Counted from the stretch's first letter, positions 1-64,000 are shown. The stretch: 64,000 nucleotides of DNA from a virus (IMGVR_UViG_3300025917_000002:1-64000), one strand, 5' to 3'. The notes: a model not told the origin generated them from the sequence alone. Program-made: numbers and translations.

Positions 1-564
1 AAAGGGGCGGAGCGAGTCGGCACGATAGCCGGGCAGATCGTATCAAGCAGGACCATACCTGGGTTTGTTCGAGACGTTGCTCGGCTCGCGGACGCAGGGA
101 AGGATCGCGAGCAAAAGGGCTTCATGGGGCCGATCAAGGGCAGTATACCGGGTCTGCGGCAAACGTTGCCGGAGCGGCGGGTTGGCACGGGGGACTTGCG
201 CCGGAAGGCTATTGATGCGCTCCGTAAGGACCCCAAGGATACGAAGATACTGGACGATGCGATCACGGCGGGTAAGCTCCGGTCCCAGGACCGGGCGGAG
301 ATTATCGCTGAGTCGAAGCTCAAGCCCTTGCAAGTGGAGTTCAAGCACAAGCCGCTGGAGGAAAAGCTGAAGGCTTACCGGGGCTACGATCAAGCTCAGC
401 AGGACGAAACGAGGCAACTGCTGGTAGACTCGTGGGCGGAGGCGACCGGGGCAGCAAGACGGAGCCCCAAGACCGGGAAGATGGGGGAGCGGCGGACGCC
501 GAGCGCACCAGCGGCGCTGCTTGAGAGGCTTCGCCGGGAGTACGCAGCAGAGCTACCCCAATGA
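1..564 (+). CDS. Internal virion protein, C-terminal end (partial)
   Basis: The frame is open from the first base of the window, so this is the last 187 residues of a larger protein that begins to the left. The segment with PGFVRD (residues 20-25) followed about 20 residues later by GSIPGLRQTLP resembles the C-terminal part of very large internal virion or polyvalent proteins (LPD38-type) of short-tailed phages; that match is from memory of the family. The tail is basic and helix-rich with no membrane segment. The stop overlaps the next start as ATGA. A virion gene at this edge and another at the right edge would fit a circular map. Confidence 0.7.
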   Translation, partial: KGAERVGTIAGQIVSSRTIPGFVRDVARLADAGKDREQKGFMGPIKGSIPGLRQTLPERRVGTGDLRRKAIDALRKDPKDTKILDDAITAGKLRSQDRAEIIAESKLKPLQVEFKHKPLEEKLKAYRGYDQAQQDETRQLLVDSWAEATGAARRSPKTGKMGERRTPSAPAALLERLRREYAAELPQ

Positions 565-1049
565 GCGACACGACCTTTCAAGTGATAATAGCAGTAATAG
601 GCATCGCTACTACGCTAGTACTGGTCAAGCTCGGCCTATGGATGTTTAGGGCAGCAGTCCGCGAGGCGATCGCTCCGACCCACGCGCGGGTCGTCATACT
701 GGAAAAGCACGAGCGGTTGATCTGGAACGTAGCGATGCAGCGAGCCTTCGAGAAGCTGCACCACGCGGACCAGCCGGTCTTTGACACACTGCTGGAAGCG
801 TTCCGATCACACGAGATGACTGAGCAGCAACTCGTCCAGTTTATCGAGCGGTTGAGCATACTAGTCAAAGATACGTCGCAGAAAGAGCGGATACCTTCCG
901 CGAATCTGCTGCTAGAAGCGGCACTATCAGAATACGAAGCCCGGCTCGGCTTCGGCGGCGAAGTGCTACGCAGCGCCAAGACCGACAAAGAGAACGTGGC
1001 GGCTGGGCAGTCAATGGCCCAAGAGGCCGGTGATAAAACGGAAAGCTGA
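561..1049 (+). CDS. Small membrane protein with cytoplasmic/coiled tail
   Basis: A 162-residue protein with one strong N-terminal membrane segment (about residues 8-28, rich in I, V, L) and a long charged, helical C-terminal part. Start is fixed by the 4-base ATGA overlap with the preceding stop. It opens a run of membrane proteins that includes a lysozyme, so a role in lysis or membrane remodelling is possible, but no known family is recognised. Confidence 0.7.
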   Translation: MSDTTFQVIIAVIGIATTLVLVKLGLWMFRAAVREAIAPTHARVVILEKHERLIWNVAMQRAFEKLHHADQPVFDTLLEAFRSHEMTEQQLVQFIERLSILVKDTSQKERIPSANLLLEAALSEYEARLGFGGEVLRSAKTDKENVAAGQSMAQEAGDKTES

Positions 1050-1058
1050 GAACGATGG

Positions 1059-1241
1059 ATGCAATTAGAGATTCAGGTCATCATCTCTTTCCTAAGCGGT
1101 TTGGGGGCCGGTATCATCGGCTCATACATAGGCGTGAAAGTAGCACTGGCTGAGATGAGGTCTATTCAAACGGCGCAAGGTAAAACCATAGATGACCACG
1201 GTGAGAGGCTCAAATATGTGGAACGGAGGTCCCACACATGA
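1059..1241 (+). CDS. Single-span membrane protein, holin-sized
   Basis: Sixty residues with one glycine-rich membrane segment (about residues 6-28) and a short charged C-terminus ending in an ERL-Y-ER-like helix. Size and position just before a spanin-like pair fit a holin or antiholin, but nothing in the sequence proves it. It overlaps the following gene by four bases. Confidence 0.6.
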   Translation: MQLEIQVIISFLSGLGAGIIGSYIGVKVALAEMRSIQTAQGKTIDDHGERLKYVERRSHT

Positions 1242-1699
1242 GACACCAATTGTGGGCCTTACCACGAGCGGATAAGTTACTGTTGGTTGCTGTGGCGATA
1301 ATCTTTGCGGGGATAGTTCTGAGCATTATGTACGGGCTAAGGCAAACAGAACTGGCGACGTTGCGGGAAGCGGCCCAAAAGCAAAGGATGCAGGAAGCCA
1401 CGGAGCGGAACCAGTTGGAGATCGGGAAGAACAAATTGGAGGCTGAGCTTGAGATAACCCGGCTGAAGAATAAGACCGCTGAGCTGTCCGCCAATCAGGC
1501 GCAGAACAATCTGAGAGATGTGAGGGCGGCATTATCGTTCGTGAATCAACAGCGGGTGAAGGACCAAAAGGAGCATGACAAGAAACTTCAAGGGCTTATT
1601 ACGACCAACCTTGATGCGTGTAAGCGTTGGCTTGCTGAGTGTGCTCGCGCTAAGCAGCTTCACCTTCGCGCAGCAGACGCCCCGTGCGAATGCCGATGA
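1238..1699 (+). CDS. Inner-membrane spanin-like protein, copy 1
   Basis: A 153-residue protein with an N-terminal membrane segment (about residues 13-33) followed by a long predicted coiled coil, the topology of Rz-type i-spanins that bridge inner and outer membranes during lysis. The C-terminus has four cysteines in the pattern C-x6-C-A-R...C-x-C. The same pattern ends the protein encoded at 5441-5893. The last ~125 bases overlap the next gene in another frame, as in Rz/Rz1 pairs. Spanin function is inferred from topology and overlap only. Confidence 0.65.
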   Translation: MRHQLWALPRADKLLLVAVAIIFAGIVLSIMYGLRQTELATLREAAQKQRMQEATERNQLEIGKNKLEAELEITRLKNKTAELSANQAQNNLRDVRAALSFVNQQRVKDQKEHDKKLQGLITTNLDACKRWLAECARAKQLHLRAADAPCECR

Positions 1700-2060
1700 C
1701 GTAGGGCGGACGCTTTCGCGGTGCCTGAATGAGGTTGAGCGGCTGCGCGCTGATTGCCGGTCAGGTGAGGAAGTACGAACGCTGGAGGCTAAGCTGAAGG
1801 CAGCGGATGATATGCTCACGGTCTATAAAGAAATGGTCGCACGCGAGCAAGCGGAGACACGGGCCGAGGCTAATAGAGGAGCAGGGCGATACCTGGAGCA
1901 GCAGCAACAGATCAAGGGCTATGAGGCCCAACTGACGGCTACACGGGAGACGATCAATAAGGTATCGCGCTCCGAGCGCGCCTTGCGGCGATCCCGTAAT
2001 CTGTTTGTGGGGATTGTGATTGGGTTGAGCGTAGGGCTGGTTGGGGCGTTGAGTAAATGA
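1575..2060 (+). CDS. Secreted coiled-coil protein with C-terminal membrane anchor, copy 1
   Basis: 161 residues: a basic N-region and hydrophobic core ending in a plausible signal-peptidase site (FAQQ, about residues 31-34), then a charged coiled coil and a C-terminal membrane segment (about 143-160). This is the layout of a unimolecular spanin except that no lipobox cysteine is present. It is nested in frame +1 at the end of the preceding spanin-like gene. The start at 1575 gives a complete basic n-region; an internal ATG at 1614 is an alternative. A paralogue lies at 5772-6278. Confidence 0.65.
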   Translation: MTRNFKGLLRPTLMRVSVGLLSVLALSSFTFAQQTPRANADDVGRTLSRCLNEVERLRADCRSGEEVRTLEAKLKAADDMLTVYKEMVAREQAETRAEANRGAGRYLEQQQQIKGYEAQLTATRETINKVSRSERALRRSRNLFVGIVIGLSVGLVGALSK

Positions 2061-2221
2061 GCGGTATTAAACGATTTGAGCGGAAGCGACCCGTAACTCT
2101 GTTAAGATGGTGGTGGGCCGGGATGACTTACGGGTGGAAGCGCCGACCATAGAAGCGGCGCAGTCGTTAAAAGCTAAAGGAATGGCCGTGGGCATCAGGT
2201 TGGGAAAGTGAAGAAGATCAA
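2061..2221 (+). other. Short stretch with two possible mini-ORFs
   Basis: Two tiny overlapping reading frames exist here: 2057-2152 (31 codons, start overlapping the preceding stop as ATGA, Arg/Trp rich) and 2107-2211 (34 codons, starting MVVGRDDLRVEAP). The second looks more protein-like, but neither has a convincing ribosome binding site. At most one is likely to be real. Confidence 0.3.
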
Positions 2222-2803
2222 ATGCAAGGCGCAGGAACGATAGGGCGGATAAGGGCAAGAACTCGGGATGACAATACAAATATACTGACGCCAGTTGAGC
2301 AATATAATGAAGGTCACAAAGGGTGGCTAGTGGCAAGAGAATATCACTGGATTAAGGAGAGGTTAGGGCTGCGGACGGTCTTTATGTTCATCACCGCCGT
2401 TGCTGGAACCACGCTTGTCATAGTCCAGCTTGCAGCTCCCGCCGTTAAGCAAGGGGAGATCAACGGGGCTACGACCAGAGCTATAGACAATCTCAGCGTT
2501 CTTCAAGCGCAGGCGAAAGAGGAACAGGCAAAGGCGCTGGCAACTGCCACCGACCAGCAGGCTAAAGCGTTAGCCGATGCTCTCGCGCTGGTTCAAGCCT
2601 CCCAAGCCCGCATCGAAGCCGGGGTCAACCGGGCCATCGGGATCGCCGAGGAGAATCGCTCTGAAATCAGCCGTCAAAGCGAGCGTTCTGAGCGCCGTAT
2701 GGACAAGATCAGCGACAAGGCCGACGCCGCGTGGAACTGGATGTTGGAGCTAAAGGGGCGGGTTCAACAGGTCGAGGCGAAGCAACAAAAGGAGAACAAA
2801 TAA
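2222..2803 (+). CDS. Membrane-anchored coiled-coil protein
   Basis: 193 residues with one membrane segment at about residues 51-72, preceded by a roughly 50-residue polar region, then an alanine/glutamine-rich coiled coil through to the C-terminus with heptad-like spacing. No family recognised. The stop overlaps the next start (TAATG). The architecture resembles a third spanin or a structural protein that sits across the membrane, without evidence for either. Confidence 0.6.
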   Translation: MQGAGTIGRIRARTRDDNTNILTPVEQYNEGHKGWLVAREYHWIKERLGLRTVFMFITAVAGTTLVIVQLAAPAVKQGEINGATTRAIDNLSVLQAQAKEEQAKALATATDQQAKALADALALVQASQARIEAGVNRAIGIAEENRSEISRQSERSERRMDKISDKADAAWNWMLELKGRVQQVEAKQQKENK

Positions 2804-3015
2804 TGCCGGGAATGCTGGATAGATCAACTCAGATAACCAACGAGTTACGTACTACACGGGCCTACGGGAGAGAGATTGAGGGAATGGACGCAAGCACGCG
2901 CAAAGCCGCCCTCACAGAGCTGCTCCCCGATCTGGAAAAAGCCGTCGATCTCGCCGCCCTCCAGCAGTTCAACGAGAAGGCGCGGCTGTGGATCGATAAG
3001 CACCCGAAACCCTAA
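2803..3015 (+). CDS. Small hypothetical protein
   Basis: Seventy residues, charged and helical, no cysteines or membrane segment. The start is chosen because TAATG joins the preceding stop and this ATG and because AGGAG lies just upstream. Longer in-frame extension to 2731 would run inside the neighbouring gene and is not needed. Function unknown. Confidence 0.6.
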   Translation: MPGMLDRSTQITNELRTTRAYGREIEGMDASTRKAALTELLPDLEKAVDLAALQQFNEKARLWIDKHPKP

Positions 3016-3016
3016 T

Positions 3017-3190
3017 GTGCCGAAAAAGCCACGAGCTAACAAGGTATTGGATTGGGACAAGCGCATCCGCTTGCTTGAGCACCGGATTTCGCACGCAAAG
3101 CTGATGGGCGAGCACAAGCGCGTGATTGAACTGACGGCGCGGCTGGAACACGCACGGCGGAAGCGGGAGAAGGCATTGAGATTGCCGTAG
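3017..3190 (+). CDS. Small basic protein (GTG start)
   Basis: A 57-codon frame beginning with GTG two bases after the preceding stop. The product is Lys/Arg/His rich and strongly helical, ending in an R-R-K-R-E-K-A cluster. It may be nucleic-acid binding by charge alone. It is the last gene before a promoter and terminator at 3271-3348. Confidence 0.5.
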   Translation: MPKKPRANKVLDWDKRIRLLEHRISHAKLMGEHKRVIELTARLEHARRKREKALRLP

Positions 3191-3270
3191 CACCAATGGG
3201 TTTGTTGCGCGAGTGCATAAACCGGGGCATGCTCTGCTACGGCAATATTCCTTTAGTACCCGGCAACTTA

Positions 3271-3279
3271 TGGTATACT
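3271..3279 (+). promoter_or_regulatory. Extended -10 promoter
   Basis: TG-n-TATACT is a near-perfect extended -10 element; no good -35 lies at the right distance, as is usual for this class. Transcription would begin near 3286 and meet the intrinsic terminator at 3317-3348 before reaching the gene at 3365. Confidence 0.55.
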
Positions 3280-3316
3280 GCACACTAATGCAGTTCGACA
3301 ACAACCGTGTGAGGCT

Positions 3317-3348
3317 GCGGGATGGCTGCCCAAGCTGTCCCGCTTTTT
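3317..3348 (+). terminator. Intrinsic terminator / attenuator
   Basis: GCGGGA (3317-3322) pairs with TCCCGC (3338-3343), followed directly by five T. It lies about 30 bases downstream of the likely start of the 3271 promoter and 17 bases before the next start codon, so it would attenuate that transcript. Confidence 0.6.
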
Positions 3349-3364
3349 CGTTTAAGGAGAGATC

Positions 3365-3859
3365 ATGGCAAAAGGTGAGTTTCTAGGACAAGGCGTTGTT
3401 ACGCTAGTCGGCACAGGGGAGTTTACGGGCAAGCAGCGCCAAGTTGCCCTGTTGACCGAAGACACGGGCGACGGTTCATACGTCGGTGTGGTGTTTCTGG
3501 AGTCGCATTTCTTCCAAGAGTATTTCAAGGGTGAGGGCAAGGGCCAGTTTTCGAGCCTCGGAAAGACTGCGACTGGCGCTGTCCCGGTGCGTGTTGCCGG
3601 GCTTCGTCGCTATCCCTATACGGAGCGACCGAACTACTGGCCGCAGTTCGTTCTTCCCGGCGAGGACACCGAGCCGCTAAGAGCGATTATGCAGGCGAGC
3701 GCGGATGCTTATCAGTCGGGCACGCCGATCGGTCAAGAGCCGGTGCATGAGGTTATCCAAGACCCCGAAACGGGCGAGCAGAGTTTCGACCCTGCTGACA
3801 CAAACAAAGACGGCATAGTAGACAAGGCTGAGCGCAAGGCTGCAAAGAAAAAGGAATGA
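3365..3859 (+). CDS. Hypothetical protein with C-terminal EF-hand-like loop
   Basis: 164 residues. The N-terminal two thirds is beta-rich and globular with no recognised family. Near the C-terminus the loop DTNKDGIVDKAE matches the calcium-binding EF-hand/dockerin pattern D-x-N-x-D-G-x-x-D-x-x-E, followed by a lysine-rich tail. Start supported by AAGGAG eight bases upstream. It sits directly upstream of lysis genes; calcium binding is inferred from the loop only. Confidence 0.65.
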   Translation: MAKGEFLGQGVVTLVGTGEFTGKQRQVALLTEDTGDGSYVGVVFLESHFFQEYFKGEGKGQFSSLGKTATGAVPVRVAGLRRYPYTERPNYWPQFVLPGEDTEPLRAIMQASADAYQSGTPIGQEPVHEVIQDPETGEQSFDPADTNKDGIVDKAERKAAKKKE

Positions 3860-4101
3860 AAGAGGAATGGAGCAAATGGGCGGCTGTACTTGTGCTGGCT
3901 CAGGTCGGTGGGCTACTCGCCTATGAGTTCTATGCTCTACGCACGTCAGGCGACTCGTGGCCTACTATAACCGCGATGAGCGTGGCGGTCATGAAGAAGT
4001 ATTGGTGGGCGCTGATCGCTATCCTGGGGACGATTATGTGGCTGTTCTTGCATCTGCTGGTTCGGGTGGTTAAGAAGCAGGAACCGAAACCGAAAGTATG
4101 A
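3856..4101 (+). CDS. Two-span membrane protein, holin candidate
   Basis: 81 residues with membrane segments at about residues 8-26 and 46-70 and a basic C-terminal tail (KKQEPKPK). It overlaps both neighbours by four bases and is immediately followed by the lysozyme gene, the usual place for a holin. No specific holin family is recognised. Confidence 0.6.
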   Translation: MKEEWSKWAAVLVLAQVGGLLAYEFYALRTSGDSWPTITAMSVAVMKKYWWALIAILGTIMWLFLHLLVRVVKKQEPKPKV

Positions 4102-4946
4102 GGAAAACCGACGCCGCAGGGATCAAGTTCATCAAGGACGCAGAGGGCGTCAAGCTCCGGGCGTATAAGGACAGCGGCGGCGTCTGGACAATCGGCGTCG
4201 GACACATCGCCGGGGTGAAGCGCGGCCAAGTCATCACGGATGAAGAAGCCGAGGAATTTCTGGCCGAGGACCTGGAGGACGCGGAAGCAGGCGTTGACGA
4301 TGCAGTAACGGTTGCGCTGAATCAGAACCAGTTCAACGCGCTGGTTTCGCTGGCGTTCAACATTGGGGTCAGCGCGTTCGCCCGATCAACGTTGGTCCGT
4401 AAGCTGAACTCAGGTGATTATCAGGGAGCTGCGGATCAGTTCTTGCGGTGGAACAAGGATAACGGGGCGACGGTGCCGGGGCTGACGAACAGGAGGAAGA
4501 AAGAGCGGGCGTTGTTTCTGAAGGCCGCGCCAGCCCTGAACGGGGAAGTCACGAAACCGGCTCCAGAAGCCGTTCCTGGGGAGATCACTACAGAGAAGAT
4601 TGTCACCACCACGGTCGATAAACCCGGCTCGACGGTGGTGGAGAAAATCTCAAGTTCGGTATCGACGCTTGCCGGAAACGAGCAGATCAAAACCATCGCT
4701 AGTGAGGGAGTGGGAAAGCTGGCAACCAAAGCAATCGGCACGCTCGCAACCGCTGGCACCGGAGCAACCGCTGGAGCGGCCACAGCAAGCAATCCGTGGC
4801 CGTGGATCATTCTTGCGATTGTATGCCTGCTGCTCGCGGCGGGCGTGGTGTTTCTCTGGATGAAACATAAGAGCAACAAGGAAACCAAGACGGCGGAGAT
4901 CAATTCAGACAAGGACCGGGCCGATATAAAGTTTGTGAAGTCATGA
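4098..4946 (+). CDS. T4-type lysozyme (GH24) endolysin with C-terminal membrane anchor
   Basis: 282 residues. Residues 1-150 are a phage muramidase that cleaves the peptidoglycan glycan chain: the family signature E-x8-D-x5-T is present as Glu16, Asp25, Thr31 within EGVKLRAYKDSGGVWTIGVG. A roughly 80-residue Thr/Val/Ala-rich linker follows, then a strong membrane segment at about 234-254 and a Lys-rich tail. No N-terminal signal or SAR segment is seen. A typical enzyme of this family is 150-180 residues, so the anchor is an unusual addition that could hold the enzyme at the membrane until lysis. Confidence 0.9.
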   Translation: MRKTDAAGIKFIKDAEGVKLRAYKDSGGVWTIGVGHIAGVKRGQVITDEEAEEFLAEDLEDAEAGVDDAVTVALNQNQFNALVSLAFNIGVSAFARSTLVRKLNSGDYQGAADQFLRWNKDNGATVPGLTNRRKKERALFLKAAPALNGEVTKPAPEAVPGEITTEKIVTTTVDKPGSTVVEKISSSVSTLAGNEQIKTIASEGVGKLATKAIGTLATAGTGATAGAATASNPWPWIILAIVCLLLAAGVVFLWMKHKSNKETKTAEINSDKDRADIKFVKS

Positions 4947-5164
4947 CGCTCAAAGGCTATCGCAAGTTCTTATTCGCGCTCGTCGCGATGTTGCTGGCGT
5001 CGGGAATGTTGGCGTGGGGAAAGCTGGAATCAGGGAGCTACACAGCGATTATGATAGCGGCGATCAGTGGGTTTCTTGTAACTAACGCTGCGCAGGCGGT
5101 AGGGGTTAAGGTAGCAGAACGGCCAGCGGCGAAGCCAGCCATTGATGCGAGGTCACAAGGATGA
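4943..5164 (+). CDS. Two-span membrane protein, holin-like
   Basis: 73 residues with two hydrophobic segments (about residues 8-26 and 33-53) separated by a K-L-x-S-G-S-Y turn and a polar tail. Similar small proteins often accompany phage lysozymes and have been called holins. It overlaps the lysozyme stop by four bases. Confidence 0.65.
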   Translation: MTLKGYRKFLFALVAMLLASGMLAWGKLESGSYTAIMIAAISGFLVTNAAQAVGVKVAERPAAKPAIDARSQG

Positions 5165-5316
5165 GCCGACAAGAGCTTAAAGTACGGCTCACTATTCTCG
5201 AAGACTATCTTCTTGAATTTGGTCATTACTTAAATTATTCGGTGATGATTGCTTGGCAAGAATACGAACAAATCAAGAAGATGCTGGAAGGAACTAACAC
5301 AGGATTGCAAGGATGA
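5161..5316 (+). CDS. Small hypothetical protein
   Basis: 51 residues, acidic and helical with several aromatic residues. The frame starts with ATGA overlapping the preceding stop and ends in the same way, which is the main support. Function unknown. Confidence 0.55.
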   Translation: MSRQELKVRLTILEDYLLEFGHYLNYSVMIAWQEYEQIKKMLEGTNTGLQG

Positions 5317-5444
5317 TCGCACGCATACTAACGCTGATCTGGCTTGCTCCCTTTATCATCCTTGGGCTGATTGGGGCTAGCTATGTTGCGTTCTTGGTGT
5401 TTGTCGTACCGTGGATGAGCGCGGTTGAGCTGCTGACACAATGA
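5313..5444 (+). CDS. Very small membrane protein
   Basis: 43 residues, nearly all one or two hydrophobic segments (residues 4-35). Four-base overlaps on both sides support it as a real member of the lysis operon. It could be a holin partner or antiholin; nothing more specific can be said. Confidence 0.55.
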   Translation: MIARILTLIWLAPFIILGLIGASYVAFLVFVVPWMSAVELLTQ

Positions 5445-5893
5445 CCTACTCAGTAACCCAATTCTGGCAGTCCAGTAGCATCGGCTTAAAGCTCGCGCTA
5501 GGCATGGGCCTGCTGGTGGTTATCCTACTCACGTTCGGGACTACGAAATCATGTGTGAGTGCGTATAAGGACCGACAAGCGGATAAAGCAATCGCAGCGG
5601 CCCAAGCCGAAAGTACGGAGCACCGCAAACGGGCCGACGAAGCCGAGCTAAAAGCCCGACAGGATGAGGCGCGGCGAAAGGACAGTGATGCGAAGGCAGC
5701 ACTGGCGGAAGCAGCAGTAAACGCAGCTGGCGCTAAGGCCGAGGCAATAGCTGAAAAGGTGAAAGCCGAAGATGCGAAACTTACTGAAGAATTGCAGCGT
5801 GTTGGCGACGTTGTTGAGCCTTGCGAGCGGGTCCGCCGTGTTTGCGCAAGACTCAGGATCAAGGCCGAGGACTGTAGCTGCACAAGCAACTAG
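5441..5893 (+). CDS. Inner-membrane spanin-like protein, copy 2
   Basis: 150 residues: N-terminal membrane segment (about 16-38), a long Ala/Glu/Lys coiled coil, and a C-terminus with cysteines spaced C-x6-C-A-R...C-x-C, the same pattern as the protein at 1238-1699 even though the rest differs strongly. Its last 120 bases overlap the next gene in another frame. The repeat of both topology and overlap indicates an old duplication of a two-gene lysis unit or two independently acquired units. Confidence 0.65.
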   Translation: MTYSVTQFWQSSSIGLKLALGMGLLVVILLTFGTTKSCVSAYKDRQADKAIAAAQAESTEHRKRADEAELKARQDEARRKDSDAKAALAEAAVNAAGAKAEAIAEKVKAEDAKLTEELQRVGDVVEPCERVRRVCARLRIKAEDCSCTSN

Positions 5894-6278
5894 ACAGCGC
5901 ACGGTGACGGTGCCGGAAGCCGTGTTTCTTGAGGGCGAGAAGGCAATCGTCGAGCGGGACCACCTGCGGACTACGGACAAGCTGAAGGATGAGCGGATCG
6001 CTGCGCAGCAGGAGCAACTGAAGGCAAAGGATGATTTGCTCAAGGTGAAGGATGAGCAACTGGCGCTTGAGCGGTCGCGGGGGGATAATTGGGCGAAGGC
6101 CGCGCTAGAACGGAAGGAAGCGATCGTGTTCGACGATAAAGCCTTTCAGATTCAGGGGGCGGACCTGTTGCGCGTGAGGGCTGAACGTGATTCCGCGCGG
6201 GCTGCTAACAAGTGGTGGGGTGTTGGGGGGCTTGTGATTGGGGCTGCGCTGGTATTTGCGCAGCAAAGGAGAAACTGA
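5772..6278 (+). CDS. Secreted coiled-coil protein with C-terminal membrane anchor, copy 2
   Basis: 168 residues: signal peptide ending near VFAQDS (about residue 26), a long Lys/Glu coiled coil, and a membrane segment near the end (about 146-162, including GGLVIGAAL). No lipobox. It starts inside the preceding spanin-like gene in another frame, exactly as the pair at 1238-2060 does. Likely role: spanning the periplasm during lysis, by topology only. Confidence 0.65.
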   Translation: MRNLLKNCSVLATLLSLASGSAVFAQDSGSRPRTVAAQATRQRTVTVPEAVFLEGEKAIVERDHLRTTDKLKDERIAAQQEQLKAKDDLLKVKDEQLALERSRGDNWAKAALERKEAIVFDDKAFQIQGADLLRVRAERDSARAANKWWGVGGLVIGAALVFAQQRRN

Positions 6279-6279
6279 A

Positions 6280-6456
6280 ATGGAACTAAAAACAATCTTC
6301 TGGGTGCTGTGGCTGCTGTGGGCGATCTTCGGGGCGTACTCGGGTTGGGCAATGACCGGAGCCGACCGTGGCCGGTGGTATGGCAATAACCTGTTACTAC
6401 TGGTCCTGTTCTTTCTGATCGGCTGGAAGGTGTTCGGGTTCGTGGTGCAGGGCTGA
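6280..6456 (+). CDS. Two-span membrane protein
   Basis: 58 residues with two tryptophan-rich hydrophobic segments (about 4-24 and 36-56). AAAGGAG lies nine bases before this ATG, which decides the start over an upstream in-frame codon. Probably a small membrane component of the lysis or entry-exclusion set. Confidence 0.6.
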   Translation: MELKTIFWVLWLLWAIFGAYSGWAMTGADRGRWYGNNLLLLVLFFLIGWKVFGFVVQG

Positions 6457-6460
6457 GCCG

Positions 6461-6643
6461 ATGACCAAGAAACAAGTACTCGAAGTAACCCGCCTGCGCT
6501 GTAGCTGGTGCAGAGACAAAGGCGCGCCGATTCACGGTAGCGGACGCGATCGCGCCGGGGGCTGGGCAGCGGGCTGGTTGCACAAGATCGGGCAGCGGTT
6601 TGCGCTCTGCCGTGAACAGCTTGGTTGGTACGAAGTAAAGTAG
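6461..6643 (+). CDS. Small basic Cys/Trp-containing protein
   Basis: 60 residues with a single C-x2-C pair (CSWC, residues 14-17) and a third cysteine near the C-terminus; Arg/Gly/Trp rich. It may bind a metal or nucleic acid, but the motif is incomplete. Closely packed with its neighbours, no recognised family. Confidence 0.5.
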   Translation: MTKKQVLEVTRLRCSWCRDKGAPIHGSGRDRAGGWAAGWLHKIGQRFALCREQLGWYEVK

Positions 6644-6838
6644 ATGACCACCGAAGATAAAGAACTCACCGACTGGCGCAAAGCCGAACTGACCAAGTTG
6701 GCCGTCCAGCTCAAGATACTCAGGCGCAAGGCCGAGCAGGGCAAGGGCTGGCCGGGGATCAAGGATGAGATCGCGGAGAAAGAGGCCCAGTACAGGGCGC
6801 ATCTCGTGAGCCAGGATTTGGAGGAACACGGCGAATGA
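6644..6838 (+). CDS. Small helical hypothetical protein
   Basis: 64 residues, charged and helical with a predicted coiled coil. It begins one base after the preceding stop and overlaps the next gene by four bases. Function unknown. Confidence 0.55.
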   Translation: MTTEDKELTDWRKAELTKLAVQLKILRRKAEQGKGWPGIKDEIAEKEAQYRAHLVSQDLEEHGE

Positions 6839-7551
6839 CTGTAACCATAATCATCCTAATCAGCGGCCTCGCCGCCATCGCGTACATTCTGTTGCGCAAA
6901 AGGAAAAAGCAAGCCAGCGCACCGCCTAAGCCCGTCGCTCCTGTTTCCCCAAACGACTGGAGGCCGATGCTTGGGGAAGCAGTGCCAGGGCCAATCAAAC
7001 GCACGCCGAAATACCGGATTCAGGTTCAAAGTAACGGGTTCGATGTGGTACGGCCCAAGCAGATCGACAAGACGGTTGAATGGCTGACGCAGCAAGGGGC
7101 AGCCCATCTGGTTGACCAGTTCATCGCTGCGGCTAACGAGGTGGAGAAGATACCGGAGTGGATAGACTCGGCTTACGATTTCAACCGGAACCAGTACCTC
7201 GCGTGTGGGGGCAAGTTCGCGTCGTTCATTTCCACGCATGATCCGAGCACTATCTTGGTCGAAATCGTAGCTACTCCGATGTGGGTTGAGTTCAACAAGC
7301 GGTGGGCTGGTGGGCTGGCGCTCTCCACCGACAAGCGGACAATCAGAATTGTTATCATGGCAGCAGGCGGGATGAAAGATGATCCGGCTACCATTACGAT
7401 CGAGGGGCCAGCTACGTCACATCTGGCACTGTTCAAGGGGTACATCCCGTGGGAGATAGGGAACATTCTGATGCTGCGGTACGGATACATGCCGAAGGTT
7501 ATTCCCGAACAGGAGTGGGGAGACAAGCCGCCTTGTTCTATGCCTCAATGA
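6835..7551 (+). CDS. Membrane-anchored hypothetical protein
   Basis: 238 residues: an N-terminal membrane anchor (about 3-20) followed by R-K-R-K-K, a Pro-rich linker and a globular cytoplasmic domain of about 180 residues with several Trp and Pro. No family recognised; a hydrolase of unknown type cannot be excluded. It is the last plus-strand gene before the convergent polymerase gene, with only ten bases between stops. Confidence 0.6.
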   Translation: MTVTIIILISGLAAIAYILLRKRKKQASAPPKPVAPVSPNDWRPMLGEAVPGPIKRTPKYRIQVQSNGFDVVRPKQIDKTVEWLTQQGAAHLVDQFIAAANEVEKIPEWIDSAYDFNRNQYLACGGKFASFISTHDPSTILVEIVATPMWVEFNKRWAGGLALSTDKRTIRIVIMAAGGMKDDPATITIEGPATSHLALFKGYIPWEIGNILMLRYGYMPKVIPEQEWGDKPPCSMPQ

Positions 7552-7561
7552 TTGAGGGGGC

Positions 7562-10500
7562 TCATAGCTTGATCTCCTCCATCGCCCCGAGCGATTTCCC
7601 CACCGACACTTCGACTTGGCACCACAAACCCTCGGGTGCAACCACCGGATCAACCAGCACCGGCGACGGCCTTTCCATCAACGGCTTGATGTTAGCTATG
7701 CACTCATCCACAAGGTTCGACGGGCAATCGAAGACCAACGAATCGTGAATCTGGTTGCTCAGCCCGTACCGCTCGTCCCAACCTTTCTCGTACATCTCCA
7801 ACATCACATCCCGCATCATCCCGAAGGCGTCGTTCTGGACGAAGTGGGAGATCGCTGCTTCCGCGTCCGTCCCGTACTTATACTGCTGCCTCATCGCATC
7901 CCAGACCATTACGTTCCAGAACCAACGAATGAAGCCGTAGCGGCTCTTGAGATAATGCTGACGGTGTGCAAGCTCTTTTACATCCCGTTGGAACTTTACT
8001 TCGAGGGGGAACAGTGCCCGCCAGAGGTCCACCAGCTTTTGGGCTTCAGCCTGCGAGCTAATAAAGTCTTCGTGCCCTTCCCATATTCCACGAGGGCCAC
8101 GACCGAGTCCCATACCTAAAATCACAGCCTTACTTTGCTCGTTTCGTACTTCCTTGAATGTGAGTAATCTACCCTTTGGCCCTGCGTACTTCTGCTCGGG
8201 TTTTGCCCTCCACCACACCAACCGCTCTATCATCTCGGCGTCATCCATAGCAAGGAGCTTATCGGCTTTTTCCAGCTTCAAAATCTGGGTCGTGAAGAAC
8301 GAGTGCATATCACCGCGAGCGAGTCTAACGTAAGTCTTGTCCTTGCTCTCGAAGCCAAGTGTCAAGATATGAAATGACTTCCAATCTGCCTCGATCAATA
8401 GATTACCGGGGGCTGCGGTAATACACTTCCGCAATGGTTTTGCAAGGACTCCATGCTTCGGAATTTGCTGGAGAGGCGCACCGTTCCTCGTGCTCAACTG
8501 CCCATTCGCTGGCCTCGTCGTGAAGTCCGCCCGGACCCGCCCGTCCGGCCCCGGCATGAAACCACCTGTCATCGTTTCGATGTCGCCTACGTAGGTTCCG
8601 AGCATCTTGGATGGCTCGCGGTAGTCCAAGATCAGCTTGTAGAAAGGGTCCTTCGTCCGTCGGGCAAGCTGGAGCAGCGCCTTCTCGTTCACCGACTCCT
8701 CTCGGACCTTGATGCCGTTCTTCTTCTTGCTAACCACCGGCACCTGATGCCGCTTGTGCTTCGCGTAGGCCATTACCTGTTGCCAGGAACCGGGGTTGAA
8801 GTCCAACGGTTTCGACCACACCGTCTGGACGGCTGGCTGCACGTCTTCAGTTGGGGCAAACAATCCCCCCTTTCCTACATCAACTCGTAGGTCCCGCTGG
8901 ACATAACCAAGCTCCCCGAACGCCTCTTGTTCGAGCCTCGCCTTGACCGGCGCGATCAGTTCCGCCAGCCGCTTCTTGGTGAGCTTCGGCAAGCTCGGGT
9001 CGGCAGCGAGCGCCGCCTGCTGGGCCGCCACGATGTTCGGCTCAAGCTTCGCGAGCCGCTGTTTCGCCAGCTCTCGAACGTCCTTGGGCAGCCCCTTATA
9101 GTCGTCGAACTGCTGCAACGCGGCAGGGACGAGCGGGGCAAGCTCAGCGCGTACTCGCGCTATGGTTTCCTTCAGCAAAATGCCGAACGCCACGAGCTGC
9201 TCGCGGTCAACGCCGACGCCGCGCTTGGTCATCGCGTCGAGGACCGGGCGCAAGCCTCGGACGTACTTGCAATAGGTGTCCCAGACGCCGACTTTCTTCA
9301 TTGCCGCTGGTAGCCCTTGGTGGATTCTCAGCGTGGCATCTGTATCTACACAGTTCTCAACTAACCCACCCATTGTGAAAAACCGATGGGTAGGATGGTC
9401 AACTGTTATATCGTAGCGAGCACTCGCCCGTTTCGTTCTCGGCGCTATGGATAAAACCACAGTCCATTGAGCTACGTGAGTAGCAAGCCAGCCATTGTAT
9501 TGACCCCTATACTGTGGTGGTAACTTGTACTCCATTGAGGGTGGGACGAACGGGGCCACTCGGCGGCAGAACTCATATCTAGCATCGCCACACAGAGCCA
9601 CACAACCACCCTGTTTAGATCGTGGGTCTTTATAGTAGCTGACGTGTGAATCCCCAAACTCGGATTTGAACCAAGGTACTATATCCGCTAGGTTGGCAAA
9701 TCCTTGAATCGTTATCCGGGGGTTTCCTATTTGGTTGGGCTTCTTACCACCAGCCCAGTTGCCATCATCACAATACCAAATGGCTAAGGCGGCGTCAGAC
9801 GGTGGTGGTATGAAAATCTTTTTACCATTGGGGTAGAAGCGCTTTCGCCATAACGTGGGACTTACCCAAACCTCGGTTGCAAAACCGCCCGTCGAGTTGA
9901 CGCGACTACCACGAATTGGTGGATTGCTGATTGGGGGCAATACATACTTAGGCCCGTTCAGATTCTCCCGCTTCGCATCAAAGTAGGCTTCTTGTTTGTT
10001 ACAGTGTGTAAACTTAAAACGCCCACGGCGATCAACACTAGCATCGCCTAAGAGAGTGCCATGTAGTAAATCGGCACTACCCGGATTGGCGGATACTACG
10101 CTATCCCCTATGCGTAACTGGTCTGCTCGCTGCCAACCATCATCGGTCCAAATTTTGTGATCCGCAGTACAATAGATGGGCTGATCGGTTGCCTCTGTTT
10201 TTATGGAGAGCCACGGTGTTCGGCCCGTCTTACCCGACCTAGAAATACGCCGCCATCCAACCACTCTTACTGGTATGATCTGCCCTTGCTCATCCATCCC
10301 CTTTAGTATTGGCGAGCTTTTCTGTAGAACCACATCACCTATTTGGGTATTCCCCCCATCCCATAACATCAGTCGTACATCACTTGCGAGGCACCCGTAG
10401 AACCGCAGGTTTGGCCCCGCGTAGTGCTTCCAAGGGAAGGGCTGGCCGAACCAGCTCGCGACGAACTGCAAGTCCGCTGGAAGATCGGGCTGGAGCGTTC

Positions 10501-11551
10501 GCCACATGAACAACGTATCATCAATCAATCCCGCAACAGGTAGGCCAGCACGCCCAAGAATAGGATTATCGAACAGCCAAACATTATGCCCGACCTTAGA
10601 GTTAGGGAGTGCAAGGGTACGTCGAGCGACTTCGTCAAAAGGAGATATGAAAGGCAGAGCAATACCACTGCCAACTCCTGTTGAGAATTGAATGAGCGTA
10701 ATCTTCTGCCCCAGTTCTTCATTGTCCCCCTCATCCTCGCTCTTACCGGCAGAGCGATCCGTTTCGATGTCGTAGCTGATCGTCAAGGCCGGGTCGGCCT
10801 TACAGCGCTCGTAGAACGCTTCCGCGTCAGCGGGGCTGGGGTCCGTCTGGTAGCTCAACCTCGGGTCATCCATCGGGTTCAGGATGAACGGAGCCTCGGT
10901 CAGCAGCGGCTTCTCTACCCTCTTGAGCTGCCCTTCTACCTGCTCCCAACTCGCCACCGTCCTGACCTGCGCAAGCAACTTCGCAATCTCCAACGCCCTC
11001 CGAATGTCCTCAACGAACACCCTAAACAAATGCCCTGCGCCTTGCTGAATGTAGCTGGGATGGTACGTGGGAACCACGACCAGCCCATCGTACTCGACCG
11101 CTTGCAGAACGTAACCCCTCATCTTTGTGCTGGACTGGTCGGTTCCGCTCAGCCCAGTCAGGGTCCGGTGCGGGATCATGCCCATCGCGAGGACCACTTT
11201 GATTTGGGGGTGCGCGGCGATTGCTTCGCGGAAGAAATGTTTACATTTTTCTATAGCCTCAAACTCGAATGGCATCCCAAGGAGTTGATTCGCTTGGTTA
11301 GGTCTGCAACGAATTGTGTTGGTGATGAGCAAGCTCTGGCGATCTACCCCGAGCAGCTTCAGGGCACGGGCAAAGACGGACCCGGCAGCGGCCCTTGGTC
11401 GAAGTGGGAGTGCATCGTTTTCTTCATGCTGGCCGAGCGATTCTGCCATAACGCATAAGCCGCTCGTGCCATTTCCCTCTAGGTGGCTGAAGCCACCAGA
11501 GCCCGCCAAGGGGCAACCGCTCTCGGCACAATAGCTAGGTTTAGGAATCAA
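7562..11551 (-). CDS. DNA polymerase I family A with UDG-like N-domain and intein
   Basis: 1329-residue precursor. Residues 5-190 resemble family 4/5 uracil-DNA glycosylases (C-x4-C at 8-13, AESLGQHE, HPS at 164-166), an arrangement known from SPO1-like polymerases. Residues 250-386 and 734 onward form a 3'-5' exonuclease (Exo I DIETD at 261-265, Exo II GHNVWLFD at 321-328, Exo III split by the intein). Residues 970-1329 are the polymerase: motif A at Asp1056, motif B Arg1136/Lys1141, motif C HDS at 1269-1271. Motif A reads DWKSFH, with His where most Pol I enzymes have the active-site Glu. The intein (387-733) must splice out for activity. The phage replicative polymerase. Confidence 0.93.
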   Translation of the reverse strand: MIPKPSYCAESGCPLAGSGGFSHLEGNGTSGLCVMAESLGQHEENDALPLRPRAAAGSVFARALKLLGVDRQSLLITNTIRCRPNQANQLLGMPFEFEAIEKCKHFFREAIAAHPQIKVVLAMGMIPHRTLTGLSGTDQSSTKMRGYVLQAVEYDGLVVVPTYHPSYIQQGAGHLFRVFVEDIRRALEIAKLLAQVRTVASWEQVEGQLKRVEKPLLTEAPFILNPMDDPRLSYQTDPSPADAEAFYERCKADPALTISYDIETDRSAGKSEDEGDNEELGQKITLIQFSTGVGSGIALPFISPFDEVARRTLALPNSKVGHNVWLFDNPILGRAGLPVAGLIDDTLFMWRTLQPDLPADLQFVASWFGQPFPWKHYAGPNLRFYGCLASDVRLMLWDGGNTQIGDVVLQKSSPILKGMDEQGQIIPVRVVGWRRISRSGKTGRTPWLSIKTEATDQPIYCTADHKIWTDDGWQRADQLRIGDSVVSANPGSADLLHGTLLGDASVDRRGRFKFTHCNKQEAYFDAKRENLNGPKYVLPPISNPPIRGSRVNSTGGFATEVWVSPTLWRKRFYPNGKKIFIPPPSDAALAIWYCDDGNWAGGKKPNQIGNPRITIQGFANLADIVPWFKSEFGDSHVSYYKDPRSKQGGCVALCGDARYEFCRRVAPFVPPSMEYKLPPQYRGQYNGWLATHVAQWTVVLSIAPRTKRASARYDITVDHPTHRFFTMGGLVENCVDTDATLRIHQGLPAAMKKVGVWDTYCKYVRGLRPVLDAMTKRGVGVDREQLVAFGILLKETIARVRAELAPLVPAALQQFDDYKGLPKDVRELAKQRLAKLEPNIVAAQQAALAADPSLPKLTKKRLAELIAPVKARLEQEAFGELGYVQRDLRVDVGKGGLFAPTEDVQPAVQTVWSKPLDFNPGSWQQVMAYAKHKRHQVPVVSKKKNGIKVREESVNEKALLQLARRTKDPFYKLILDYREPSKMLGTYVGDIETMTGGFMPGPDGRVRADFTTRPANGQLSTRNGAPLQQIPKHGVLAKPLRKCITAAPGNLLIEADWKSFHILTLGFESKDKTYVRLARGDMHSFFTTQILKLEKADKLLAMDDAEMIERLVWWRAKPEQKYAGPKGRLLTFKEVRNEQSKAVILGMGLGRGPRGIWEGHEDFISSQAEAQKLVDLWRALFPLEVKFQRDVKELAHRQHYLKSRYGFIRWFWNVMVWDAMRQQYKYGTDAEAAISHFVQNDAFGMMRDVMLEMYEKGWDERYGLSNQIHDSLVFDCPSNLVDECIANIKPLMERPSPVLVDPVVAPEGLWCQVEVSVGKSLGAMEEIKL
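9353..10393 (-). mobile_element. Intein with LAGLIDADG endonuclease inside the polymerase
   Basis: 347 residues between Y-G and C-V-D-T-D-A of the Exo III motif. It starts with Cys (CLASDV, block A), has a TADH block B, two LAGLIDADG-like helices (LLHGTLLGDA and ALAIWYCDDG), a block F-like segment and ends VEN followed by Cys. The penultimate residue is Glu where His is usual, so C-terminal cleavage may be slow or need another residue. Insertion in a catalytic motif is typical of homing at conserved sites. Confidence 0.9.
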
Positions 11552-11781
11552 AGGTGGATTCCCCCACGCTGTCTGATATAATCCCGTAGAGCTTCCAACC
11601 CCGCGATCAGCGGCTCGATCTGGTCAAGCTCCAATTCAATACTGACGCACCGCTCGCCTGATGCCAGCCACATCTTGCCCTCGTTCTCTTCAACCCACTC
11701 GTTTGCGATGATGGTAAAGGACTCGCGGCGAGCCTCCAAGCCCAAGCGTAAACTGTCGGGGGTGTCAATGATGTAGCCCAT
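11548..11781 (-). CDS. Small hypothetical protein
   Basis: 77 residues, acidic, mixed alpha/beta, ending in a helix. Its stop overlaps the polymerase start by four bases, so the two are translationally coupled. Start preceded by GGGAG. No family recognised. Confidence 0.6.
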   Translation of the reverse strand: MGYIIDTPDSLRLGLEARRESFTIIANEWVEENEGKMWLASGERCVSIELELDQIEPLIAGLEALRDYIRQRGGIHL

Positions 11782-11868
11782 TTTGGTGCGCTCCCATCTG
11801 GCGTCGTTTCGCTAGCGGCTGTCGCCGCAAGCTCACTCCGTATATACGTCGATCAACCATCGCGTCCG

Positions 11869-12186
11869 CTACAAATCCGTCCGCAGCTTCAGCGGCATCC
11901 AACCGGGCTCGCCCTGGGGCTCGGCCCGCTCGCGCTCCGCGTCCAGCAAGCTCTGCTCGAAGCCGAGCGAGAGGCTGGTGGTGCCGTCGCCCCGCGTCGG
12001 CTCAGGCACAGCGCCCCAGTCCAACCTGCACTTAGGGCACCGGCTCTGGTGGCGCTCGGTAAGATAGTGCAAGAGGCATTGGTTGCAACGCCGCCACGTT
12101 CGGCCCACTTGGTCGATGAGTAAAGAGCTACGGTCCAGCGGTAGCTCAACCCCATCCTGTTCGTTTGCATAGGTTACACAGGTCAT
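11869..12186 (-). CDS. Small zinc-ribbon protein
   Basis: 105 residues. C-x2-C and C-x2-C pairs (CNQC and CPKC, 16 residues apart, with an intervening His) form a zinc ribbon in the middle of the protein; the rest is acidic and low in structure. GAGG eight bases upstream selects this ATG rather than one six codons earlier. Probably binds nucleic acid or protein; no specific role known. Confidence 0.6.
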   Translation of the reverse strand: MTCVTYANEQDGVELPLDRSSLLIDQVGRTWRRCNQCLLHYLTERHQSRCPKCRLDWGAVPEPTRGDGTTSLSLGFEQSLLDAERERAEPQGEPGWMPLKLRTDL

Positions 12187-12190
12187 TTGG

Positions 12191-12694
12191 TTAGTCCTCC
12201 ACAATACGCTGACGCAACGCCCGCGCCCAATGCCGCGCCCATTCCGCGTGTAGGCGTCCGCTCATATCTCCGCCCATAGCTTCAACCGCTTTCTCGATTT
12301 CCTCTTTGCTTGGCGGGGCAAACATCGGAATGTCTGGCGGATACGGTTCCTCAAGGTCGTCTGCGGCTGCTAGATAGCCTTTCACGAACTCAGGATGCAG
12401 CCCTTCTGCGGGACGGGAGAGAGATTCCAGCGCATCGCAGAGGCGCGAAATGAATTGGGCGATATGCGCTAAGAACCCACCCATTGCCTTCTTCTCAAGC
12501 GTTTGCTGCCACTCCCGCCCTTCCGCTACCAGTCCTGCTATGTCTGTGGGGAGGGGGTCAGTCGTCCGCGCATCCCACCCCGAGTTGAAGTACATACGCG
12601 CCAGCGCCTTGAGGTTAACCCCGCTGATTGCCTGTTGGACTTCTGAAGGTTCCCAGGTTGCGTTAAACGCCTCGTCGCGGTTCTTATCGCTCAT
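12191..12694 (-). CDS. Hypothetical protein
   Basis: 167 residues, mostly helical, with a conserved-looking YFNSGWDAR patch and a Pro-rich middle. AAGGAG upstream of this ATG favours it over the longer frame. It overlaps the upstream zinc-ribbon gene by four bases. Function unknown. Confidence 0.6.
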   Translation of the reverse strand: MSDKNRDEAFNATWEPSEVQQAISGVNLKALARMYFNSGWDARTTDPLPTDIAGLVAEGREWQQTLEKKAMGGFLAHIAQFISRLCDALESLSRPAEGLHPEFVKGYLAAADDLEEPYPPDIPMFAPPSKEEIEKAVEAMGGDMSGRLHAEWARHWARALRQRIVED

Positions 12695-12903
12695 CCTTGC
12701 TCCTTGCCCTTTGGCTGCTCGGTGGGTGGCTCCATCCGGCCCAAAACAGCAACCGCGCTCCGTGCTACCGAAGGCCATCGGTGATTACAATGTGGGCAAT
12801 GAACGATGGCAGCGCGAGTCTTCCAAGCGCCTTGGATTGGACCCTCAACGCGGCAACCCCACTTCCCGCAACGAGGACAACTATTATAGCCTTTTCGGGG
12901 CAT
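12691..12903 (-). CDS. Zinc-ribbon protein
   Basis: 70 residues. A zinc ribbon is formed by CPRC near the N-terminus and CPHC about 30 residues later, followed by a basic/hydrophobic stretch. GGAGG six bases before the second of two close ATG codons decides the start. Likely a small nucleic-acid or protein adaptor. Confidence 0.6.
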   Translation of the reverse strand: MPRKGYNSCPRCGKWGCRVEGPIQGAWKTRAAIVHCPHCNHRWPSVARSAVAVLGRMEPPTEQPKGKEQG

Positions 12904-13390
12904 CTCCATCCTCCTTCCCCTCTCCTGACAACTGTGGTTCGCTCAGCGCGGCAAGGGCGGCGCGTGCTTTCATAGCAGCGCAGCGATGCCCGTCTGTAAC
13001 CCCGATGCCATACTGACCGTTACCAGTTTCGGGATGGTAATAGCTAGTATGAGGGTCAGCGGCAATGGATTCCAGCCCCGCCCTCGCCTTTTCCAATGCG
13101 GCGGTGAGAGTAGCTATACGCTCCGCAGATAACGCCTCCCGCTTCGATGCTGCGCCTAAATCTTCTTGACGTAATCGTGTTTCGGCGGCGAGGGTGGCGA
13201 CTTGCTGCTCTAAATCGTGCTTTTCTACCTGTAACCGCGTAGGATATTCCGCTTGCTCTTTAAGCTGCGCATTCTCCCGCTCCAGCTCGGCAATGCGTTG
13301 TTCACACGCAACGGTATAGTCATGTAGCTCCTTGGCTGTCGGCCAAGTATGACAATCGCAGACGGCCTGTTCATTCTTTGCGCTCATCAT
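12884..13390 (-). CDS. Coiled-coil phage accessory protein
   Basis: 168 residues with a long central coiled coil (about 25-110, rich in E-L-E-R-E-N and L-E-Q-Q repeats) and a C-terminal segment with HPETGNGQYGIG. Such coiled-coil proteins with a short C-terminal globular part are common in phage early regions, with no established role. Start preceded by GAGGAAG. Confidence 0.6.
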   Translation of the reverse strand: MMSAKNEQAVCDCHTWPTAKELHDYTVACEQRIAELERENAQLKEQAEYPTRLQVEKHDLEQQVATLAAETRLRQEDLGAASKREALSAERIATLTAALEKARAGLESIAADPHTSYYHPETGNGQYGIGVTDGHRCAAMKARAALAALSEPQLSGEGKEDGDAPKRL

Positions 13391-13551
13391 CGCTTCCTCG
13401 CCTGTTGAGCTATCAGCGGCATTCCATCGTTAGGGCATAACGGGTATTCGTCCTTGCCTACTTCATTCGGGCCGATCTCTCGCTTGTATCCGCACGTTGG
13501 ACACTTGGCTATTACTACTACTTTTACACTTCGTTGCACCTTACTTGTCAT
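13387..13551 (-). CDS. Small zinc-ribbon protein
   Basis: 54 residues. CPTC and a second cysteine in LCPND, 22 residues on, suggest a degenerate ribbon with three cysteines plus another ligand. Stop and next start overlap as TGATGA. Too short for the usual ORF cut-off but supported by the coupled arrangement. Confidence 0.55.
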   Translation of the reverse strand: MTSKVQRSVKVVVIAKCPTCGYKREIGPNEVGKDEYPLCPNDGMPLIAQQARKR

Positions 13552-13744
13552 TGCTTCGCTCCTCCCCGACCTCTCCAGTCAGGTATCTCATAGCTTTCGG
13601 TACGTCGTCAGCGTCGAGCGCGATGGTAGCTTGTTCCAGCAACGCCAGAGCTTCAAACAGGCTTCGTGACGCAGTTCCCGATTGGCGTTCACCACTCTGC
13701 GCGGCGTTAAGTTCCTCAAGGGCCGATAGTACGCTTTTCATCAT
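13541..13744 (-). CDS. Small helical protein
   Basis: 67 residues, Ala/Leu/Glu rich and fully helical, no cysteines. Two adjacent ATG codons follow GGAGGG; the second may be the true start. It overlaps both neighbouring genes by a few bases. Function unknown. Confidence 0.55.
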   Translation of the reverse strand: MMKSVLSALEELNAAQSGERQSGTASRSLFEALALLEQATIALDADDVPKAMRYLTGEVGEERSNDK

Positions 13745-13989
13745 TTCCCTCCCCGGCCTTCATCCCCACGGATAACCGCCAGAGCATCATCAATCGCTTG
13801 GTTATATCTACAGTCTTCACAATCGGGTAGGAGACGGCAGATGTGCGTTATTCGTTCTGCCTCAACCGCCGCCAAGCACCGCACCTGTTCAGCGGCACGA
13901 CCAGCGTCCCAAGCATCCGCGATGTCTGGCGGTTGCGCCTGCTTACTCAGCCATGCCCAATAATCAGTATCATCTACCTCTTTGCTCAT
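13741..13989 (-). CDS. Small hypothetical protein with Cys cluster
   Basis: 82 residues, starting MSKEVDD after GGAG at a spacing of eight. The middle has C-x12-C-x5-C-x2-C with a nearby His, possibly a metal site; the rest is helical. Four-base overlaps on both sides. Function unknown. Confidence 0.55.
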   Translation of the reverse strand: MSKEVDDTDYWAWLSKQAQPPDIADAWDAGRAAEQVRCLAAVEAERITHICRLLPDCEDCRYNQAIDDALAVIRGDEGRGGK

Positions 13990-14177
13990 TTGCTTAGCTC
14001 CGTTCTTTCTATCCACCGCTTCAGTGCTGAGCGGCTGATCCTGGCGGATAAGATCACCACATTACTTTGACGTATGTAAATATTTATGGCGTGCTCCTCC
14101 TCGTACCACCACGCCTCGGTGCTGCCGCTATGGGGCTTCGCCGGATGTGGCGCACGTCGCAGCTTGCTTTTAGCCAT
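13986..14177 (-). CDS. Small basic hypothetical protein
   Basis: 63 residues. A basic N-terminus (MAKSKLRRAPHPAK) is followed by an acidic WWYEEEH patch and a helix-turn-helix-like C-terminal half ending SALKRWIERTE. GGGGAG seven bases upstream selects this start. Possibly DNA binding; not demonstrated. Confidence 0.55.
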   Translation of the reverse strand: MAKSKLRRAPHPAKPHSGSTEAWWYEEEHAINIYIRQSNVVILSARISRSALKRWIERTELSK

Positions 14178-14319
14178 CGCTCGGCTCCCCGGCCTCGGTG
14201 ATGCGATGCACAGCAATAATGTGAACGAATACGGCATGTAAACTGCCGAATCTCCTGTTGCAGAAAGTGCATCGCCTGCAATCTCGGCTTTGCTTATAAG
14301 GCCAACGATTAAGGTTCAT
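14170..14319 (-). CDS. Mini C2H2 zinc-finger protein
   Basis: 49 residues. The core reads C-x2-C-x12-H-x4-H with Phe at the fourth position after the second Cys, the classical C2H2 finger spacing that in bacteria is best known from Ros/MucR-type regulators. The frame is joined to its upstream neighbour by ATGA and overlaps the downstream gene by eight bases. DNA binding is inferred from the spacing. Confidence 0.55.
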   Translation of the reverse strand: MNLNRWPYKQSRDCRRCTFCNRRFGSLHAVFVHIIAVHRITEAGEPSDG

Positions 14320-14780
14320 GTCGTGCTATCCCCCTCGGTGATGCGTTTGGCAATCTCGCAGCGCCAGAACGTGCCGAACACCATCTTGTTTCGATGCGAT
14401 TTTTCCCATTCGTCAATTAGCTTCAAGACGGCTGTAGTATCTATTCGTCGCTGCTCCTCCCGCCCCTCAGCGCGGCCCCGCTCGTAGCCTCGCCGTTCAG
14501 CCGCCGCCTCAGCGGTTCCCAAGTCTACTAATCCGTCAATTACGCCCTCAGCGCGGCCCTGTGCGCGACCGGCTGCGTAGGCAGAAGCGGCGATTACGTG
14601 CTTCGCTCTCCGATTCCAGTTAATAATTGTGGTCGCTTTCCGAAAGTGCCAGTTCTGGGTTGCTTGGCAAGAGCCACAAAACGCCCGCCACTTATTTGTT
14701 ACATCGGAGCGCATTAGCATCACCGATTCGTCTCCGCAGAACGGACACGGCAACAGCATCTTGTCGTCACTCTTGCTCAT
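14316..14780 (-). CDS. Lar-like zinc protein (restriction-alleviation family) with long tail
   Basis: 154 residues. The first 60 match the Lar pattern: L-x-P-C-P-F-C-G, a second CGSC pair and a closing INWNRR about 20 residues on. Lar of Rac/lambdoid elements modulates type I restriction in E. coli, but most homologues are untested. The C-terminal 80 residues are helical and charged (many R-G-x-A-E-G repeats). AAGGAG upstream decides the start. Confidence 0.65.
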   Translation of the reverse strand: MSKSDDKMLLPCPFCGDESVMLMRSDVTNKWRAFCGSCQATQNWHFRKATTIINWNRRAKHVIAASAYAAGRAQGRAEGVIDGLVDLGTAEAAAERRGYERGRAEGREEQRRIDTTAVLKLIDEWEKSHRNKMVFGTFWRCEIAKRITEGDSTT

Positions 14781-14994
14781 GTGGCTCCTTTGCTGTGAGG
14801 GCGCGGATACCTCGCGTTGCGAAAACCGGATCGAACCCTTTAACCTCACGCCAATTGTCCGCTAGCCAATTCGCTGCATCCTCAATCCCCTGCTCCCATC
14901 CCCGCCGCTCTGCTTGCTCGCTGACTTCGCGTAGGGCCTTAGCTATGGTTTGCTGTTGTTGATGAATCACAAATCTATCCCCATGTGAGTTCAC
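14767..14994 (-). CDS. Small helical hypothetical protein
   Basis: 75 residues, helical, with a WEQGIEDAANWLADNW core resembling many phage accessory proteins. It overlaps the Lar-like gene by 14 bases and the upstream mini-gene by four. Function unknown. Confidence 0.6.
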   Translation of the reverse strand: MNSHGDRFVIHQQQQTIAKALREVSEQAERRGWEQGIEDAANWLADNWREVKGFDPVFATRGIRALTAKEPHEQE

Positions 14995-15101
14995 GGAATC
15001 AGGGGCGATGGCAACAACTCAGCCGCCCGTTTATCCGCCCAATCCGGCTCTGCCTTATCGGCTGCGGGGTCGGCCTGCTGGTTATCGGTTGGCTTGGTCA
15101 T
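14991..15101 (-). CDS. Mini-protein, acidic/alanine rich
   Basis: 36 residues, ending EPDWADKRAAELLP followed by a short tail. Both ends overlap neighbours as ATGA, which is the main support for translation. Function unknown. Confidence 0.5.
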   Translation of the reverse strand: MTKPTDNQQADPAADKAEPDWADKRAAELLPSPLIP

Positions 15102-15295
15102 CGCTCTATCGCCTTTCCACACGAGGGGCAGTACCGCGCATATCCGGTCAACAACTTAGTAGGGTCAACCCGTAGGATTAGGTAGATAACACACCCAACC
15201 CCGCAGTCCGCACATCTAGCGATAGCTTGAGGTGGGATCAGCACCTCGATAAACTTCTGTTCATTAGCGGCGGCTTGGGTAGCACGGTCGGTCAT
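15098..15295 (-). CDS. Zinc-ribbon protein
   Basis: 65 residues. CADC-x2-C near the middle and C-x2-C close to the C-terminus make a ribbon; a hydrophobic beta segment (VIYLIL) lies between them. Four-base overlaps on both sides. Likely a small metal-binding adaptor. Confidence 0.6.
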   Translation of the reverse strand: MTDRATQAAANEQKFIEVLIPPQAIARCADCGVGCVIYLILRVDPTKLLTGYARYCPSCGKAIER

Positions 15296-15468
15296 TGATA
15301 ATCTCCCCTGCGCCGCAGCTCAGCTACAAGTTCGTTCCATGCCTGCTTCTTGCGCTCTTGATCTTCCTCAGACTCGCCTTCGCGGTCGAAGATGCCAATG
15401 TCAGAATCAGCAGCTAAGGTTGCTGCCGCGAGTCCACACGCCCATCGTTTTGCTTCTCGTTTGGTCAT
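15292..15468 (-). CDS. Small hypothetical protein
   Basis: 58 residues beginning MTKREAKRW, helical, acidic in the second half. GGAG eight bases before this ATG is preferred to the longer frame. Function unknown. Confidence 0.55.
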   Translation of the reverse strand: MTKREAKRWACGLAAATLAADSDIGIFDREGESEEDQERKKQAWNELVAELRRRGDYQ

Positions 15469-15756
15469 TTGGTTTGCTCCGTGAGTTGGGCCAGTCTGCG
15501 CCAAGTCATCGGTACAAACACGCCAACCTTTCCATACTCCTTGTCATCTGCGGAATCATCCCACGAAGCTAGTTGAATTATCTCCGCAACGATTGGCTCT
15601 GCTGCTTCTCTCAGTTCGAGATAAGAAGCGATTGCGAGGGCCTCCTGACGCGCATACTGACGCCTCCCATGATTCCAAACAAGGTTGCGTTTGCCAGTCG
15701 CTCCAACCGAGCCACTGATGCTTATTCAGAATCTCTACCGCTTCGTTAATGTCCAT
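15465..15756 (-). pseudogene. Accessory protein interrupted by one-base frameshift
   Basis: The N-terminal part (MDINEAVEILNKHQWLGWSDW) and the C-terminal part (NLVWNHGRRQYARQEALAIA and onward, ending LAQLTEQTK) read as one phage-type protein of about 96 residues if a single base is removed near the AAA at about 15690. Total length is 3n+1. The stop then overlaps the next start as ATGA, as in the rest of the operon. Either a sequencing insertion, a real lesion or a programmed shift. Confidence 0.55.
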
Positions 15757-15808
15757 CGCTATTCTCTCCTTGGCTCATTTCTTCTTGCTCCCCTACTTAG
15801 TTGGGGCC

Positions 15809-15994
15809 TCAATCAACAAGCTCATAGTCCCGTCCCTGGATTGCATAGCCCGCACTACGACGGCTGATTCGCCCACATTCCAAACAGTGTCGCCGTTGCT
15901 TTAACCAATAACCGAACGCTTCTGGTTCTTCCCAAATAGACCAGACGTGCCAAATGTTAAACCTACAGAGCAGCCGCATTTGTTTGTCGCTCAT
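15809..15994 (-). CDS. Small Trp-rich protein with CxxC
   Basis: 61 residues with a Trp/Phe-rich N-terminal half and HCLEC near the middle, which is only half of a zinc ribbon. Start is coupled to an upstream reading frame by ATGA. Function unknown. Confidence 0.5.
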   Translation of the reverse strand: MSDKQMRLLCRFNIWHVWSIWEEPEAFGYWLKQRRHCLECGRISRRSAGYAIQGRDYELVD

Positions 15995-16053
15995 TTCTTC
16001 TTCCCCGCCCCGATGTTTTTATCCAACCGTTCTTTTAACCAGCTTGGTACTTC
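15991..16053 (-). other. Headless short reading frame
   Basis: A 20-codon stretch (EVPSWLKERLDKN and a Lys-rich end) looks like real protein and ends exactly at the ATGA of the next gene, but it has no usable start in frame. It is in frame with the gene upstream, from which two TGA codons (16066 and 16054) separate it, or would start at ATG 16058 if one base were removed. Probably the remains of a gene or a site of sequence error. Confidence 0.35.
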
Positions 16054-16065
16054 TCATATGGAGAG

Positions 16066-16263
16066 TCAGCGGTTGATCGGGTCGTTCAGGTATCTCCGTT
16101 GTTCCGCAGCGGTCCGTACAAAGTCTGACGAGAACTCCCACTCACCATCATCATCGCGACCCGCTTGCAGCTCCATGATATAAAGCTCCTCTTGGCAGTT
16201 GGAGCAGATACCGCTACTGGTACGCAAGCCGCAATCTGGACAAAAATTATTCCCGTTACCCAT
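16066..16263 (-). CDS. Zinc-ribbon protein
   Basis: 65 residues. FCPDCG and CSNC pairs 12 residues apart form a compact ribbon; the C-terminal half is acidic with an EWEFSSDFV stretch. AAGGAGG ten bases upstream fixes the start. After the stop the same frame continues through a second TGA into a protein-like segment. Confidence 0.6.
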   Translation of the reverse strand: MGNGNNFCPDCGLRTSSGICSNCQEELYIMELQAGRDDDGEWEFSSDFVRTAAEQRRYLNDPINR

Positions 16264-16279
16264 CGGCTTATGTCCTCCT

Positions 16280-16390
16280 TTAGTGCAGCCCATGTTCTAA
16301 TCCATTTGCCAATTCGTGAACGATTTGCCGTGCTTCATCCGTTGAGCATTTGCAGTTCTTGAGATGCGAGCCAATTCGATACCACTGCTC
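16280..16390 (-). other. Headless reading frame, possible broken mini-gene
   Basis: Open frame of about 36 codons without ATG, GTG or TTG at its head, but with protein-like content (RIGSHLKNCKCSTDEARQI, then VHELANGLEHG). Removing one G from the GTGG near 16375 would supply a GTG start. The stop overlaps the leader of the next gene. Low certainty. Confidence 0.3.
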
Positions 16391-16394
16391 TCAG

Positions 16395-16610
16395 CTATAC
16401 CTCCCCATCCGGCAGCTCTTGCCTCAGCAGCTCGATCCGCTGGCGCACCAGCTCGGCCCGTTCTGTTTTCTTCTTGCCCAACTCCGTCGTCAAGCTCTCA
16501 ATGTGCTTGCGCTGGGCTTCGATCTTCCGATCAAGCCCCGCAATCTTGCTCCGAAGCTCCTGCTCTGCGTTCTTCGCTTTTGGTTCCGTTGTTGTAGCTG
16601 TTGCCGTCAT
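16395..16610 (-). CDS. Small coiled-coil protein
   Basis: 71 residues: a Thr/Ala N-terminus then a strongly charged coiled coil (about 15-65). AAAGGAG nine bases before this ATG decides the start over a longer in-frame reading. Function unknown. Confidence 0.55.
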   Translation of the reverse strand: MTATATTTEPKAKNAEQELRSKIAGLDRKIEAQRKHIESLTTELGKKKTERAELVRQRIELLRQELPDGEV

Positions 16611-16697
16611 TTCGTGTTCTCCTTTTGGGTTTCCAGTTGTTTGATACGATCCTTGAAATGATTGTATGAAATAGCCCCAAGGTAGCCCCTTATCCAT
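16607..16697 (-). pseudogene. Mini-gene with apparent one-base insertion
   Basis: Starts ATG GAT AAG GGG; removing one G gives M-D-K-G-Y-L-G-A-I-S-Y-N-H-F-K and then an uninterrupted 29-codon protein ending KENTK, whose stop overlaps the next start by ATGA. Total length is 3n+1. This parallels the lesions at 15465 and 24101. Confidence 0.45.
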
Positions 16698-16700
16698 AAG

Positions 16701-16901
16701 CTAAACCTTCCGAAAGAACTGCTCCAACTTCGCCACCCTCGGCCCATACCAGATCGGGGCCACCACCGGGCCGCGCGGCAGCGGCAAGTCCCCTACCAGC
16801 ACCGTCCTGTCCGGCTTGCAGTTGCAGCAGTTGTTGTCGCAAATCGAGCAGGTGTTGTCGTGGGCGATCACCAATAACGTCGGGAACTCGTATGAGCGCA
16901 T
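16701..16901 (-). CDS. Cysteine-rich small protein
   Basis: 66 residues with five Cys in CSICDNNCCNC (C-x2-C-x3-C-C-x-C), a tight metal-binding-like cluster, then a hydrophobic/Pro-rich tail. GGAGG six bases upstream gives a clear start; the longer frame upstream lacks one. The ~245 bases between this gene and 17148 are GC rich and hold no convincing gene. Confidence 0.55.
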   Translation of the reverse strand: MRSYEFPTLLVIAHDNTCSICDNNCCNCKPDRTVLVGDLPLPRGPVVAPIWYGPRVAKLEQFFRKV

Positions 16902-17147
16902 CGCGTGCCTCCGGTGGATAAGAGCCCGGTCCCCCCGGTCACAAACCAAACGAGCTACCAAGGGGACCGAGCCGCCGCGTGAACCGTTATCCCAGCCCCG
17001 GCTTGCGCCGAAGTGACCCAGCCAATAAGGGGGGTCCGCTCTGGGGTGTCGGGTCCACTCTCGTTGGCGGGTGGCGCTGGTAATTTTGCGTTTCGAGGCC
17101 CGGAGGAATCCAACCTCGGCCCCGCCAGTTCCACCACCCACCAAGAC

Positions 17148-17759
17148 CTAGATCGCAACGAACTTCTTAATCCGCCCCTGCGCCGTCATTTCCTCACCGC
17201 CAATCGTAACCGTCGGCTCATAAGCGCCGCCCCCGTTCTGCTTGAAGTTCCGCATTCCGTGCTTGACCACCTTGTACTTCCCGTCATCCTGCTTCCTGGT
17301 GATCTCCCACTCCGTCTCGACTCCAAGCTCGCGGCCCTGCTCAACGGCACGCTCGAAAAGCTGTGCCAGCTCCGAGTGCTTCCGGCATTGCTTCACTTCG
17401 CCCCCGAGGCCCATCGCGTTCAGGATCGTAGGGATAACCGCACTCCCGTCGCGCCTGACCATCGTTGAAACAAAGATGTTGTTGTTGGGGTAAAGCTGCC
17501 GCCCCTCGAACTCACCGTCGGTCACAACGAACACGACTTGCGCCTTGGGCCAGAGGCCGGTTGGCTTGCCGCTGGCCGGGTCTACCTTCGCCTGCCAGTT
17601 AGGGGGAGCCCCGCCCTGAAAGGTGGGCTTGGCCCGGTAAATCCCGTCCGGTATCGGTGGCGGCAGCGCCGTCGCGTCCAGCTCGGGATCGAATTGAACC
17701 TCGTCTTCTTCGAGGTCCAGCGAATTTATATCTACTGCTCGAACCGAATCGTCTGCCAT
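17148..17759 (-). CDS. Putative ssDNA-binding recombination accessory protein
   Basis: 203 residues: acidic N-terminus (LDLEEDEVQFDPELD), then a beta-rich core with V-V-F-V-V-T-D-G-E-F-E-G-R, and a C-terminal TIGGEEMTAQGRIKKF. It lies next to a RecA-like ATPase and a RecB-like nuclease, where phages usually encode a single-strand binding protein. The role rests on context and beta-rich composition, not a recognised motif. Confidence 0.5.
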   Translation of the reverse strand: MADDSVRAVDINSLDLEEDEVQFDPELDATALPPPIPDGIYRAKPTFQGGAPPNWQAKVDPASGKPTGLWPKAQVVFVVTDGEFEGRQLYPNNNIFVSTMVRRDGSAVIPTILNAMGLGGEVKQCRKHSELAQLFERAVEQGRELGVETEWEITRKQDDGKYKVVKHGMRNFKQNGGGAYEPTVTIGGEEMTAQGRIKKFVAI

Positions 17760-17806
17760 TTCTAGTGCTCTCCTTTTGCAAAAGTTGATTGATAGATACT
17801 ATCGTT

Positions 17807-18034
17807 TCAAAACGGAAGGTCATCGTCTTTAACTACGTTCCCGATGACCTCGACCGGCTCCAATGGAACCGCGAACTCCGTTTGGTTGTAGTAGAACTCC
17901 TTAACCTCAGCAACCCGCTCTCTAAGGGTAACTATCCTACCCCACGGGATGGCGTTGGGGTCTGAGGTCAACACGCTATGTACTTCATACAACAAGGACC
18001 AAAGCTCAGTATCCGTAGGTCGTTCTGTAATCAT
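17807..18034 (-). CDS. Small protein with SSB-type acidic tip (DDDLPF)
   Basis: 75 residues ending K-D-D-D-L-P-F, the C-terminal tip that bacterial single-strand binding proteins use to recruit partners such as exonuclease I and PriA. The preceding 65 residues are helical and too short for an OB fold. It could be a partner-binding subunit or a decoy that titrates host SSB-interacting proteins. It overlaps the ATPase gene by four bases. Confidence 0.65.
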   Translation of the reverse strand: MITERPTDTELWSLLYEVHSVLTSDPNAIPWGRIVTLRERVAEVKEFYYNQTEFAVPLEPVEVIGNVVKDDDLPF

Positions 18035-18969
18035 TTCCTCTGCTCCTTCGCCGCGCCCCTGCGCAGCTTCTCCTCAATCTCCAACAACCAGTCCAGCCCC
18101 CCGGTCAGGCTCGGCTCGTAGTACCCGTTCTTGAACTTCTCATCCTTGAGCAGCTCCGGCAGCTTCGCCGCAGGAACCCGCACCTTCGCCGGGTAAACGA
18201 TCCCCGTCTGGGGGTCCGGGTGGCGGGTGAAGTAGACGCGAATCTTATCCACCAGTATCTCCGCGTTCGTCTCAGGGTCCCGCACGGGCTTCTTGTCCGC
18301 CCCGAGCTTCTTGACCGTCACGCTATCATGGTGTAAGCAGTCCCCAAACCACGCGATGCACTTGCTGATTGCCTTCTTGCCCGCGATGCTCGGCCCATAG
18401 ATAGCCTGTCGCTGGTCGTCCTCGCCCTTGCTCTCCAAGGCCGTCCACATAACGTGCTGAACCGGGAGCTGCCCGAAGTTGTTCACGAACTCGTACATCA
18501 CGTCCTGGATGAAACCGTAGTAGCTCATGTTGGAGCCGTAGAACGTTTCGCTCCCTTCCACGAACGAGTAATTAGGGTTCTCGCCGATCTTCGCGCCACG
18601 CAGCCGCAAAGCTTTCATAACTGCATCACCGATGCTGGTCAGCCCTTCGATAGCGTAAGCGCCGATCTCTGCTTTGGCCCAGTCGGTGGGCTTCATCGCG
18701 GCGGTGTCACCAGTCGCAACGGGCCACTCGCCCCGCGAGAACTTCCGCATCGTCGCCACTGGCTCTTTCAGGCTGCCCACTTGGTAGGCTTCGATGATCC
18801 CCTCGTCGATCACGTCCTGAATCGGGTCCCAGCCGCCGCCGTCCGCGCTGATGAGCCGAGTCTTCCAGCCCCCGGTGACGCGGTGGATATACCGCGCAAG
18901 TCTGCCAATTTCAGTGGTCTTACCAGTTCCGCTCGACCCATACGAGATACTTGTGGATGCTCTACTCAT
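18031..18969 (-). CDS. RecA-like / Sak4-like AAA ATPase
   Basis: 312 residues. Walker A is GSSGTGKT at residues 11-18 right at the N-terminus; the remaining core fits phage P-loop NTPases of the RecA/Sak4 type that act with a single-strand binding protein in homologous recombination. Context supports this: ssDNA-binding candidate downstream and RecB-like nuclease upstream in one transcription unit, with four-base overlaps on both sides. Confidence 0.75.
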   Translation of the reverse strand: MSRASTSISYGSSGTGKTTEIGRLARYIHRVTGGWKTRLISADGGGWDPIQDVIDEGIIEAYQVGSLKEPVATMRKFSRGEWPVATGDTAAMKPTDWAKAEIGAYAIEGLTSIGDAVMKALRLRGAKIGENPNYSFVEGSETFYGSNMSYYGFIQDVMYEFVNNFGQLPVQHVMWTALESKGEDDQRQAIYGPSIAGKKAISKCIAWFGDCLHHDSVTVKKLGADKKPVRDPETNAEILVDKIRVYFTRHPDPQTGIVYPAKVRVPAAKLPELLKDEKFKNGYYEPSLTGGLDWLLEIEEKLRRGAAKEQRK

Positions 18970-19244
18970 TTGCTCTCCATTTCAATCCGTATCAGGACTC
19001 GGTTGAACTCCCCTTCGGCTTCTGCCCACCGTGCCCTCGCTTCGTCTCTATACTCTGTAGGGGGCCGTAGTTTCCAGTTCACCGCGCCCCACCGAAAGCG
19101 CCCCTCGGCCTGTGCTGCGCGAAGCTCGCGGGGTGAGAACCAGAGCTGTTGATACGGGGAGAAGAACCACAGCCCTTCTCGCTCGGCTTTCTCGAATAGT
19201 GGTATTAGGGAGGCTACGGGTTCTCGGGTAGCATCAACCGTCAT
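18966..19244 (-). CDS. Small hypothetical protein between nuclease and ATPase
   Basis: 92 residues with an N-terminal helical part, a Trp/Phe-rich FFSPYQQLWFSP segment and a charged helical C-terminus. Couples to both neighbours by ATGA. Possibly a partner in the recombination set; no family recognised. Confidence 0.6.
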   Translation of the reverse strand: MTVDATREPVASLIPLFEKAEREGLWFFSPYQQLWFSPRELRAAQAEGRFRWGAVNWKLRPPTEYRDEARARWAEAEGEFNRVLIRIEMESK

Positions 19245-20773
19245 TCTGTAACCTCCATCTCAACCGGCGTTCTCAACCGATAAAGCCCTGACCCAACCGG
19301 ATCATCCGCAATCGCCCCCGGCCCAAAGCAGATGTCCACGAATACGCAGGAGCCGCCATAGTCGTGGTCACAGGCCCCGCGTGTCTGCCTGAACTTCCTG
19401 TTCAGCACCGACCGCCGCCCGTCCTCACTAGCTTGCCCAAGCAACGCCAGTCCCTCAACGACCTCTTGCTCCTGTGCCGTCACCTGCTCGATCCAGTCCT
19501 CAACCTCGGTCTGGTTCCTGAAGTAAGGCTCGGGGTTTATAAAGAACGTGGGCAACGGCATCGACGGCTGAACGTCCCCGCTGAGCAGCAGCGCGACCCA
19601 CTCTTTCATCGGCATGTGCTCCCAGACGTTGCACTGCGACCAGCTCGTCCCGATGTTGTGCCGCTTGCCCCCCTCGCAAAGCACAGCTTTGCCGCTCTTG
19701 AGCGTCCGGCCCGTCTCGTGCGGAAGCTCACAGTCATACCAGTAGGTATGGGCGTATTGCTTCTCGCCGAGTAAGCCCGCGTCGATGGACCAGGGGTGGA
19801 GCAGCGCGGATTTGATCCGGTAGACGTTGAGCTTTTCGTCGAGTTCCCGGCGACCTTTGAGGAGGTAGGTCATTTGGGTTCCGTCGATCCGTAGGGGCGT
19901 GGGCTCCACGTTCTCATCGTCGGTGCTGTTTAGCTCCCACTGCTGCCGCAACCGCTCCTCAATACAAACCATCTCACTGATCCCCTGAACATCATGCCGC
20001 CCGCTGTCATCCCGCCGCTTGTCCCAAGAGTTTGCGGTCTTGAGCGACCAGACGTACAAGCCGCCGTCGCTTCGCTTGCGGAGAAGGGCGTCTGCGCGGG
20101 AGCGGAGGGTGATGCCACCGATGAAGTCAGTACCATCACAAGCTCGGCAGAACTCCAACTCAGCTCCAGATGCCGCCCGTTGTTCTGCCGCAGCGTGGTA
20201 AGGGCACGGCTTGGCTGCAACCAGCTCCTTAAAATCCCACCGCTCAACCTCCAGCACTTCATACTCGCGCAGGAGCCAAGGGAGCCCGTCCGGGTGAGCC
20301 GCCCACAGCCGAAGCAGCCCCTCGATCAACGCGGCGTGCTCATCGTGTATGAACTGCATAGACTCGTTTACGGTCGCGTCTACTTCGTGGGTCTGGTAGG
20401 CTTGCTCGAACTCCGCGAGTGCGGCGGCTACGGCGATGTCGATTGGTTCCTTGTGGCTGATCCCACCAACATATATAGGAGGTAGGGCAGCGCCTTTACA
20501 CTTGGGGCAAGTACCACCACCCTGAGTTTCTGGAACAGGCTCACCTTGGCATAGATCACAGATCAACATAAGCTGTGGATCATCCAACGCAATCCCAAGC
20601 TGGTCAATCTTCAACAGAACCTCAACCCCCCAGTGGATCGCGCTCCCTACCACAAGGGGTAGTGAGAGGCGAGAACTCTCTAATCCTCTGCCCTCGTACT
20701 CAGACCCCAGAAACCGCTTTCGGGCGCACGTCTGAAATTGTTCCACGCGGCTCCGCGAAGTAAAGTAAGTCAT
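19241..20773 (-). CDS. RecB/Cas4-type PD-(D/E)XK nuclease
   Basis: 510 residues. N-terminal S-R-V-E-Q-F-Q-T-C-A-R-K-R-F-L, His47, Asp228 in SRADALL, SLK at 243-245 and Gln263 follow the order of the RecB nuclease family. The usual acidic residue of (D/E)xK is Ser. Cys15 and three late cysteines (in RGACDHDYGGSCVFVDIC) could hold the iron-sulfur cluster of Cas4/AddB relatives; a separate C-x2-C/C-x2-C ribbon is inserted at 72-92. Likely the 5'-3' exonuclease of phage recombination. Confidence 0.8.
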   Translation of the reverse strand: MTYFTSRSRVEQFQTCARKRFLGSEYEGRGLESSRLSLPLVVGSAIHWGVEVLLKIDQLGIALDDPQLMLICDLCQGEPVPETQGGGTCPKCKGAALPPIYVGGISHKEPIDIAVAAALAEFEQAYQTHEVDATVNESMQFIHDEHAALIEGLLRLWAAHPDGLPWLLREYEVLEVERWDFKELVAAKPCPYHAAAEQRAASGAELEFCRACDGTDFIGGITLRSRADALLRKRSDGGLYVWSLKTANSWDKRRDDSGRHDVQGISEMVCIEERLRQQWELNSTDDENVEPTPLRIDGTQMTYLLKGRRELDEKLNVYRIKSALLHPWSIDAGLLGEKQYAHTYWYDCELPHETGRTLKSGKAVLCEGGKRHNIGTSWSQCNVWEHMPMKEWVALLLSGDVQPSMPLPTFFINPEPYFRNQTEVEDWIEQVTAQEQEVVEGLALLGQASEDGRRSVLNRKFRQTRGACDHDYGGSCVFVDICFGPGAIADDPVGSGLYRLRTPVEMEVTE

Positions 20774-20934
20774 CTTTTCACCTTCGGCTTCTCATCCCAC
20801 TTGTAGCTCTTGCACCTCGGGCAGACCCGTGGCCGCGCTAGCAAGCTGCGCCACTTGTGCCCACAGCCGGGGCGCTTGCAGGAATGGTTCCAGCCCATAA
20901 TATCCAGTAATGCGTTGCTTGCTGTTTTCCTCAT
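20770..20934 (-). CDS. Zinc-ribbon protein, leaderless
   Basis: 54 residues with C-x4-C and C-x2-C (CKRPGC, CPRC) and many basic residues, typical of small DNA-binding zinc ribbons. The ATG lies about four bases after the expected start of transcription from the promoter at 20945-20973, so the message would be essentially leaderless. First gene of the recombination/polymerase transcription unit. Confidence 0.7.
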   Translation of the reverse strand: MRKTASNALLDIMGWNHSCKRPGCGHKWRSLLARPRVCPRCKSYKWDEKPKVKR

Positions 20935-20944
20935 TGCGGGGGTG

Positions 20945-20973
20945 ATACTACTACTACTACTACTACCTGTCAA
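20945..20973 (-). promoter_or_regulatory. Minus-strand sigma70 promoter
   Basis: On the minus strand TTGACA (20973-20968) is followed after 17 bases, a GTA-repeat spacer, by TAGTAT (20950-20945). Transcription would start near 20938, four bases before the ATG of the zinc-ribbon gene. The TTGACAGGT beginning is shared with promoters at 28719, 29771, 34597 and 39484. Confidence 0.65.
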
Positions 20974-21030
20974 GCGAAAAACACGAGCGAACGAAAATAG
21001 TTTGGAAATCGTTACGAAAGGTTCCGCCGG

Positions 21031-21453
21031 TCAACCAAGCACAATAACCTCTCCCGGTTTCCCAAGCCGCTTCGCCGTCTTAACCGTCCAGCATCCACCA
21101 CTCTTGACGTGGCTGTTGGTCCCACAGTGGTAGCAGAGATCGAACTTCATCCCCCGGTAGCTCGGGGGCAGTTCTCGCACGGTGATGCAAACCGTCTTAT
21201 CGCTGTTCCGCGCGATCAGAATGTTCCGCGCCTTATATCCTTCCCAGTTCCGCCGAGCTGGCGGATACTCCACGAACTCAAGCCCGAGCTTCTTGGCTTC
21301 CTCGGCTGCCCAGATGTCGATCCCTCCAAGGTGATAAGCGCCACTCACCACAACATCACCAGGACTGAGCAGCGAGCGGATTGCCACTCTCGCTAGCGCC
21401 TCGGTTTCAGCCGTGAACTTTGCAGCTTCCGATCCGACTATTCCGATCTTCAT
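21031..21453 (-). CDS. SLOG-domain (DprA/YpsA-like) protein
   Basis: 140 residues. G-I-V-G-S-E at the start, V-V-S-G-A-Y-H-L-G-G-I-D and later Y-K-A-R-N-I-L-I-A-R-N-S-D are the conserved pieces of SLOG/DUF2493 Rossmann folds, which bind nucleotides or nucleotide derivatives. A CYHC/GGC cysteine set near the C-terminus is extra. The function in phages is not established. It is preceded by two 15-base direct repeats that carry its ribosome-binding site. Confidence 0.75.
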   Translation of the reverse strand: MKIGIVGSEAAKFTAETEALARVAIRSLLSPGDVVVSGAYHLGGIDIWAAEEAKKLGLEFVEYPPARRNWEGYKARNILIARNSDKTVCITVRELPPSYRGMKFDLCYHCGTNSHVKSGGCWTVKTAKRLGKPGEVIVLG

Positions 21454-21458
21454 ACAGT

Positions 21459-21492
21459 GTTACCTTTCTACACAATCGTTACCTTTCTACAC
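21459..21492 (-). repeat. Tandem 15-bp direct repeat upstream of SLOG gene
   Basis: GTGTAGAAAGGTAAC (minus strand) occurs twice, 21473-21459 and 21492-21478, four bases apart. The inner copy supplies AAAGG before the start at 21453. Could be an operator or a duplicated leader. Confidence 0.6.
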
Positions 21493-21496
21493 GCTT

Positions 21497-21778
21497 CCGA
21501 CACTTGTGAAGTGTCGGGATGCATGATCTTGGCAACTGATTTTCCCATGAGGCTGATTACTAATTTACCTGCCCGGAAGTGTCGGAAGTGTCGGAAGACT
21601 CATAAGAGAGTAACCGTAATCCTACCCAAAAACGCTCTTTGGCTTCCCCCCACGTGACTTGGTTAAACCCTTTATCCTTTAGCTTTTGAGAGAAGCTCTT
21701 ACGCCCCAAATGCCACTTGTCATCATTGATTTTGCACCACGCCAGATAGGCCAACCAAATGTCCGTGTTCCGACACTT
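21497..21778. repeat. CCGACACTT iteron-like cluster
   Basis: The 9-mer CCGACACTT is present five times: 21497-21505, inverted at 21509-21517 (forming a perfect 9-bp hairpin with a GTG loop), inverted in tandem at 21577-21585 and 21586-21594, and at 21770-21778. One more copy is at 7603-7611. The cluster overlaps the 3' end of the helicase gene. It may be an initiator-binding region or a transcript processing site. Confidence 0.5.
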
Positions 21779-22933
21779 CGCGTCCGTTTCCACGCTAACG
21801 CAATCCTCGAAAAATTCGGTCAACGCATCCTGCTCAAGTCTATATTTTGCAGTCTCTTCCACCACCATTTGAGGGGTCTGTAGACCATGCTCGTACCAAG
21901 CCCTTGCCCCCTGTACCACCCAAGCGAGCACAGCAGGTAATTCTTGCAACAACTTACACATCAATTTCTGATCTTGTTTCTCAGGTGGAATGGGTGGTCC
22001 GAGCGTTATCAGCCTGATCCTACGCCAGAATCCGTGCGTGTCGTCCGTTGACCGAGGCTTATGGTTGAAATTGAGCCAGAATTTCCCTTGGGGTTTGAAG
22101 CTGAAATACTCCTTGTTCAAGAACCGCGCCGTTACCTTATGATCCCCGGTCAAGCTCTTGATCCGGCCCTCATTGAGTCTCATATTTTCTTGAGTCTCAC
22201 TGGCTACAATGAACCGCCGCCCCGCAAGAGCCGCTACGTCATTCGAGATCGCGGATCGACTGGCATACTCGATGGTTGAAAAGGGCATCGTGTATGAGTA
22301 AGGCAACAACGCGGCTCCGATCGTATCCATCAACGTAGACTTCCCGTTGGCTCCATTTCCGAATAGCATGAACAAACATTGCTCACTCGTTTCTCCGGTG
22401 ATCGAGTAGCCAACCGCCGTCTGGAAGTAGTGGATCATGTCCATCGGCCCTAAGATGTCACTCACCACTTGAGCCCATAAGTCACTTCTCGCCTCCTGGT
22501 TATAATCAAGCTCAACGTGCATCGTGATTTTGTGCTCTTGCTTACCTTCTATCATCTTCCCGGTTCTCAGGTCCACAACCCCATTAGCAACCCCCAACAA
22601 ATGTGGGATCGAATCCCAGTTCTGGCCCTTGTCCGCCAGTTTCTTGTTGGAAGCGGCTAGATCAATCATCGCCTGGAGCTTGGTCTTGTGCTCACTAATC
22701 AACGTCCACTTGATCTCTTTAGATCGCGCATCCATCTCCATGCTTTCAGCCAGCAGCCGCCGTTGCTGAATCGCCTTTTGTGCAAGGCGCATAACTGCGC
22801 CATCAGAATCCGGTGCCCACCAATGCTTCTCCCATATGAGCCACCGCTTTTGCCCGTGATCGTATCGTAGTTTGTTTTTGTAAAAGTCTGCGAAGAATGA
22901 AGCGTTGCCAGCTTCGGTCTGATTGTATGCCAC
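21560..22933 (-). CDS. SF3 helicase (D5/P4-type primase C-terminal helicase)
   Basis: 457 residues. The N-terminal 180 residues resemble the D5_N region that precedes SF3 helicases; Walker A is GNGANGKST at 192-200, followed by VASETQENMRLNEGRIKSL and W-L-N-F-N-H-K-P (sensor-type segment) about 70-100 residues later. No primase catalytic domain is attached, so priming must be done elsewhere. It is preceded by its own promoter and a leader terminator. Likely replicative or initiator helicase. The last codons contain the tandem CCGACACTT repeats. Confidence 0.85.
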   Translation of the reverse strand: MAYNQTEAGNASFFADFYKNKLRYDHGQKRWLIWEKHWWAPDSDGAVMRLAQKAIQQRRLLAESMEMDARSKEIKWTLISEHKTKLQAMIDLAASNKKLADKGQNWDSIPHLLGVANGVVDLRTGKMIEGKQEHKITMHVELDYNQEARSDLWAQVVSDILGPMDMIHYFQTAVGYSITGETSEQCLFMLFGNGANGKSTLMDTIGAALLPYSYTMPFSTIEYASRSAISNDVAALAGRRFIVASETQENMRLNEGRIKSLTGDHKVTARFLNKEYFSFKPQGKFWLNFNHKPRSTDDTHGFWRRIRLITLGPPIPPEKQDQKLMCKLLQELPAVLAWVVQGARAWYEHGLQTPQMVVEETAKYRLEQDALTEFFEDCVSVETDAKCRNTDIWLAYLAWCKINDDKWHLGRKSFSQKLKDKGFNQVTWGEAKERFWVGLRLLSYESSDTSDTSGQVN

Positions 22934-23021
22934 GTAGTACCCCCACCAAGTGAAAACTCGACTTGCTCAGCCGTCACAACCCGATCCCGCAAGCTGTAAA
23001 AAATCCGCTGGTGAAGACCCG

Positions 23022-23074
23022 AGAGAAAAGGGAAAAGGCTAGGAAAGCAGCCCCGTCGAACAACTTCCTAGCCT
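23022..23074 (-). terminator. Intrinsic terminator in helicase leader
   Basis: Minus strand: AGGCTAGGAA and TTCCTAGCCT form a perfect 10-bp stem with a 19-base loop, followed by TTTTCCCTTTTCTC. It lies about 27 bases after the predicted start of the 23108 promoter and upstream of the helicase gene, so it acts as an attenuator or ends transcripts from the right. Confidence 0.75.
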
Positions 23075-23107
23075 CAGAGTTTTCACTGTGGGATGCTTTA
23101 CTTGGTG

Positions 23108-23136
23108 AGTATACTACCATCCCCAAAGTGGTTCAA
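23108..23136 (-). promoter_or_regulatory. Minus-strand promoter for helicase transcript
   Basis: Minus strand TTGAAC, 17-base spacer, TATACT. Start expected near 23101. The first structure in the transcript is the terminator at 23074-23022. Confidence 0.6.
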
Positions 23137-23287
23137 CAAAAATAACCGTCACCAAAAGCTACGAACCACGGTGCGGTCGCACGTCTCGTAGGTGCAAAGG
23201 CGGCCCTAGCCGTTCCTGCCCAGCTAGAGCCGCCCGGCCCGCCAGCGGAGGGTTGAAGTACGCCAGCGGGTTTCTCGTTCGCGGCAG

Positions 23288-23479
23288 CTACTTGAGCCGC
23301 CGCTGAATCATCTCCGCGACTTCCCGCCAATCATCCCCTATGATGATCCCATCAAGCCGGAGTAACCGCTCGTTCTCGACCTCGCGCGCCGGTCCATCCC
23401 CGAGCTGCGCTCGCCAGTACGCCATCTGCCCGGTCAGCGCCAGCTCGTGCTCTGCGTCACTGTTGCAACATTCACACAT
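23288..23479 (-). CDS. Small hypothetical protein with N-terminal Cys
   Basis: 63 residues beginning M-C-E-C-C-N, then helical. The stop is followed by a non-coding GC-rich stretch, so this ends the block of accessory genes read from 28.7 kb. Overlaps the upstream gene by eight bases. Function unknown. Confidence 0.55.
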   Translation of the reverse strand: MCECCNSDAEHELALTGQMAYWRAQLGDGPAREVENERLLRLDGIIIGDDWREVAEMIQRRLK

Positions 23480-23789
23480 CTTGCTGGCCCTCCTCTACTT
23501 TGGCAATTACCGCCGTCATTATCGCAAACAGTCTGCCAACTTCTGGAAACCGCGGCCAGTCAGGCACATCTTGACGAAATGCCACACAGAAACCTATAGC
23601 GTCCTTACACGCCGCCAGTAACTCAGGAGCCGCAGCGTAAACTGGGAAGTCGTCTATGTGCGCTTCAAATGAATGCTGGTTGTCGCAGGCGAACCGAACG
23701 CCGTTGATTTCAAATTGGCTCGGACGCCCGACCTCTTGGCACATGTCACATTCACCCGGCGTATGCCCTGTTTTCTTCTCTGTCGTCAT
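23472..23789 (-). CDS. HTPG...APELLAA family phage accessory protein
   Basis: 105 residues with H-T-P-G near the start and Y-A-A-A-P-E-L-L-A-A-C in the middle, the hallmark of a very common but uncharacterised phage/prophage family. A second member is encoded at 25470-25841. Contains C-x2-C in the first 20 residues. Start preceded by a GGGGGTTGAACG leader. Confidence 0.65.
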   Translation of the reverse strand: MTTEKKTGHTPGECDMCQEVGRPSQFEINGVRFACDNQHSFEAHIDDFPVYAAAPELLAACKDAIGFCVAFRQDVPDWPRFPEVGRLFAIMTAVIAKVEEGQQDV

Positions 23790-23800
23790 CGTTCAACCCC

Positions 23801-23983
23801 CTACCGGCTATGATCCGGCTCGTTGTCCAGCTCCTCTATCTCAATGGTGAACTTGTCCCATCCACCATAGAGCATCCCGGCAATATGCAAGAGCGAGTTG
23901 TTCATCTCCTGCACGTTTCGTGCAACCTCGTGTCTCTCAACTTTCCCGGTTGGGTTCACGCCCTTTATGCTTATCGCTTTCAT
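23801..23983 (-). CDS. Small hypothetical protein
   Basis: 60 residues, mixed alpha/beta with an acidic C-terminus. Preceded by the GGAGGGGGTTGAACG leader and overlapped with the upstream gene by four bases. Function unknown. Confidence 0.55.
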   Translation of the reverse strand: MKAISIKGVNPTGKVERHEVARNVQEMNNSLLHIAGMLYGGWDKFTIEIEELDNEPDHSR

Positions 23984-24120
23984 CGTTCAACCCCCTCCAA
24001 CCGCCGCAACGGCGCAGCTGTCGATAGCCTCTTGCTGGTCCACCAGAACAGCACGAACCCGAACAGCTTTAGTTCGTGCCTCTCCCAGATCACGCCATCT
24101 TCAATCGGTCGTCGCCGCAT
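23980..24120 (-). CDS. Small basic protein, possible membrane segment
   Basis: 46 residues: basic start (MRRRP), a hydrophobic FGFVLFWW core and a basic tail ending L-E-G-V-E-R whose codons double as the ribosome-binding leader of the next gene. GGAGG seven bases upstream. Too short for most ORF callers. Confidence 0.5.
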   Translation of the reverse strand: MRRRPIEDGVIWERHELKLFGFVLFWWTSKRLSTAAPLRRLEGVER

Positions 24121-24296
24121 GTGCCACCTCCATTTTGAGCCGCTCTACATAATCAAGCAGCAAATCAAACACAACCGGCTCAAAGGTAAATCTCGTCAGT
24201 CGCGCGCACGCCATTCTCAGCGGTTAGCACCACATTGAATCCGTCGTACCGCGCGTAAACGCCATCACCCAGGTAGACTTTCTCGTTGGTGTTCAT
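24101..24296 (-). pseudogene. EVYLGDGVY-type accessory protein with frameshift
   Basis: The first part (K-V-Y-L-G-D-G-V-Y-A-R-Y-D-G-F) belongs to a widespread small phage family that normally runs to about 65-70 residues. Here the frame stops after DEIYL because of CTTTGAG; with one T fewer it continues L-E-P-V-V-F-D-L-L-L-D-Y-V-E-R to the end of the family. Length 3n+1. Sequencing insertion or real lesion. Confidence 0.55.
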
Positions 24297-24300
24297 CGTG

Positions 24301-24525
24301 TTAGTCCTCCCCAAAAATGCTATCCTGGCACTTCTGGCAAAGCCCCGAGATAGTATACTCACGCCGGGAAATCTCGTTCCGAAACTCCTCCGCGATCCCC
24401 TCACGCCCACAACCAATCGGCGGTGGTACACAACAATCATTCTGGATCAGCTCACGCCGGTCGTGTCCGAATATCTCTTTAATGGATTGCTCCATCGCTT
24501 CGCTTTTCTCACTTGGTTTCGCCAT
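24301..24525 (-). CDS. Small Cys-rich hypothetical protein
   Basis: 74 residues with cysteines in DCCVPPPIGCG and LCQKCQ, which could make a zinc site. Preceded by GGAGGGTTGAAGCT. The pattern of a CC...C...C-x2-C with Phe/Glu-rich helix occurs in other phage accessory proteins; function unknown. Confidence 0.6.
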   Translation of the reverse strand: MAKPSEKSEAMEQSIKEIFGHDRRELIQNDCCVPPPIGCGREGIAEEFRNEISRREYTISGLCQKCQDSIFGED

Positions 24526-24585
24526 AGCTTCAACCCTCCAAAGTGGCTCCTGTAGCCGGTTGCGGGGCTTTCGCCCCTTCTGTTA

Positions 24586-24774
24586 TCAGGTTCCCCAACC
24601 ATTCCACCACAGCAACAAAACCACGCCCCACAGTATCAACTGAATCAAGCAAACGGGAATGTAGAAGAACACCAACAGCCTATCTTCTATGCGTTGCCTG
24701 AATGCCGCACGCCTTTCGCGCTGCTTGCGAGCCTCATGGTTATGTTGTGCAATCCAATCTGGTGTGTATGTCAT
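24586..24774 (-). CDS. Small membrane protein
   Basis: 62 residues: a basic, charged N-terminal half (E-A-R-K-Q-R-E-R-R) and a strong hydrophobic segment at about 34-56 rich in L, V and W. Possibly a membrane-located early function such as exclusion; not assignable. Confidence 0.55.
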   Translation of the reverse strand: MTYTPDWIAQHNHEARKQRERRAAFRQRIEDRLLVFFYIPVCLIQLILWGVVLLLWWNGWGT

Positions 24775-24790
24775 TGGTTGTTATCTCCCG

Positions 24791-24943
24791 TCACTGAATG
24801 GACAGCGGCACAATCGACCCATCCCACCTTACCCTCCGTGGCATACAACCATGCTCCTCAAGCTCCCGTTGCAGCTCCTCGAACGTTAGCCAGTCGGGGA
24901 AAACGAGATCAGCGTTACACGCGCAACAAGTCATTTCGATCAT
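24791..24943 (-). CDS. Small CCxC-containing protein
   Basis: 50 residues with C-C-A-C near the start and a single later Cys, followed by an acidic helix (TFEELQRELEEHG). Three in-frame ATG codons lie close together; the second has the best spacing from GGGAG. Function unknown. Confidence 0.5.
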   Translation of the reverse strand: MIEMTCCACNADLVFPDWLTFEELQRELEEHGCMPRRVRWDGSIVPLSIQ

Positions 24944-25215
24944 CATTCACTCCCATATTTCTCGTTAGCCAGATAGATCACGTCCTCAACCGTTGGCTCA
25001 ACAAGATGCTCTACAACCTCGTGATACCGCATAACATCCTCATGCCACTGTTCACCGTCGAACCACACGTAACCGCAAAAGTTATAGGCGGCGTGCTGGG
25101 CATATAGCGTTTGGTCTGCGCGTAGCTGCTCGACAACAGTTGCATCTAGCGCATGGTCGAAGTTACTGTAAACCGAGTCATCGGTTTCGTTTTGTGGCCG
25201 CTCTTGCGCTTTCAT
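24943..25215 (-). CDS. Small acidic hypothetical protein
   Basis: 90 residues, acidic, with a central N-F-C-G-Y-V-W-F-D-G-E-Q-W-H segment. Coupled to the upstream frame by ATGA. GGAGGGGG precedes the start. Function unknown. Confidence 0.55.
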   Translation of the reverse strand: MKAQERPQNETDDSVYSNFDHALDATVVEQLRADQTLYAQHAAYNFCGYVWFDGEQWHEDVMRYHEVVEHLVEPTVEDVIYLANEKYGSE

Positions 25216-25473
25216 AAGAAAACCCCCTCCAACGTCAACACCGGGTTATTTCCGTTGTCCTCGTAGTCCATCGCCCGTACAACCCGGTCCTCGTTCTCAT
25301 CAAGCCACAGTGCGGCATCGCGTAAGCAGTCGGCGGCGTTGTACCTGATGAAGTGTTTGGACCATTCCCGCTCGTTCCCCGGTGTCTGATTCGTACTGAC
25401 ACCGGGAGGCATATTTTCCCGCTCGTTCCCCGGTGTTCCATTCACCTTTTGGTAGCCCGTTTCGCTCGCTCAT
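25212..25473 (-). pseudogene. Accessory gene with internal duplication and probable frameshift
   Basis: A strong start (GGAGG, seven bases, ATG 25473) opens MSERNGLPKGEWN..., while the convincing C-terminal part (W-S-K-H-F-I-R-Y-N-A-A-D-C-L-R to LTLEGVFL) is one frame away and ends at the ATGA of the next gene. Both frames pass through a 51-bp tandem duplication. Removing one G from a CCGGGG run joins them. Alternatively a separate 77-codon gene starts with GTG at 25445. Confidence 0.45.
25365..25436. repeat. 51-bp-spaced 21-bp direct repeat
   Basis: TTCCCGCTCGTTCCCCGGTG plus T occurs at 25365-25385 and 25416-25436; the 51-base period is 17 codons, so it is an in-frame duplication within the gene. 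Confidence 0.7.
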
Positions 25474-25841
25474 CGTGTCACCTCCGCTTTCGCAATCGCA
25501 GCTTCGGCTTGCTGTATTACCGGCGCATACCCGGCCTCGTTGTTCTCTCGTTCTGCAACGTGATATAGCACATCGAGGCAAGACTTGAGCGCAGCCAGCA
25601 TATCAGGCGCAGCCGCTATGAGCTGGGCATTTGCATACTCCTCCGATTGCTCGTCGGCCACGTCTGGAATATCCGCCAAGCGAATCTTACAATCAAACTC
25701 TTTCGAGTAAGCTGATATAGATACCACCGGCTCAAACGTGTGACCACGTTCGGCATCCGGGAAGACTGCATCAACTGACCACGGCCCCGGCGTGTGCCCT
25801 TGCTCCCGCTCAACCTGACTCCCAACTTTATGCATACTCAT
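25470..25841 (-). CDS. HTPGPW...APDMLAAL phage accessory protein
   Basis: 123 residues with H-T-P-G-P-W-S-V near the N-terminus and N-A-Q-L-I-A-A-A-P-D-M-L-A-A-L in the middle, a ubiquitous uncharacterised phage family. Paralogue of the product at 23472-23789. The C-terminal third is helical. Confidence 0.7.
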   Translation of the reverse strand: MSMHKVGSQVEREQGHTPGPWSVDAVFPDAERGHTFEPVVSISAYSKEFDCKIRLADIPDVADEQSEEYANAQLIAAAPDMLAALKSCLDVLYHVAERENNEAGYAPVIQQAEAAIAKAEVTR

Positions 25842-26044
25842 CTTGCATCCTCCGCAATCCTGTCCTCCATTGAGCGAACCTCAATGCTGTCCGGGTCTAT
25901 TTTCTCAAGCTCTGCGTACTCCTCGGGGCTGCCAAACCTATTGCTATCGTCTCGACAATCCCCGTCGAAATCCCACGGATGATAGCAATCGCATATGCCA
26001 CATTCGTAGAGTATGGTCTTGCTGTCTATGGTCCTAGTGCCCAT
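25838..26044 (-). CDS. Conserved acidic phage protein
   Basis: 68 residues with C-G-I-C-D-C-Y-H-P-W-D-F-D-G-D-C-R-D-D-S-N-R-F, a pattern found in many phage accessory proteins; the C-terminal half is an acidic helix. The cysteines and His could bind metal. Preceded by GGAGGGTTGAACG. Function unknown. Confidence 0.65.
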   Translation of the reverse strand: MGTRTIDSKTILYECGICDCYHPWDFDGDCRDDSNRFGSPEEYAELEKIDPDSIEVRSMEDRIAEDAR

Positions 26045-26093
26045 CGTTCAACCCTCCCCCGGCTCCCGCCGGTTCGCGCGGTCTTTCAGCGCC

Positions 26094-26255
26094 TCAGCTC
26101 AATTCACTACAGAAGGACTCAGTATCAATCGGAAACTCATCAACCGTGTCTAAGCCGTCAAGGTATAACTGGTCGTAGGCGTCCTGCTCATCCTCCGCCT
26201 CGACATGGTAAACCTTCACCTTGCGTTCAATTTCTCGTATCTCAAATATAGGCAT
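26094..26255 (-). CDS. Small acidic protein, DpnD/PcfM-like
   Basis: 53 residues: a beta-strand start (F-E-I-R-E-I-E-R-K-V-K-V-Y-H-V-E-A) and then E-D-E-Q-D-A-Y-D, similar to the short PcfM/DpnD family found on mobile elements. Preceded by GGAGGGTTGAGGCG. Biochemical role unknown. Confidence 0.55.
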   Translation of the reverse strand: MPIFEIREIERKVKVYHVEAEDEQDAYDQLYLDGLDTVDEFPIDTESFCSELS

Positions 26256-26259
26256 CGCC

Positions 26260-26400
26260 TCAACCCTCCGCGCAGTCTTTCAGCGCATCCCCTCCGTTTG
26301 TGGTTCGTGGGCCACCGTGCGGCCAACCGTTCGATCTAGCAGCTACGCTTTGCCCCGTATCTCCGCACGTGGCTGCCGTTCCCACTTCAACCCAGCCCAC
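26260..26400 (-). CDS. Possible mini-gene with shared C-terminal remnant
   Basis: 46-codon frame with a GTG start, Gly/Thr rich with one region NGWPHGGPRTTNGG. Its stop sits in the GGAGGGTTGA leader of the next gene, as other genes of the block do. A 22-base piece around CTTTCAGCGC near its end is repeated after the next gene (26075-26099), suggesting duplication of a gene end. No strong start signal. Confidence 0.4.
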   Translation of the reverse strand: MGWVEVGTAATCGDTGQSVAARSNGWPHGGPRTTNGGDALKDCAEG

Positions 26401-26428
26401 GGTATCAACCGGCCCGATAAAACGCTTT

Positions 26429-26450
26429 AAAACGGCGCGTAGCGCGTTTT
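26429..26450. terminator. Bidirectional hairpin terminator
   Basis: AAAAC-g-GCGC-GTA-GCGC-GTTTT: nine paired bases, a single bulge, a three-base loop and four T on either strand. It lies 18 bases after the stop of the minus-strand gene at 26468. Confidence 0.55.
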
Positions 26451-26467
26451 CGGTTGGTTCAACCCCC

Positions 26468-26629
26468 TCAAACTTTGTAATCGTCTTGATAGCCTGTCAT
26501 CGTCCAACCCTCCATTTTCCAGCAGTCAAAAGCAAACAGAACGCACGCGAGCACAAGGCCCGCAAACGCGCAGCCGGCCTTCCAGACCAGCTCTGCAATG
26601 AATGGATCAACTTGAATCATTTCGTTCAT
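26468..26629 (-). CDS. Small single-span membrane protein
   Basis: 53 residues with one membrane segment (about 15-36) containing two Cys, and a polar C-terminus. GGAG eight bases upstream selects this start. Function unknown. Confidence 0.55.
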   Translation of the reverse strand: MNEMIQVDPFIAELVWKAGCAFAGLVLACVLFAFDCWKMEGWTMTGYQDDYKV

Positions 26630-26634
26630 ATCCG

Positions 26635-27201
26635 CTACTCCCCAAAGTAGAAACACCTTGCATACGCCAACAGCGCCTCTTGAATCCCCGGCTCATAATA
26701 CTGTGTCCACGGAGTCCCCCAGTCTTGGTGCTCTAGCCAAGCTCTATGAGGCTCCAAGTGTTCGTCAAGCTCGCCCATGATCCTGCAAGCGGGACCGCCG
26801 GTGCATAGCAGAATGCAGAACTGAGCCGGTCTGGTATCAGCGTCGCTCGATCCTGGCGAGTACCAGTCAGAGCGGACCTCTACGCTTAGCGCGTCCTCCT
26901 CGATTGCTTGCCGCGCTTCATCCTCATCGAACGCGAAACCGTCCGGCTCGATCATTCCACGCTCGATTTGCTCCCCAACCATTTCTCGCAGGGTGTCTAT
27001 ATCGTCTTCGGTATAGTCCTCAACCACAGACTCAATCCCTGCGTCCTCTGTGAGTATTTCCACACATTGTATGTAGGTTAGCTCAGCCGTATAGACGCCA
27101 ATCGCCCCTTCTCGATCCAGCTTAGCTACCATCTCCCGAATAGACTCAAGCTGCGCCTTTGCTTGCTCCTCACTCCGTTCATCTTTCGTTTGTGCAGTCA
27201 T
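26635..27201 (-). CDS. Conserved phage protein of unknown function
   Basis: 188 residues, acidic. The C-terminal half (Q-F-C-I-L-L-C-T-G-G-P-A-C-R-I-M-G-E-L, then W-L-E-H-Q-D-W-G-T-P-W-T) is recognisable from many phage and plasmid accessory proteins, none characterised to my knowledge. Leader GGAGGGTTGGAGGGTTGAAAG duplicates the SD motif. Confidence 0.65.
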   Translation of the reverse strand: MTAQTKDERSEEQAKAQLESIREMVAKLDREGAIGVYTAELTYIQCVEILTEDAGIESVVEDYTEDDIDTLREMVGEQIERGMIEPDGFAFDEDEARQAIEEDALSVEVRSDWYSPGSSDADTRPAQFCILLCTGGPACRIMGELDEHLEPHRAWLEHQDWGTPWTQYYEPGIQEALLAYARCFYFGE

Positions 27202-27232
27202 CTTTCAACCCTCCAACCCTCAAATTTTGGAT

Positions 27233-27326
27233 TGACGCCCGGCAGGATTTGAACCTACGAAGCCTAGCGACATAACACAGTTGTGCCCGTCTCGCGTAGG
27301 ACTTTGACCAATTTCACAGAGCGTCA
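27233..27326 (-). tRNA. tRNA-like element, non-canonical
   Basis: The minus strand has a T-arm (GTAGG-TTCAAAT-CCTGC), a D-loop-like AAATTGGTCAAAG and ends TGACGCTC / GGGCGTCA that pair. Between T-arm and acceptor there is one C too many; without it the acceptor is a perfect 7-bp stem with U8 following. No convincing anticodon arm could be found: the middle instead forms CCTA-c-GCGA / TCGCTAGG. Probably a degenerate tRNA, a tRNA with an insertion or sequence error, or a tRNA mimic. Confidence 0.4.
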
Positions 27327-27349
27327 AGATGCCCGCGCTCATCTCGGGC

Positions 27350-27385
27350 AAAAAGCTGGAAGCGGGCTTTGTGGATCAACCCGCT
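27350..27385 (-). terminator. Hairpin with T-run upstream of tRNA-like element
   Basis: Minus strand AGCGGG ... CCCGCT (13-base loop) followed after six bases by five T. It comes shortly after the stop of the gene at 27401 and before the tRNA-like element. Confidence 0.45.
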
Positions 27386-27400
27386 AGAACCCTTTCTCAA

Positions 27401-28045
27401 CTACAGCGCCAAGCACTGATTCAACTTCTGCTGCTGTTCTACCTCATAGCTCAAGTGACTCTTGAGCGCGTCCTTTGCCTCTTGCTGCGCATATTCCCCG
27501 CCAATAAATCCCCAGCAAGAATCAACGTGGTTGCCGTCCTCATCCTCAATCACATACCCGTATACATCCCCCCTCAGATACCTGTCATACTCCTCAATCT
27601 CCTCTGTCGAAGTATGCTCTAGCCATTTCTCAGCCGTCCCTTTGAAGCTCTTCGGCTTATAGGGCCAGCTCCCGCACAACTCCTCAAACCGTTTCTTGGT
27701 CACATAGGCGAATCCAACCGTGCCACTATCCCAACCGGCTGCGTCTGACCAATGACTCCCCCCGCCAACCCAAATGGTAACGCCCGAATGATCCAGCATC
27801 CCTATCGGCTGAACCCATAGCACGTCCTCAAACCGTCTCAGATACCGGGCCAGCAGCTTGAATCCTCCACGCCGTAGCGCGTCAAGCTCAACATCGCTCG
27901 CTTTGCGGTCCCCCAGCTCATAACGTCGATGCCAGTCCACAATAACCGTGAGGTTATCATTCTCACGTGGGCTCATCGCGTCCTCATCTTGATACAACTT
28001 CACGGTGTATCCGTCTTGCTCAAACTCCTCAACTGGATTATCCAT
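27401..28045 (-). CDS. Conserved phage protein of unknown function
   Basis: 214 residues. W-D-S-G-x-V-G-F-A-Y-V-T-K and D-V-Y-G-Y-V-I-E-D-E-D-G-N-H-V-D-S-C-W-G-F are conserved signatures of a widespread phage/plasmid family with no known activity. Start preceded by GGAGGGTTGAGAAA. Confidence 0.7.
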   Translation of the reverse strand: MDNPVEEFEQDGYTVKLYQDEDAMSPRENDNLTVIVDWHRRYELGDRKASDVELDALRRGGFKLLARYLRRFEDVLWVQPIGMLDHSGVTIWVGGGSHWSDAAGWDSGTVGFAYVTKKRFEELCGSWPYKPKSFKGTAEKWLEHTSTEEIEEYDRYLRGDVYGYVIEDEDGNHVDSCWGFIGGEYAQQEAKDALKSHLSYEVEQQQKLNQCLAL

Positions 28046-28078
28046 TTTCTCAACCCTCCCCTTTCAAATTTCGGTCAA

Positions 28079-28492
28079 CTACTCAACAATGAACTTGCCC
28101 TTACCGCTCCCACCGTCCACAAGCTCATATTCCAACATCGCCAGCTCATCTGTGTGGTCAGCAGCCCAGCAAGTGACTGGTCCTGGGAATAGGTCCGAAT
28201 TCTCCCCTTGTGACCAATCGCCCGTTTTATGTAGCGCGTAGTTTGCAGACTCCCCAGCCGCGCTTAGAAAGCTCAAGAGGCTTTCTAGTCCTTCTTGTAA
28301 GCTCCCACCTTGGCAACCCGAGCACAGGTCATTCCCGCTAAACTCTTGACCGTCCGCAAGGTCCACATACCAGCGGTACTGCGTCCGCCCTTCACTAGTC
28401 CGCCCATCATACTCAATCGCCAAGGTTGCATCGCCAACCCGCACACCCGGCAGCAACCTGCTAGTTATCATCACTGGTGTTCTCAGTTGCAT
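28079..28492 (-). CDS. Hypothetical protein with CxxC
   Basis: 137 residues, beta-rich first half (T-Q-Y-R-W-Y-V-D-L) with L-C-S-G-C-Q-G-G and a second half with several Trp and acidic residues. This ATG, preceded by GGAGGGTTGAGAAA, is preferred over a longer reading. Resembles small uncharacterised phage proteins that accompany the product of 27401. Confidence 0.6.
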   Translation of the reverse strand: MQLRTPVMITSRLLPGVRVGDATLAIEYDGRTSEGRTQYRWYVDLADGQEFSGNDLCSGCQGGSLQEGLESLLSFLSAAGESANYALHKTGDWSQGENSDLFPGPVTCWAADHTDELAMLEYELVDGGSGKGKFIVE

Positions 28493-28517
28493 TTTCTCAA
28501 CCCTCCAACCTAGAAAT

Positions 28518-28685
28518 TTAGTCTGCATCACCCCGCGTTTGCTCTGCCTTCAGGCTATCCCGTATCAGCCTTCTAATAGCCGCCGCATTCGAGCATCCCC
28601 ATTCCCTAGCTAGCTTTTCTATAGCTGCCCTTTCCGTCTTATCAAGCGGCACTGGCAACGGCTTACGTTGTGATACCTTTTTCAT
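28518..28685 (-). CDS. Ribbon-helix-helix regulator, leaderless
   Basis: 55 residues: V-P-L-D-K-T-E-R-A-A-I-E-K-L-A-R-E-W-G (strand and helix 1) and N-A-A-A-I-R-R-L-I-R-D-S-L (helix 2), the MetJ/Arc-type fold. The ATG coincides with the predicted transcription start of the promoter at 28692-28719, so the message would be leaderless. A palindrome overlaps the -10 region, so this first gene of the leftward unit probably controls itself and possibly the divergent gene. Confidence 0.75.
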   Translation of the reverse strand: MKKVSQRKPLPVPLDKTERAAIEKLAREWGCSNAAAIRRLIRDSLKAEQTRGDAD

Positions 28686-28686
28686 A

Positions 28687-28834
28687 TCGTGATGATATCA
28701 CACTGATATTACCTGTCAAATCCCAGCTAGCCGGTAAGTCGTTTAGCTACAACACCGCCAAACTATTTTCCCTTTGGTTCCAACAACTTAGTCACAACAC
28801 GTGATTTATTTTCAAGGTTGTGATATCGTCACGA
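28687..28834. promoter_or_regulatory. Pair of operator-like palindromes
   Basis: GTGATATCATCACGA on the minus strand at 28701-28687 and GTGATATCGTCACGA on the plus strand at 28820-28834 differ at one base and point toward opposite genes; both contain GTGA...TCAC dyads. They flank the intergenic region at the two divergent starts, as expected for a common repressor such as the adjacent RHH protein. Confidence 0.65.
28692..28719 (-). promoter_or_regulatory. Main leftward promoter
   Basis: Minus strand TTGACA (28719-28714), 16-base spacer, TATCAT (28697-28692). Start falls at about 28685, the ATG of the RHH gene. The -10 is inside the 28687-28701 palindrome. Confidence 0.7.
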
Positions 28835-28837
28835 TTT

Positions 28838-29347
28838 ATGAGTACTTCGGAGCTTGAGCTTGATAGCTCAATCGGTCAGAAGCACCGACACCCTAACTCA
28901 CTAGCCAACCTACGCCCAGCGTGGCAACCGGGCGAGTCGCCTAACCCTGGCGGCTATCCCAAAAACACCCCAAAAGTAAGCGTAGCTTACGCCAAGCTCC
29001 TCGCCCTCGATCCTGCTGCGCTTGAATCGTTTCAACCGTCGAACGTCGCGGAAATGATCGCGCTTGAGCGCATACGAGAAGCTGGGAAGCGTAAGGGCTT
29101 GCGTGCAACCGTGGAGATAACGGATAGAATCGAGGGCAAGGCTCCACAACGAATGGAGCTTAACTCCACTACTGTCAACATTAACGTGCAGGTCAACCTG
29201 TTCCTTGATGCCGCGCGTGACCTCGCGGATAAGCACGGCGTGCCGCTCGAACTCGCACAAGCCCGGATGCTCGCCCTCGCCGATCCCGCCCAGCGTGTCG
29301 CGCTCGAAGCTGCGCTCGCTGTAGCGCAGGCTACAGAAGAAGCGTGA
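28838..29347 (+). CDS. Terminase small subunit-like protein (DUF5681-type)
   Basis: 169 residues. R-P-A-W-Q-P-G-E-S-P-N-P-G-G-Y-P-K matches the start of DUF5681 domains, and I-T-D-R-I-E-G-K-A-P-Q-R-M-E is the usual ending seen in small terminase-like phage proteins. DNA recognition for packaging is inferred. An in-frame GTG at 28820 lies inside the operator; neither start has a Shine-Dalgarno, so translation may be leaderless. It sits 2.4 kb upstream of the large terminase. Confidence 0.65.
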   Translation: MSTSELELDSSIGQKHRHPNSLANLRPAWQPGESPNPGGYPKNTPKVSVAYAKLLALDPAALESFQPSNVAEMIALERIREAGKRKGLRATVEITDRIEGKAPQRMELNSTTVNINVQVNLFLDAARDLADKHGVPLELAQARMLALADPAQRVALEAALAVAQATEEA

Positions 29348-29770
29348 CCAATCTTACCAGTTTCTTCGGTGATCTACCTTACGCCCGCGAGTGTAGCGTA
29401 GGTTACACACACGCTTGCCCAGCTAACGCACGTCCACACGCGCACGCTTGCCCGCCTCGCGTCCCTGGCTCGCTAGCTCGCGCAGGTCGAGCGCCAGCCG
29501 GTTGCTGGGTACGCCCCGGCGAGGGGGGTGGGAGCGCACAGCGGCGAAGCCGGGTGAGCGGGAGTCCCGGGGCGAAATGAGGGCTCATGGAAAAATCATG
29601 GCCCGACCAACCGGGGCGTAACAAAAGGTTACGGTTGCTCCGGCGCCGCCACCGAAAGTAACAACTAGGTAGAAAGGTGACGGCCTACCGGGGGGGGGGG
29701 GCACGTTCGGCAGGAAATCTCCAAGTGGCCCGGAGTCCCCCTCGAACGCGCGGGGCTGGGAAGTAAGGGG
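29348..29770 (+). other. GC-rich intergenic region with a 12-G run
   Basis: No convincing gene. A 78-codon frame from a GTG at 29344 overlaps the preceding stop but is low-complexity (Ala, Pro, Gly, Arg) and unlikely. The region is very GC rich with repeated CGCACGC/GCTCGC words and, at 29690-29701, twelve consecutive G. It ends at the promoter 29771-29800. Possible transcription end, origin or packaging site; nothing decides. Confidence 0.4.
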
Positions 29771-29800
29771 TTGACAGGTGTAAGCGGACGGTGCTACAAT
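29771..29800 (+). promoter_or_regulatory. Rightward promoter for MazG gene
   Basis: TTGACA (29771-29776), 18-base spacer, TACAAT (29795-29800). The ATG at 29811 is only about four bases after the expected start, with no ribosome-binding site between. Confidence 0.75.
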
Positions 29801-29810
29801 CGACGGCACT

Positions 29811-30176
29811 ATGAACCTTTCCTTATTCAGCAAGATCAACCTGAAGCGGTGCACCTCACCAGAAGGATTCAACCATTCGCTCGAAAGTTGGAGTGAGGCC
29901 GAGTGGACCAACGCGATTGCTGGCGAGCTGGGTGAGGCCGCTAATCTGACGAAGAAGTTGCTGCGCCATCGGGACCGCGTAGCGGGGAACTACAAGCCGG
30001 AAGATCAGGACGTTGATTACCTACGAAGGCAAGCGGCGCATGAGTTATGTGATGCGATCATCTACGCCGATCTGGCGATTCAGCGGCTCGGGTTTGATAC
30101 GAGCGAGTTATTGATCGGGGTGTTCAACCGGAAGTCTGAGCAGCTCGGGTGTTCTATTCGGTATGAAGAAGACTAA
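29811..30176 (+). CDS. MazG-like nucleotide pyrophosphohydrolase, leaderless
   Basis: 121 residues, all helical. E-L-G-E (Glu39, Glu42) and H-E-L-C-D (Glu78, Asp81) give the E-x2-E ... E-x2-D metal site of all-alpha NTP pyrophosphatases. Phage members are thought to hydrolyse (d)NTPs or, in some cases, affect host alarmone levels. The promoter lies directly upstream; the following HTH gene overlaps by 14 bases. Confidence 0.8.
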   Translation: MNLSLFSKINLKRCTSPEGFNHSLESWSEAEWTNAIAGELGEAANLTKKLLRHRDRVAGNYKPEDQDVDYLRRQAAHELCDAIIYADLAIQRLGFDTSELLIGVFNRKSEQLGCSIRYEED

Positions 30177-30396
30177 GGCTTTTCTCAACTTCCAATGCAA
30201 CGCCTGCGACGGGCGCGGGCTGCTGTCGGCGGGCCTCGACTTCGACCCGAGAGCCGAGCGCGAGTCCGCTGGGAAGTCGCTCCGTGAGGTCGCGCGTTCG
30301 ATGAAGATCAGCGCGGGCTATTTGAGCGATCTGGAGCTGGGCCGGAGGGCTTGGAGCGAGGGGCTGCTGGATGATTTCAGGGAGGCGACCCGCTGA
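30163..30396 (+). CDS. Zinc-knuckle plus helix-turn-helix regulator
   Basis: 77 residues: C-N-A-C-D-G-R-G (residues 12-19, part of a zinc site) joined to an XRE-like helix-turn-helix (S-L-R-E-V-A-R-S-M-K-I-S-A-G-Y-L-S-D-L-E-L-G). This combination is common among small phage regulators. A ten-G run follows the stop. Likely transcription factor for the late region; target not visible. Confidence 0.7.
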   Translation: MKKTKAFLNFQCNACDGRGLLSAGLDFDPRAERESAGKSLREVARSMKISAGYLSDLELGRRAWSEGLLDDFREATR

Positions 30397-30461
30397 CGGG
30401 GGGGGGGCGGTTTTTCTGGCGGCGTTTGAAGTCGCTCGGAGTCCCACCAAAGATAGGGGGT

Positions 30462-30776
30462 ATGAACAACATGATCTTGCTCAGCGGAGAATTGGTGGAG
30501 CGGCTGGCTCTGGAGCCGGTCGTCGGGGAGCGGTTGGACCTCTGGGGACGTTCGTTTGTTGTGGCAGCCCCATCGCTCAACTTTGATGCGTGGCGGCTGG
30601 CCGAATCGCCCCTTGAATACGCTTGGATGGAGGTAGTTCGGGTGTTCCGGTTGGGATATTACCGAGCGTTGTGGGCAATCCACGACGCCGGGTTTGGGTA
30701 CGTTGAGGAGGCGGCGACGATTCGCGTGCGGGACTTGTGGCGAAGGCAGCCAAGCCACGTGAGAAAACCACGATGA
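30462..30776 (+). CDS. Hypothetical protein
   Basis: 104 residues, globular, with several Trp and hydrophobic beta strands near the N-terminus and a basic tail. Two close ATG codons (30462, 30474) follow AGGGGG. Coupled to the next gene by ATGA. Function unknown. Confidence 0.55.
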   Translation: MNNMILLSGELVERLALEPVVGERLDLWGRSFVVAAPSLNFDAWRLAESPLEYAWMEVVRVFRLGYYRALWAIHDAGFGYVEEAATIRVRDLWRRQPSHVRKPR

Positions 30777-31084
30777 AACTACACGAGTGGCAAGCACAGC
30801 AGCGGGCGGCGGTGGCTCCTGAGTTTGTGCCGGACGCGGAGCGCCAGTGCGCGGGGAAGGAACGGTACTTCTCGCGGGCAGATGCGCAGCAGGCCCTCGT
30901 AAAGATGCGAGCTTCGGGAAAGGCGAGTGGGCCGCTGAACACGTATCTGTGTTGCCTTTGCGGTGACTGGCACATGGGCCATCCGCCGAACGTGGGCATC
31001 CCACTTGTGGTTGCGTGGGTTTGGAAACCGTGGTGGGTGCGGCTGGCGGATTGGTGGTATGATCGGGCGCGAGAAAACCGTTGA
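30773..31084 (+). CDS. Zinc-binding phage protein (CxxCGxWHxGH type)
   Basis: 103 residues. A single Cys near residue 27 followed about 45 residues later by Y-L-C-C-L-C-G-D-W-H-M-G-H-P matches a common small phage family that binds zinc through Cys/His. A hydrophobic Trp-rich segment and basic tail follow. Start coupled to the previous stop. Confidence 0.6.
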   Translation: MKLHEWQAQQRAAVAPEFVPDAERQCAGKERYFSRADAQQALVKMRASGKASGPLNTYLCCLCGDWHMGHPPNVGIPLVVAWVWKPWWVRLADWWYDRARENR

Positions 31085-31109
31085 TCCCGCCCGCGACCTG
31101 TGGTACGAT
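31081..31109 (+). promoter_or_regulatory. Rightward promoter with extended -10
   Basis: TTGATC, 17-base spacer, TACGAT with TG one base upstream of the -10. Start near 31116; the transcript meets the terminator at 31153-31189 before the gene at 31234. A similar TGGTATGAT lies at 31055-31063 without a -35. Confidence 0.6.
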
Positions 31110-31152
31110 CGCGCCAACTCCTAGTGAGAATAGTGAAACAAGCGAGGGGCGG

Positions 31153-31189
31153 GGCCGTCGGCTTTTAGGGTCGGCGGCCTTGCTCTTTT
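31153..31189 (+). terminator. Leader terminator / attenuator
   Basis: GGCCGTCGGC pairs with GTCGGCGGCC (two G-U pairs) across a seven-base loop, then CTTGCTCTTTT. It is about 37 bases into the transcript of the 31081 promoter. Confidence 0.55.
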
Positions 31190-31233
31190 GGGGATGTGAT
31201 CGCAGCGAAAGTCTGTTATAAGAAGGAGCGGTG

Positions 31234-31401
31234 ATGGCTTGCCAAAACAACCACTCCCAAGCGTATCAATGCCGCCGGTGCAAGCGGTATTATTGCCATG
31301 AGCACAAGTTGATCTATGACGATGAGTTCTGGTGGTGGAAGTGCAAGGGGCTGGGGCGGCTTCATCGCACGACTGCTGATGGGAGGATCATTTTAAGATG
31401 A
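31234..31401 (+). CDS. Small Cys/His-rich protein
   Basis: 55 residues: C-R-R-C, then C-H-E-H within ten residues and another Cys, so a compact metal-binding module, with a Trp-rich F-W-W-W patch. AGGAG precedes the start. Likely zinc binding; role unknown. Confidence 0.55.
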   Translation: MACQNNHSQAYQCRRCKRYYCHEHKLIYDDEFWWWKCKGLGRLHRTTADGRIILR

Positions 31402-31511
31402 TTATCAAGTGGCTCCTCTCCCCGACCAAGCTCCCCCCGTCGCCGCCCTGGTGGCTGGTCATCGTGGTCTGCGGGGGGATTGGCATTCTGAGGTGGTTGT
31501 TTGAGGGCTAA
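31398..31511 (+). CDS. Very small membrane protein
   Basis: 37 residues, one hydrophobic segment (about 17-34). Overlaps neighbours at both ends. Function unknown. Confidence 0.45.
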   Translation: MIIKWLLSPTKLPPSPPWWLVIVVCGGIGILRWLFEG

Positions 31512-31725
31512 AAAGTACGTCCAGACGCGCGATGGTGATAAGATCGTGGTCGGCGAGGGCCGGTCCCGGTTGCACAAAATCGCTTGTTGCGACTGTGGCT
31601 TGGTTCACGTTCTCAAGTTTAAGCTGGAGGGCTCGGTTATTACGTTTAGGGCGTACCGGGACAATCGGGCGACCGGACAGCGGCGGCGGAGGGAGCACGA
31701 GTTTGTGCCGAGGAAGCGCCGATGA
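31501..31725 (+). CDS. Small basic C-x-CG protein (TTG start)
   Basis: 74 residues, basic, with A-C-C-D-C-G-L-V-H-V in the middle, similar to phage proteins found next to terminase genes. The only start in the needed place is TTG at 31501. Overlaps the terminase start by four bases. Confidence 0.5.
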   Translation: MRAKKYVQTRDGDKIVVGEGRSRLHKIACCDCGLVHVLKFKLEGSVITFRAYRDNRATGQRRRREHEFVPRKRR

Positions 31726-34580
31726 CAATAGATATGTCAGCCTACTCCCCCGAGCAGCTCGCGGCCCTCGATGCTGAGGCGGCGCTTGCGATGGGGGCGG
31801 TTGCGGCGATGACCAAGGTGGTCAGGCCGGAGCCGCAGTGGTGCCCTCACAAGCCGAGCGAGCGGCAGAAACTTTTCCTCGACCTTGATTGCTCGGAGGC
31901 ATTTTATGGTGGGGCGGCGGGCGGAGGCAAGCAGGTTCCGTTGTCCACTCCCATCCCAACACCCGATGGATTCACGCAGAATGGAGACTTGCGAGTTGGG
32001 GATCGTGTGTTTGATGAGAACGGGCAAATTTGCCGGGTTACGACTTTGTTTCCTACAGAACTTCCGCAGGTTGCGTATCGTCTCACCTTCGATGACGGCT
32101 CTCAAATAGATGCGTGCTCGGAACATCAGTGGCTCACATTTGATGCAAAGGAACTTGGGGCGCTTACTAGGCGTGATCCTGTATGGAGAGCCCGACGACG
32201 GGCTAGGCGAGAGTCTAGGGTACTAGGGACCAAATCCAAAAAGTTTACGGCCAGCCTTATTGCGCGAAACATGGCAAATCCCCCACCATCATTACCCCCA
32301 CCGACTGGATCAATCCGAACCACGGAAGAAATCTATCAGACCCTCTACACAAAAAAGGGTCGGGCCAACCATGCAATCCCAGTTGCGGGCGCGCTGAATT
32401 TACTTGATGCTGATTTGCCCATTGATCCGTACACACTTGGTCTATGGTTAGGGGATGGGATGTCGGCATCGGGTCGAATAGGGATGGCATTAGCTGACGC
32501 TGACGAGATTAAAGTACCCTATGTACGGGGGACGCGGAAGATTAGAGAACCCAATGGCGTCACCTCCTTTTCTGCCTTTGCTACGGACTACTATCCCGAT
32601 TTACATGTGAGGCTAAAGCAGGCAGGGCTCATAAATAATAAGCACGTTCCAACGGTTTATCTCCGAGGGTCCCGAAGCCAGCGATTGGCCTTACTCCAAG
32701 GTCTGATGGATACCGATGGAACCGTGTCTGATGGTGGCTCGGCTGAATTTGCAAACACAAACAAGCTCTTAATTGATGCTGCGCATGAACTGATCGTCAG
32801 CTTGGGATGGAAAGCCAGAATTATTGAGGGGCGAGCGAGGTGCAATGGTGAGGATCACGGACCAGTGTGGAATATAAAGTGGACGCCCTCGGACTACGTA
32901 TTTCGCCTGCCGCGCAAATGCCGAAAGCAGAAACTTGCTGTGCGCCGCACAACCCGATTTCGATACATTGTTGATTGCCGCCCGATAGAGCCTGAACCGA
33001 TGCGCTGTATTGCGGTCGATGCGCCTTCACACTTGTACCTCGTAGGCCGTTCGATGATTCCAACACACAACAGCGATGCGCTCTTGATGGCCGCTTTGCA
33101 ATACGTCCACGTCCCCGGCTACGCAGCAATCCTGTTCAGGCGCACGCTGACGGACCTCGCGCTCCCCGAGTCCCTAATTCCCCGGTCGTTCGAGTGGCTC
33201 AAAGGGCGGACCCCGGCGGTTTGGCATGAGAAGGAGTCGCTTGGGGTGCCGGGGCGGACGTGGGTTTTCCCGAGCGGCGCGACGCTCACGTTTGGTTATC
33301 TGGACACCGAAGTAGACAAGTACCGCTACCAATCCAGCGCCTACCAGTTCGTCGGCTTCGATGAGGTCACGCAATTTACCGAATCAATGTATCTTTATCT
33401 GTTCAGTCGGCTGCGCCGCCTGAAAGCGATGGACGTTCCGTTGCGGCTCCGGGCCGCAAGCAATCCTGGCGGAGAGGGCCACGAGTGGGCGAAGGCCCGA
33501 TTCATTCCCGAGGACTATACGAAGGACCAGGGGAAGGAACTGAAGGTCTGGACGAAGACGTTTGTTGATGACGAACAGAAGGAAATCACGACCCAATTCG
33601 TGCCGTCGCGGATCACGGATAACCCCGCGCTCGACCAAGCGACCTATATTGATGGCTTGGGGAAGCTCGACCGCGTTACACGCGAGCAATTGCTCTATGG
33701 AGACTGGGCGATCTCCCCGACCGGGCGAACCTACTTCAACCCTGACGCCCTCGCTCTGTTCAAGGCGATGCCCGCCGAGATCGGAGAGCTGGTTTTTACC
33801 GAGAACCGGCTCGGAGAGAAGCGGCTCATCTTCCAGCGGCGCGAGGACGGGATGCTCAGCGTGTGGCGAACGCCCGTCGCCGGTCGCCGCTACGTGATGG
33901 GCTGCGACGCCGCGCTTGGCAAGGACGCGAACAAGGGCGAAGGCAAGGTGGACCCGGACTGGTCGGTGGTGCAGGTCCGCGAGCAGGAAACCGGCGAACA
34001 GGTGGCGCGCTTTCGCGGTCGGATCAGCGAAGCGTTCTTCGGCGAATATTGGGTCCGGCTCCACCGCTGGTACAACAACGCTTTCGTCGTTCCCGCCGTT
34101 ACCGGTGGCTACGGGCGCGCGGCGCTCGTCAGCGCGATGGCGACGGGCTTAGAGGCGAAGTACGTCTACTGGCGCGAGGACGAAACAGGGATGCCCGGTC
34201 GTCGCCCTACGGGCGCTCCTGACCTCGGTTTCACCGAGTCGGTCGCAACGAGGCCGGTCCTCTACTCTCTGCTCGACACCGCAATCATCCAGCACGCGAT
34301 TGAGACTTATGATGCTGTGACGATCAACGAGTATTATGCGTTCGAGATTAACAAGGATGGGAAGCCCCAGGCGCGCGCGGGCACCAAGGATGACTGCGTG
34401 ACGGCGGACGCCCTCTGCGTCAAGGGGATGCAGGTCGCCCCCCGCGTCATCAAACCGGCGCTCGGCTCGTTCGTGCCCCGGCGTAAGTACGGAGGGCCGC
34501 AGGCGGCGAGGGACTGGGAGGAGGAGCGGTATTGGAGGGAGCAGATGAAGCCGACGGGGTCGAGGCTTGATCGGGGGTAG
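31722..34580 (+). CDS. Terminase large subunit with intein
   Basis: 952-residue precursor; about 572 residues after intein removal. The ATPase has Walker A GGAAGGGK-S interrupted by the intein at residues 71-450, and Walker B V-G-F-D-E. The nuclease part carries M-G-C-D-A-A-L-G and a later D-D-C-V-T-A-D-A. It translocates DNA into the prohead and cuts concatemers. Followed by its own stop and a promoter for the next unit. Confidence 0.92.
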   Translation: MTIDMSAYSPEQLAALDAEAALAMGAVAAMTKVVRPEPQWCPHKPSERQKLFLDLDCSEAFYGGAAGGGKQVPLSTPIPTPDGFTQNGDLRVGDRVFDENGQICRVTTLFPTELPQVAYRLTFDDGSQIDACSEHQWLTFDAKELGALTRRDPVWRARRRARRESRVLGTKSKKFTASLIARNMANPPPSLPPPTGSIRTTEEIYQTLYTKKGRANHAIPVAGALNLLDADLPIDPYTLGLWLGDGMSASGRIGMALADADEIKVPYVRGTRKIREPNGVTSFSAFATDYYPDLHVRLKQAGLINNKHVPTVYLRGSRSQRLALLQGLMDTDGTVSDGGSAEFANTNKLLIDAAHELIVSLGWKARIIEGRARCNGEDHGPVWNIKWTPSDYVFRLPRKCRKQKLAVRRTTRFRYIVDCRPIEPEPMRCIAVDAPSHLYLVGRSMIPTHNSDALLMAALQYVHVPGYAAILFRRTLTDLALPESLIPRSFEWLKGRTPAVWHEKESLGVPGRTWVFPSGATLTFGYLDTEVDKYRYQSSAYQFVGFDEVTQFTESMYLYLFSRLRRLKAMDVPLRLRAASNPGGEGHEWAKARFIPEDYTKDQGKELKVWTKTFVDDEQKEITTQFVPSRITDNPALDQATYIDGLGKLDRVTREQLLYGDWAISPTGRTYFNPDALALFKAMPAEIGELVFTENRLGEKRLIFQRREDGMLSVWRTPVAGRRYVMGCDAALGKDANKGEGKVDPDWSVVQVREQETGEQVARFRGRISEAFFGEYWVRLHRWYNNAFVVPAVTGGYGRAALVSAMATGLEAKYVYWREDETGMPGRRPTGAPDLGFTESVATRPVLYSLLDTAIIQHAIETYDAVTINEYYAFEINKDGKPQARAGTKDDCVTADALCVKGMQVAPRVIKPALGSFVPRRKYGGPQAARDWEEERYWREQMKPTGSRLDRG
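31932..33071 (+). mobile_element. Class-3-type intein with LAGLIDADG endonuclease in terminase Walker A
   Basis: 380 residues from Gln71 to Asn450, followed by Ser as the +1 residue and splitting GGGK from S. The first residue is not Cys or Ser. The class 3 W-C-T triad is present: Trp137 (S-E-H-Q-W), Cys429 (R-C-I-A-V-D) and Thr448 (P-T-H-N). LAGLIDADG helices are at 237-246 and 324-333. Class 3 inteins initiate splicing through the block F cysteine. Confidence 0.85.
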
Positions 34581-34596
34581 CCCGCGAGATTTGTGC

Positions 34597-34625
34597 TTGA
34601 CAGGCTATACCACCTATGGTAAAAA
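34597..34625 (+). promoter_or_regulatory. Rightward promoter for J-domain gene
   Basis: TTGACA (34597-34602), 17-base spacer, TAAAAA with TG upstream. It begins TTGACAGGCTAT like the other promoters of this phage. Start near 34632; the gene begins at 34650 after GAGG. Confidence 0.6.
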
Positions 34626-34649
34626 TAGAGGCTGCCGAGGGTGGTACTT

Positions 34650-35288
34650 ATGAATATAGTCTACAAAGCTCTGGTCCGATGGCCGGGTGATCTAACCGAG
34701 TCTCGCCGACGCAGCCGATTTGGCGATGTGGCTTGGGGCAAAACCCTGAAGGTGTTGGACCGAGAACTGGCGCTGCTCGGGGCAAGCAACATCATATTCC
34801 AAGTTGCTGTTGAGGACCACGACATCAGGCTCGATGGCGGGTTGCGAGCGGGTTCTAAGAAGGAACATCCCGGCGTTATTATTACGTTCGATTCAATCCA
34901 CGGGCCATTGAGTTACTGGACGGATGAATACGATGAGTTTGCCGATAACGTGCGGGCGATCGCGCTTTCGCTGGAAGCCCTGCGGGCAGTGGACCGCCAC
35001 GGGGTTAATAAGAAAGGCTCGCAGTATGAGGGTTATAAGAGGTTGCCGGGAGTTGGGGAAACGGGGAACGGTCGGCCCCGGTTGGAGACACCGGAACAAG
35101 CTGCTAAGTTTGTGGCTAAGCACGTGGATGTACCGAAAGAACTGCTGATGAGCAATAAGTTTGTGTGGGAGGCTTCTTACAAAGAAGCTGCGAAGCGACT
35201 ACACCCAGATAATAAAGAGACTGGCGATGATGAGCTGTTCGTCGAGCTACAAGATGCGGCGGTTATACTGAAGGGGCATCATGGCTAA
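34650..35288 (+). CDS. J-domain-containing protein
   Basis: 212 residues. The C-terminal 50 residues contain S-Y-K-E-A-A-K-R-L-H-P-D-N-K, with the HPD tripeptide that lets J-proteins stimulate Hsp70 (DnaK), and the following helix. The N-terminal 150 residues are globular and unrecognised. Could recruit host DnaK during head assembly or replication. Start chosen for GAGG ten bases upstream. Confidence 0.7.
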   Translation: MNIVYKALVRWPGDLTESRRRSRFGDVAWGKTLKVLDRELALLGASNIIFQVAVEDHDIRLDGGLRAGSKKEHPGVIITFDSIHGPLSYWTDEYDEFADNVRAIALSLEALRAVDRHGVNKKGSQYEGYKRLPGVGETGNGRPRLETPEQAAKFVAKHVDVPKELLMSNKFVWEASYKEAAKRLHPDNKETGDDELFVELQDAAVILKGHHG

Positions 35289-35424
35289 ATCGCCTATTGC
35301 CACCAAACAGAAGATCACAAGAATGGTTGAGCTGGTCTGCGGGCGATGTGGCTGGAAGTGGCAGCCCAAGGTAGAGCGGCCCAAGAAGTGTCCGGGGTGC
35401 AAGAATCCGTTGGTTTGGGGATAA
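35281..35424 (+). CDS. Zinc-ribbon mini-protein
   Basis: 47 residues: C-G-R-C and C-P-G-C 16 residues apart, basic throughout. Overlaps the J-domain gene by eight bases. Probably nucleic-acid binding. Confidence 0.6.
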   Translation: MAKSPIATKQKITRMVELVCGRCGWKWQPKVERPKKCPGCKNPLVWG

Positions 35425-35428
35425 GCAC

Positions 35429-35617
35429 ATGGCCCCAAATAAATCCAGTGAGCAAACCTACGTCGTCATCGGCACCATCACCAAGCGCGCCCGCTTCGCG
35501 GTTAGCGCAAACAGCCCCGAGGAAGCGATGGACAAGGTAAGGGGCGGCGAGTGGGATAGTGTGGAGCCGGGGAAGACGTTCGATTGGGAAGTGGAGCGGG
35601 CGGAGGAGAGCGTTTGA
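35429..35617 (+). CDS. Small hypothetical protein
   Basis: 62 residues, alpha/beta, resembling short phage proteins with A-x-S-P-E-E-A-M-D. Overlaps the methylase start by one base (TGATG). Function unknown. Confidence 0.55.
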   Translation: MAPNKSSEQTYVVIGTITKRARFAVSANSPEEAMDKVRGGEWDSVEPGKTFDWEVERAEESV

Positions 35618-36144
35618 TGGCGCAATCACAACCAATGCAAATTCTGACCTCGCATCAGTCGCAGGACTGGTACACGCCGCCTTACATCATTGAGATGGTG
35701 CGAGAGGTTCTTGGGGTGATCGGACTTGACCCTGCAAGCGATCCGATACCGCAGCGATGGATTAAGGCCGACCGCTATCTTGATAATCCGTGGGGCCTGA
35801 ACTGTGCCTGGAAAGCGTCTACCGTGTTTTGCAATCCGCCTTACGGAAAACTTGCAGGGCAAAGTAATCAAGCCGTCTGGTCGCTTACTATGTCGGATCA
35901 GTACAGGGCGGGCGCTTTCAAAGAAGGTATCTTACTTATCAACTCCACGCACGGTTACAAATGGTACGAGGAACTTTGGACACGCTACACGGTCTGCCTT
36001 GCACGCGAGCGTATCAGGTTCGTCAAGCCTGACGGGACAATCGGCGGTCAGGCAAAACGCGGGCAGACCTTTGTTTACTTCGGAGTAGATGATCAGAAGT
36101 TTGCGCACGTGTTCGGCAAGCTCGGGAGGATTATCAGACCATGA
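35617..36144 (+). CDS. Phage Dam-type DNA N6-adenine methyltransferase
   Basis: 175 residues. D-W-Y-T-P-P-Y near the start, L-D-P-A-S-D-P at 37-43 and V-F-C-N-P-P-Y-G at 70-77 (NPPY 73-76) are the motifs of the phage DNA N-6-adenine-methyltransferase family (PF05869-like). It transfers methyl groups from AdoMet to adenine, usually protecting phage DNA from restriction. The target site cannot be read from the sequence. Confidence 0.88.
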   Translation: MAQSQPMQILTSHQSQDWYTPPYIIEMVREVLGVIGLDPASDPIPQRWIKADRYLDNPWGLNCAWKASTVFCNPPYGKLAGQSNQAVWSLTMSDQYRAGAFKEGILLINSTHGYKWYEELWTRYTVCLARERIRFVKPDGTIGGQAKRGQTFVYFGVDDQKFAHVFGKLGRIIRP

Positions 36145-36293
36145 GAACCCCCGAAGCGATCAAAGCGAGCGCCAGTAGCTCCAAACCGGGTGAGCAGACC
36201 TCCGCCGCCCACCGCGAGCTGCTCATTATCGAGCTGCTCCTCGACATCAGAGGGTTGCTGGTGGAGCTTGTTGAGCGGGTGCCGGGGGATTAA
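36141..36293 (+). CDS. Small helical protein
   Basis: 50 residues, mainly one amphipathic, leucine-rich helix (about 25-48). ATGA overlap with the methylase stop. Function unknown. Confidence 0.5.
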   Translation: MRTPEAIKASASSSKPGEQTSAAHRELLIIELLLDIRGLLVELVERVPGD

Positions 36294-36330
36294 AAGCCTG
36301 CCTAACGGCAGATCAACTCGTGGAGGACCA

Positions 36331-36558
36331 ATGACCAAAAAGAAACCAAGGTACGGCAAGATAACGTGGCTTGGGAATACGCAAACCAAAGAGCTACACC
36401 GGCTTGTCGAAGGTGAGGCGCACGATCCCCGCTGCCAGCTCTACGAGATCGGCTCGAACCACCGGAAGGTCACGCGAACGGCGCGGGAGCTTCGGGAGCT
36501 TGATTATGACGCTTGCGCGTTTTGTACGCGGAAGTTTCGGAGCCGGGAGAACACCTAA
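36331..36558 (+). CDS. Small Cys-containing basic protein
   Basis: 75 residues with C-A-F-C in the C-terminal part, another Cys near residue 34 and a basic N-terminus (MTKKKPRYGK). TGGAGG six to eight bases upstream fixes the start. Possible zinc protein. Confidence 0.55.
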   Translation: MTKKKPRYGKITWLGNTQTKELHRLVEGEAHDPRCQLYEIGSNHRKVTRTARELRELDYDACAFCTRKFRSRENT

Positions 36559-36559
36559 A

Positions 36560-36742
36560 ATGACACTACAAGAACTAGCGATTAGGGAACGCCAAGCGCA
36601 CAAAGATATGCGGGGCGAGCAGCTTCGGCTGGAGCGATTCGAGCAACTGCTCCTACGGCTCAACGAGTGGCGCGCGGACCCTTCGAGCGTCCGCTGGCAG
36701 CCCGTCCAGAAGCTCATTGATGAGTTGGAGCGCGAGCGATGA
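36560..36742 (+). CDS. Small coiled-coil protein
   Basis: 60 residues, charged helix throughout with a W-Q-P-V-Q-K break. Starts one base after the previous stop and overlaps the next gene by four. Function unknown. Confidence 0.55.
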   Translation: MTLQELAIRERQAHKDMRGEQLRLERFEQLLLRLNEWRADPSSVRWQPVQKLIDELERER

Positions 36743-36858
36743 CCATTCTCACCTGGATTCTAGCCGCCCTCGCGGCTCTGGTGCTACTCGTCATCATCGT
36801 AGCGGCTCTGGCCTTGTGGGCCGAGCGCGGAGACAAGTGGGATAATTTTTGGCGCTAG
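36739..36858 (+). CDS. Very small membrane protein
   Basis: 39 residues with one Ala/Leu/Val membrane segment (about 5-28) and a polar end. The 210 bases that follow hold no gene but have GC-rich patches and no clear promoter. Function unknown. Confidence 0.5.
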   Translation: MTILTWILAALAALVLLVIIVAALALWAERGDKWDNFWR

Positions 36859-37070
36859 CTCCACCGCCCCCACCGCCGCTCCGCAATAACCATTGCCCCG
36901 CCCCGCGATTCGGCGTACACTCAAGCGCGAAGCAGAACGCCGCAGAGGAAGTCGAATAAGTAGCTTCATCATACTGCGTACAAGCAACGGCGTGATGACC
37001 AAGCGTATCTTGGCCGTGCGGCGTGGCAGCTCTGCGGCGGTCATGTAAGTACGTCAATGAGGAACGCCAA

Positions 37071-39482
37071 ATGAGCCTAGCAGAACGCTTCATCCCGTCC
37101 GCGATTCGCGGAATGTTCGGCGGAAACGGCGGCCAGCCGCCCGAAGAAATCGCCGAGCAGGAGCCACCGCCGATTTCCACCCAACTTTCGATCAACAAGG
37201 ACGAGCTGGAGCGCATCCGGCTCCAAATCCACTCAGACTACGACCTCGCGCTCGACGACCACAACATTCGGCTCCGCCGATGCGCCCGCCAAGAGGAACT
37301 TTGGCGCAAAAAGCCCGGAATGCCCGGCGGCGAAACCGGCGAATCGAACTTCCGCGTTCCCATCTGCACCGCCCTCATCTTCGCCAAGCACGCCCGCGAA
37401 ATCGACGCGATGTTCGGTCCAAAAGCGAGCGTTTCGGCCACCCCGCGCGGCCCTTCGGACACTAAAGCGGCGAAAAAGGTGTCGATCGCGATGTCCTGGC
37501 AGGTCTTGGACAACATGAAGTGCATAAAACCCGTTGCTCTTTGGGCGCTCCGCCGCCTCAAGCACGGGCGTTCCTTCGCTTTCGTCCCCTGGGAGTCGAA
37601 ATTCTACACCAAGTACGAAAATGGCGAGCGAAAACGGGTCAAATACCAATCATCTCCGATGATTTACCCCCTCGGAAACGACGAAATCATGCTCCCAGCC
37701 GACGTAGAAGGCTGTGACACCGTTCAGGACGCCCGTTGGGTGATGAGGCGCTACAAAACGACTCCTACGGAGATGCTCCAGCGCGAATCCGTGCCCGGAG
37801 AGCCCCAAAACGAGGAAGGCGACTGGTACCAAGGGATTTCCGAGAACTTCGAGAAGATCGTTCGGCTCGGTCGGGACGGCATCAACCGCTACCAGATGTC
37901 CAACGAAGATCAATCGAAGGTTGTCGCGGATCGCGATGAGGGCGTCATGCGTGATATGAGCAGCTCCGTCCGCGAGTACGTCATTGTGGAGGAGCATTAT
38001 ATAAGGTGGAGGATGGAAGTGGGCGCGCCACCCGAGGAGGAAACCGATGAAGATACCGAACTTGAAATTTCAGCCGACACTCCCGCCGATGCAGCGCAAC
38101 CCGCAGGTACTTTTAAGGATGAGCAAGGCGTCGTCAGAGAAATGCTCGAAACTGATCTTGTCGTTCGTTACGTCCGAGATTTGCACCTCATCGTCGGAAT
38201 CCAGCGGCTCGCCGAACTCTACCCGGATACGCCGAACAAGCGGCCCATCTTAGAGATGTCGCTGCTGAACGACGGACAATACTGGTGCCAAGGCTTGATC
38301 GAACTGACCGAGGAGATCGAGCAGGAAATGTCCATCCTCGCGAATAAGCTGATCGAAGCCGTCGGCATGTCCATTGCTCCGCCGATCTTCGTCGAACCTA
38401 CCGTCGGCGAGAACTTCATGAACCGGAAGTATGGCCCCTACGACCTCATCCCGACCGCCAACGCCGCCGGTGTCCAGCAGATGAAGATCACGCCGCAGAT
38501 TGAGTCCTTTGCGCAGCTCTGGCTCCTGTTCCAGCAAATCTACGAGCAAGTCACAGGCATCTCACAGGGGGTTTTTGGCCGGGCGATGGACCAGCCCAAC
38601 GCCCCCCGCACGCTCGGGGGCCAGCGGCTCGTAGCCGCCGCAGGGGACGTTCGGCTCGCGCTCGACATGCGAATGCTCGCCGAGGACCTCACGCGCGTCC
38701 TTGAGTGGATTTGGGACCTCTGGCGTATGATGGGCTCCGAGCAGGAGTTCTACCGCGTCGCGGAGGGCGATGCCCCGCGCGGCACCTTCAACACCGGCGA
38801 GGTCAACGAGGGCTTCGCTGCGCTCTCCGCCAAGGAGCGCGAAGCCAGCTACGACTTCTCCTTCCAGTTCGCAGATGACATGCAGCTCCGCGAAGGTAAG
38901 AAGCAGGAAATCCTGCTCGTGATGCAGGTCCTCTCGACCCTTCCGATCATCGCCACGAACCCCGCCGCTCAGTACCGCCTAGCTGTCGAGTTCTGCGAGG
39001 TCTTCAACATCGATTTCACGGAGATCATGGACGAGCCCCCACCGCTCTTTTCGCCGCGTCTGCCGTCGCTAGAGTGGACCCTTCTGCTCCAAGGTGAAGA
39101 CATCAACATCCACCCCGCCGACGACGACCAAACCCACATCGACGACCACGAGAACCGCGTCACAGCGATGTCGCTCGCTCCCGCCGAAGACCAGGACTGG
39201 GACGCGATCCTCGCGATGCGCGAACACGTCATCCAGCACCAACAGCAGATGCTTGCCAAACAGCAAGCACAGGAAGTTATGGCCGGGCTGCAAGCGATGC
39301 TCGGCGTAGCGCAGGGGGGCGTGCCCGGCCTTGGCGGAGGCGGTGGCCTGCCCCCCGGCAATCCCAACGCCCAAGGTATGCAAGGCGCGGGTCAGGCCGG
39401 ACTCGGCGCGCTCGGCGGCGGCCCCACCATCGGTGGCGGCATGGGCGGGGGGATGGAGGGGATGGGGCCGGTCGGCGGGTAG
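37071..39482 (+). CDS. Portal protein
   Basis: 803 residues. Large head-tail connector-type portal: long N-terminal region with R-R-C-A-R-Q-E-E-L-W, a central region with I-E-Q-E-M-S-I-L-A-N-K-L-I-E-A-V-G, and a Gln-rich helix then a Gly-rich tail (GGGGGLPPGN and on). Forms the dodecameric vertex through which DNA is packaged and ejected. The position after terminase and before scaffold and capsid supports this. Assignment by size, order and general sequence features. Confidence 0.8.
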   Translation: MSLAERFIPSAIRGMFGGNGGQPPEEIAEQEPPPISTQLSINKDELERIRLQIHSDYDLALDDHNIRLRRCARQEELWRKKPGMPGGETGESNFRVPICTALIFAKHAREIDAMFGPKASVSATPRGPSDTKAAKKVSIAMSWQVLDNMKCIKPVALWALRRLKHGRSFAFVPWESKFYTKYENGERKRVKYQSSPMIYPLGNDEIMLPADVEGCDTVQDARWVMRRYKTTPTEMLQRESVPGEPQNEEGDWYQGISENFEKIVRLGRDGINRYQMSNEDQSKVVADRDEGVMRDMSSSVREYVIVEEHYIRWRMEVGAPPEEETDEDTELEISADTPADAAQPAGTFKDEQGVVREMLETDLVVRYVRDLHLIVGIQRLAELYPDTPNKRPILEMSLLNDGQYWCQGLIELTEEIEQEMSILANKLIEAVGMSIAPPIFVEPTVGENFMNRKYGPYDLIPTANAAGVQQMKITPQIESFAQLWLLFQQIYEQVTGISQGVFGRAMDQPNAPRTLGGQRLVAAAGDVRLALDMRMLAEDLTRVLEWIWDLWRMMGSEQEFYRVAEGDAPRGTFNTGEVNEGFAALSAKEREASYDFSFQFADDMQLREGKKQEILLVMQVLSTLPIIATNPAAQYRLAVEFCEVFNIDFTEIMDEPPPLFSPRLPSLEWTLLLQGEDINIHPADDDQTHIDDHENRVTAMSLAPAEDQDWDAILAMREHVIQHQQQMLAKQQAQEVMAGLQAMLGVAQGGVPGLGGGGGLPPGNPNAQGMQGAGQAGLGALGGGPTIGGGMGGGMEGMGPVGG

Positions 39483-39483
39483 C

Positions 39484-39512
39484 TTGACAGGTGTATGTAT
39501 GTATGTTATTCT
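39484..39512 (+). promoter_or_regulatory. Rightward promoter, leaderless RHH gene
   Basis: TTGACA (39484-39489), 17-base GTAT-repeat spacer, TATTCT (39507-39512). The GTG start of the RHH gene is at 39519, the expected first transcribed base. Confidence 0.7.
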
Positions 39513-39518
39513 CGCCTC

Positions 39519-39698
39519 GTGTTGAAGGAACGATTAAACCTAAGCATAGGCGAAGAAGCGTCGCACGCCCTCTCCGACTTGTCCGAGCGCCTCAAGATGA
39601 GCAAGACCGCGATCATCGAGGCGGTGCTCATCGAGTGGGCGAAGCGGGAAAACCTAAAGAGCCTCAAGGCTCCCAAGAAAGGCGGTAGCAAGCGATGA
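39519..39698 (+). CDS. Ribbon-helix-helix regulator, leaderless (GTG start)
   Basis: 59 residues: L-N-L-S-I-G-E-E-A-S-H-A-L-S-D-L-S (strand, helix 1) and S-K-T-A-I-I-E-A-V-L-I-E-W-A (helix 2), followed by a Lys-rich tail. Translation probably begins at the first base of the message. Located between portal and capsid genes; may control the promoter it starts from. Confidence 0.7.
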   Translation: MLKERLNLSIGEEASHALSDLSERLKMSKTAIIEAVLIEWAKRENLKSLKAPKKGGSKR

Positions 39699-40063
39699 AA
39701 GGCAGCGTCCCCTGTCCTCAATGCGGCAACCCAGAAACCGACTTGCTCAGCACGACCAACGACTACCGCAACTACTGCCCGGCTTGCGACGTGCGATTCA
39801 GCGATAAGGGGGAGTTTCCCCTAGAGAAAGTGGAGGCAACACCGATGAAAACCCTCGTCCTCAAAGTCGAACTTCGGGGTGAGAACATCAACGTCGATCT
39901 GGACAGCCCGATCATCGTGGGTGTCAAGGCGCTGTTGGAAGCAGCGATTCGTACAAAACGTACCGAGGAAACCTTGATTGATCTCGCACAGTGGAGTGAA
40001 TGGGCAACAGGCGTTACCGCCGTCGAAGTCCGCTTCCAGTTCAGTGAGGAGTCCATAGATTGA
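39695..40063 (+). CDS. Zinc-ribbon plus C-terminal domain
   Basis: 122 residues: C-P-Q-C and C-P-A-C 20 residues apart at the N-terminus, then an alpha/beta domain with V-L-K-V-E-L-R-G. Overlaps the RHH gene by four bases. Function unknown. Confidence 0.6.
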   Translation: MKGSVPCPQCGNPETDLLSTTNDYRNYCPACDVRFSDKGEFPLEKVEATPMKTLVLKVELRGENINVDLDSPIIVGVKALLEAAIRTKRTEETLIDLAQWSEWATGVTAVEVRFQFSEESID

Positions 40064-40392
40064 TGAGCACCCCCGACGAACGCGGCGTCAACGAGGCCCT
40101 CAAGAGCTTCCAAAACTTTTGCCTCGACCAAATCGTCGCGGCTTGGTTCGCCGACGCGCCCGACCCCGCCGCCCTCACCGACGAAATGCTGGACAAGTGG
40201 GAGCGGATGATGCGTAGTCGCTACGGGCGGGCAGCACGGCAACAGTCAGAGGCAACTGGTATCATCACGACCGGCGGCACGTGGCTGGATGATGTACTTG
40301 AGGAGAGCAAGAAGCGGATCAGGGCGTCCTTGGGTAGGGCGATTAAGGATGCCACACTGACGGCGCAAGCGGAACGCGAGAAGGCTAATTGA
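40060..40392 (+). CDS. Helical hypothetical protein
   Basis: 110 residues, all helical, charged, with a basic segment in the middle (M-M-R-S-R-Y-G-R-A-A-R). ATGA overlaps on both sides. Function unknown. Confidence 0.6.
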   Translation: MMSTPDERGVNEALKSFQNFCLDQIVAAWFADAPDPAALTDEMLDKWERMMRSRYGRAARQQSEATGIITTGGTWLDDVLEESKKRIRASLGRAIKDATLTAQAEREKAN

Positions 40393-40643
40393 TGACCATC
40401 GACGTAGTATCCCAATCCAAAGACTACCTCGAACTCTCCGACATCGAGTTCCACCCCCTCGTCCGCGCCAAGTTCCGCGAGGTCCTCGAAACGGAGGCTC
40501 GCAACCTCGAACAAGTTGCCCCTGACCGCCTGCTCAAGTTCCAGGGCCGCATCGAGATGCTGCGGTGGATTCTTGACGCGATGCTCCCGAAGATTTTGGC
40601 CGAACAGCGCGAACGGGCGAAGGCTGCGGAGGCGAGCGAGTGA
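40389..40643 (+). CDS. Helical hypothetical protein
   Basis: 84 residues, mostly helical (R-L-L-K-F-Q-G-R-I-E-M-L-R-W). Four-base overlaps on both sides, second with a GTG start. Function unknown. Confidence 0.6.
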   Translation: MMTIDVVSQSKDYLELSDIEFHPLVRAKFREVLETEARNLEQVAPDRLLKFQGRIEMLRWILDAMLPKILAEQRERAKAAEASE

Positions 40644-40900
40644 GCACTGAATACTGTCCAGTAGGACGTATCGACTGGCAGGAACTTATGGAGATGGTGC
40701 CCCCACCACCTCTACGATGGGATAGCGAGCAAGCTGTTACTCGGCGGTTATACGATGCGGAAACTAACCGATATATTTGGGTCGCCGACACAAAACGGGG
40801 TGCGGTGTTTGAGTTATTCGGCTCGAACCAAGATGAGGACGGAGACGTTTCTATCAAGCGCATCAGCCAGTGGCTTGATACGGAGTTAGTAGAGCAATGA
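40640..40900 (+). CDS. Hypothetical protein (GTG start)
   Basis: 86 residues, acidic, with a Pro run (M-V-P-P-P-P-L-R) and a beta-rich centre. GTG overlaps the previous stop. Function unknown. Confidence 0.55.
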   Translation: MSTEYCPVGRIDWQELMEMVPPPPLRWDSEQAVTRRLYDAETNRYIWVADTKRGAVFELFGSNQDEDGDVSIKRISQWLDTELVEQ

Positions 40901-41262
40901 CCCCAACCATCATCGTCCCTTCTTTCACGTGTCGCCACTGCCGCCGCCCCATCTCTCCGGCTTTCATCGCGTCGCTCGTCGGCACGAACCCTGCGAACGG
41001 TTACTTATGTGAGACGTGTATTGTGCGGGAGCAGGAAAACATGCACCGCCTCCAAGCCTCGCTCAACGAAGTCACGCTCGACATCGACGGGGCCGCCCCG
41101 CCCTGCGCGATCTGCGACACGATCAAGGGAGACGAGCGGGTGCTTGAAGACTACGAAGGCGCGAAGGCGTTCATGTGCAAGCCGTGCGCGGATGCTTACT
41201 TGGTTAGTAATCGAGATAAGCTGAAGGGGACGAAGCTCGAATGGGACTTGAAGCTAAAGTAG
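40897..41262 (+). CDS. Double zinc-ribbon protein
   Basis: 121 residues with two C-x2-C pairs of pairs: C-R-H-C...C-E-T-C and C-A-I-C...C-K-P-C. Two zinc sites are therefore likely. Overlaps the next gene by 22 bases. Role unknown; such proteins bind nucleic acid or protein. Confidence 0.65.
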   Translation: MTPTIIVPSFTCRHCRRPISPAFIASLVGTNPANGYLCETCIVREQENMHRLQASLNEVTLDIDGAAPPCAICDTIKGDERVLEDYEGAKAFMCKPCADAYLVSNRDKLKGTKLEWDLKLK

Positions 41263-41426
41263 AACCGACTGACCCTGATGTTTGCCCCAAGTGTCGAGGC
41301 GACTTGGGCTGGACCTTACGCGGCTCAATGGACGGCAACCCCTATCGCGGCAACGTCGCAACCTGCCGTGATTGTGATTACTTTTACGAGCCTAGTGAGG
41401 AGTGGCTGCGGATACATAAGCGATGA
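41241..41426 (+). CDS. Zinc-ribbon mini-protein
   Basis: 61 residues: C-P-K-C and C-R-D-C about 25 residues apart with aromatic Y-F-Y after the second pair. Located between the double ribbon and the glycosyltransferase ORF. Function unknown. Confidence 0.6.
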   Translation: MGLEAKVEPTDPDVCPKCRGDLGWTLRGSMDGNPYRGNVATCRDCDYFYEPSEEWLRIHKR

Positions 41427-43105
41427 CCAACGGCCTCGTCAGCATCATAATCCCCTCCCGCAGCGAGCAATTCCTCGTCCCCACGGTCAACGATTTGTTC
41501 GCCAAAGCGGTTGGTCCCATCGAAGTAATAGTGTGCTTGGATGGTGGGTCATGGCCTGATCCACCCCTACCGTTCGACCGTGGAAGCCTCACTGTTATCC
41601 GCCATTCAGAGTCCCTCGGCACGCGCGCCGCGATCAACGCCTGCGTCGAAGCCGCCAGTGGCGAGTTCATCATGAAGTCCGACGCTCATTGCTTGTACGC
41701 GGAAGGGTTCGATGAGGCCCTCAAAGCCTCTTGCTTCTCCAACCACGTCGTCGTCCCCCGCCGCAAGCGCCTTGACGCGGAGAACTGGCGCGTCGAGGAA
41801 ACCAACCGGCCCGACTGCGACTACGAATACATCCAGTGGCACCCCACCGACTTCGGCGGTCGCGGCCACAACATCGCCCGTTGGGAGGAGCGCAACCGGG
41901 ATGAGTCGCTCAAGTCGATCCCGATCGACGACCTGATGGCCTTCCAGGCGAGCTGCTATTTCATGCGCCGAGACTACTGGAATTTCCTAGAACTGATGGA
42001 CGAGTCCGCCTACGGCAAAACCCAAAACGAAGGAGAGGAGATCGCGCTCAAATGTTGGCTCAGCGCCGGGCGGGTAGTTATCAACAAGCTCACGTGGTTT
42101 GCCCACTTGTGGAAGGGCTCCCGCTACCCCCGCGACTACAAGTTCGAGCCGTCCGACCTCGCCCAAGGCGCGAGCGGCGTTCAGCGGTGGCTCACCGACT
42201 CCGCGTGGCCCAAGCAAACGCTCCCGTTCTCGTGGCTGATCGACAAGTTTAACCCACCCGGTTGGCCCCCCGATTGGCGCGCGCAGGTAATCAATGACCA
42301 GTCTCGGCCAGTACCAATATCGCACGGAAGCCGGAGCCCTGATGCCCCCGGCTCTCCGCTACCACAACTGGATCAACCAAGCCCTGCACCGGGGCCACTG
42401 CCCGCTGAACGCGACGCTCCTAGTGCTGGGGTCGTTCTACCAAAGGATATACGGTCTATGAGCGATACGCTTGCCCGCATCCTCGGCAAGTTCAACCTTG
42501 ACCCGAGGGCTGATTACAGCAAGGTCACGATGCCCCTTACGTTGCGGATGAACCGCACGGAACTTGCCGCGTTGTTCGCCGAACTCGGTTTCACCGTGGG
42601 GGCGGAGATCGGCACGGCGGCGGGAGATTATGCAGAGACGCTCTGTAAAGCGAACCCCGATCTGCTGCTCCTACATTGTGTGGACAAGTGGCAACCTTAC
42701 CACGGCTACACCGACCACACCCATAAGACGACGTTGGACGGATTTTACAATGAGGCTAAAGCGCGGCTCGCACCTTATCCCGTGTTTATGCACCGTGAGT
42801 GGTCGTTGGATGCGGCGAAGGAATTTGAGGACGGTTCTCTTGACTTTGTCTACATCGACGCGAATCATAGGTACGAGTACGTCGTCGCCGACATCGCCGC
42901 GTGGCTCCCGAAGGTCCGCTCGGGTGGAGTCCTCGCGGGCCACGACTTCAACCAGTCCCGCCAGTCCCGCAAGAAGCTCTTTGGCGTCGTCGAGGCCGTC
43001 ACCGGCTGGTGCTCCGCCTACAACGTAGCCCCTTGGTTCGTCTGCAAGGGCGAATGGGTTTCGGTCGGAGATAAGACGCCGAGTTGGTTCTGGGTGAAGC
43101 CATGA
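41423..43105 (+). CDS. GT2-type glycosyltransferase joined to class I methyltransferase
   Basis: 560-codon frame. Residues 5-270 are a GT-A glycosyltransferase (S-I-I-I-P-S-R-S-E start; acidic S-D-A-H sugar-nucleotide site near 87). Residues 345-555 are a Methyltransf_24-like AdoMet enzyme (G-A-E-I-G-T-A-A-G-D-Y, D-F-V-Y-I-D-A-N-H). Between them is a Pro/Ser linker read from DNA that also encodes a 55-residue gene in another frame (42294-42461) ending at ATGA with an internal ATG (42458) that would start the methyltransferase alone. So this may be two genes fused by an indel, or a true fusion. It likely modifies a phage or host glycan. Confidence 0.75.
   Translation: MTNGLVSIIIPSRSEQFLVPTVNDLFAKAVGPIEVIVCLDGGSWPDPPLPFDRGSLTVIRHSESLGTRAAINACVEAASGEFIMKSDAHCLYAEGFDEALKASCFSNHVVVPRRKRLDAENWRVEETNRPDCDYEYIQWHPTDFGGRGHNIARWEERNRDESLKSIPIDDLMAFQASCYFMRRDYWNFLELMDESAYGKTQNEGEEIALKCWLSAGRVVINKLTWFAHLWKGSRYPRDYKFEPSDLAQGASGVQRWLTDSAWPKQTLPFSWLIDKFNPPGWPPDWRAQVINDQSRPVPISHGSRSPDAPGSPLPQLDQPSPAPGPLPAERDAPSAGVVLPKDIRSMSDTLARILGKFNLDPRADYSKVTMPLTLRMNRTELAALFAELGFTVGAEIGTAAGDYAETLCKANPDLLLLHCVDKWQPYHGYTDHTHKTTLDGFYNEAKARLAPYPVFMHREWSLDAAKEFEDGSLDFVYIDANHRYEYVVADIAAWLPKVRSGGVLAGHDFNQSRQSRKKLFGVVEAVTGWCSAYNVAPWFVCKGEWVSVGDKTPSWFWVKP
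42294..42461 (+). CDS. Overprinted small protein at GT/methyltransferase junction
   Basis: 55 residues, protein-like (starts MTSLGQYQYRTEAGALMPPA; later H-R-G-H-C-P-L-N-A-T-L-L-V-L-G-S-F-Y). Its stop overlaps ATG 42458, in frame with the methyltransferase, by ATGA. The fit to the operon pattern argues that this frame is or was translated. Confidence 0.5.
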   Translation: MTSLGQYQYRTEAGALMPPALRYHNWINQALHRGHCPLNATLLVLGSFYQRIYGL

Positions 43106-43275
43106 AGTGGAAGGACGAGTCAAAGTTCTCGAAAAGCAAGCGTAAGTATTGGGTGAGAGCGCAAGGTGATATTGCTGAGAGGTGGAAAGGTAGTGGCCCC
43201 AAACCCGAAACGAGAAGCGAGAAACGGAGGGATCGGTTAGCTCGTGGTATATTAGGCATAAAGAAAAATGCGTGA
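43102..43275 (+). CDS. Small very basic protein
   Basis: 57 residues, Lys/Arg rich with W-K-G-S-G-P-K-P-E-T. ATGA coupled to the methyltransferase stop; overlaps the next gene by eight bases. Function unknown. Confidence 0.5.
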   Translation: MKWKDESKFSKSKRKYWVRAQGDIAERWKGSGPKPETRSEKRRDRLARGILGIKKNA

Positions 43276-45136
43276 CCTCTCCATCCTCATACCTTCCCGT
43301 CAGGAACCATTTTTGCGGCACACAATCGAGGACATCCTCGCCCGCATCGAAGCGGACACGGAGATCATCGCGGTCTGCGACGGGGCCTTGCCGGTAGAGC
43401 CGATAGATGACCATCCGCGTGTGAAGTTGGTGCTGCTCCCGAAGTCCATCGGTCAGCGTGCCGCCACGAACCTCGCGGCTCGAATGTCCAAGGCGAAGTT
43501 CATAATGAAGCTCGACGCGCACTGTGCGCTTGACCAAGGCTTCGACGTTAAGTTGATGGCAGATTGCGAATACGATTGGACGGTTGTGGGAAAAATGTAT
43601 AACCTCCACGTCTTTGATTGGGCCTGCAAGGTCTGCGGCCACCGCCGCTACATGGGTCCACTCCCGACCAAGTGCCTGAACGATGCTTGCCCCGGCACCG
43701 AGTTTGAGCAGATCATCGTTTGGAAGCCCCGGCTCCACCGCCTAACCAGCGCGTATCGGTTCGACGCTAACCTACATTTCCAATATTTTAGAGAGTACAC
43801 CAAACGGCTCTTTAACGCAGGCAACCACGGCCTGCTCACCGATACGATGTCTCTGCTCGGAGCCTGCTGGTTTCTCCATCGCGATCGCTATTGGGAACTC
43901 GGTGGCCTCGATGAGCGGCACACATCCTGGGGCCAGATGGGCACCGAGATCGCCTGTGCCACTTGGCTCACGGGCGGTCGCCTCGTCTGCAACCAGAAGA
44001 CGTGGTTTTCACACATGTTCAGGACGCAGTCGGGGTTTTCGTTCCCATACGAAATGGACGGCAAGGGTCAGGCTTACTCGCGGGTCCACTCGCGCTGGCT
44101 CTGGGTAGAGGGGAACTACCCGAAGATGCTTCGCCCGTTGTCGTCGCTTGTGGAGCAATTCGCCCCCGTCCCCGACTGGACAGATGAGGCGCTTGAGAAC
44201 CTGAAGAAGATCGAACGTAAGAAATGGGGAGGTCGAAATGGACCACTTGTACCATTTTCTGGCGACGCTATCACTAATGGTCAGCCTCGGAGCGTTCTTA
44301 GCTCTGACCGCGCAAATAGTAGTAGGGGTAATCAGGCTCATCAAACCGCTGCGATAATCTACTACACCGACTGCCTGCTCGCCGATCCCATCTACGAAGC
44401 CTGCCAGCGCCAGCTCGCCCGCGCCTGTGGCACGATCCCTATCACGAGCGTCTCCCTCGGTAAAGGCATAGACTTCGGCGAGAACATCATCATCCATCGG
44501 CAGCGGGGGGCGAAGACGCTCTTTCTCCAGCTTATCGCAGGGCTGGAGGCGAGCACCGCCGACTTTGTGTTCTTCTGTGAGCACGACGTGCTCTACGATA
44601 AGAGTTGCTTCGCATTTACACCACCGCGCGACGACGTTTTCTACTACAACGTCTCCCTCGTCCGCGTGAGCGCGGCTTCCGGTAAAGCCGTGGGCTATCA
44701 AGCGAAGCAGCTCTCGGGGCTGTGCGCGAACCGGCTGCTCCTGCTTGAGCACTACTACCGGCGTTTAGCGCGCATGGCCCTAACCTGTCGCCAAGTCGCG
44801 GGCGAAGGCCGCGAACTCCCCCCGAAGTGGCCCGACGGCCACTCCCGCTTCACTGGCTGGGAGCCCGGCGCAAACTCGCGCGCGGGGCACGAGGTTGATG
44901 GCTACAAGAGCGACGTTTGGCAATCAGCCGTACCCTACATCGACATTCGCGACCACGGCACGAACTTTAGTCGAACGCGCTGGAAGCGTTCCCTATTCTG
45001 GGACAAATCCACCTGTGAAGGCTGGCACGAGTTCGCCCCCGGCGAGCTAATTCCCGGCTGGCCGAGCGCCCCTGTTGGGTGCTTCAGCGAGTTCCTCGCC
45101 GACCTATCCAGCTATGTAGCTAACGAAAGTCCTTGA
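43268..45136 (+). CDS. Two-domain glycosyltransferase with inserted zinc ribbon
   Basis: 622-codon frame. Residues 3-310 are a GT2 (S-I-L-I-P-S-R-Q-E; M-K-L-D-A-H-C at about 79-85) with a zinc ribbon inserted (C-K-V-C-G...C-L-N-D-A-C). Residues 360-620 resemble another GT-like domain (I-I-Y-Y-T-D, F-F-C-E-H-D-V-L-Y). The hinge is read from DNA that in another frame, after GGGGAGG, encodes a 39-residue membrane protein (44238-44357). Two transferases fused, or two genes joined by loss of a stop. Confidence 0.72.
   Translation: MRDLSILIPSRQEPFLRHTIEDILARIEADTEIIAVCDGALPVEPIDDHPRVKLVLLPKSIGQRAATNLAARMSKAKFIMKLDAHCALDQGFDVKLMADCEYDWTVVGKMYNLHVFDWACKVCGHRRYMGPLPTKCLNDACPGTEFEQIIVWKPRLHRLTSAYRFDANLHFQYFREYTKRLFNAGNHGLLTDTMSLLGACWFLHRDRYWELGGLDERHTSWGQMGTEIACATWLTGGRLVCNQKTWFSHMFRTQSGFSFPYEMDGKGQAYSRVHSRWLWVEGNYPKMLRPLSSLVEQFAPVPDWTDEALENLKKIERKKWGGRNGPLVPFSGDAITNGQPRSVLSSDRANSSRGNQAHQTAAIIYYTDCLLADPIYEACQRQLARACGTIPITSVSLGKGIDFGENIIIHRQRGAKTLFLQLIAGLEASTADFVFFCEHDVLYDKSCFAFTPPRDDVFYYNVSLVRVSAASGKAVGYQAKQLSGLCANRLLLLEHYYRRLARMALTCRQVAGEGRELPPKWPDGHSRFTGWEPGANSRAGHEVDGYKSDVWQSAVPYIDIRDHGTNFSRTRWKRSLFWDKSTCEGWHEFAPGELIPGWPSAPVGCFSEFLADLSSYVANESP
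44238..44357 (+). CDS. Overprinted small membrane protein at GT hinge
   Basis: 39 residues, one strong membrane segment (about 7-33). GGGGAGG five bases before the ATG is a better signal than most genes here have. Its stop ends just before the second GT-like domain begins. Confidence 0.5.
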   Translation: MDHLYHFLATLSLMVSLGAFLALTAQIVVGVIRLIKPLR

Positions 45137-45161
45137 CACACCACCCCTAGTGGGCTATGCT
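45133..45161 (+). promoter_or_regulatory. Head-operon promoter
   Basis: TTGACA (45133-45138), 17-base spacer, TATGCT (45156-45161). The transcript carries a six-codon leader frame (45181-45201) after GAGGG, then the scaffold gene at 45209. Confidence 0.65.
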
Positions 45162-45208
45162 CGCCAACCAGAGGGCCAACATGCTCTCGCGCTACGCCTA
45201 AAAACTTT

Positions 45209-46075
45209 ATGGCTAAAGAAACGGACGAAACCGAAGACACCACCGCAACCGAAGACCTCGACCAGCCCGACGAAGCAGCCGAGGATACCCAGCCACTTGA
45301 ACTGCCCGACGATCCCGAAGAACTCAAGAAGTTCGCCACAAGCGCGGCTTCCGAACGAGAGCAACTTCGGCGTGAACGTGCGCAGCTCCAAAGCGAACGA
45401 GACAGACTAAAGGAACTGGAGGAGGAGCAACGTACCAAGGCTACCTATTGGGCCACGGACGCCGAAGCGAAAGCTGCCGAGTTGCGACAACTGAGAGGTA
45501 AGGCTACGAAGCAGCCCAAGGCTGAGGCCGCCGAAGCCGCTGAGGATGACGAAGAACTCGCCGTCCTCGCCGCCAACGGTATGAAGCTCAGCGACCTCAA
45601 GCGCATGTGGCAGGCCGACGCGGACAAGGCCGCTAAGCGAGAACGGGTTGAGGCCACCAATCAAGGCGCTCACGCCCGGCAGATCGTCACTGATTACCCC
45701 GATCTGGCTAACGACAACTCGCCGCTCTCAAAGGCGACGATAGCAGAGATGGAGATCATCAGCCGTGACGACCCGACGCTTAGCGATCAGGCTACGTTCG
45801 AGCTGGCCACTCGCCGCTCTGCGGCGAGGTTGGGAATCGCACCGCGCAGCGTAGCGGCGGCCAACGGCAAGTCGCCCGAGGAAACCGAACGCGCGCGCAG
45901 GCGTGCGGCGCAGGGCGGCCCAACCGGCAAACCAGCAGCCTCGAAAGGCGCAGTCGTCGTCACCGACGCAGACCGAGCGATGGCCCGCAAGATGAACGGT
46001 GGTCAGGACGTGCCCGACAAGCTGTTGATCGAGGCAAAGAGGCGTCTAGCCGACGGCCAAGCGGCCCGTGCGTAG
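45209..46075 (+). CDS. Scaffold-like protein
   Basis: 288 residues, very acidic N-terminus (T-E-D-L-D-Q-P-D-E-A-A-E-D), long coiled coil with many E-R-E-Q-L-R-R-E repeats, and a basic C-terminus. Composition and position between portal and capsid fit a scaffolding protein that directs prohead assembly and is lost on maturation. No sequence family is recognised. Confidence 0.65.
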   Translation: MAKETDETEDTTATEDLDQPDEAAEDTQPLELPDDPEELKKFATSAASEREQLRRERAQLQSERDRLKELEEEQRTKATYWATDAEAKAAELRQLRGKATKQPKAEAAEAAEDDEELAVLAANGMKLSDLKRMWQADADKAAKRERVEATNQGAHARQIVTDYPDLANDNSPLSKATIAEMEIISRDDPTLSDQATFELATRRSAARLGIAPRSVAAANGKSPEETERARRRAAQGGPTGKPAASKGAVVVTDADRAMARKMNGGQDVPDKLLIEAKRRLADGQAARA

Positions 46076-46144
46076 CTCAAGTAGCAGTCGTTCTTCCAGA
46101 ACTCCTTCCAAACGTCTCGTCCGCATCACGCGGAGCGAGAATCC

Positions 46145-46942
46145 ATGTCAAGTCAGCCGACCGAAGCAGCCGATGCACGGACCATCGGCCAGTACAACAC
46201 CGATCCCCTAAACAAACAGCAACGTGGCCGTTTGCACTACCTCGGCTGGAAAAACGTAGACATCGCCGAGATGACCGTGGCCGGTGCGCTCGCCAATCTC
46301 AAGGCTGGTAGCGCGAAACCCGGCAGCAAAGCCTTTCTCAAGAACCAAGTTAATCCGTTGACTGGCACCAAGGATGTCAGCGAGCTTGTCGGCAAGTATT
46401 CCAACGAGGAGATCGAGAAGCGTGCTGGCAACGCTCCGCTCCCAAGTGGTGTGCAGGTAACAGTCGATGAGTTTACCCGTAAATGTCAGCAAGCGGCTAC
46501 CGAACCCTTCGTCATGGACGAGTACACGGGCCGCGTGACCAAGGGCGCGGACCCGATGAACGCAATGCTCCATGAGATGGAGGAGCGTTATTGCGTTTAT
46601 AAGGACGGGTTCGACAAGGAAGGTAAGCCCGTCAAGGTCCGAACCCCTACTCGACGCTTCCGCTTCACCCATCCAAGTGAGCCGCCAGTCCTCGGGCCAG
46701 CGTGGGACCCCGTTTACGATCAAGTCACTGGTAAGCGCGTCCAAGTTGGAGAACTGTTCATGGTCTGGATGCCGGTGGAAATCTACCAAGAGGGTCGCGA
46801 GAAGCCAAACCTTGAGCGTTCACGCCGAATGACCGGTGCGATCGAGAAGAACAAGTCCGACCAGATGAGCAGTGACGGCGAGAGCGCAAACGTCACCGAG
46901 GGCAAGTTTGAAATCGGTAAGTCAGAGGCGTATTACGCCTAG
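46145..46942 (+). CDS. Structural protein of unknown role
   Basis: 265 residues, globular, alpha/beta. Starts 70 bases after scaffold. The C-terminal half has W-D-P-V-Y-D-Q-V-T-G-K-R and W-M-P-V-E-I-Y. Position between scaffold and decoration/capsid genes suggests a head protein; no family recognised. Confidence 0.55.
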   Translation: MSSQPTEAADARTIGQYNTDPLNKQQRGRLHYLGWKNVDIAEMTVAGALANLKAGSAKPGSKAFLKNQVNPLTGTKDVSELVGKYSNEEIEKRAGNAPLPSGVQVTVDEFTRKCQQAATEPFVMDEYTGRVTKGADPMNAMLHEMEERYCVYKDGFDKEGKPVKVRTPTRRFRFTHPSEPPVLGPAWDPVYDQVTGKRVQVGELFMVWMPVEIYQEGREKPNLERSRRMTGAIEKNKSDQMSSDGESANVTEGKFEIGKSEAYYA

Positions 46943-47033
46943 CGGCGGCAAAGCCGCCGGTCGGGGTTCTCGCTGAGTCGAGAGTCCATTCGATGGCCTC
47001 CAAGAACACGAACAAAAAAGAGAGGAACTGAAA

Positions 47034-47585
47034 ATGGCTAACGTTGACAACCCAAATGGATTTGCTTTCACCAGCTTGAACAACCCGAACCCCCCGGACA
47101 CTAAGCAGTACGTCAAGCTCGTTGGCGTCGCGCAGGCATTCTTCCAACAGGAAGTTGCGTTCCAAGCCGCGTCGTCTACGCTCTCCGAGGGCAAGGGGGC
47201 GATTACGCCGCTTGGCACGCCTGGCACCACCGTCATCATGGGTGTCTGCCAGAACCGAGGTGCAGCTTCCCTCAAGACTCGCCACCACGTCATCGTTGAC
47301 CCCCGCGCCGAGTTCATCGCGCAAGACGACGGCGACACTAACGGCGTCGATGCCACCGAAGCAAACCAGAATGCCAACGTCTCGCTTGGCGCAGGCAGCG
47401 CCACAACCGGCTTCTCCGGCAACGAAATCGACGAAGCCTCCATCGCCGTCACCCTCGGTCTCGATCTCCAGCTGATCGGGCTCGCCCCCGACGTGAGTGC
47501 GGTCGGAAACGCCTTCGGCAGCAGCCACGTCCGAATGATTTGCCGGTTCCACGTGAACCGATTTGCTCGAAGCGCCGGGCTGTAA
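47034..47585 (+). CDS. Head decoration-like protein
   Basis: 183 residues, Gly/Ala/Thr rich and beta-rich, N-terminal M-A-N-V-D-N-P-N-G-F. Located directly before the major capsid gene, with AGAGG upstream, which is where decoration or cement proteins are usually found. Assignment by position and composition. Confidence 0.55.
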   Translation: MANVDNPNGFAFTSLNNPNPPDTKQYVKLVGVAQAFFQQEVAFQAASSTLSEGKGAITPLGTPGTTVIMGVCQNRGAASLKTRHHVIVDPRAEFIAQDDGDTNGVDATEANQNANVSLGAGSATTGFSGNEIDEASIAVTLGLDLQLIGLAPDVSAVGNAFGSSHVRMICRFHVNRFARSAGL

Positions 47586-47620
47586 GCCTAGCGCCACTTT
47601 TATAAGTGAGGTAAACGAAA

Positions 47621-48589
47621 ATGCCGATGCTCAGGACCCAATACCCCGAGCTATTCCAGCTCGATACGGTCACGCAGACGCGGCTCTCATTGCTGGAGTC
47701 CCTGTCTGACATGGCCTTCGATATGTTCCCACCCGAGTTCAACAAGATCGTCCGTGAGTCCGACGGGGACGGCACGGGCGAAACCGATAAGGCGATGGGG
47801 GGCTTCGGGCTCCCGCAAGAGGTCGATGGTGAACTTGGCGGAGTCCACTACGATGTCCAGTCCCAATGGTTCCAACAGACATACATTTTTGGGCGATTCA
47901 CCCTTGGTTTCATCGTCTCGCTCGAAATGCAGGAAGACGACCAGTGGGGCTTGGCTGGCACCCGATCGAAGAAGTTTGGGCGCTCGTGGAAGCAGCTTCC
48001 CGAAGTCCTCGTCGCCCGCCTACTCAACGAGTCCTTCACCTCGACGACCCAAAGCGGGATCATGAACGCCGGTCGCAGGTCGCCGGATGGAGTTGCCCTG
48101 TTCTCCACTTCCCACCCCAATCCGGGGCCGGGTGGTGGCGTCCAGTCCAACACCAACGCCAGCGGCGGCGTTGCCCTCTCACACCAGGGGCTTGAAGCCA
48201 TGATGATCCGTATGGCCTCGCGCACGGATGACCGGGGGATTCCCGTCAACACGCCGATGAAGAAGCTGGTCGTGCCGAAGGAACTCTACCCACGGGCTCT
48301 CGAAGTCACGGGGTCGAGCTTCCGAACGGACACCCTGTTCCGCGTTGACAACGTGCTGAACAAGGTCTACCCGATCGAGGTCATCCAGAACCACAACCTC
48401 ACGAGTGCAACCGCCTACTTCGGCTTCAGCGATTCCGAGCAATGCGGACTCCGCTGGATTTGGCGTCGCCGCCCGACCCGCCGTATGTGGAAAGACCCGA
48501 ACACCGAAGCCATGCACGTCGCGGGGAGCGCGCGGTTCGATTTCGGTTATTCTCACAGTTTTGGAAGTGACGGCGACCCCGGGGCCTAA
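47621..48589 (+). CDS. Mu-like major head (capsid) protein
   Basis: 322 residues. The pattern P-D-G-V-A-L-F-S-T-S-H-P-N with a following Gly-rich stretch, N-T-N-A-S-G-G-V-A-L-S, and L-V-V-P-K-E-L-Y is characteristic of Mu gpT-type prohead subunits. Forms the icosahedral shell. Preceded by a GAGG start signal. No protease or fused scaffold domain is visible in the coding frame. Confidence 0.8.
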   Translation: MPMLRTQYPELFQLDTVTQTRLSLLESLSDMAFDMFPPEFNKIVRESDGDGTGETDKAMGGFGLPQEVDGELGGVHYDVQSQWFQQTYIFGRFTLGFIVSLEMQEDDQWGLAGTRSKKFGRSWKQLPEVLVARLLNESFTSTTQSGIMNAGRRSPDGVALFSTSHPNPGPGGGVQSNTNASGGVALSHQGLEAMMIRMASRTDDRGIPVNTPMKKLVVPKELYPRALEVTGSSFRTDTLFRVDNVLNKVYPIEVIQNHNLTSATAYFGFSDSEQCGLRWIWRRRPTRRMWKDPNTEAMHVAGSARFDFGYSHSFGSDGDPGA

Positions 48590-48598
48590 TGATTAGAT

Positions 48599-49216
48599 TC
48601 AAGGGGTTACGGCCTTCTTTGGACGGGGCGGACGTGGTTTAACGATGTCCGAGATTGTTGAGAAATGGAGGCCGAACTCGGCACCGAGGGCGGTTAGCTT
48701 TTCGCCTTGGGCGCGACGCTGGCGAATCTCTTCACGCTGAGCATCGGAAACTTTTGACGAGCCGTTCTTTTCGCCCCGGAGTGCCCGTTCTGGATTGCGA
48801 TGAAGATAATGAGTATCACCTTTAGGACATCGGCCAAGAGCCATTGCGTGATCGACGTTCTCGCGGTGCGTGATATATCGCAGGTTGGTTATGCGATTGT
48901 TCAATGGGTAGCCGTCTTGGTGATCCAACTCAAGGCCCTTCGGCTTTGGGCCGAGGAACGTAGCAGCAATCACGTTACCAACTTCAAGCCATCGCCCCTT
49001 GCCGTTCCCATCCCACAATTGAACCTTGTAGCGGCCTTTTTTAGTCAAGCCGTAGCGAAGATAACGAACATGTTCGCCCAACGGAGTCGAACTAAAGGCG
49101 ATGTCTCGGCGAATACGGCCAAGGGTAGATGCGGAGTAATGGATATAGAGGGGAATCGTTTTCCACTCTTCCAGTTGCAATTCAGCATCGGTAAAGGTAG
49201 GTTGCTCAACAGGCAT
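48599..49216 (-). CDS. Free-standing HNH homing endonuclease
   Basis: 205 residues on the opposite strand to the head genes. Central N-V-I-A-A-T-F-L-G-P-K-P, L-E-L-D-H-Q-D-G and N-L-R-Y-I-T-H-R-E-N-V-D-H-A are the HNH signature with an N-terminal NUMOD4-like part and a C-terminal helix-turn-helix. Start fixed by GGAGG nine bases upstream. Typical mobile gene inserted next to the capsid gene; it cuts DNA lacking the insertion. Confidence 0.85.
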   Translation of the reverse strand: MPVEQPTFTDAELQLEEWKTIPLYIHYSASTLGRIRRDIAFSSTPLGEHVRYLRYGLTKKGRYKVQLWDGNGKGRWLEVGNVIAATFLGPKPKGLELDHQDGYPLNNRITNLRYITHRENVDHAMALGRCPKGDTHYLHRNPERALRGEKNGSSKVSDAQREEIRQRRAQGEKLTALGAEFGLHFSTISDIVKPRPPRPKKAVTP

Positions 49217-49318
49217 GGTCTGAAGCCTCCTTTCAGGCTGTGTCTTGAGCCCGCGATGTTCAACGCATCGACGGGCTCGCTTATTGTACCAGACCCAGTG
49301 TTCTAAAGGAACAATGTC

Positions 49319-49666
49319 ATGCCAATCGCAAACATAGATTTCGAGTTCTGGCACGCAGACGACTCCACCGGCTCGCACAGATCAAAGGTGCGAGTCGAGG
49401 TGATCGCAGGCGTTTGCCGCGTCTACGTCCAGAAGACTGAGGGGCGGGGGCCGTTTCCGGTGTTCCTTTACGGCACGTTAACGATGGCGGAATCACCGTC
49501 GGCGAGCGCATCAGTTTCGGCCAGCCCGAGCGTTAGCTCATCGGCGTCACCATCGGCTAGCCCAAGTGTGTCGGCATCGGCATCACCGTCAACCTCGGCT
49601 TCAGCTTCGCCGTCTACGTCAGCTTCGGCGTCATCGTCGGTATCGGCTTCAACCAGCCCAAGCTAG
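49319..49666 (+). CDS. Small virion-type protein with C-terminal (Ser-x)n tract
   Basis: 115 residues: a globular N-terminal half (about 1-54) and a repeat from about 55 to the end where every second residue is Ser, alternating with Pro, Ala, Val and Thr. Codons for Ser are a mix of TCN and AGY. It is the first of four genes with such a tract, in the tail/connector region. Confidence 0.65.
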   Translation: MPIANIDFEFWHADDSTGSHRSKVRVEVIAGVCRVYVQKTEGRGPFPVFLYGTLTMAESPSASASVSASPSVSSSASPSASPSVSASASPSTSASASPSTSASASSSVSASTSPS

Positions 49667-49678
49667 GAGGTCTGAACT

Positions 49679-49948
49679 ATGGCAAAAACGAAAGCTCCAC
49701 CAAAAGAAACACCGCTCAAGACCTTCGAGCCAAGCCCAATTCCCGGCGACACGTTCCACGAGCGCGGCCCGGCGATCCGCGTTGGCAAGAAGGAAGGGCC
49801 GCTGCCGGGAAACTTCCCCGGCTACCACCAGCTCAAGGTAGCGGGATTCACGACCTACGGGTCGGCTCGCACCATCGTCGATCTCAAGTTGATCGCGAAT
49901 TTGGACGAGCCGACCCAAAAAGCAGTCGAGAAGGCCCTCGAAGAATAG
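49679..49948 (+). CDS. Hypothetical structural protein
   Basis: 89 residues, Pro/Lys-rich first half and a helical end. AGGAGG upstream. Followed by a terminator. Role unknown, likely minor virion or connector part. Confidence 0.5.
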   Translation: MAKTKAPPKETPLKTFEPSPIPGDTFHERGPAIRVGKKEGPLPGNFPGYHQLKVAGFTTYGSARTIVDLKLIANLDEPTQKAVEKALEE

Positions 49949-49976
49949 CAGTTGGTTGTATCTAGTGCTTCTCTGA

Positions 49977-50005
49977 GGGCGGGCCACAAACGCCCGTCCT
50001 TTTTT
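49977..50005 (+). terminator. Internal terminator of the late operon
   Basis: GGGCGGGC pairs with GCCCGTCC (one G-U) over a seven-base loop, then six T. Lies between genes transcribed together, so probably partial termination. Confidence 0.7.
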
Positions 50006-50022
50006 GCAGCAGGAGGTGCAGT

Positions 50023-50280
50023 ATGGCTAAGAAAGTGATCGTCAAGCAGAAGGCGAAGGTTAAGCCGGTAGTCAAGCGTAAACCACGCTACGACAGCGCG
50101 CAGGTTCACACCGCCCAAGCAATCGGGCGGCGACACGTTGAGCTCCGCAACGGCCCTGACGGCTACGAGATGGAGCTGATCGTCGGCACCGACAGCGGCG
50201 ACCGCCACTTGGCAACGCTGGTGTTCGAGCCCGCCGAAGCCAAGAAGCTGCGGGACGGGCTGGTTGCGCTTGTAAAGTAG
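50023..50280 (+). CDS. Small hypothetical protein
   Basis: 85 residues, basic N-terminus (K-K-V-I-V-K-Q-K-A-K) then a beta-rich body. AGGAGG seven bases upstream. Unknown. Confidence 0.55.
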   Translation: MAKKVIVKQKAKVKPVVKRKPRYDSAQVHTAQAIGRRHVELRNGPDGYEMELIVGTDSGDRHLATLVFEPAEAKKLRDGLVALVK

Positions 50281-50286
50281 GGAACG

Positions 50287-51207
50287 ATGGCAGAAACCCT
50301 TGGGGCGTTCAGACTGCGAGTATCGAAAACCCCGGTTGGCGCGTCGGTTGATCCCGACGTTCTCAACGGTGAGATAAATGATTGTGTGGAGAGAATCTGC
50401 CGTGCCTTCCCGTGGACCCGCCTCAAGCAGCAATCGGTCTTGCAGACCGTGGCGGAATACACCACGGGTACAGTTGACATTGCTCTCGGCGCGACCTCGG
50501 GCACGGGTACCGGAACCACGTTCACAACTGCAATGACCGGGCGTTTCATCCGCCTTAGCAATCTCCTCCCCCCTTACATCTTCACGTTCGTCTCTACCAC
50601 ATCGTTCACTATCGACCGTCCCTTCGAGGGGGCTACGCTGGACGACGCGGGATTCAAAATCTACCAGTCGATCTTCGAGCTACCGGCGACGCTGGAATCC
50701 ATCAGCAGCCTTCGCAACCTGACCTTCGGCTACGACCTGAACCCCGAAACCCGCGAGTGGCTCGACCGCAACGCAGCCGCGCGCTACGCCTACGGCCAAC
50801 CGGCGATGTACGTGCCAGCCGAGGACAGCGCAGCGGGGCTACAACAAATCGAACTCTACCCCGCGCCAATCGTCTCGCAGGGCCTTGGGATGGACTGGCG
50901 AACGCAACCGCCCCTGTTCGATCTTGAGAACCTCGACACGGACGACACCTTCCCCGACTGGTTCTCGATGCCAGCGGTGATGGCGGGGGTTCTGGCCTCG
51001 CTCTACCGGCTACAGGGTGAACAGGCCCTTGCGCAGATGGAAGAAGCTCGGTTCCTGATGCTCGTTCGCGAGATGCAAAGCGAAGACGCGCGGCGGATGC
51101 CGCCTCAAACGATGCGCCAAGCAGATCGCTACGTGATGCACCGGGTTCGGCGCGCGAACCACGGGGACGATTACGACATAACGAATTGGTCCGACGCAGG
51201 GAGCTAA
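50287..51207 (+). CDS. Head-tail adaptor-like protein
   Basis: 306 residues. N-terminal helices (D-V-L-N-G-E-I-N-D-C-V-E-R-I-C-R-A-F), a beta-rich middle and a helical C-terminus. Similar overall plan to head-tail adaptor proteins of short-tailed phages and to domains in the next genes at 52144 and 54224. Assignment by order and shape. Confidence 0.55.
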   Translation: MAETLGAFRLRVSKTPVGASVDPDVLNGEINDCVERICRAFPWTRLKQQSVLQTVAEYTTGTVDIALGATSGTGTGTTFTTAMTGRFIRLSNLLPPYIFTFVSTTSFTIDRPFEGATLDDAGFKIYQSIFELPATLESISSLRNLTFGYDLNPETREWLDRNAAARYAYGQPAMYVPAEDSAAGLQQIELYPAPIVSQGLGMDWRTQPPLFDLENLDTDDTFPDWFSMPAVMAGVLASLYRLQGEQALAQMEEARFLMLVREMQSEDARRMPPQTMRQADRYVMHRVRRANHGDDYDITNWSDAGS

Positions 51208-51216
51208 GGAGGACTT

Positions 51217-51549
51217 ATGCCGGGCACCACACAGGCATTTCACGCACCAACAACAGCGACCATCGCCGCAGCCGGAACCAAGACCGGCTCGATCGGCTTC
51301 GGCTCGTTCACACGGGGCATCTTTATCCTGCCTGCCGGTTACGAGGGCACAGGCATAACTTTTGAGGTCAGCGTGGACAATGACACGTTCGTTCCGCTCA
51401 ACAACGATAGCGGTGCAGTCCCCTTGGTAGTTGCTGCGAGCAAGGGCTACGCGCTTCCAACGGGTCTTGCTGGGGCTCTCTACTTTAAGATCGTTGCGGG
51501 CACAACACAAGCTGCGGATCGTGTGATCCAGCTGAGCCTGAAATCTTAG
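51217..51549 (+). CDS. Small beta-rich virion protein
   Basis: 110 residues, Thr/Ala/Gly rich with beta strands, resembling small phage neck or fibre proteins. Followed by a terminator hairpin. Unknown. Confidence 0.5.
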   Translation: MPGTTQAFHAPTTATIAAAGTKTGSIGFGSFTRGIFILPAGYEGTGITFEVSVDNDTFVPLNNDSGAVPLVVAASKGYALPTGLAGALYFKIVAGTTQAADRVIQLSLKS

Positions 51550-51578
51550 GGCGGTTCAATGTACCGCGTTAGCAAACG

Positions 51579-51608
51579 GGGCTGAGGCAGCGGGCCTCGG
51601 CCCTTTTT
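51579..51608 (+). terminator. Internal terminator of the late operon
   Basis: GGGCTGAGGC / GCCTCGGCCC (one G-U), five-base loop, then five T, 18 bases before the next start codon. Another small dyad (GCGGT...ACCGC) lies just upstream. Confidence 0.7.
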
Positions 51609-51626
51609 GGTTGAAGGAGAATTACG

Positions 51627-52139
51627 ATGGCAAGTGGCGATACCCTAGCGATCCTCTATCCCCAACACAACAACCCGCCCGCCGCCGCTTACGCGACTCG
51701 TGACACGCGCAACGGTCATCCGGTTCTGAACTTCGACGGCGCTACAGACGAGGAAGCGGTCTTCTCGTCCATCTTGCCCCGCCGCTACGCCGGGGGCGGC
51801 CTGACCGTCAACCTCTGGGTCGGATGCGCCTCGGCAACGACCGGCACAATGCGCTGGCAGGCAGACATCGAGCGGGCTGGCATCGCCGATGGCAGCGGCT
51901 TAGATATTGACAGCGACGGCTTCACCGGCACGTTCGAGTCCAACGGCGTGTCCGCCCCAGCCGCAACGGGCCAGTTCGCGGTCTGTGCCATTACCATCAC
52001 CAGCGGCGCGCAGATGGACTCGCTGGCGGTGGGCGAGCCTTTTCGACTGAAGATCAGGCGTGACGCGGATGGGACGAGTGGCACGGACAATATCACCACC
52101 GACTGCCAATTGTTGGCAATAGAAATTCAGGAGACATAA
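51627..52139 (+). CDS. Small beta-rich virion protein
   Basis: 170 residues, beta-rich with many Thr/Ala and one S-G-T-D-N-I-T-T segment, similar to surface or fibre-linked phage proteins. AAGGAG upstream. Possibly a receptor or decoration component; unassigned. Confidence 0.5.
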
Positions 52140-52143
52140 TCGG

Positions 52144-54234
52144 GTGGCGCGTTTATTTGACGGCACCAATGACTCGCTTCAAGCCGCGTCTGTTGACCTC
52201 TCAGCGGTCGATAAGCTCACGCTGTCCCTATGGCTCTGGTGGGATGCCTTCGCCAACAACGATGACCTTGCCTTAGAGTTCACCGCCGATGCAGGCGGTA
52301 ACGTCGGTTCCTTTTATCTCGATCCGAACCACTCAACCAGCGGTGCTTTCCAAGTGCTCATCGGCCCAACCGGCTCCATAACTCAAGGAACCTTTACCCG
52401 TCCCAGCGCAGCAGCTTGGCATCACTACGTCATCCAGCTCGACAAGTCAACCAATCCTGATTCGATTGCAGTCTGGGTTGACGGCGTTTCTCAGACCTTT
52501 ACCTACGGTAGCCAAGTTGACCAAGGCAGCAACTTCGCCAATGCGACGCTCAACTTCATGAGCCGGAACAACGCTTCGCTGTTCGGCGCGGGGCGACAGG
52601 CTGAGGTGGCGATCTGGCCGGGGGTACTACTGGACCAAGCTGAGATCACCGCGCTCGCGCAGGGGTATACGCCGGACCAAATCCGCCCAACTGCCAAGCC
52701 TTACTATTGGCCGCTGCACGGGCGTAACTCGCCTGAGAACGAGTTGTTCTTCGGAGCTAGCGCAACGGTCAACGGCGCGACCCAGACCGACCATCCGCGC
52801 ATCATTGAGCCACGGGCATTGGAGTTCCAGACCGAGCCGATTGGTACGAGCCCGAGCCCATCGGTTAGCCCGAGCACGTCGCCGAGTGCGTCCCCTTCGG
52901 TGTCCGCCTCAGCATCACCGTCTGTCTCGCCCAGCACCTCTGAGAGCGTGTCACCGTCTACATCCGAATCAGGGAGCGCGTCGCCAAGCGTCAGTCCAAG
53001 CCCGTCTCCTTCTACCAGCCCATCGGCGTCGCCCTCTGCCAGCGCGTCCGCTTCGACGAGTACGTCCGAGTCTGCCTCACCTAGCGTTAGCCCAAGCGCA
53101 AGCGGAAGCGAGTCCCCGTCCACGAGCGCCAGCGCGACCGGCAGCGTCAGCCCGAGTACCTCGCCCTCGGCCTCGGCATCGGGTAGCACGTCGGCCAGTA
53201 CCTCAGCTAGCGCATCGTCCAGCACATCAAGCTCGCGCTCTGCCTCGGCATCGCCATCCCATTCGGTTAGCGCGAGCCCTTCGGCGTCGGTGAGCGAGAG
53301 CCCCTCAGTCTCAGCGTCGCGCTCCGCGTCGGCCTCGCCTTCCACATCCGTCAGTTCGTCGCCGTCTGCAAGCGCGAGCCTCAGCGGTTCGGCCTCCGCA
53401 AGCCCTTCGGCCTCAACATCCGTCTCGTCCTCAGCTTCGCGCTCACCATCGGTCAGCGAGTCCGGCAGTGCCAGCGCCTCAGTCAGCGCATCATCCGGCG
53501 AAGAAGAAGTCCCCTGTGACCTGACCCTCGCGAACCTACGCTTCCGCGTTCTTGACATGCTTGACGACGTGCCCGGTCGCTACTGGACCCCGGCTGAGAT
53601 CGACCACGCAATCAACGTTGCGCAGCGGCTCTGGTGCCTTTTGACCCTGTGCCTCGAAAAGACCGTAGTTTATACCCTCTCAACGGACGGTCGCGCCTTC
53701 TATCTTATCAGCGACCAGATAGACGACTTCATCGTGCCCCTCCGCGTGAGCCACACGGGCGGTGCTCGGCTCAAGTCGGACACCATCCATAACCTCGATC
53801 TCCGTAGCAGCACTTGGCGCGTCACGCCGGGTCCGCCCACGCGCTACGCGCAGTACGGCTTCGACCTTCTGGCTATCACGCCGCAACCCACGGTCGCTTC
53901 GACCTTGACTATTACCTATGCAGCGGAGCCGGTTGAACTCGTGGCGGACGCCGACGTACCGGACATCCAGCCGGAACAGCAGGTTCACCTTGAGCAGTTC
54001 GCGTTCTGGTTCGCGAGGTTGAAGGAGGGCGGAGCGGAACTACAGAATGCAGTGGCGAACCTCAATACGTTCCTCGATGCGGCGACCAAGTATGCGTCGT
54101 TCACGAGGGCACGGTCACGCGCTCAGCTCTATGACAACATCCCTTTCGACGTGGCATCATTCGATCGCGGTCGTTTCGAGATCAAACTGAAGAACCAGCC
54201 CCGAATGGAAGCGAGGAAAACCAGTGGTACTTAG
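52144..54234 (+). CDS. Lectin domain - (Ser-x)n - adaptor fusion protein
   Basis: 696 residues, GTG start. Residues 1-225 are a concanavalin A/LamG-like fold (laminin G-type motif A-V-W-V-D-G). Residues 235-451 are the longest (Ser-x)n tract. Residues 453-696 (starting E-E-E-V-P-C-D-L-T) are a domain resembling the adaptor proteins at 50287 and 54224. The tract links a sugar-binding part to a connector part, so the protein could place a lectin on the particle surface. Confidence 0.65.
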
Positions 54235-54853
54235 CGTCGCAACCCTCATCACTCAGCTCTACCCGCAGCTCCACGGCAGCAGTGAGGCGGACCTAGTTTT
54301 CACTGATGACGATGACATGGTTCGCCTGTTCTCGGACGCGATCAAGAACCTCGCTCAACGGTTCGGCGTGTTCGTCCTGCGCCACATCAACCGCTCGCTC
54401 GTCCAGGGGCAGCTTTACTATGACGCGCCCCCTCGCCACCTCTCCACGCTCCACGTCGCGATCCTCGAAACGGGTAAGCCGCTTGCTGCCAGTTCCACCA
54501 AGGAACAGGAGCTTCGCTCGACGGCGTATGAGACGACGCAAGCAACCGCCGCCAAGCCAATCCGCTGGTGGATCGAAGACAAGGCTGGCGTCAACCGGGT
54601 AGGGATCGTGCCCCTGCCGGGGGCGGATGACTCGGGGAACCATTGGGATATGGTTTATCATGCTTACTCTTGCAACGTACTAGAGGGGATCGAGACGAAC
54701 CACACTTGGGGTGATTATCTCTCGCACGTAGTTATGGCCGATCTGTGGACACCGGAGTCCGACTTCTCCATCCCCGAGAGCGCCAAAGGCTACCGAGCGT
54801 TAGCCAATCTGTACGAAGCGGTCGCTGAGAAGCTGTGGAACAAAGCTCAGTAG
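54224..54853 (+). CDS. Adaptor-like structural protein
   Basis: 209 residues. N-terminal helix, beta middle and an E-T-N-H-T-W-G-D-Y pattern, similar to the C-terminal domain of the 52144 product. Overlaps it by eleven bases. Probably a head-tail or tail connector. Confidence 0.55.
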
Positions 54854-54865
54854 GAGAACCTGTAG

Positions 54866-57800
54866 ATGCCGTATCAGAAAAGCGTCCAACGAGTGCTCGC
54901 CGGTTCCACGAACCTCCGCGCCCGCGCCACGGAAATCCCCGGTGACGATAACCAGAAGTCCGTCAACATCGCCTTCGACCAAGCGGGCGGCCTCCGCTCG
55001 CGCAAGGGCCACGATCTCATCTGCACCGCCAGCGGTTCCGTCAGCCAGATGCTCCGCGCGATGGGTTCCCGCTGGCAGGCCACCAAGGAAGCCTATATCA
55101 CCGGCTTCAAGAAGTACGTCTGGAAGATGGGCGCGGGTGAGGTAGATAAGGCTTGTCAGACGATCATCAGCACAACGGGGCCGCGCAAGAGCGACGGGAC
55201 GAATGATTGGCGCTGGATTCCGGTTGCGCCCACCGACGCTCCCGTCATCGAAGCCGCCGAAGAAGTCCTCACGGTTGTCGATGAGTTCACGGGGGGCTGG
55301 TCCAAGGATACGGATATAACGGTTGATGAGGAGGGCAACCGGACTGATGACGACGGGAACCTGCTGAACGAGGACGGCAACCCGGTTGACGCGGACGGCA
55401 ACTTGCTCTCGGGCTTTGATGCCTTGGGATATGACTACGACTCGCATGGGCTGCGCGTAAAGGGCGGGACCAACAAGGTAGTTTCCTTCACCAAATCCGT
55501 TGAACTCGACCTGTCCGACGGGTTCGACCTGAACGACCTGTTCCGCGTGCGCCTGCGAGCCAAGAAGTGGTCAAGCATCGTCGGCGTCAGCTTCGACGTG
55601 GACGTAAACGATGGCTCTTTCCAGAAGGACTACTATAAGGTTCGGATGCCGCTCAAGGAGATTCTGACCGCCAAGAAAGAGACGGTCACGTTCTATATTC
55701 GCAAGCGGCTGCTGGAGGTTGGGGACGCAGCCAAGAACAAGAACCGCTACGGCTCGTTTGAGCGCATCGGCTCGACCACGGATAAGGACTGGAGATCGGT
55801 CGTAGCTCTCCGCGTGAAGGTGGAGTTCTCCATCCAGACCAAGTTCTGGTTTTCGAATTGGGTGATGATCGGCGACGCCGACAATACGCTCGAAGGTGAC
55901 GACTTCCAGGTCTGCTACACCTACGATACCGAAGACGGCCACGAGTCGAACCCCTCGCCTTGGAGCGACCCGATCGTTGTCAATCACGTTGCGATTAAGG
56001 TCACGGACATGGTGACGAGCGGTGACGAACAGGTCATCGGCCAGAACATCTACCTGCGTGGGGGCACCCTCGCGCTGCCCTACCGGGTCAACGGAGCCAA
56101 GCTCGGCGAGGACGGCCAACCCACGGAAACCGAGCCGATCACCGGGGCTGAATACACCATCACGGCCAACGCCAACGAGCTTTCCGATCTCGACATCGTT
56201 CTGGAAGACGACCATGATGACCCACCGGATGCGACGGGCCTTGCTGACGCTCCGTTTTACGGTCGCCTGCTCGCCTTTAAGGATGCCCGCTTCTACTGGT
56301 CGCACCAAAACAAGCCCTTCGCTTTCGCTAATCCCGATGGCCCCGACGGTGACTGGGACGAGATCGACGAGAACGCGGGAATCATCAAGCGGATGGTCGT
56401 GCGGTTCCAGCAGACCCGGCTCTACTGCGAGAACGCGATCCTGGTTCTCGAAGGCGACCCGGCGGACGCGCTGGCCGTCATCCATCCATCCGGCGTCGAG
56501 ATGGGCACGCCCTCGCGCTTCGGCGTCTGCAAGGCCGTCGGGGGCGTTGACGTGGCTTATCTCGGTGGCGGCATCTACCTCGTGGACGACAGCAGCGTCC
56601 AGAAGATTTCCGAAGGGGTCGAGCCAATCTTCCAAGGGCTCAGCACCAACCTGTGGGACGGCACGGTCGCCTCGCCAATCGGCGACCCGACCACCGTTGC
56701 TGTCGGTTACGAGGACGGTATTATCTACGTCAGCTATGACAACGGGATGCTGGCGATGGACTTGCTGCGCCGCCGCTGGTTCCAGGACTCGCGCCGGTTC
56801 ACCTGCTTCCAGGCTGAGGGCGAAGTTGGCCTACTCGGCGGCCAGTCTAGCGGTAAGGTTCTCCACCTGAACACCGGCAACACCGATGAGGGGGCCGCGT
56901 TCCCGATTGACTTTCTGAGCAAAGCCTACGACTGCGGTATCAGCGATAACGAGAAGCGGTGGGAGGACATCACCATCTTCCATGATACCGCCAACCAGGA
57001 CTTGACCGTCAGTATCTACCCGTTTGAAACCGCCGCCGTTCAGAGCGTGGTCATTAATAGCGGCTTGCGGACCCGCACGGTCATCCAACTCAACGATGGG
57101 AATGGTATCCGTTCGCGGAACCTCGCGGTTCGCATCACGGGCGACGTGACGAACCCAATCTTCATCGACGCGATTGACATCAACTATTACCCCGAAGCCC
57201 GCGAGGCGAAGTCCTATGACACAGCGGTCAGCGACGCCGGAACGCCGAAGGTTAAGCTGATCCGCGAGGTCCAATGTGACCTTGAGAATGATGGTCCCGT
57301 TACGGTCACGGTCGAAGGCGACGTGCCGGGTTTTGCTCTCGGCATCACCCGAGAGTCGCACACGCTCACGGCTAATCCGTTTCGGCACACCGAGCCCGTC
57401 GTGATGACCTCGCCGAGCCTCATCTACGGTCACGATTTCCGCGTGGTCGCAAGCGCCGACAGCGGGCACTTCCATATGTTCGGTGTGCGCGCGCTGGTCC
57501 AGTTCATCGGGACGTATCTGCACGGCACGAAGGGCGAGTACTACCTCAGCGACCCGATGGACTTTGGCTCCGAGCGGGTCAAGCTGGTTAAGGAGATTGA
57601 GATCATCTACGCTACGCTCGGGACGGTCGAGGTAACCATCTATACCGATCTGCCGGGAAACGCCGTCGTAGCGCGCGGTGTTACGTTCCTGCCCGCGACG
57701 CCTACCGCAGCGGTTGTCGGCGGTGAGCAGAGCATTAAGATTCCGCTTGTTGGAACGATCAAGGGGCGGTTGCTTCAGCTCAAGCTGGAGCCTTCGACGG

Positions 57801-57946
57801 ACTGCCGAGTCGAAGCAATCCGGTTCTGGATGAAGATGATTGGAGCCCCAAACGCGACGCCGTGGCAGTGGTTTGACTTGCCGCTTGACCGGACCCAAGA
57901 TGCGATCTGGGTGCCTCTAGCCTTTGGTGAAGATCAGGTAGCGTAG
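54866..57946 (+). CDS. Large tail protein (nozzle/tube type)
   Basis: 1026 residues, mostly beta-rich. At about 152-184 a stretch of D-D-G-N, E-D-G-N, D-A-D-G-N units suggests calcium binding. Order and length suit the large tail tube/nozzle proteins of short-tailed phages. No catalytic motif seen. AGGAG precedes the start. Confidence 0.65.
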   Translation: MPYQKSVQRVLAGSTNLRARATEIPGDDNQKSVNIAFDQAGGLRSRKGHDLICTASGSVSQMLRAMGSRWQATKEAYITGFKKYVWKMGAGEVDKACQTIISTTGPRKSDGTNDWRWIPVAPTDAPVIEAAEEVLTVVDEFTGGWSKDTDITVDEEGNRTDDDGNLLNEDGNPVDADGNLLSGFDALGYDYDSHGLRVKGGTNKVVSFTKSVELDLSDGFDLNDLFRVRLRAKKWSSIVGVSFDVDVNDGSFQKDYYKVRMPLKEILTAKKETVTFYIRKRLLEVGDAAKNKNRYGSFERIGSTTDKDWRSVVALRVKVEFSIQTKFWFSNWVMIGDADNTLEGDDFQVCYTYDTEDGHESNPSPWSDPIVVNHVAIKVTDMVTSGDEQVIGQNIYLRGGTLALPYRVNGAKLGEDGQPTETEPITGAEYTITANANELSDLDIVLEDDHDDPPDATGLADAPFYGRLLAFKDARFYWSHQNKPFAFANPDGPDGDWDEIDENAGIIKRMVVRFQQTRLYCENAILVLEGDPADALAVIHPSGVEMGTPSRFGVCKAVGGVDVAYLGGGIYLVDDSSVQKISEGVEPIFQGLSTNLWDGTVASPIGDPTTVAVGYEDGIIYVSYDNGMLAMDLLRRRWFQDSRRFTCFQAEGEVGLLGGQSSGKVLHLNTGNTDEGAAFPIDFLSKAYDCGISDNEKRWEDITIFHDTANQDLTVSIYPFETAAVQSVVINSGLRTRTVIQLNDGNGIRSRNLAVRITGDVTNPIFIDAIDINYYPEAREAKSYDTAVSDAGTPKVKLIREVQCDLENDGPVTVTVEGDVPGFALGITRESHTLTANPFRHTEPVVMTSPSLIYGHDFRVVASADSGHFHMFGVRALVQFIGTYLHGTKGEYYLSDPMDFGSERVKLVKEIEIIYATLGTVEVTIYTDLPGNAVVARGVTFLPATPTAAVVGGEQSIKIPLVGTIKGRLLQLKLEPSTDCRVEAIRFWMKMIGAPNATPWQWFDLPLDRTQDAIWVPLAFGEDQVA

Positions 57947-58063
57947 GTAGCATAACATGCCAAACGGGCTGCTCAGATCACACTTACGTAAATTAACCGT
58001 AACCACCTGATCTTCATGATAGGATAGATGTAGTTCAAAGTTCACAAGACGATAAGGAGCGTA

Positions 58064-58519
58064 ATGAAACAGTTAATGCTTGGATTCGTTCTTACGGGGC
58101 TTTTGATAAGTCTCGCCTCGGCTGCGCCGAGGATACCTAGTACAAAGGAGAGAGTAATGCCAACTGGAACCATAGCTGTCAATTCGTCAAGCCAATTAAC
58201 CCTTGGCGGTACGGTTGTGTTTGATGTGACTTTTGACCCGCCGAACCTAGACCAAAAAACAAAGCCATCCGGCGGGGTACGAATCATGTTGGAAGCCTCT
58301 GTCCCGGTAGGATCAGGCCCGCCCGGTGATGTTCTGTACCGTGATGAAAAACATTACGATCAGCCTTTTGTATTAGGCGAAGGCGGGACTTGGGAAGGTA
58401 CACAATGGAGTGACGTGGGAGGCCCGGCGCACATACGAGCCGATCTTTTCTACTGGGACTACAAAGACCCGCAGCAGCGCTTCAAGTGGCTGGCGACTGT
58501 CGAATTCGAGGCGAACTAG
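58064..58519 (+). CDS. Secreted or dual-start protein
   Basis: 151 residues with a good signal peptide (residues 1-20, S-L-A-S-A-A). AAGGAG precedes the ATG at 58064 and AAAGGAGAG precedes an in-frame ATG at 58157 (residue 32), which would produce a shorter cytosolic form. The mature part is beta-rich. Could be an exported factor or a virion protein. Confidence 0.55.
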   Translation: MKQLMLGFVLTGLLISLASAAPRIPSTKERVMPTGTIAVNSSSQLTLGGTVVFDVTFDPPNLDQKTKPSGGVRIMLEASVPVGSGPPGDVLYRDEKHYDQPFVLGEGGTWEGTQWSDVGGPAHIRADLFYWDYKDPQQRFKWLATVEFEAN

Positions 58520-58649
58520 TCTAAATGGCTTGGGGGAGTATCTGAAAAAACCGCCAGCACTCTTATGGCGCTGACGGCTGCCGCGCCAACTAAATGAAAG
58601 GAAAACGTGGCAATACGGTCAGTATAGTCTTTATTTCTCGGATCACCTA

Positions 58650-60500
58650 ATGTCTTGGGGAGTACCAAAACTAGGGACGTTGGTTGAAGACCCTGTGAGC
58701 GGGGGCAACTTCACCCTAATTGAGCCCGCGGGCGTGGCACAGGGTGACCTGATGATTGCCTGTATTGCCTACCGTGGTAATGCGGCGATTACGGCTCCTG
58801 CTGGCTGGTCTACCGTAGCCACGGCGCAAAACACGGGCGACACCGACGCCACAAACGGCATCGCGAGTGGCGTGATGTTCTACATCACTCGTGGCGCGTC
58901 TGCCCCTGATCTAGTTTGCACGCGGACAGCCGGGGATGTGGTTCAGGCACGGGTTATTTCTTACTCAGGATATTCGGGTGTATACGATACTGGCACGTCT
59001 CGCACGCTCGCTGTTGCCTCGGCTACTGCTACGACGGCCTCGTTCGACACCGTTGTAGCGAACGAACTAATCGTTGCTATGGTGTCGGGCGGGGATAATT
59101 ACAGCGTTTCGACGGGCTTCGATGCGACTGATCCGGCTACCGCATCAGGTACAACCGCCGACACAACGACAGCTCCAACAGCAGGGACGTGGATACTCCG
59201 ACACCTATCGGGGACGGGGACAGGTGCCGACTCAACTTTGGTGATAGGCGATGCAATTCGAGCGACGGCGGGCGCGACCGGGCAGATATCTTGTGTGCTA
59301 TCAGGAATAGCCCAACAGGTGATGGTTGCGGGCGCGTTCAAGGTCAGGTATGCGACGGTTGTGTTGAATAGCCCTGCTGATGCGTCGTCGGATCCAGATA
59401 CAACGCCTACACTGGACTTTACCGGCACGGACCCAGATGGCGATTCGCTTGAGTACAACGTACGAATAAGTGGTGTAATTGATAAATATAGTGATGGCAA
59501 TATAAGTGGTTACTCGTCGTTTGGCGCGACCACTGGCGATCACGGTAACGGGCAATCATTTACTGGTACGGGTCAAACCCTACGCGCTGTCGAGTTTATG
59601 TTAGCAAACTTGTTAGGGTGTACCGGGAACGCAGTAGCAAAGATTTATGCGCATTCTGGTGCGTTTGGTACGTCATCTGTCCCCACCGGAGCAGCACTGG
59701 CTGTCTCTGATAATCTTGATGTGTCCACGCTGCCAACAGCACTAGATTATACATCTTCAACGGTTTTAACTTTTTCGGGTGCTAATCAAATTGTTTTAAC
59801 CAACGGTACGAAATATGTGGTTAGTTTGGAATATGAATCTGGCAGCACTCTTAGCATTCGATTGGGTATAGATACTACATCTCCTGGCCATGCTGGAAAT
59901 TGTATCATCAAGAATAGTTCTGATGTGTGGAACGCGCTGAACACCACCGACATCTGCTTTTCTGTGGATTTCTTTGTACTCAATAAGTTCTCTGCGTCAG
60001 ATGCGGGGTTCGTCAATCCGGATACAGGCGGAGATACCCACCCGTTTAATTCAGGCGAGAACATTCAATATACAGTTCAGGCAGGAGACGCCTTAGCCCC
60101 TGAGACTTATTCTTGGCGGGTCCGGGCTATTGATCCTGCTGGCAGTAACAGCTATGGAGAGTGGTCAGCAACACGGAGCTTTACCATTACGGTCGTAGGA
60201 AGCACCAGCGAATCGGCTAGCCCTTCCGTCTCATCTTCCGTCTCTCCTTCCACGTCCCAATCGGTCTCGTCGTCTACCTCTGTATCCACGTCAGAGTCCG
60301 TTTCGCCGTCTGTAAGTTCGTCCATTTCACCATCGGTCAGCGAGAGCGCAAGTTCGAGCGTCAGCCCAAGCGCAAGCCCTTCAGCATCCCCATCAACCTC
60401 ACCATCATCAAGCGTCAGTCCGTCGGCGGGTATACAGCCATTACCCTTAGTCTTTTCCCGACGTGGTATGATACTGACACACAGGAGATATATCCCATGA
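58650..60500 (+). CDS. Fibre-like protein with FnIII-like region and (Ser-x)n tract
   Basis: 616 residues. Beta-rich throughout; residues 225-515 include a Fn3-like sequence (Y-S-W-R-V-R-A-I-D-P-A-G). A (Ser-x)n tract spans about 517-593, before a short basic tail (R-R-G-M-I-L-T-H-R-R). Likely a surface fibre. The stop overlaps the next start by ATGA. Confidence 0.6.
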   Translation: MSWGVPKLGTLVEDPVSGGNFTLIEPAGVAQGDLMIACIAYRGNAAITAPAGWSTVATAQNTGDTDATNGIASGVMFYITRGASAPDLVCTRTAGDVVQARVISYSGYSGVYDTGTSRTLAVASATATTASFDTVVANELIVAMVSGGDNYSVSTGFDATDPATASGTTADTTTAPTAGTWILRHLSGTGTGADSTLVIGDAIRATAGATGQISCVLSGIAQQVMVAGAFKVRYATVVLNSPADASSDPDTTPTLDFTGTDPDGDSLEYNVRISGVIDKYSDGNISGYSSFGATTGDHGNGQSFTGTGQTLRAVEFMLANLLGCTGNAVAKIYAHSGAFGTSSVPTGAALAVSDNLDVSTLPTALDYTSSTVLTFSGANQIVLTNGTKYVVSLEYESGSTLSIRLGIDTTSPGHAGNCIIKNSSDVWNALNTTDICFSVDFFVLNKFSASDAGFVNPDTGGDTHPFNSGENIQYTVQAGDALAPETYSWRVRAIDPAGSNSYGEWSATRSFTITVVGSTSESASPSVSSSVSPSTSQSVSSSTSVSTSESVSPSVSSSISPSVSESASSSVSPSASPSASPSTSPSSSVSPSAGIQPLPLVFSRRGMILTHRRYIP

Positions 60501-60985
60501 GCCGAATGTACCGAGTTCCGTTTACTGGCACCTTAACCAACGCAGGGGGCGACAGTGATTTGCTGAGCATCCAGCCCGCCGATGACAAGCCGTGTAAGAT
60601 CGCCGGGTGGTTTATTAGCCAAAGCTCGGAGATTGGTGATGTCCAAGAGGAGAATCTGCGCATTACTGTAAGGCACATGACCGCAACCGTTACTATTGGC
60701 AGTGGTGGGTCCGCAGTGACGCCTGTACCTCGGCGACCCGGTACTGACCTTGCTGCTGGATTCGTTGCGCGATGCAATGACACAACCGTTTCGACGACCA
60801 GTGGCACGAGCACAGTCTGTGAGGAGCTGGGATGGAACGAACGCAGCACTCCTTGGGAGCGGTTTATACCAGAAGAATTCCGGTTGCAGGCGGTGCAGGG
60901 TGAAGTGTTGATTGTCCGATGTGAATCAACTCCCGCTGACGACCTTACAATCGAAGTTACGTTCTTTGTCGAAGAAGAAGGCTAA
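60497..60985 (+). CDS. Beta-rich virion protein
   Basis: 162 residues, beta-rich with acidic end, no (Ser-x)n tract. Placed between two such proteins, so probably part of the same surface structure. Unassigned. Confidence 0.55.
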   Translation: MSRMYRVPFTGTLTNAGGDSDLLSIQPADDKPCKIAGWFISQSSEIGDVQEENLRITVRHMTATVTIGSGGSAVTPVPRRPGTDLAAGFVARCNDTTVSTTSGTSTVCEELGWNERSTPWERFIPEEFRLQAVQGEVLIVRCESTPADDLTIEVTFFVEEEG

Positions 60986-60992
60986 AAGCTGA

Positions 60993-62852
60993 GTGGCAAC
61001 TTTCCACCGTTATAGGCTATTCAAGCTACCGCGTGCGCGGTGGATACCTAGTCGCACCCAAGTTAGCCCTTCCACGTCCGAAAGCGCCAGTCCAAGTCTT
61101 AGTGAGTCGGTATCACCTAGCGTATCGCCGTCTGTTAGTCCAAGTGTCAGCCCCAGTGTAAGCCCATCTGTTTCTGAATCACCGTCACCGTCAGTATCTC
61201 CCTCAGAGAGCGCATCGGCGAGTGAATCAACGTCACCGTCGATCTCTGAGTCCGTTTCGCCGTCCACGTCGGAATCGTCATCCATCTCGCCGTCAACGTC
61301 CGAGTCGGCTTCTCCGTCAGCGTCCCCATCTGTAAGCCCGAGCTTATCGGAAAGTGCATCACCATCGGTTAGTCCCTCTACATCTGAGTCGATCTCACCA
61401 TCAGAGTCCGAAAGCTCAAGCCCGTCTCCGAGCGAGGGTGTAGAATGCGACGAGCCAAGGACCCCAAATATCACACGAAACCACGATGTCGGACAGAATG
61501 CGTGGGCTAATACCGACAACGCCAAGGTCCCAGATTCCGCCTTCGCTACCGTTCTTTTCCCTGTTGACGGAGCCTCACTGAGCGACTATCTCTTGGTCAG
61601 AGACTTCGGGTTTACAATCGACTCATACACCATCATCGAAGGCATAACGGTCGAGGTTCTGCGCAAAGCAGATATGCTCGGGGTTAAGAGTGCCAACATC
61701 AATCTCGTTAAGGATGCGGACCAAGCTGTTCCTGTAGTATTTTCTGGCAACGATCCGGCAGTTGGCGACACCCTGCCTCTTATATCTAACTACAAAGCCT
61801 ACGGTGGCACCTACGAACTATGGGGAATGAGCTGGACAGCGGCGGAGATTAACTCGCCCGCGTTCGGGGTGTGGATACAGCTTAATGGTATAGATACACC
61901 AGGGGCAACGGCTTCTATAGACGCTGTTCAGGTAACGGTCTGTTATCTACAGACTGCATCTGTGTCGGAGAGCGCATCGCCATCTGTATCGCCTTCGACT
62001 TCGGCGTCAACATCCGAGAGCCCAAGCCCCAGCCTGAGTGAGAGCGCAAGCCCGAGTGTTAGCCCGAGCACGAGCCCATCGGTCAGTGAATCGGCCAGCT
62101 CCTCAGTATCCGAGTCGGTGTCGGCGTCCACATCCGAGTCCGCTTCACCTAGTGTTAGCTCGTCGACTTCTCCGTCTGTATCACCGTCGGTATCGGTATC
62201 TGTGTCGGAGTCTGCGTCGCCTAGCGTTAGCTCCTCGGTGTCGCCTTCGGTGTCGGCCTCGGCTTCTGAGTCATCGTCCGAATCATCATCAGTCAGCGGC
62301 TCCGTGTCCCCATCGGTGTCACCGTCTACTAGCGAGAGTGCCAGTGCCTCAGTAAGTCCGTCGTTGTCACCAAGCGTTTCACCATCAGCGTCCCCAAGCG
62401 TAAGTCCCAGTCCAAGTGAAAGCGCAAGTGCCAGCGTTAGCCCTAGCATCAGTCCGTCTACCAGCCCATCGGCCAGTTCGTCAGTATCATCGTCATTATC
62501 AGAGAGCCCGTCACCATCGGCTTCACCGAGCGTAAGTCCATCTGTATCACCGTCTGCATCACCGTCTATATCACCGTCAACATCCGAGTCCGCCTCGATC
62601 AGCGGCAGTATATCACCATCTACATCACCATCACTGTCCCCCTCACTTTCGCTTAGTGCCAGCCCATCTCCCAGCCCTAGCTTCTCCTTCGCGGTCTGCC
62701 CGGAGGTGGGGGAGGCCGTAGCTACGTTCACGGTGGTAGCATGGAGCGGCCAAACATCGGGAGCGGCCACAGCGGTTCCAGCAGATGTTGCTTGGAGTGG
62801 TATTATCTCAGGGCAGGCAACGGCGGCGTTCACCGAGGTCCCATGCGTTTAG
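60993..62852 (+). CDS. Surface protein with two (Ser-x)n tracts
   Basis: 619 residues, GTG start. Basic N-terminus, a Ser tract (about 23-148), a beta domain (about 149-320, starting [10 protein letters not shown]), a second long Ser tract (about 322-566) and a hydrophobic beta end with A-W-S-G repeats. Likely an extended stalk carrying one globular module. Confidence 0.6.
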
Positions 62853-63052
62853 AGATGAGCATGAAACCAGAAACCTTGTTGAAGCTCGCCGCGTGGTTCG
62901 AGGCGAGGGCCAAACGAACGGAGTGTGGCGGTTGTAAGCGGCGGGCGCTCCGGTTGGCGCGGGTAGCTCGGCGGGCCGCACAGGCAAAAGTTGATGAAGC
63001 CCTAAACGTGGTAGAGGAGGCCAGTGGCAAAGAAAAGCAAGAACTTACGTAG
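62843..63052 (+). CDS. Small basic protein with C-x2-C
   Basis: 69 residues, mostly helical, with E-C-G-G-C-K-R-R. Three close ATG codons exist; the first is used because GAGG lies closest. It overlaps the previous stop by ten bases. Function unknown. Confidence 0.5.
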
Positions 63053-64000
63053 CGGAATCCCGCTGCTCGGCGGATCGCTCATCGACGATCTGAACGCGAT
63101 GGGCGAAGCTGCGGGCAAGCCGGGTATGGGCACGAGGCTCGCTACTGAGCTGAACCGCCGCTTCATCACGATCAACACGAGACAGGACGCGCAGGCGGGG
63201 CTGCGGGGGTCAGTTGCGATTGCGCCCCAGAAACGGAGGGCGAGCAGGGGAGCCCCCGCGCCGGGGCTCTTGCTGCGCCAGAACCGAATCGGCGAAGTCG
63301 ATGACGCGATCAACGATGACGAGGTACCGAACTGGGGACAGGTCCGGGGGCTATTTACCTGCGAGCACTTCGGTGGGCACGTCAGCGGGTTTCCGGGGTG
63401 GGTTGAGGAGTGCGTTGAAGGAGAGAAGGCAGCAGCCGGTGAGGGCATTATGCCCTACTTCTTCGGCTGGACGGTCCACATTCCCCCCGAGGCAGATACG
63501 TTGGTTATCGACCCGTTTGCTGGCGAAACGGTTATACGCTTATGGTCATTCGTTCTACCGGAACCTGCCATAGTAGATCGTGTCAGCTACTATATGCAGA
63601 TATTTACTTTCACCTCTATACCTCCAACCATCAATATAGGTCTTTATGATGTCAATCTTAACCTGATTTTTGAGACTGGCGGGATAGATGTTAGTGACCC
63701 AGCAAATCCCGCAGTGGTAGAGGACGGAGCTTTCACCTTTGAGCTTGACCAATCTTACGATCTGGCGTCAGGTGAATACTTTCTTGCGTTTGCTAGCGGT
63801 GTCTGTATGCGAATGATCGGTATAGCTACCAGTCCGTTCTCACTGGCCTTGCTTAACCACGCCGAAGTGCAGGATGAAGGACTTACTACCCCCGGCCCCT
63901 ACGGTCTGCGATTTTTTGAGTTCGACGTTGGCACGTCTACCACAAAACCTTATGACGAATTGCCGTCTGTTATTGATGCAACCACTGGGACATTTGTAAA
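63024..64000 (+). CDS. Partial virion protein running off right edge
   Basis: The frame from GTG 63024 (GAGGAGG just upstream) is open to the end of the window: 325 residues seen. Basic Gly-rich N-terminus, then a beta-rich region from about residue 145 (F-F-G-W-T-V-H-I-P-P-E-A). It overlaps the previous gene in another frame. Probably another fibre or tail protein. Confidence 0.65.
   Translation, partial: MAKKSKNLRSGIPLLGGSLIDDLNAMGEAAGKPGMGTRLATELNRRFITINTRQDAQAGLRGSVAIAPQKRRASRGAPAPGLLLRQNRIGEVDDAINDDEVPNWGQVRGLFTCEHFGGHVSGFPGWVEECVEGEKAAAGEGIMPYFFGWTVHIPPEADTLVIDPFAGETVIRLWSFVLPEPAIVDRVSYYMQIFTFTSIPPTINIGLYDVNLNLIFETGGIDVSDPANPAVVEDGAFTFELDQSYDLASGEYFLAFASGVCMRMIGIATSPFSLALLNHAEVQDEGLTTPGPYGLRFFEFDVGTSTTKPYDELPSVIDATTGTFV

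Follow-up and report, generated by a model that had tools for sequence, protein, structure and literature searches.

Two overlapping, lipobox-free spanin-like gene pairs in the genome of a soil phage

Two-component spanins connect the two membranes, inner and outer, whose fusion they are believed to bring about after the loss of the peptidoglycan (PMC6139136). In the survey of these systems, at least one periplasmic cysteine was present in either subunit in 507 of 528 two-component spanins and in none of 58 u-spanins; the i- and o-spanin genes may stand about 1 kb apart (PMC6139136). The survey demanded a lipobox and stated that other anchors were left unconsidered (PMC6139136).

In the overlapped class, represented by P2 LysB/LysC and Rhizobium phage P106B gp41/42, a type II coiled-coil A protein with C-terminal cysteines is followed by a B gene that starts within the 3′ end of A in the +1 frame, with overlaps of 146 and 86 nt, respectively, and an adjoining endolysin. 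The B proteins of this class are short lipoproteins with an N-terminal anchor. In the embedded class, typified by lambda Rz/Rz1, the A protein is likewise a type II coiled coil with cysteines, and the second gene, encoding the proline-rich, lipidated Rz1, lies entirely inside the first, also in +1. The T7 spanins share with lambda and P2 the two-gene overlap in +1. The u-spanin T1 gp11, in turn, is an exported protein with a lipobox (LSGC), a strong C-terminal TMD, and no partner.

ORF analysis of the 64-kb window (the whole stretch of 64,000 nucleotides analyzed here) identified a soil phage genome with two copies of an overlapping spanin-like gene pair, A1/B1 (unit 1) and A2/B2 (unit 2) (Table 1). 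The initial annotation had described two units of the same layout, and all four ORFs were indeed found at its coordinates, each starting with ATG. In both units the B frame is +1 relative to A and B overlaps the final ~40 codons of A, by 125 nt in unit 1 and 122 nt in unit 2, which corresponds to the overlapped arrangement of adjacent spanin genes. In the common plan, A is a coiled coil with type II membrane topology, and B combines a signal peptide with a coiled coil and a hydrophobic segment at the C terminus. In contrast to the overlapped class, the B proteins here are longer, helical, and devoid of a lipobox, they end in a hydrophobic segment, and two units are present in a single genome. 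Each A gene is preceded by a small one-TM protein gene with an ATGA overlap; sequence comparison of the two small proteins found no similarity between them.

Table 1. Features of the two units and of the region between them (all on the + strand)
Feature	Coordinates	Description and basis
60-aa protein	1059..1241	One TM; ATGA overlap with A1
A1	1238..1699	153-aa i-spanin-like protein; ORF, TM, hydropathy, AF2, frame score
B1	1575..2060	161-aa secreted coiled coil, +1 frame of A1; ORF, chance test, frame score
B1 signal peptide	1575..1670	Residues 1-32; SPase I-type site FTFA/QQ (cleavage site by inspection)
A1 C-terminal motif	1619..1693	C-x6-CAR...C-x-C, within overlap with B1
B1 C-terminal segment	1998..2054	Glycine-rich, hydrophobic (NLFVGIVIGLSVGLVGALS)
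Hairpin	3317..3343	Intrinsic-terminator-like, between the units; 11-bp stem, T run; consensus match only
81-aa protein	3856..4101	Two TM, candidate holin; TM prediction, no family match
Lysozyme-type endolysin	4098..4946	PF00959, E=2e-49; C-terminal TM helix; marks lysis cassette
73-aa protein	4943..5164	Two TM, candidate holin; TM prediction, no family match
43-aa protein	5313..5444	One TM; ATGA overlap with A2
A2	5441..5893	150-aa i-spanin-like protein; N-terminal TM, Cys cluster
B2	5772..6278	168-aa secreted coiled coil, +1 frame of A2
B2 signal peptide	5772..5846	Residues 1-25; site AVFA/QD (cleavage site by inspection)
A2 C-terminal motif	5822..5881	C-x6-CAR...C-x-C (Cys 128, 135, 145, 147)
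B2 C-terminal segment	6213..6263	Short, glycine-rich, hydrophobic (WWGVGGLVIGAALVFAQ); marginal as TM helix

Both A proteins are predicted to have the i-spanin architecture, i.e., an N-terminal TMD and a periplasmic C terminus, often coiled coil: a single TM helix (residues 14-32 in A1, about 14-34 in A2) leads into a long, helical, charged periplasmic portion. With a two-sequence alignment as input, AF2 modeled A1 as one unbroken helix from residue 10 to 140 (mean pLDDT 85). A1 has four cysteines clustered at the C terminus (128, 135, 150, and 152) and A2 has five (38, 128, 135, 145, and 147). The C-x6-C-A-R...C-x-C terminus attributed to the first members in the initial annotation proved exact, with the first two cysteines at identical residue numbers. 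In profile searches A2 weakly matched PHROG 312 ‘Rz-like spanin’ (E=1e-4), the match being confined to the coiled-coil region, and no family match was obtained for A1, B1, or B2. Pfam, NCBIfam, and PDB searches with the pair proteins gave generic coiled-coil matches or none, and Foldseek returned nothing useful, a lone helix being uninformative.

The B proteins are where the pairs depart from known spanins. A lipobox scan detected no lipobox in B1 or B2, neither at an o-spanin lipoprotein signal nor at the N terminus as in a u-spanin, while recovering T1 gp11 and its other four controls (Rz1, Bor, LysC, and 18.7). B1 has two cysteines (50 and 61), both predicted to be periplasmic, and its AF2 model is helical with low confidence (65.5). 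The C-terminal segment of B1 (19 residues) has a moderate 19-window hydropathy of 2.05 and that of B2 (14-16 residues) a marginal one of 1.26, compared to 2.97 for the T1 gp11 TMD; rough translocon insertion estimates, from an approximate simplified scale, were about −0.1 and +0.6, respectively, versus −3.9 for T1 gp11. Being marginal for translocon insertion by this rough measure, the B segments may cross the inner membrane and become inserted elsewhere. The proposed description of the second members as secreted coiled coils with a C-terminal membrane anchor thus holds for both as regards predicted signal peptides and hydrophobic ends, but the anchor label is uncertain for B2. Similarly, their suggested identity as u-spanin-like proteins without a lipobox stands for the missing lipobox, but the likeness to u-spanins is weak: B1 carries two periplasmic cysteines, the C-terminal segments are much less hydrophobic than that of T1 gp11, and each B gene overlaps that of an A partner. 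Exported and ending in a hydrophobic segment, T1 gp11 resembles the B proteins in those two respects.

That the B frames are genuinely coding was assessed by recoding A with synonymous codons and checking the +1 frame for openness and for a signal-peptide hydrophobic core. The frame stayed open in 22-27% of the recoded genes, as a chance origin of B would allow, but a core matching the observed strength arose in 0 of 20,000 recodings for unit 1 and in 0.3% for unit 2. In each unit the B frame opens 9-15 nt ahead of the B start, and a codon-usage model trained on structural genes successively favored frame A, both frames in the overlap, and frame B. Frames open by chance are already contradicted by the signal peptides, by B codon usage past the overlap, by the presence of B in both units, and by the count of 0 such pairs in 733 kb, and we give this explanation practically no credence. 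The same +1 relation in both overlaps might also suggest a programmed frameshift joining A and B into one protein with membrane helices at both ends; however, each B has its own ATG right after a stop upstream, together with a separate signal peptide that would be superfluous in a fusion, and no slippery site was noted, short of a systematic search. We regard this reading as very improbable. Whether dual coding might by itself generate the C-x6-CAR motif was tested by shuffling the signal peptides, and this possibility was largely rejected, the motif arising in the A frame in 0 and 0.08% of trials; dual coding does increase Cys content but alone appears insufficient for the motif.

The two units occupy the end of the late region, flanked by a 2,115-aa gene and a convergent polymerase gene. 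The record ends share an exact 127-bp direct overlap (window positions 1-127 equal the last 127 bases of the record L005, positions 73642-73768), indicating a circularly closed genome of about 73,641 bp (~73.6 kb) in which the 2,115-aa gene spans the ends (67858 to window position 564). Unit 2 is located 0.5 kb downstream of the lysozyme gene and near the two-TM holin candidates, i.e., in a lysis cassette, as expected of a two-component spanin. Unit 1 has no adjoining endolysin and merely shares the late region. The hairpin between the units is one of 11 terminator-like hairpins matching the consensus, against 7.7 expected. The lysozyme itself, a catalytic domain followed by a TM helix, is organized like the C-terminal-TM endolysins of Hafnia phage Enc34 (PMC8943055), Rhizobium phage P106B, and RcapMu; the Enc34 enzyme differs in belonging to another catalytic family and in being followed by a canonical lipoprotein spanin. 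The best NCBIfam matches of the lysozyme in the window, below the cut-off, were a Bartonella GTA endolysin and SpmX, a hint of an alphaproteobacterial-type host.

Around related lysozymes of named phages, an overlapping pair occupied the same slot at 6 of 14 loci (Rhizobium P106B, Erwinia LS-2018a, Pseudomonas GP100, Caulobacter BL199, Hafnia yong1, and Pseudomonas MPK9), placing unit 2 in an ordinary spanin slot. In all six the B protein has a lipobox and lacks the C-terminal segment. None of the other loci has two units, which, the genome being complete, bears out within the sampled loci the earlier view that a second unit is unusual. The pairs might instead encode lysis-timing or superinfection proteins (antiholin-like, periplasmic sensors) and not outer-membrane disruptors, a reading in keeping with the many late-region membrane proteins of this genome and with a unit 1 that adjoins no endolysin. 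We deem it improbable, as in the sampled phages the overlapping type II/secreted pairs next to a lysozyme are spanins, and no other spanin was found in the genome.

This last point derives from the lipobox scan of the closed 73.6-kb genome, which revealed no credible lipoprotein and no other o- or u-spanin candidate: the hits were four short ORFs, each lying inside a larger ORF or antisense to one, and a scan under another lipobox rule had a similar outcome. These spurious ORFs being the sole lipobox candidates, and B being tied to A by the overlap in both units, there is little probability that A alone is a normal i-spanin whose o-spanin is an unrecognized protein elsewhere in the genome (a non-canonical lipoprotein or a β-barrel), even though the genes can be separated by about 1 kb (PMC6139136) and the weak Rz-like PHROG match is limited to A2. 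We also devised a pair-layout scanner, which recovered lambda Rz/Rz1, P2 LysB/LysC, and, in the window, these two units alone, its sensitivity being incomplete as it missed T7 18.5/18.7. Applied to 733 kb of other viral contigs, it detected 0 pairs with either a lipobox or a C-terminal segment. Nor was such a pair found in four spanin-less phages, LUZ24, Petty, and 16-3 (searched in part) and RcapMu (whole), so the lipobox-free pair is no general answer.

Layout, frame, cysteines (four in A1, five in A2, and two in B1), the coiled-coil nature of the proteins, and the location of unit 2 beside the lysozyme all favor the spanin-like reading put forward in the initial annotation. As judged from sequence, the pairs are spanin-like on most counts yet outside the known spanin classes, given that a lipobox was looked for and was absent. 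The Cys cluster of A near the putative interaction end fits the disulfide rule of two-component spanins (PMC6139136).

We see about an even chance that each of the A/B pairs acts as a spanin-like device for envelope disruption, with an unlipidated B that uses its glycine-rich C-terminal segment. A would be the inner-membrane subunit, its long helix reaching into the periplasm with the cysteines at the tip. B would be exported by Sec, cut by signal peptidase I, and paired with A via the helices, its C-terminal segment then inserting in a membrane, most plausibly in the inner leaflet of the outer membrane, where it would replace the o-spanin lipid anchor with reversed polarity. The complex, with both units presumably needed, would draw the membranes together once the lysozyme strips the peptidoglycan, as proposed for Rz/Rz1. 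Against such a device speaks the absence of the lipobox, the defining o-spanin feature. Moreover, insertion of a single hydrophobic helix in the outer membrane is unusual, and the B1 segment might just as well be arrested in the inner membrane.

An A-B complex residing wholly in the inner membrane (A as type II, B as type I), reaching the outer membrane by its free distal ends or having another periplasmic lysis role, is the strongest competitor, with something like half the probability we accord the device. A protein with a signal peptide and a hydrophobic helix at the C terminus normally adopts type I topology, the B1 segment has 19 residues and a hydropathy of 2.05, and the QQRRN end of B2 would put positive charge on the cytoplasmic side. 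The periplasmic side also bears high positive charge (+5 in B1, +2 in B2), however, contrary to the positive-inside rule, the flanking charge thus not clearly preferring type I inner-membrane topology; in addition, the B2 segment is marginal, and the complex would be left without outer-membrane attachment. 

Returning to the envelope-disruption device, its general form would be a lipid-independent class of two-component spanin, with a fusion-peptide-like glycine-rich C-terminal helix anchoring the outer subunit in the outer membrane, o-spanin polarity reversed, and two paralogous, possibly heteromeric units. We advance this broader proposal tentatively, as possible but doubtful. With its complete genome and a pair that lacks a lipobox in the spanin position, this phage offers a concrete, testable candidate, and it suggests a search strategy for ‘spanin-less’ phages based on pair layout instead of the lipobox. 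A literature search on duplicated or lipobox-less spanins found nothing relevant.

Units 1 and 2 are probably diverged copies, as suggested mainly by the B1/B2 similarity, the Cys motif (C-x6-C-A-R in both A proteins), and the layout. The B1/B2 local alignment scored 71 versus 38±8 for block-shuffled sequences, with 1 of 1,000 shuffles reaching 71. In a comparison of 105 pairs of spanin-like proteins, B1/B2 ranked fourth with a z of 4.7, near the value for lambda Rz versus T7 18.5 (5.2), with one unrelated coiled-coil pair at 4.3. Full-length similarity between A1 and A2 is weak, being equaled in 30 of 1,000 block shuffles.

Searches with A1, A2, B1, and the B alignment found no homologue in the viral contigs, nor did searches with all four proteins in phage records at E≤1. 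TerL and the lysozyme used as bait in the viral contigs, and the replication protein used as a query in bacterial genomes, retrieved no relatives. The DNA polymerase search yielded three near relatives with matching replication genes, all lacking the lysozyme and any such pair. Two of these, G002 and G003, encode a clear lipoprotein (MRRLSILSLVLTLLLAS/CAPKTN...; L011:12248-12739 and L016:7047-7538) with no counterpart in the window phage. A small two-TM protein downstream of unit 2 (6280-6456) is the sole late-region neighbor with a relative in G002 (L011:10743-10940, 45% identity). Elsewhere in the window, the family A DNA polymerase ORF (7562-11551, − strand) carries a uracil-DNA glycosylase domain at its N terminus as well as an intein-like LAGLIDADG insertion, and the terminase large subunit ORF (31722-34580) contains a LAGLIDADG-like insertion, probably an intein. 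The structural region includes two large glycosyltransferase (and methyltransferase) proteins (41423-45136), and the 619-aa protein encoded at 60993-62852 contains a long tract of Ser-Pro-Ser-Val repeats.
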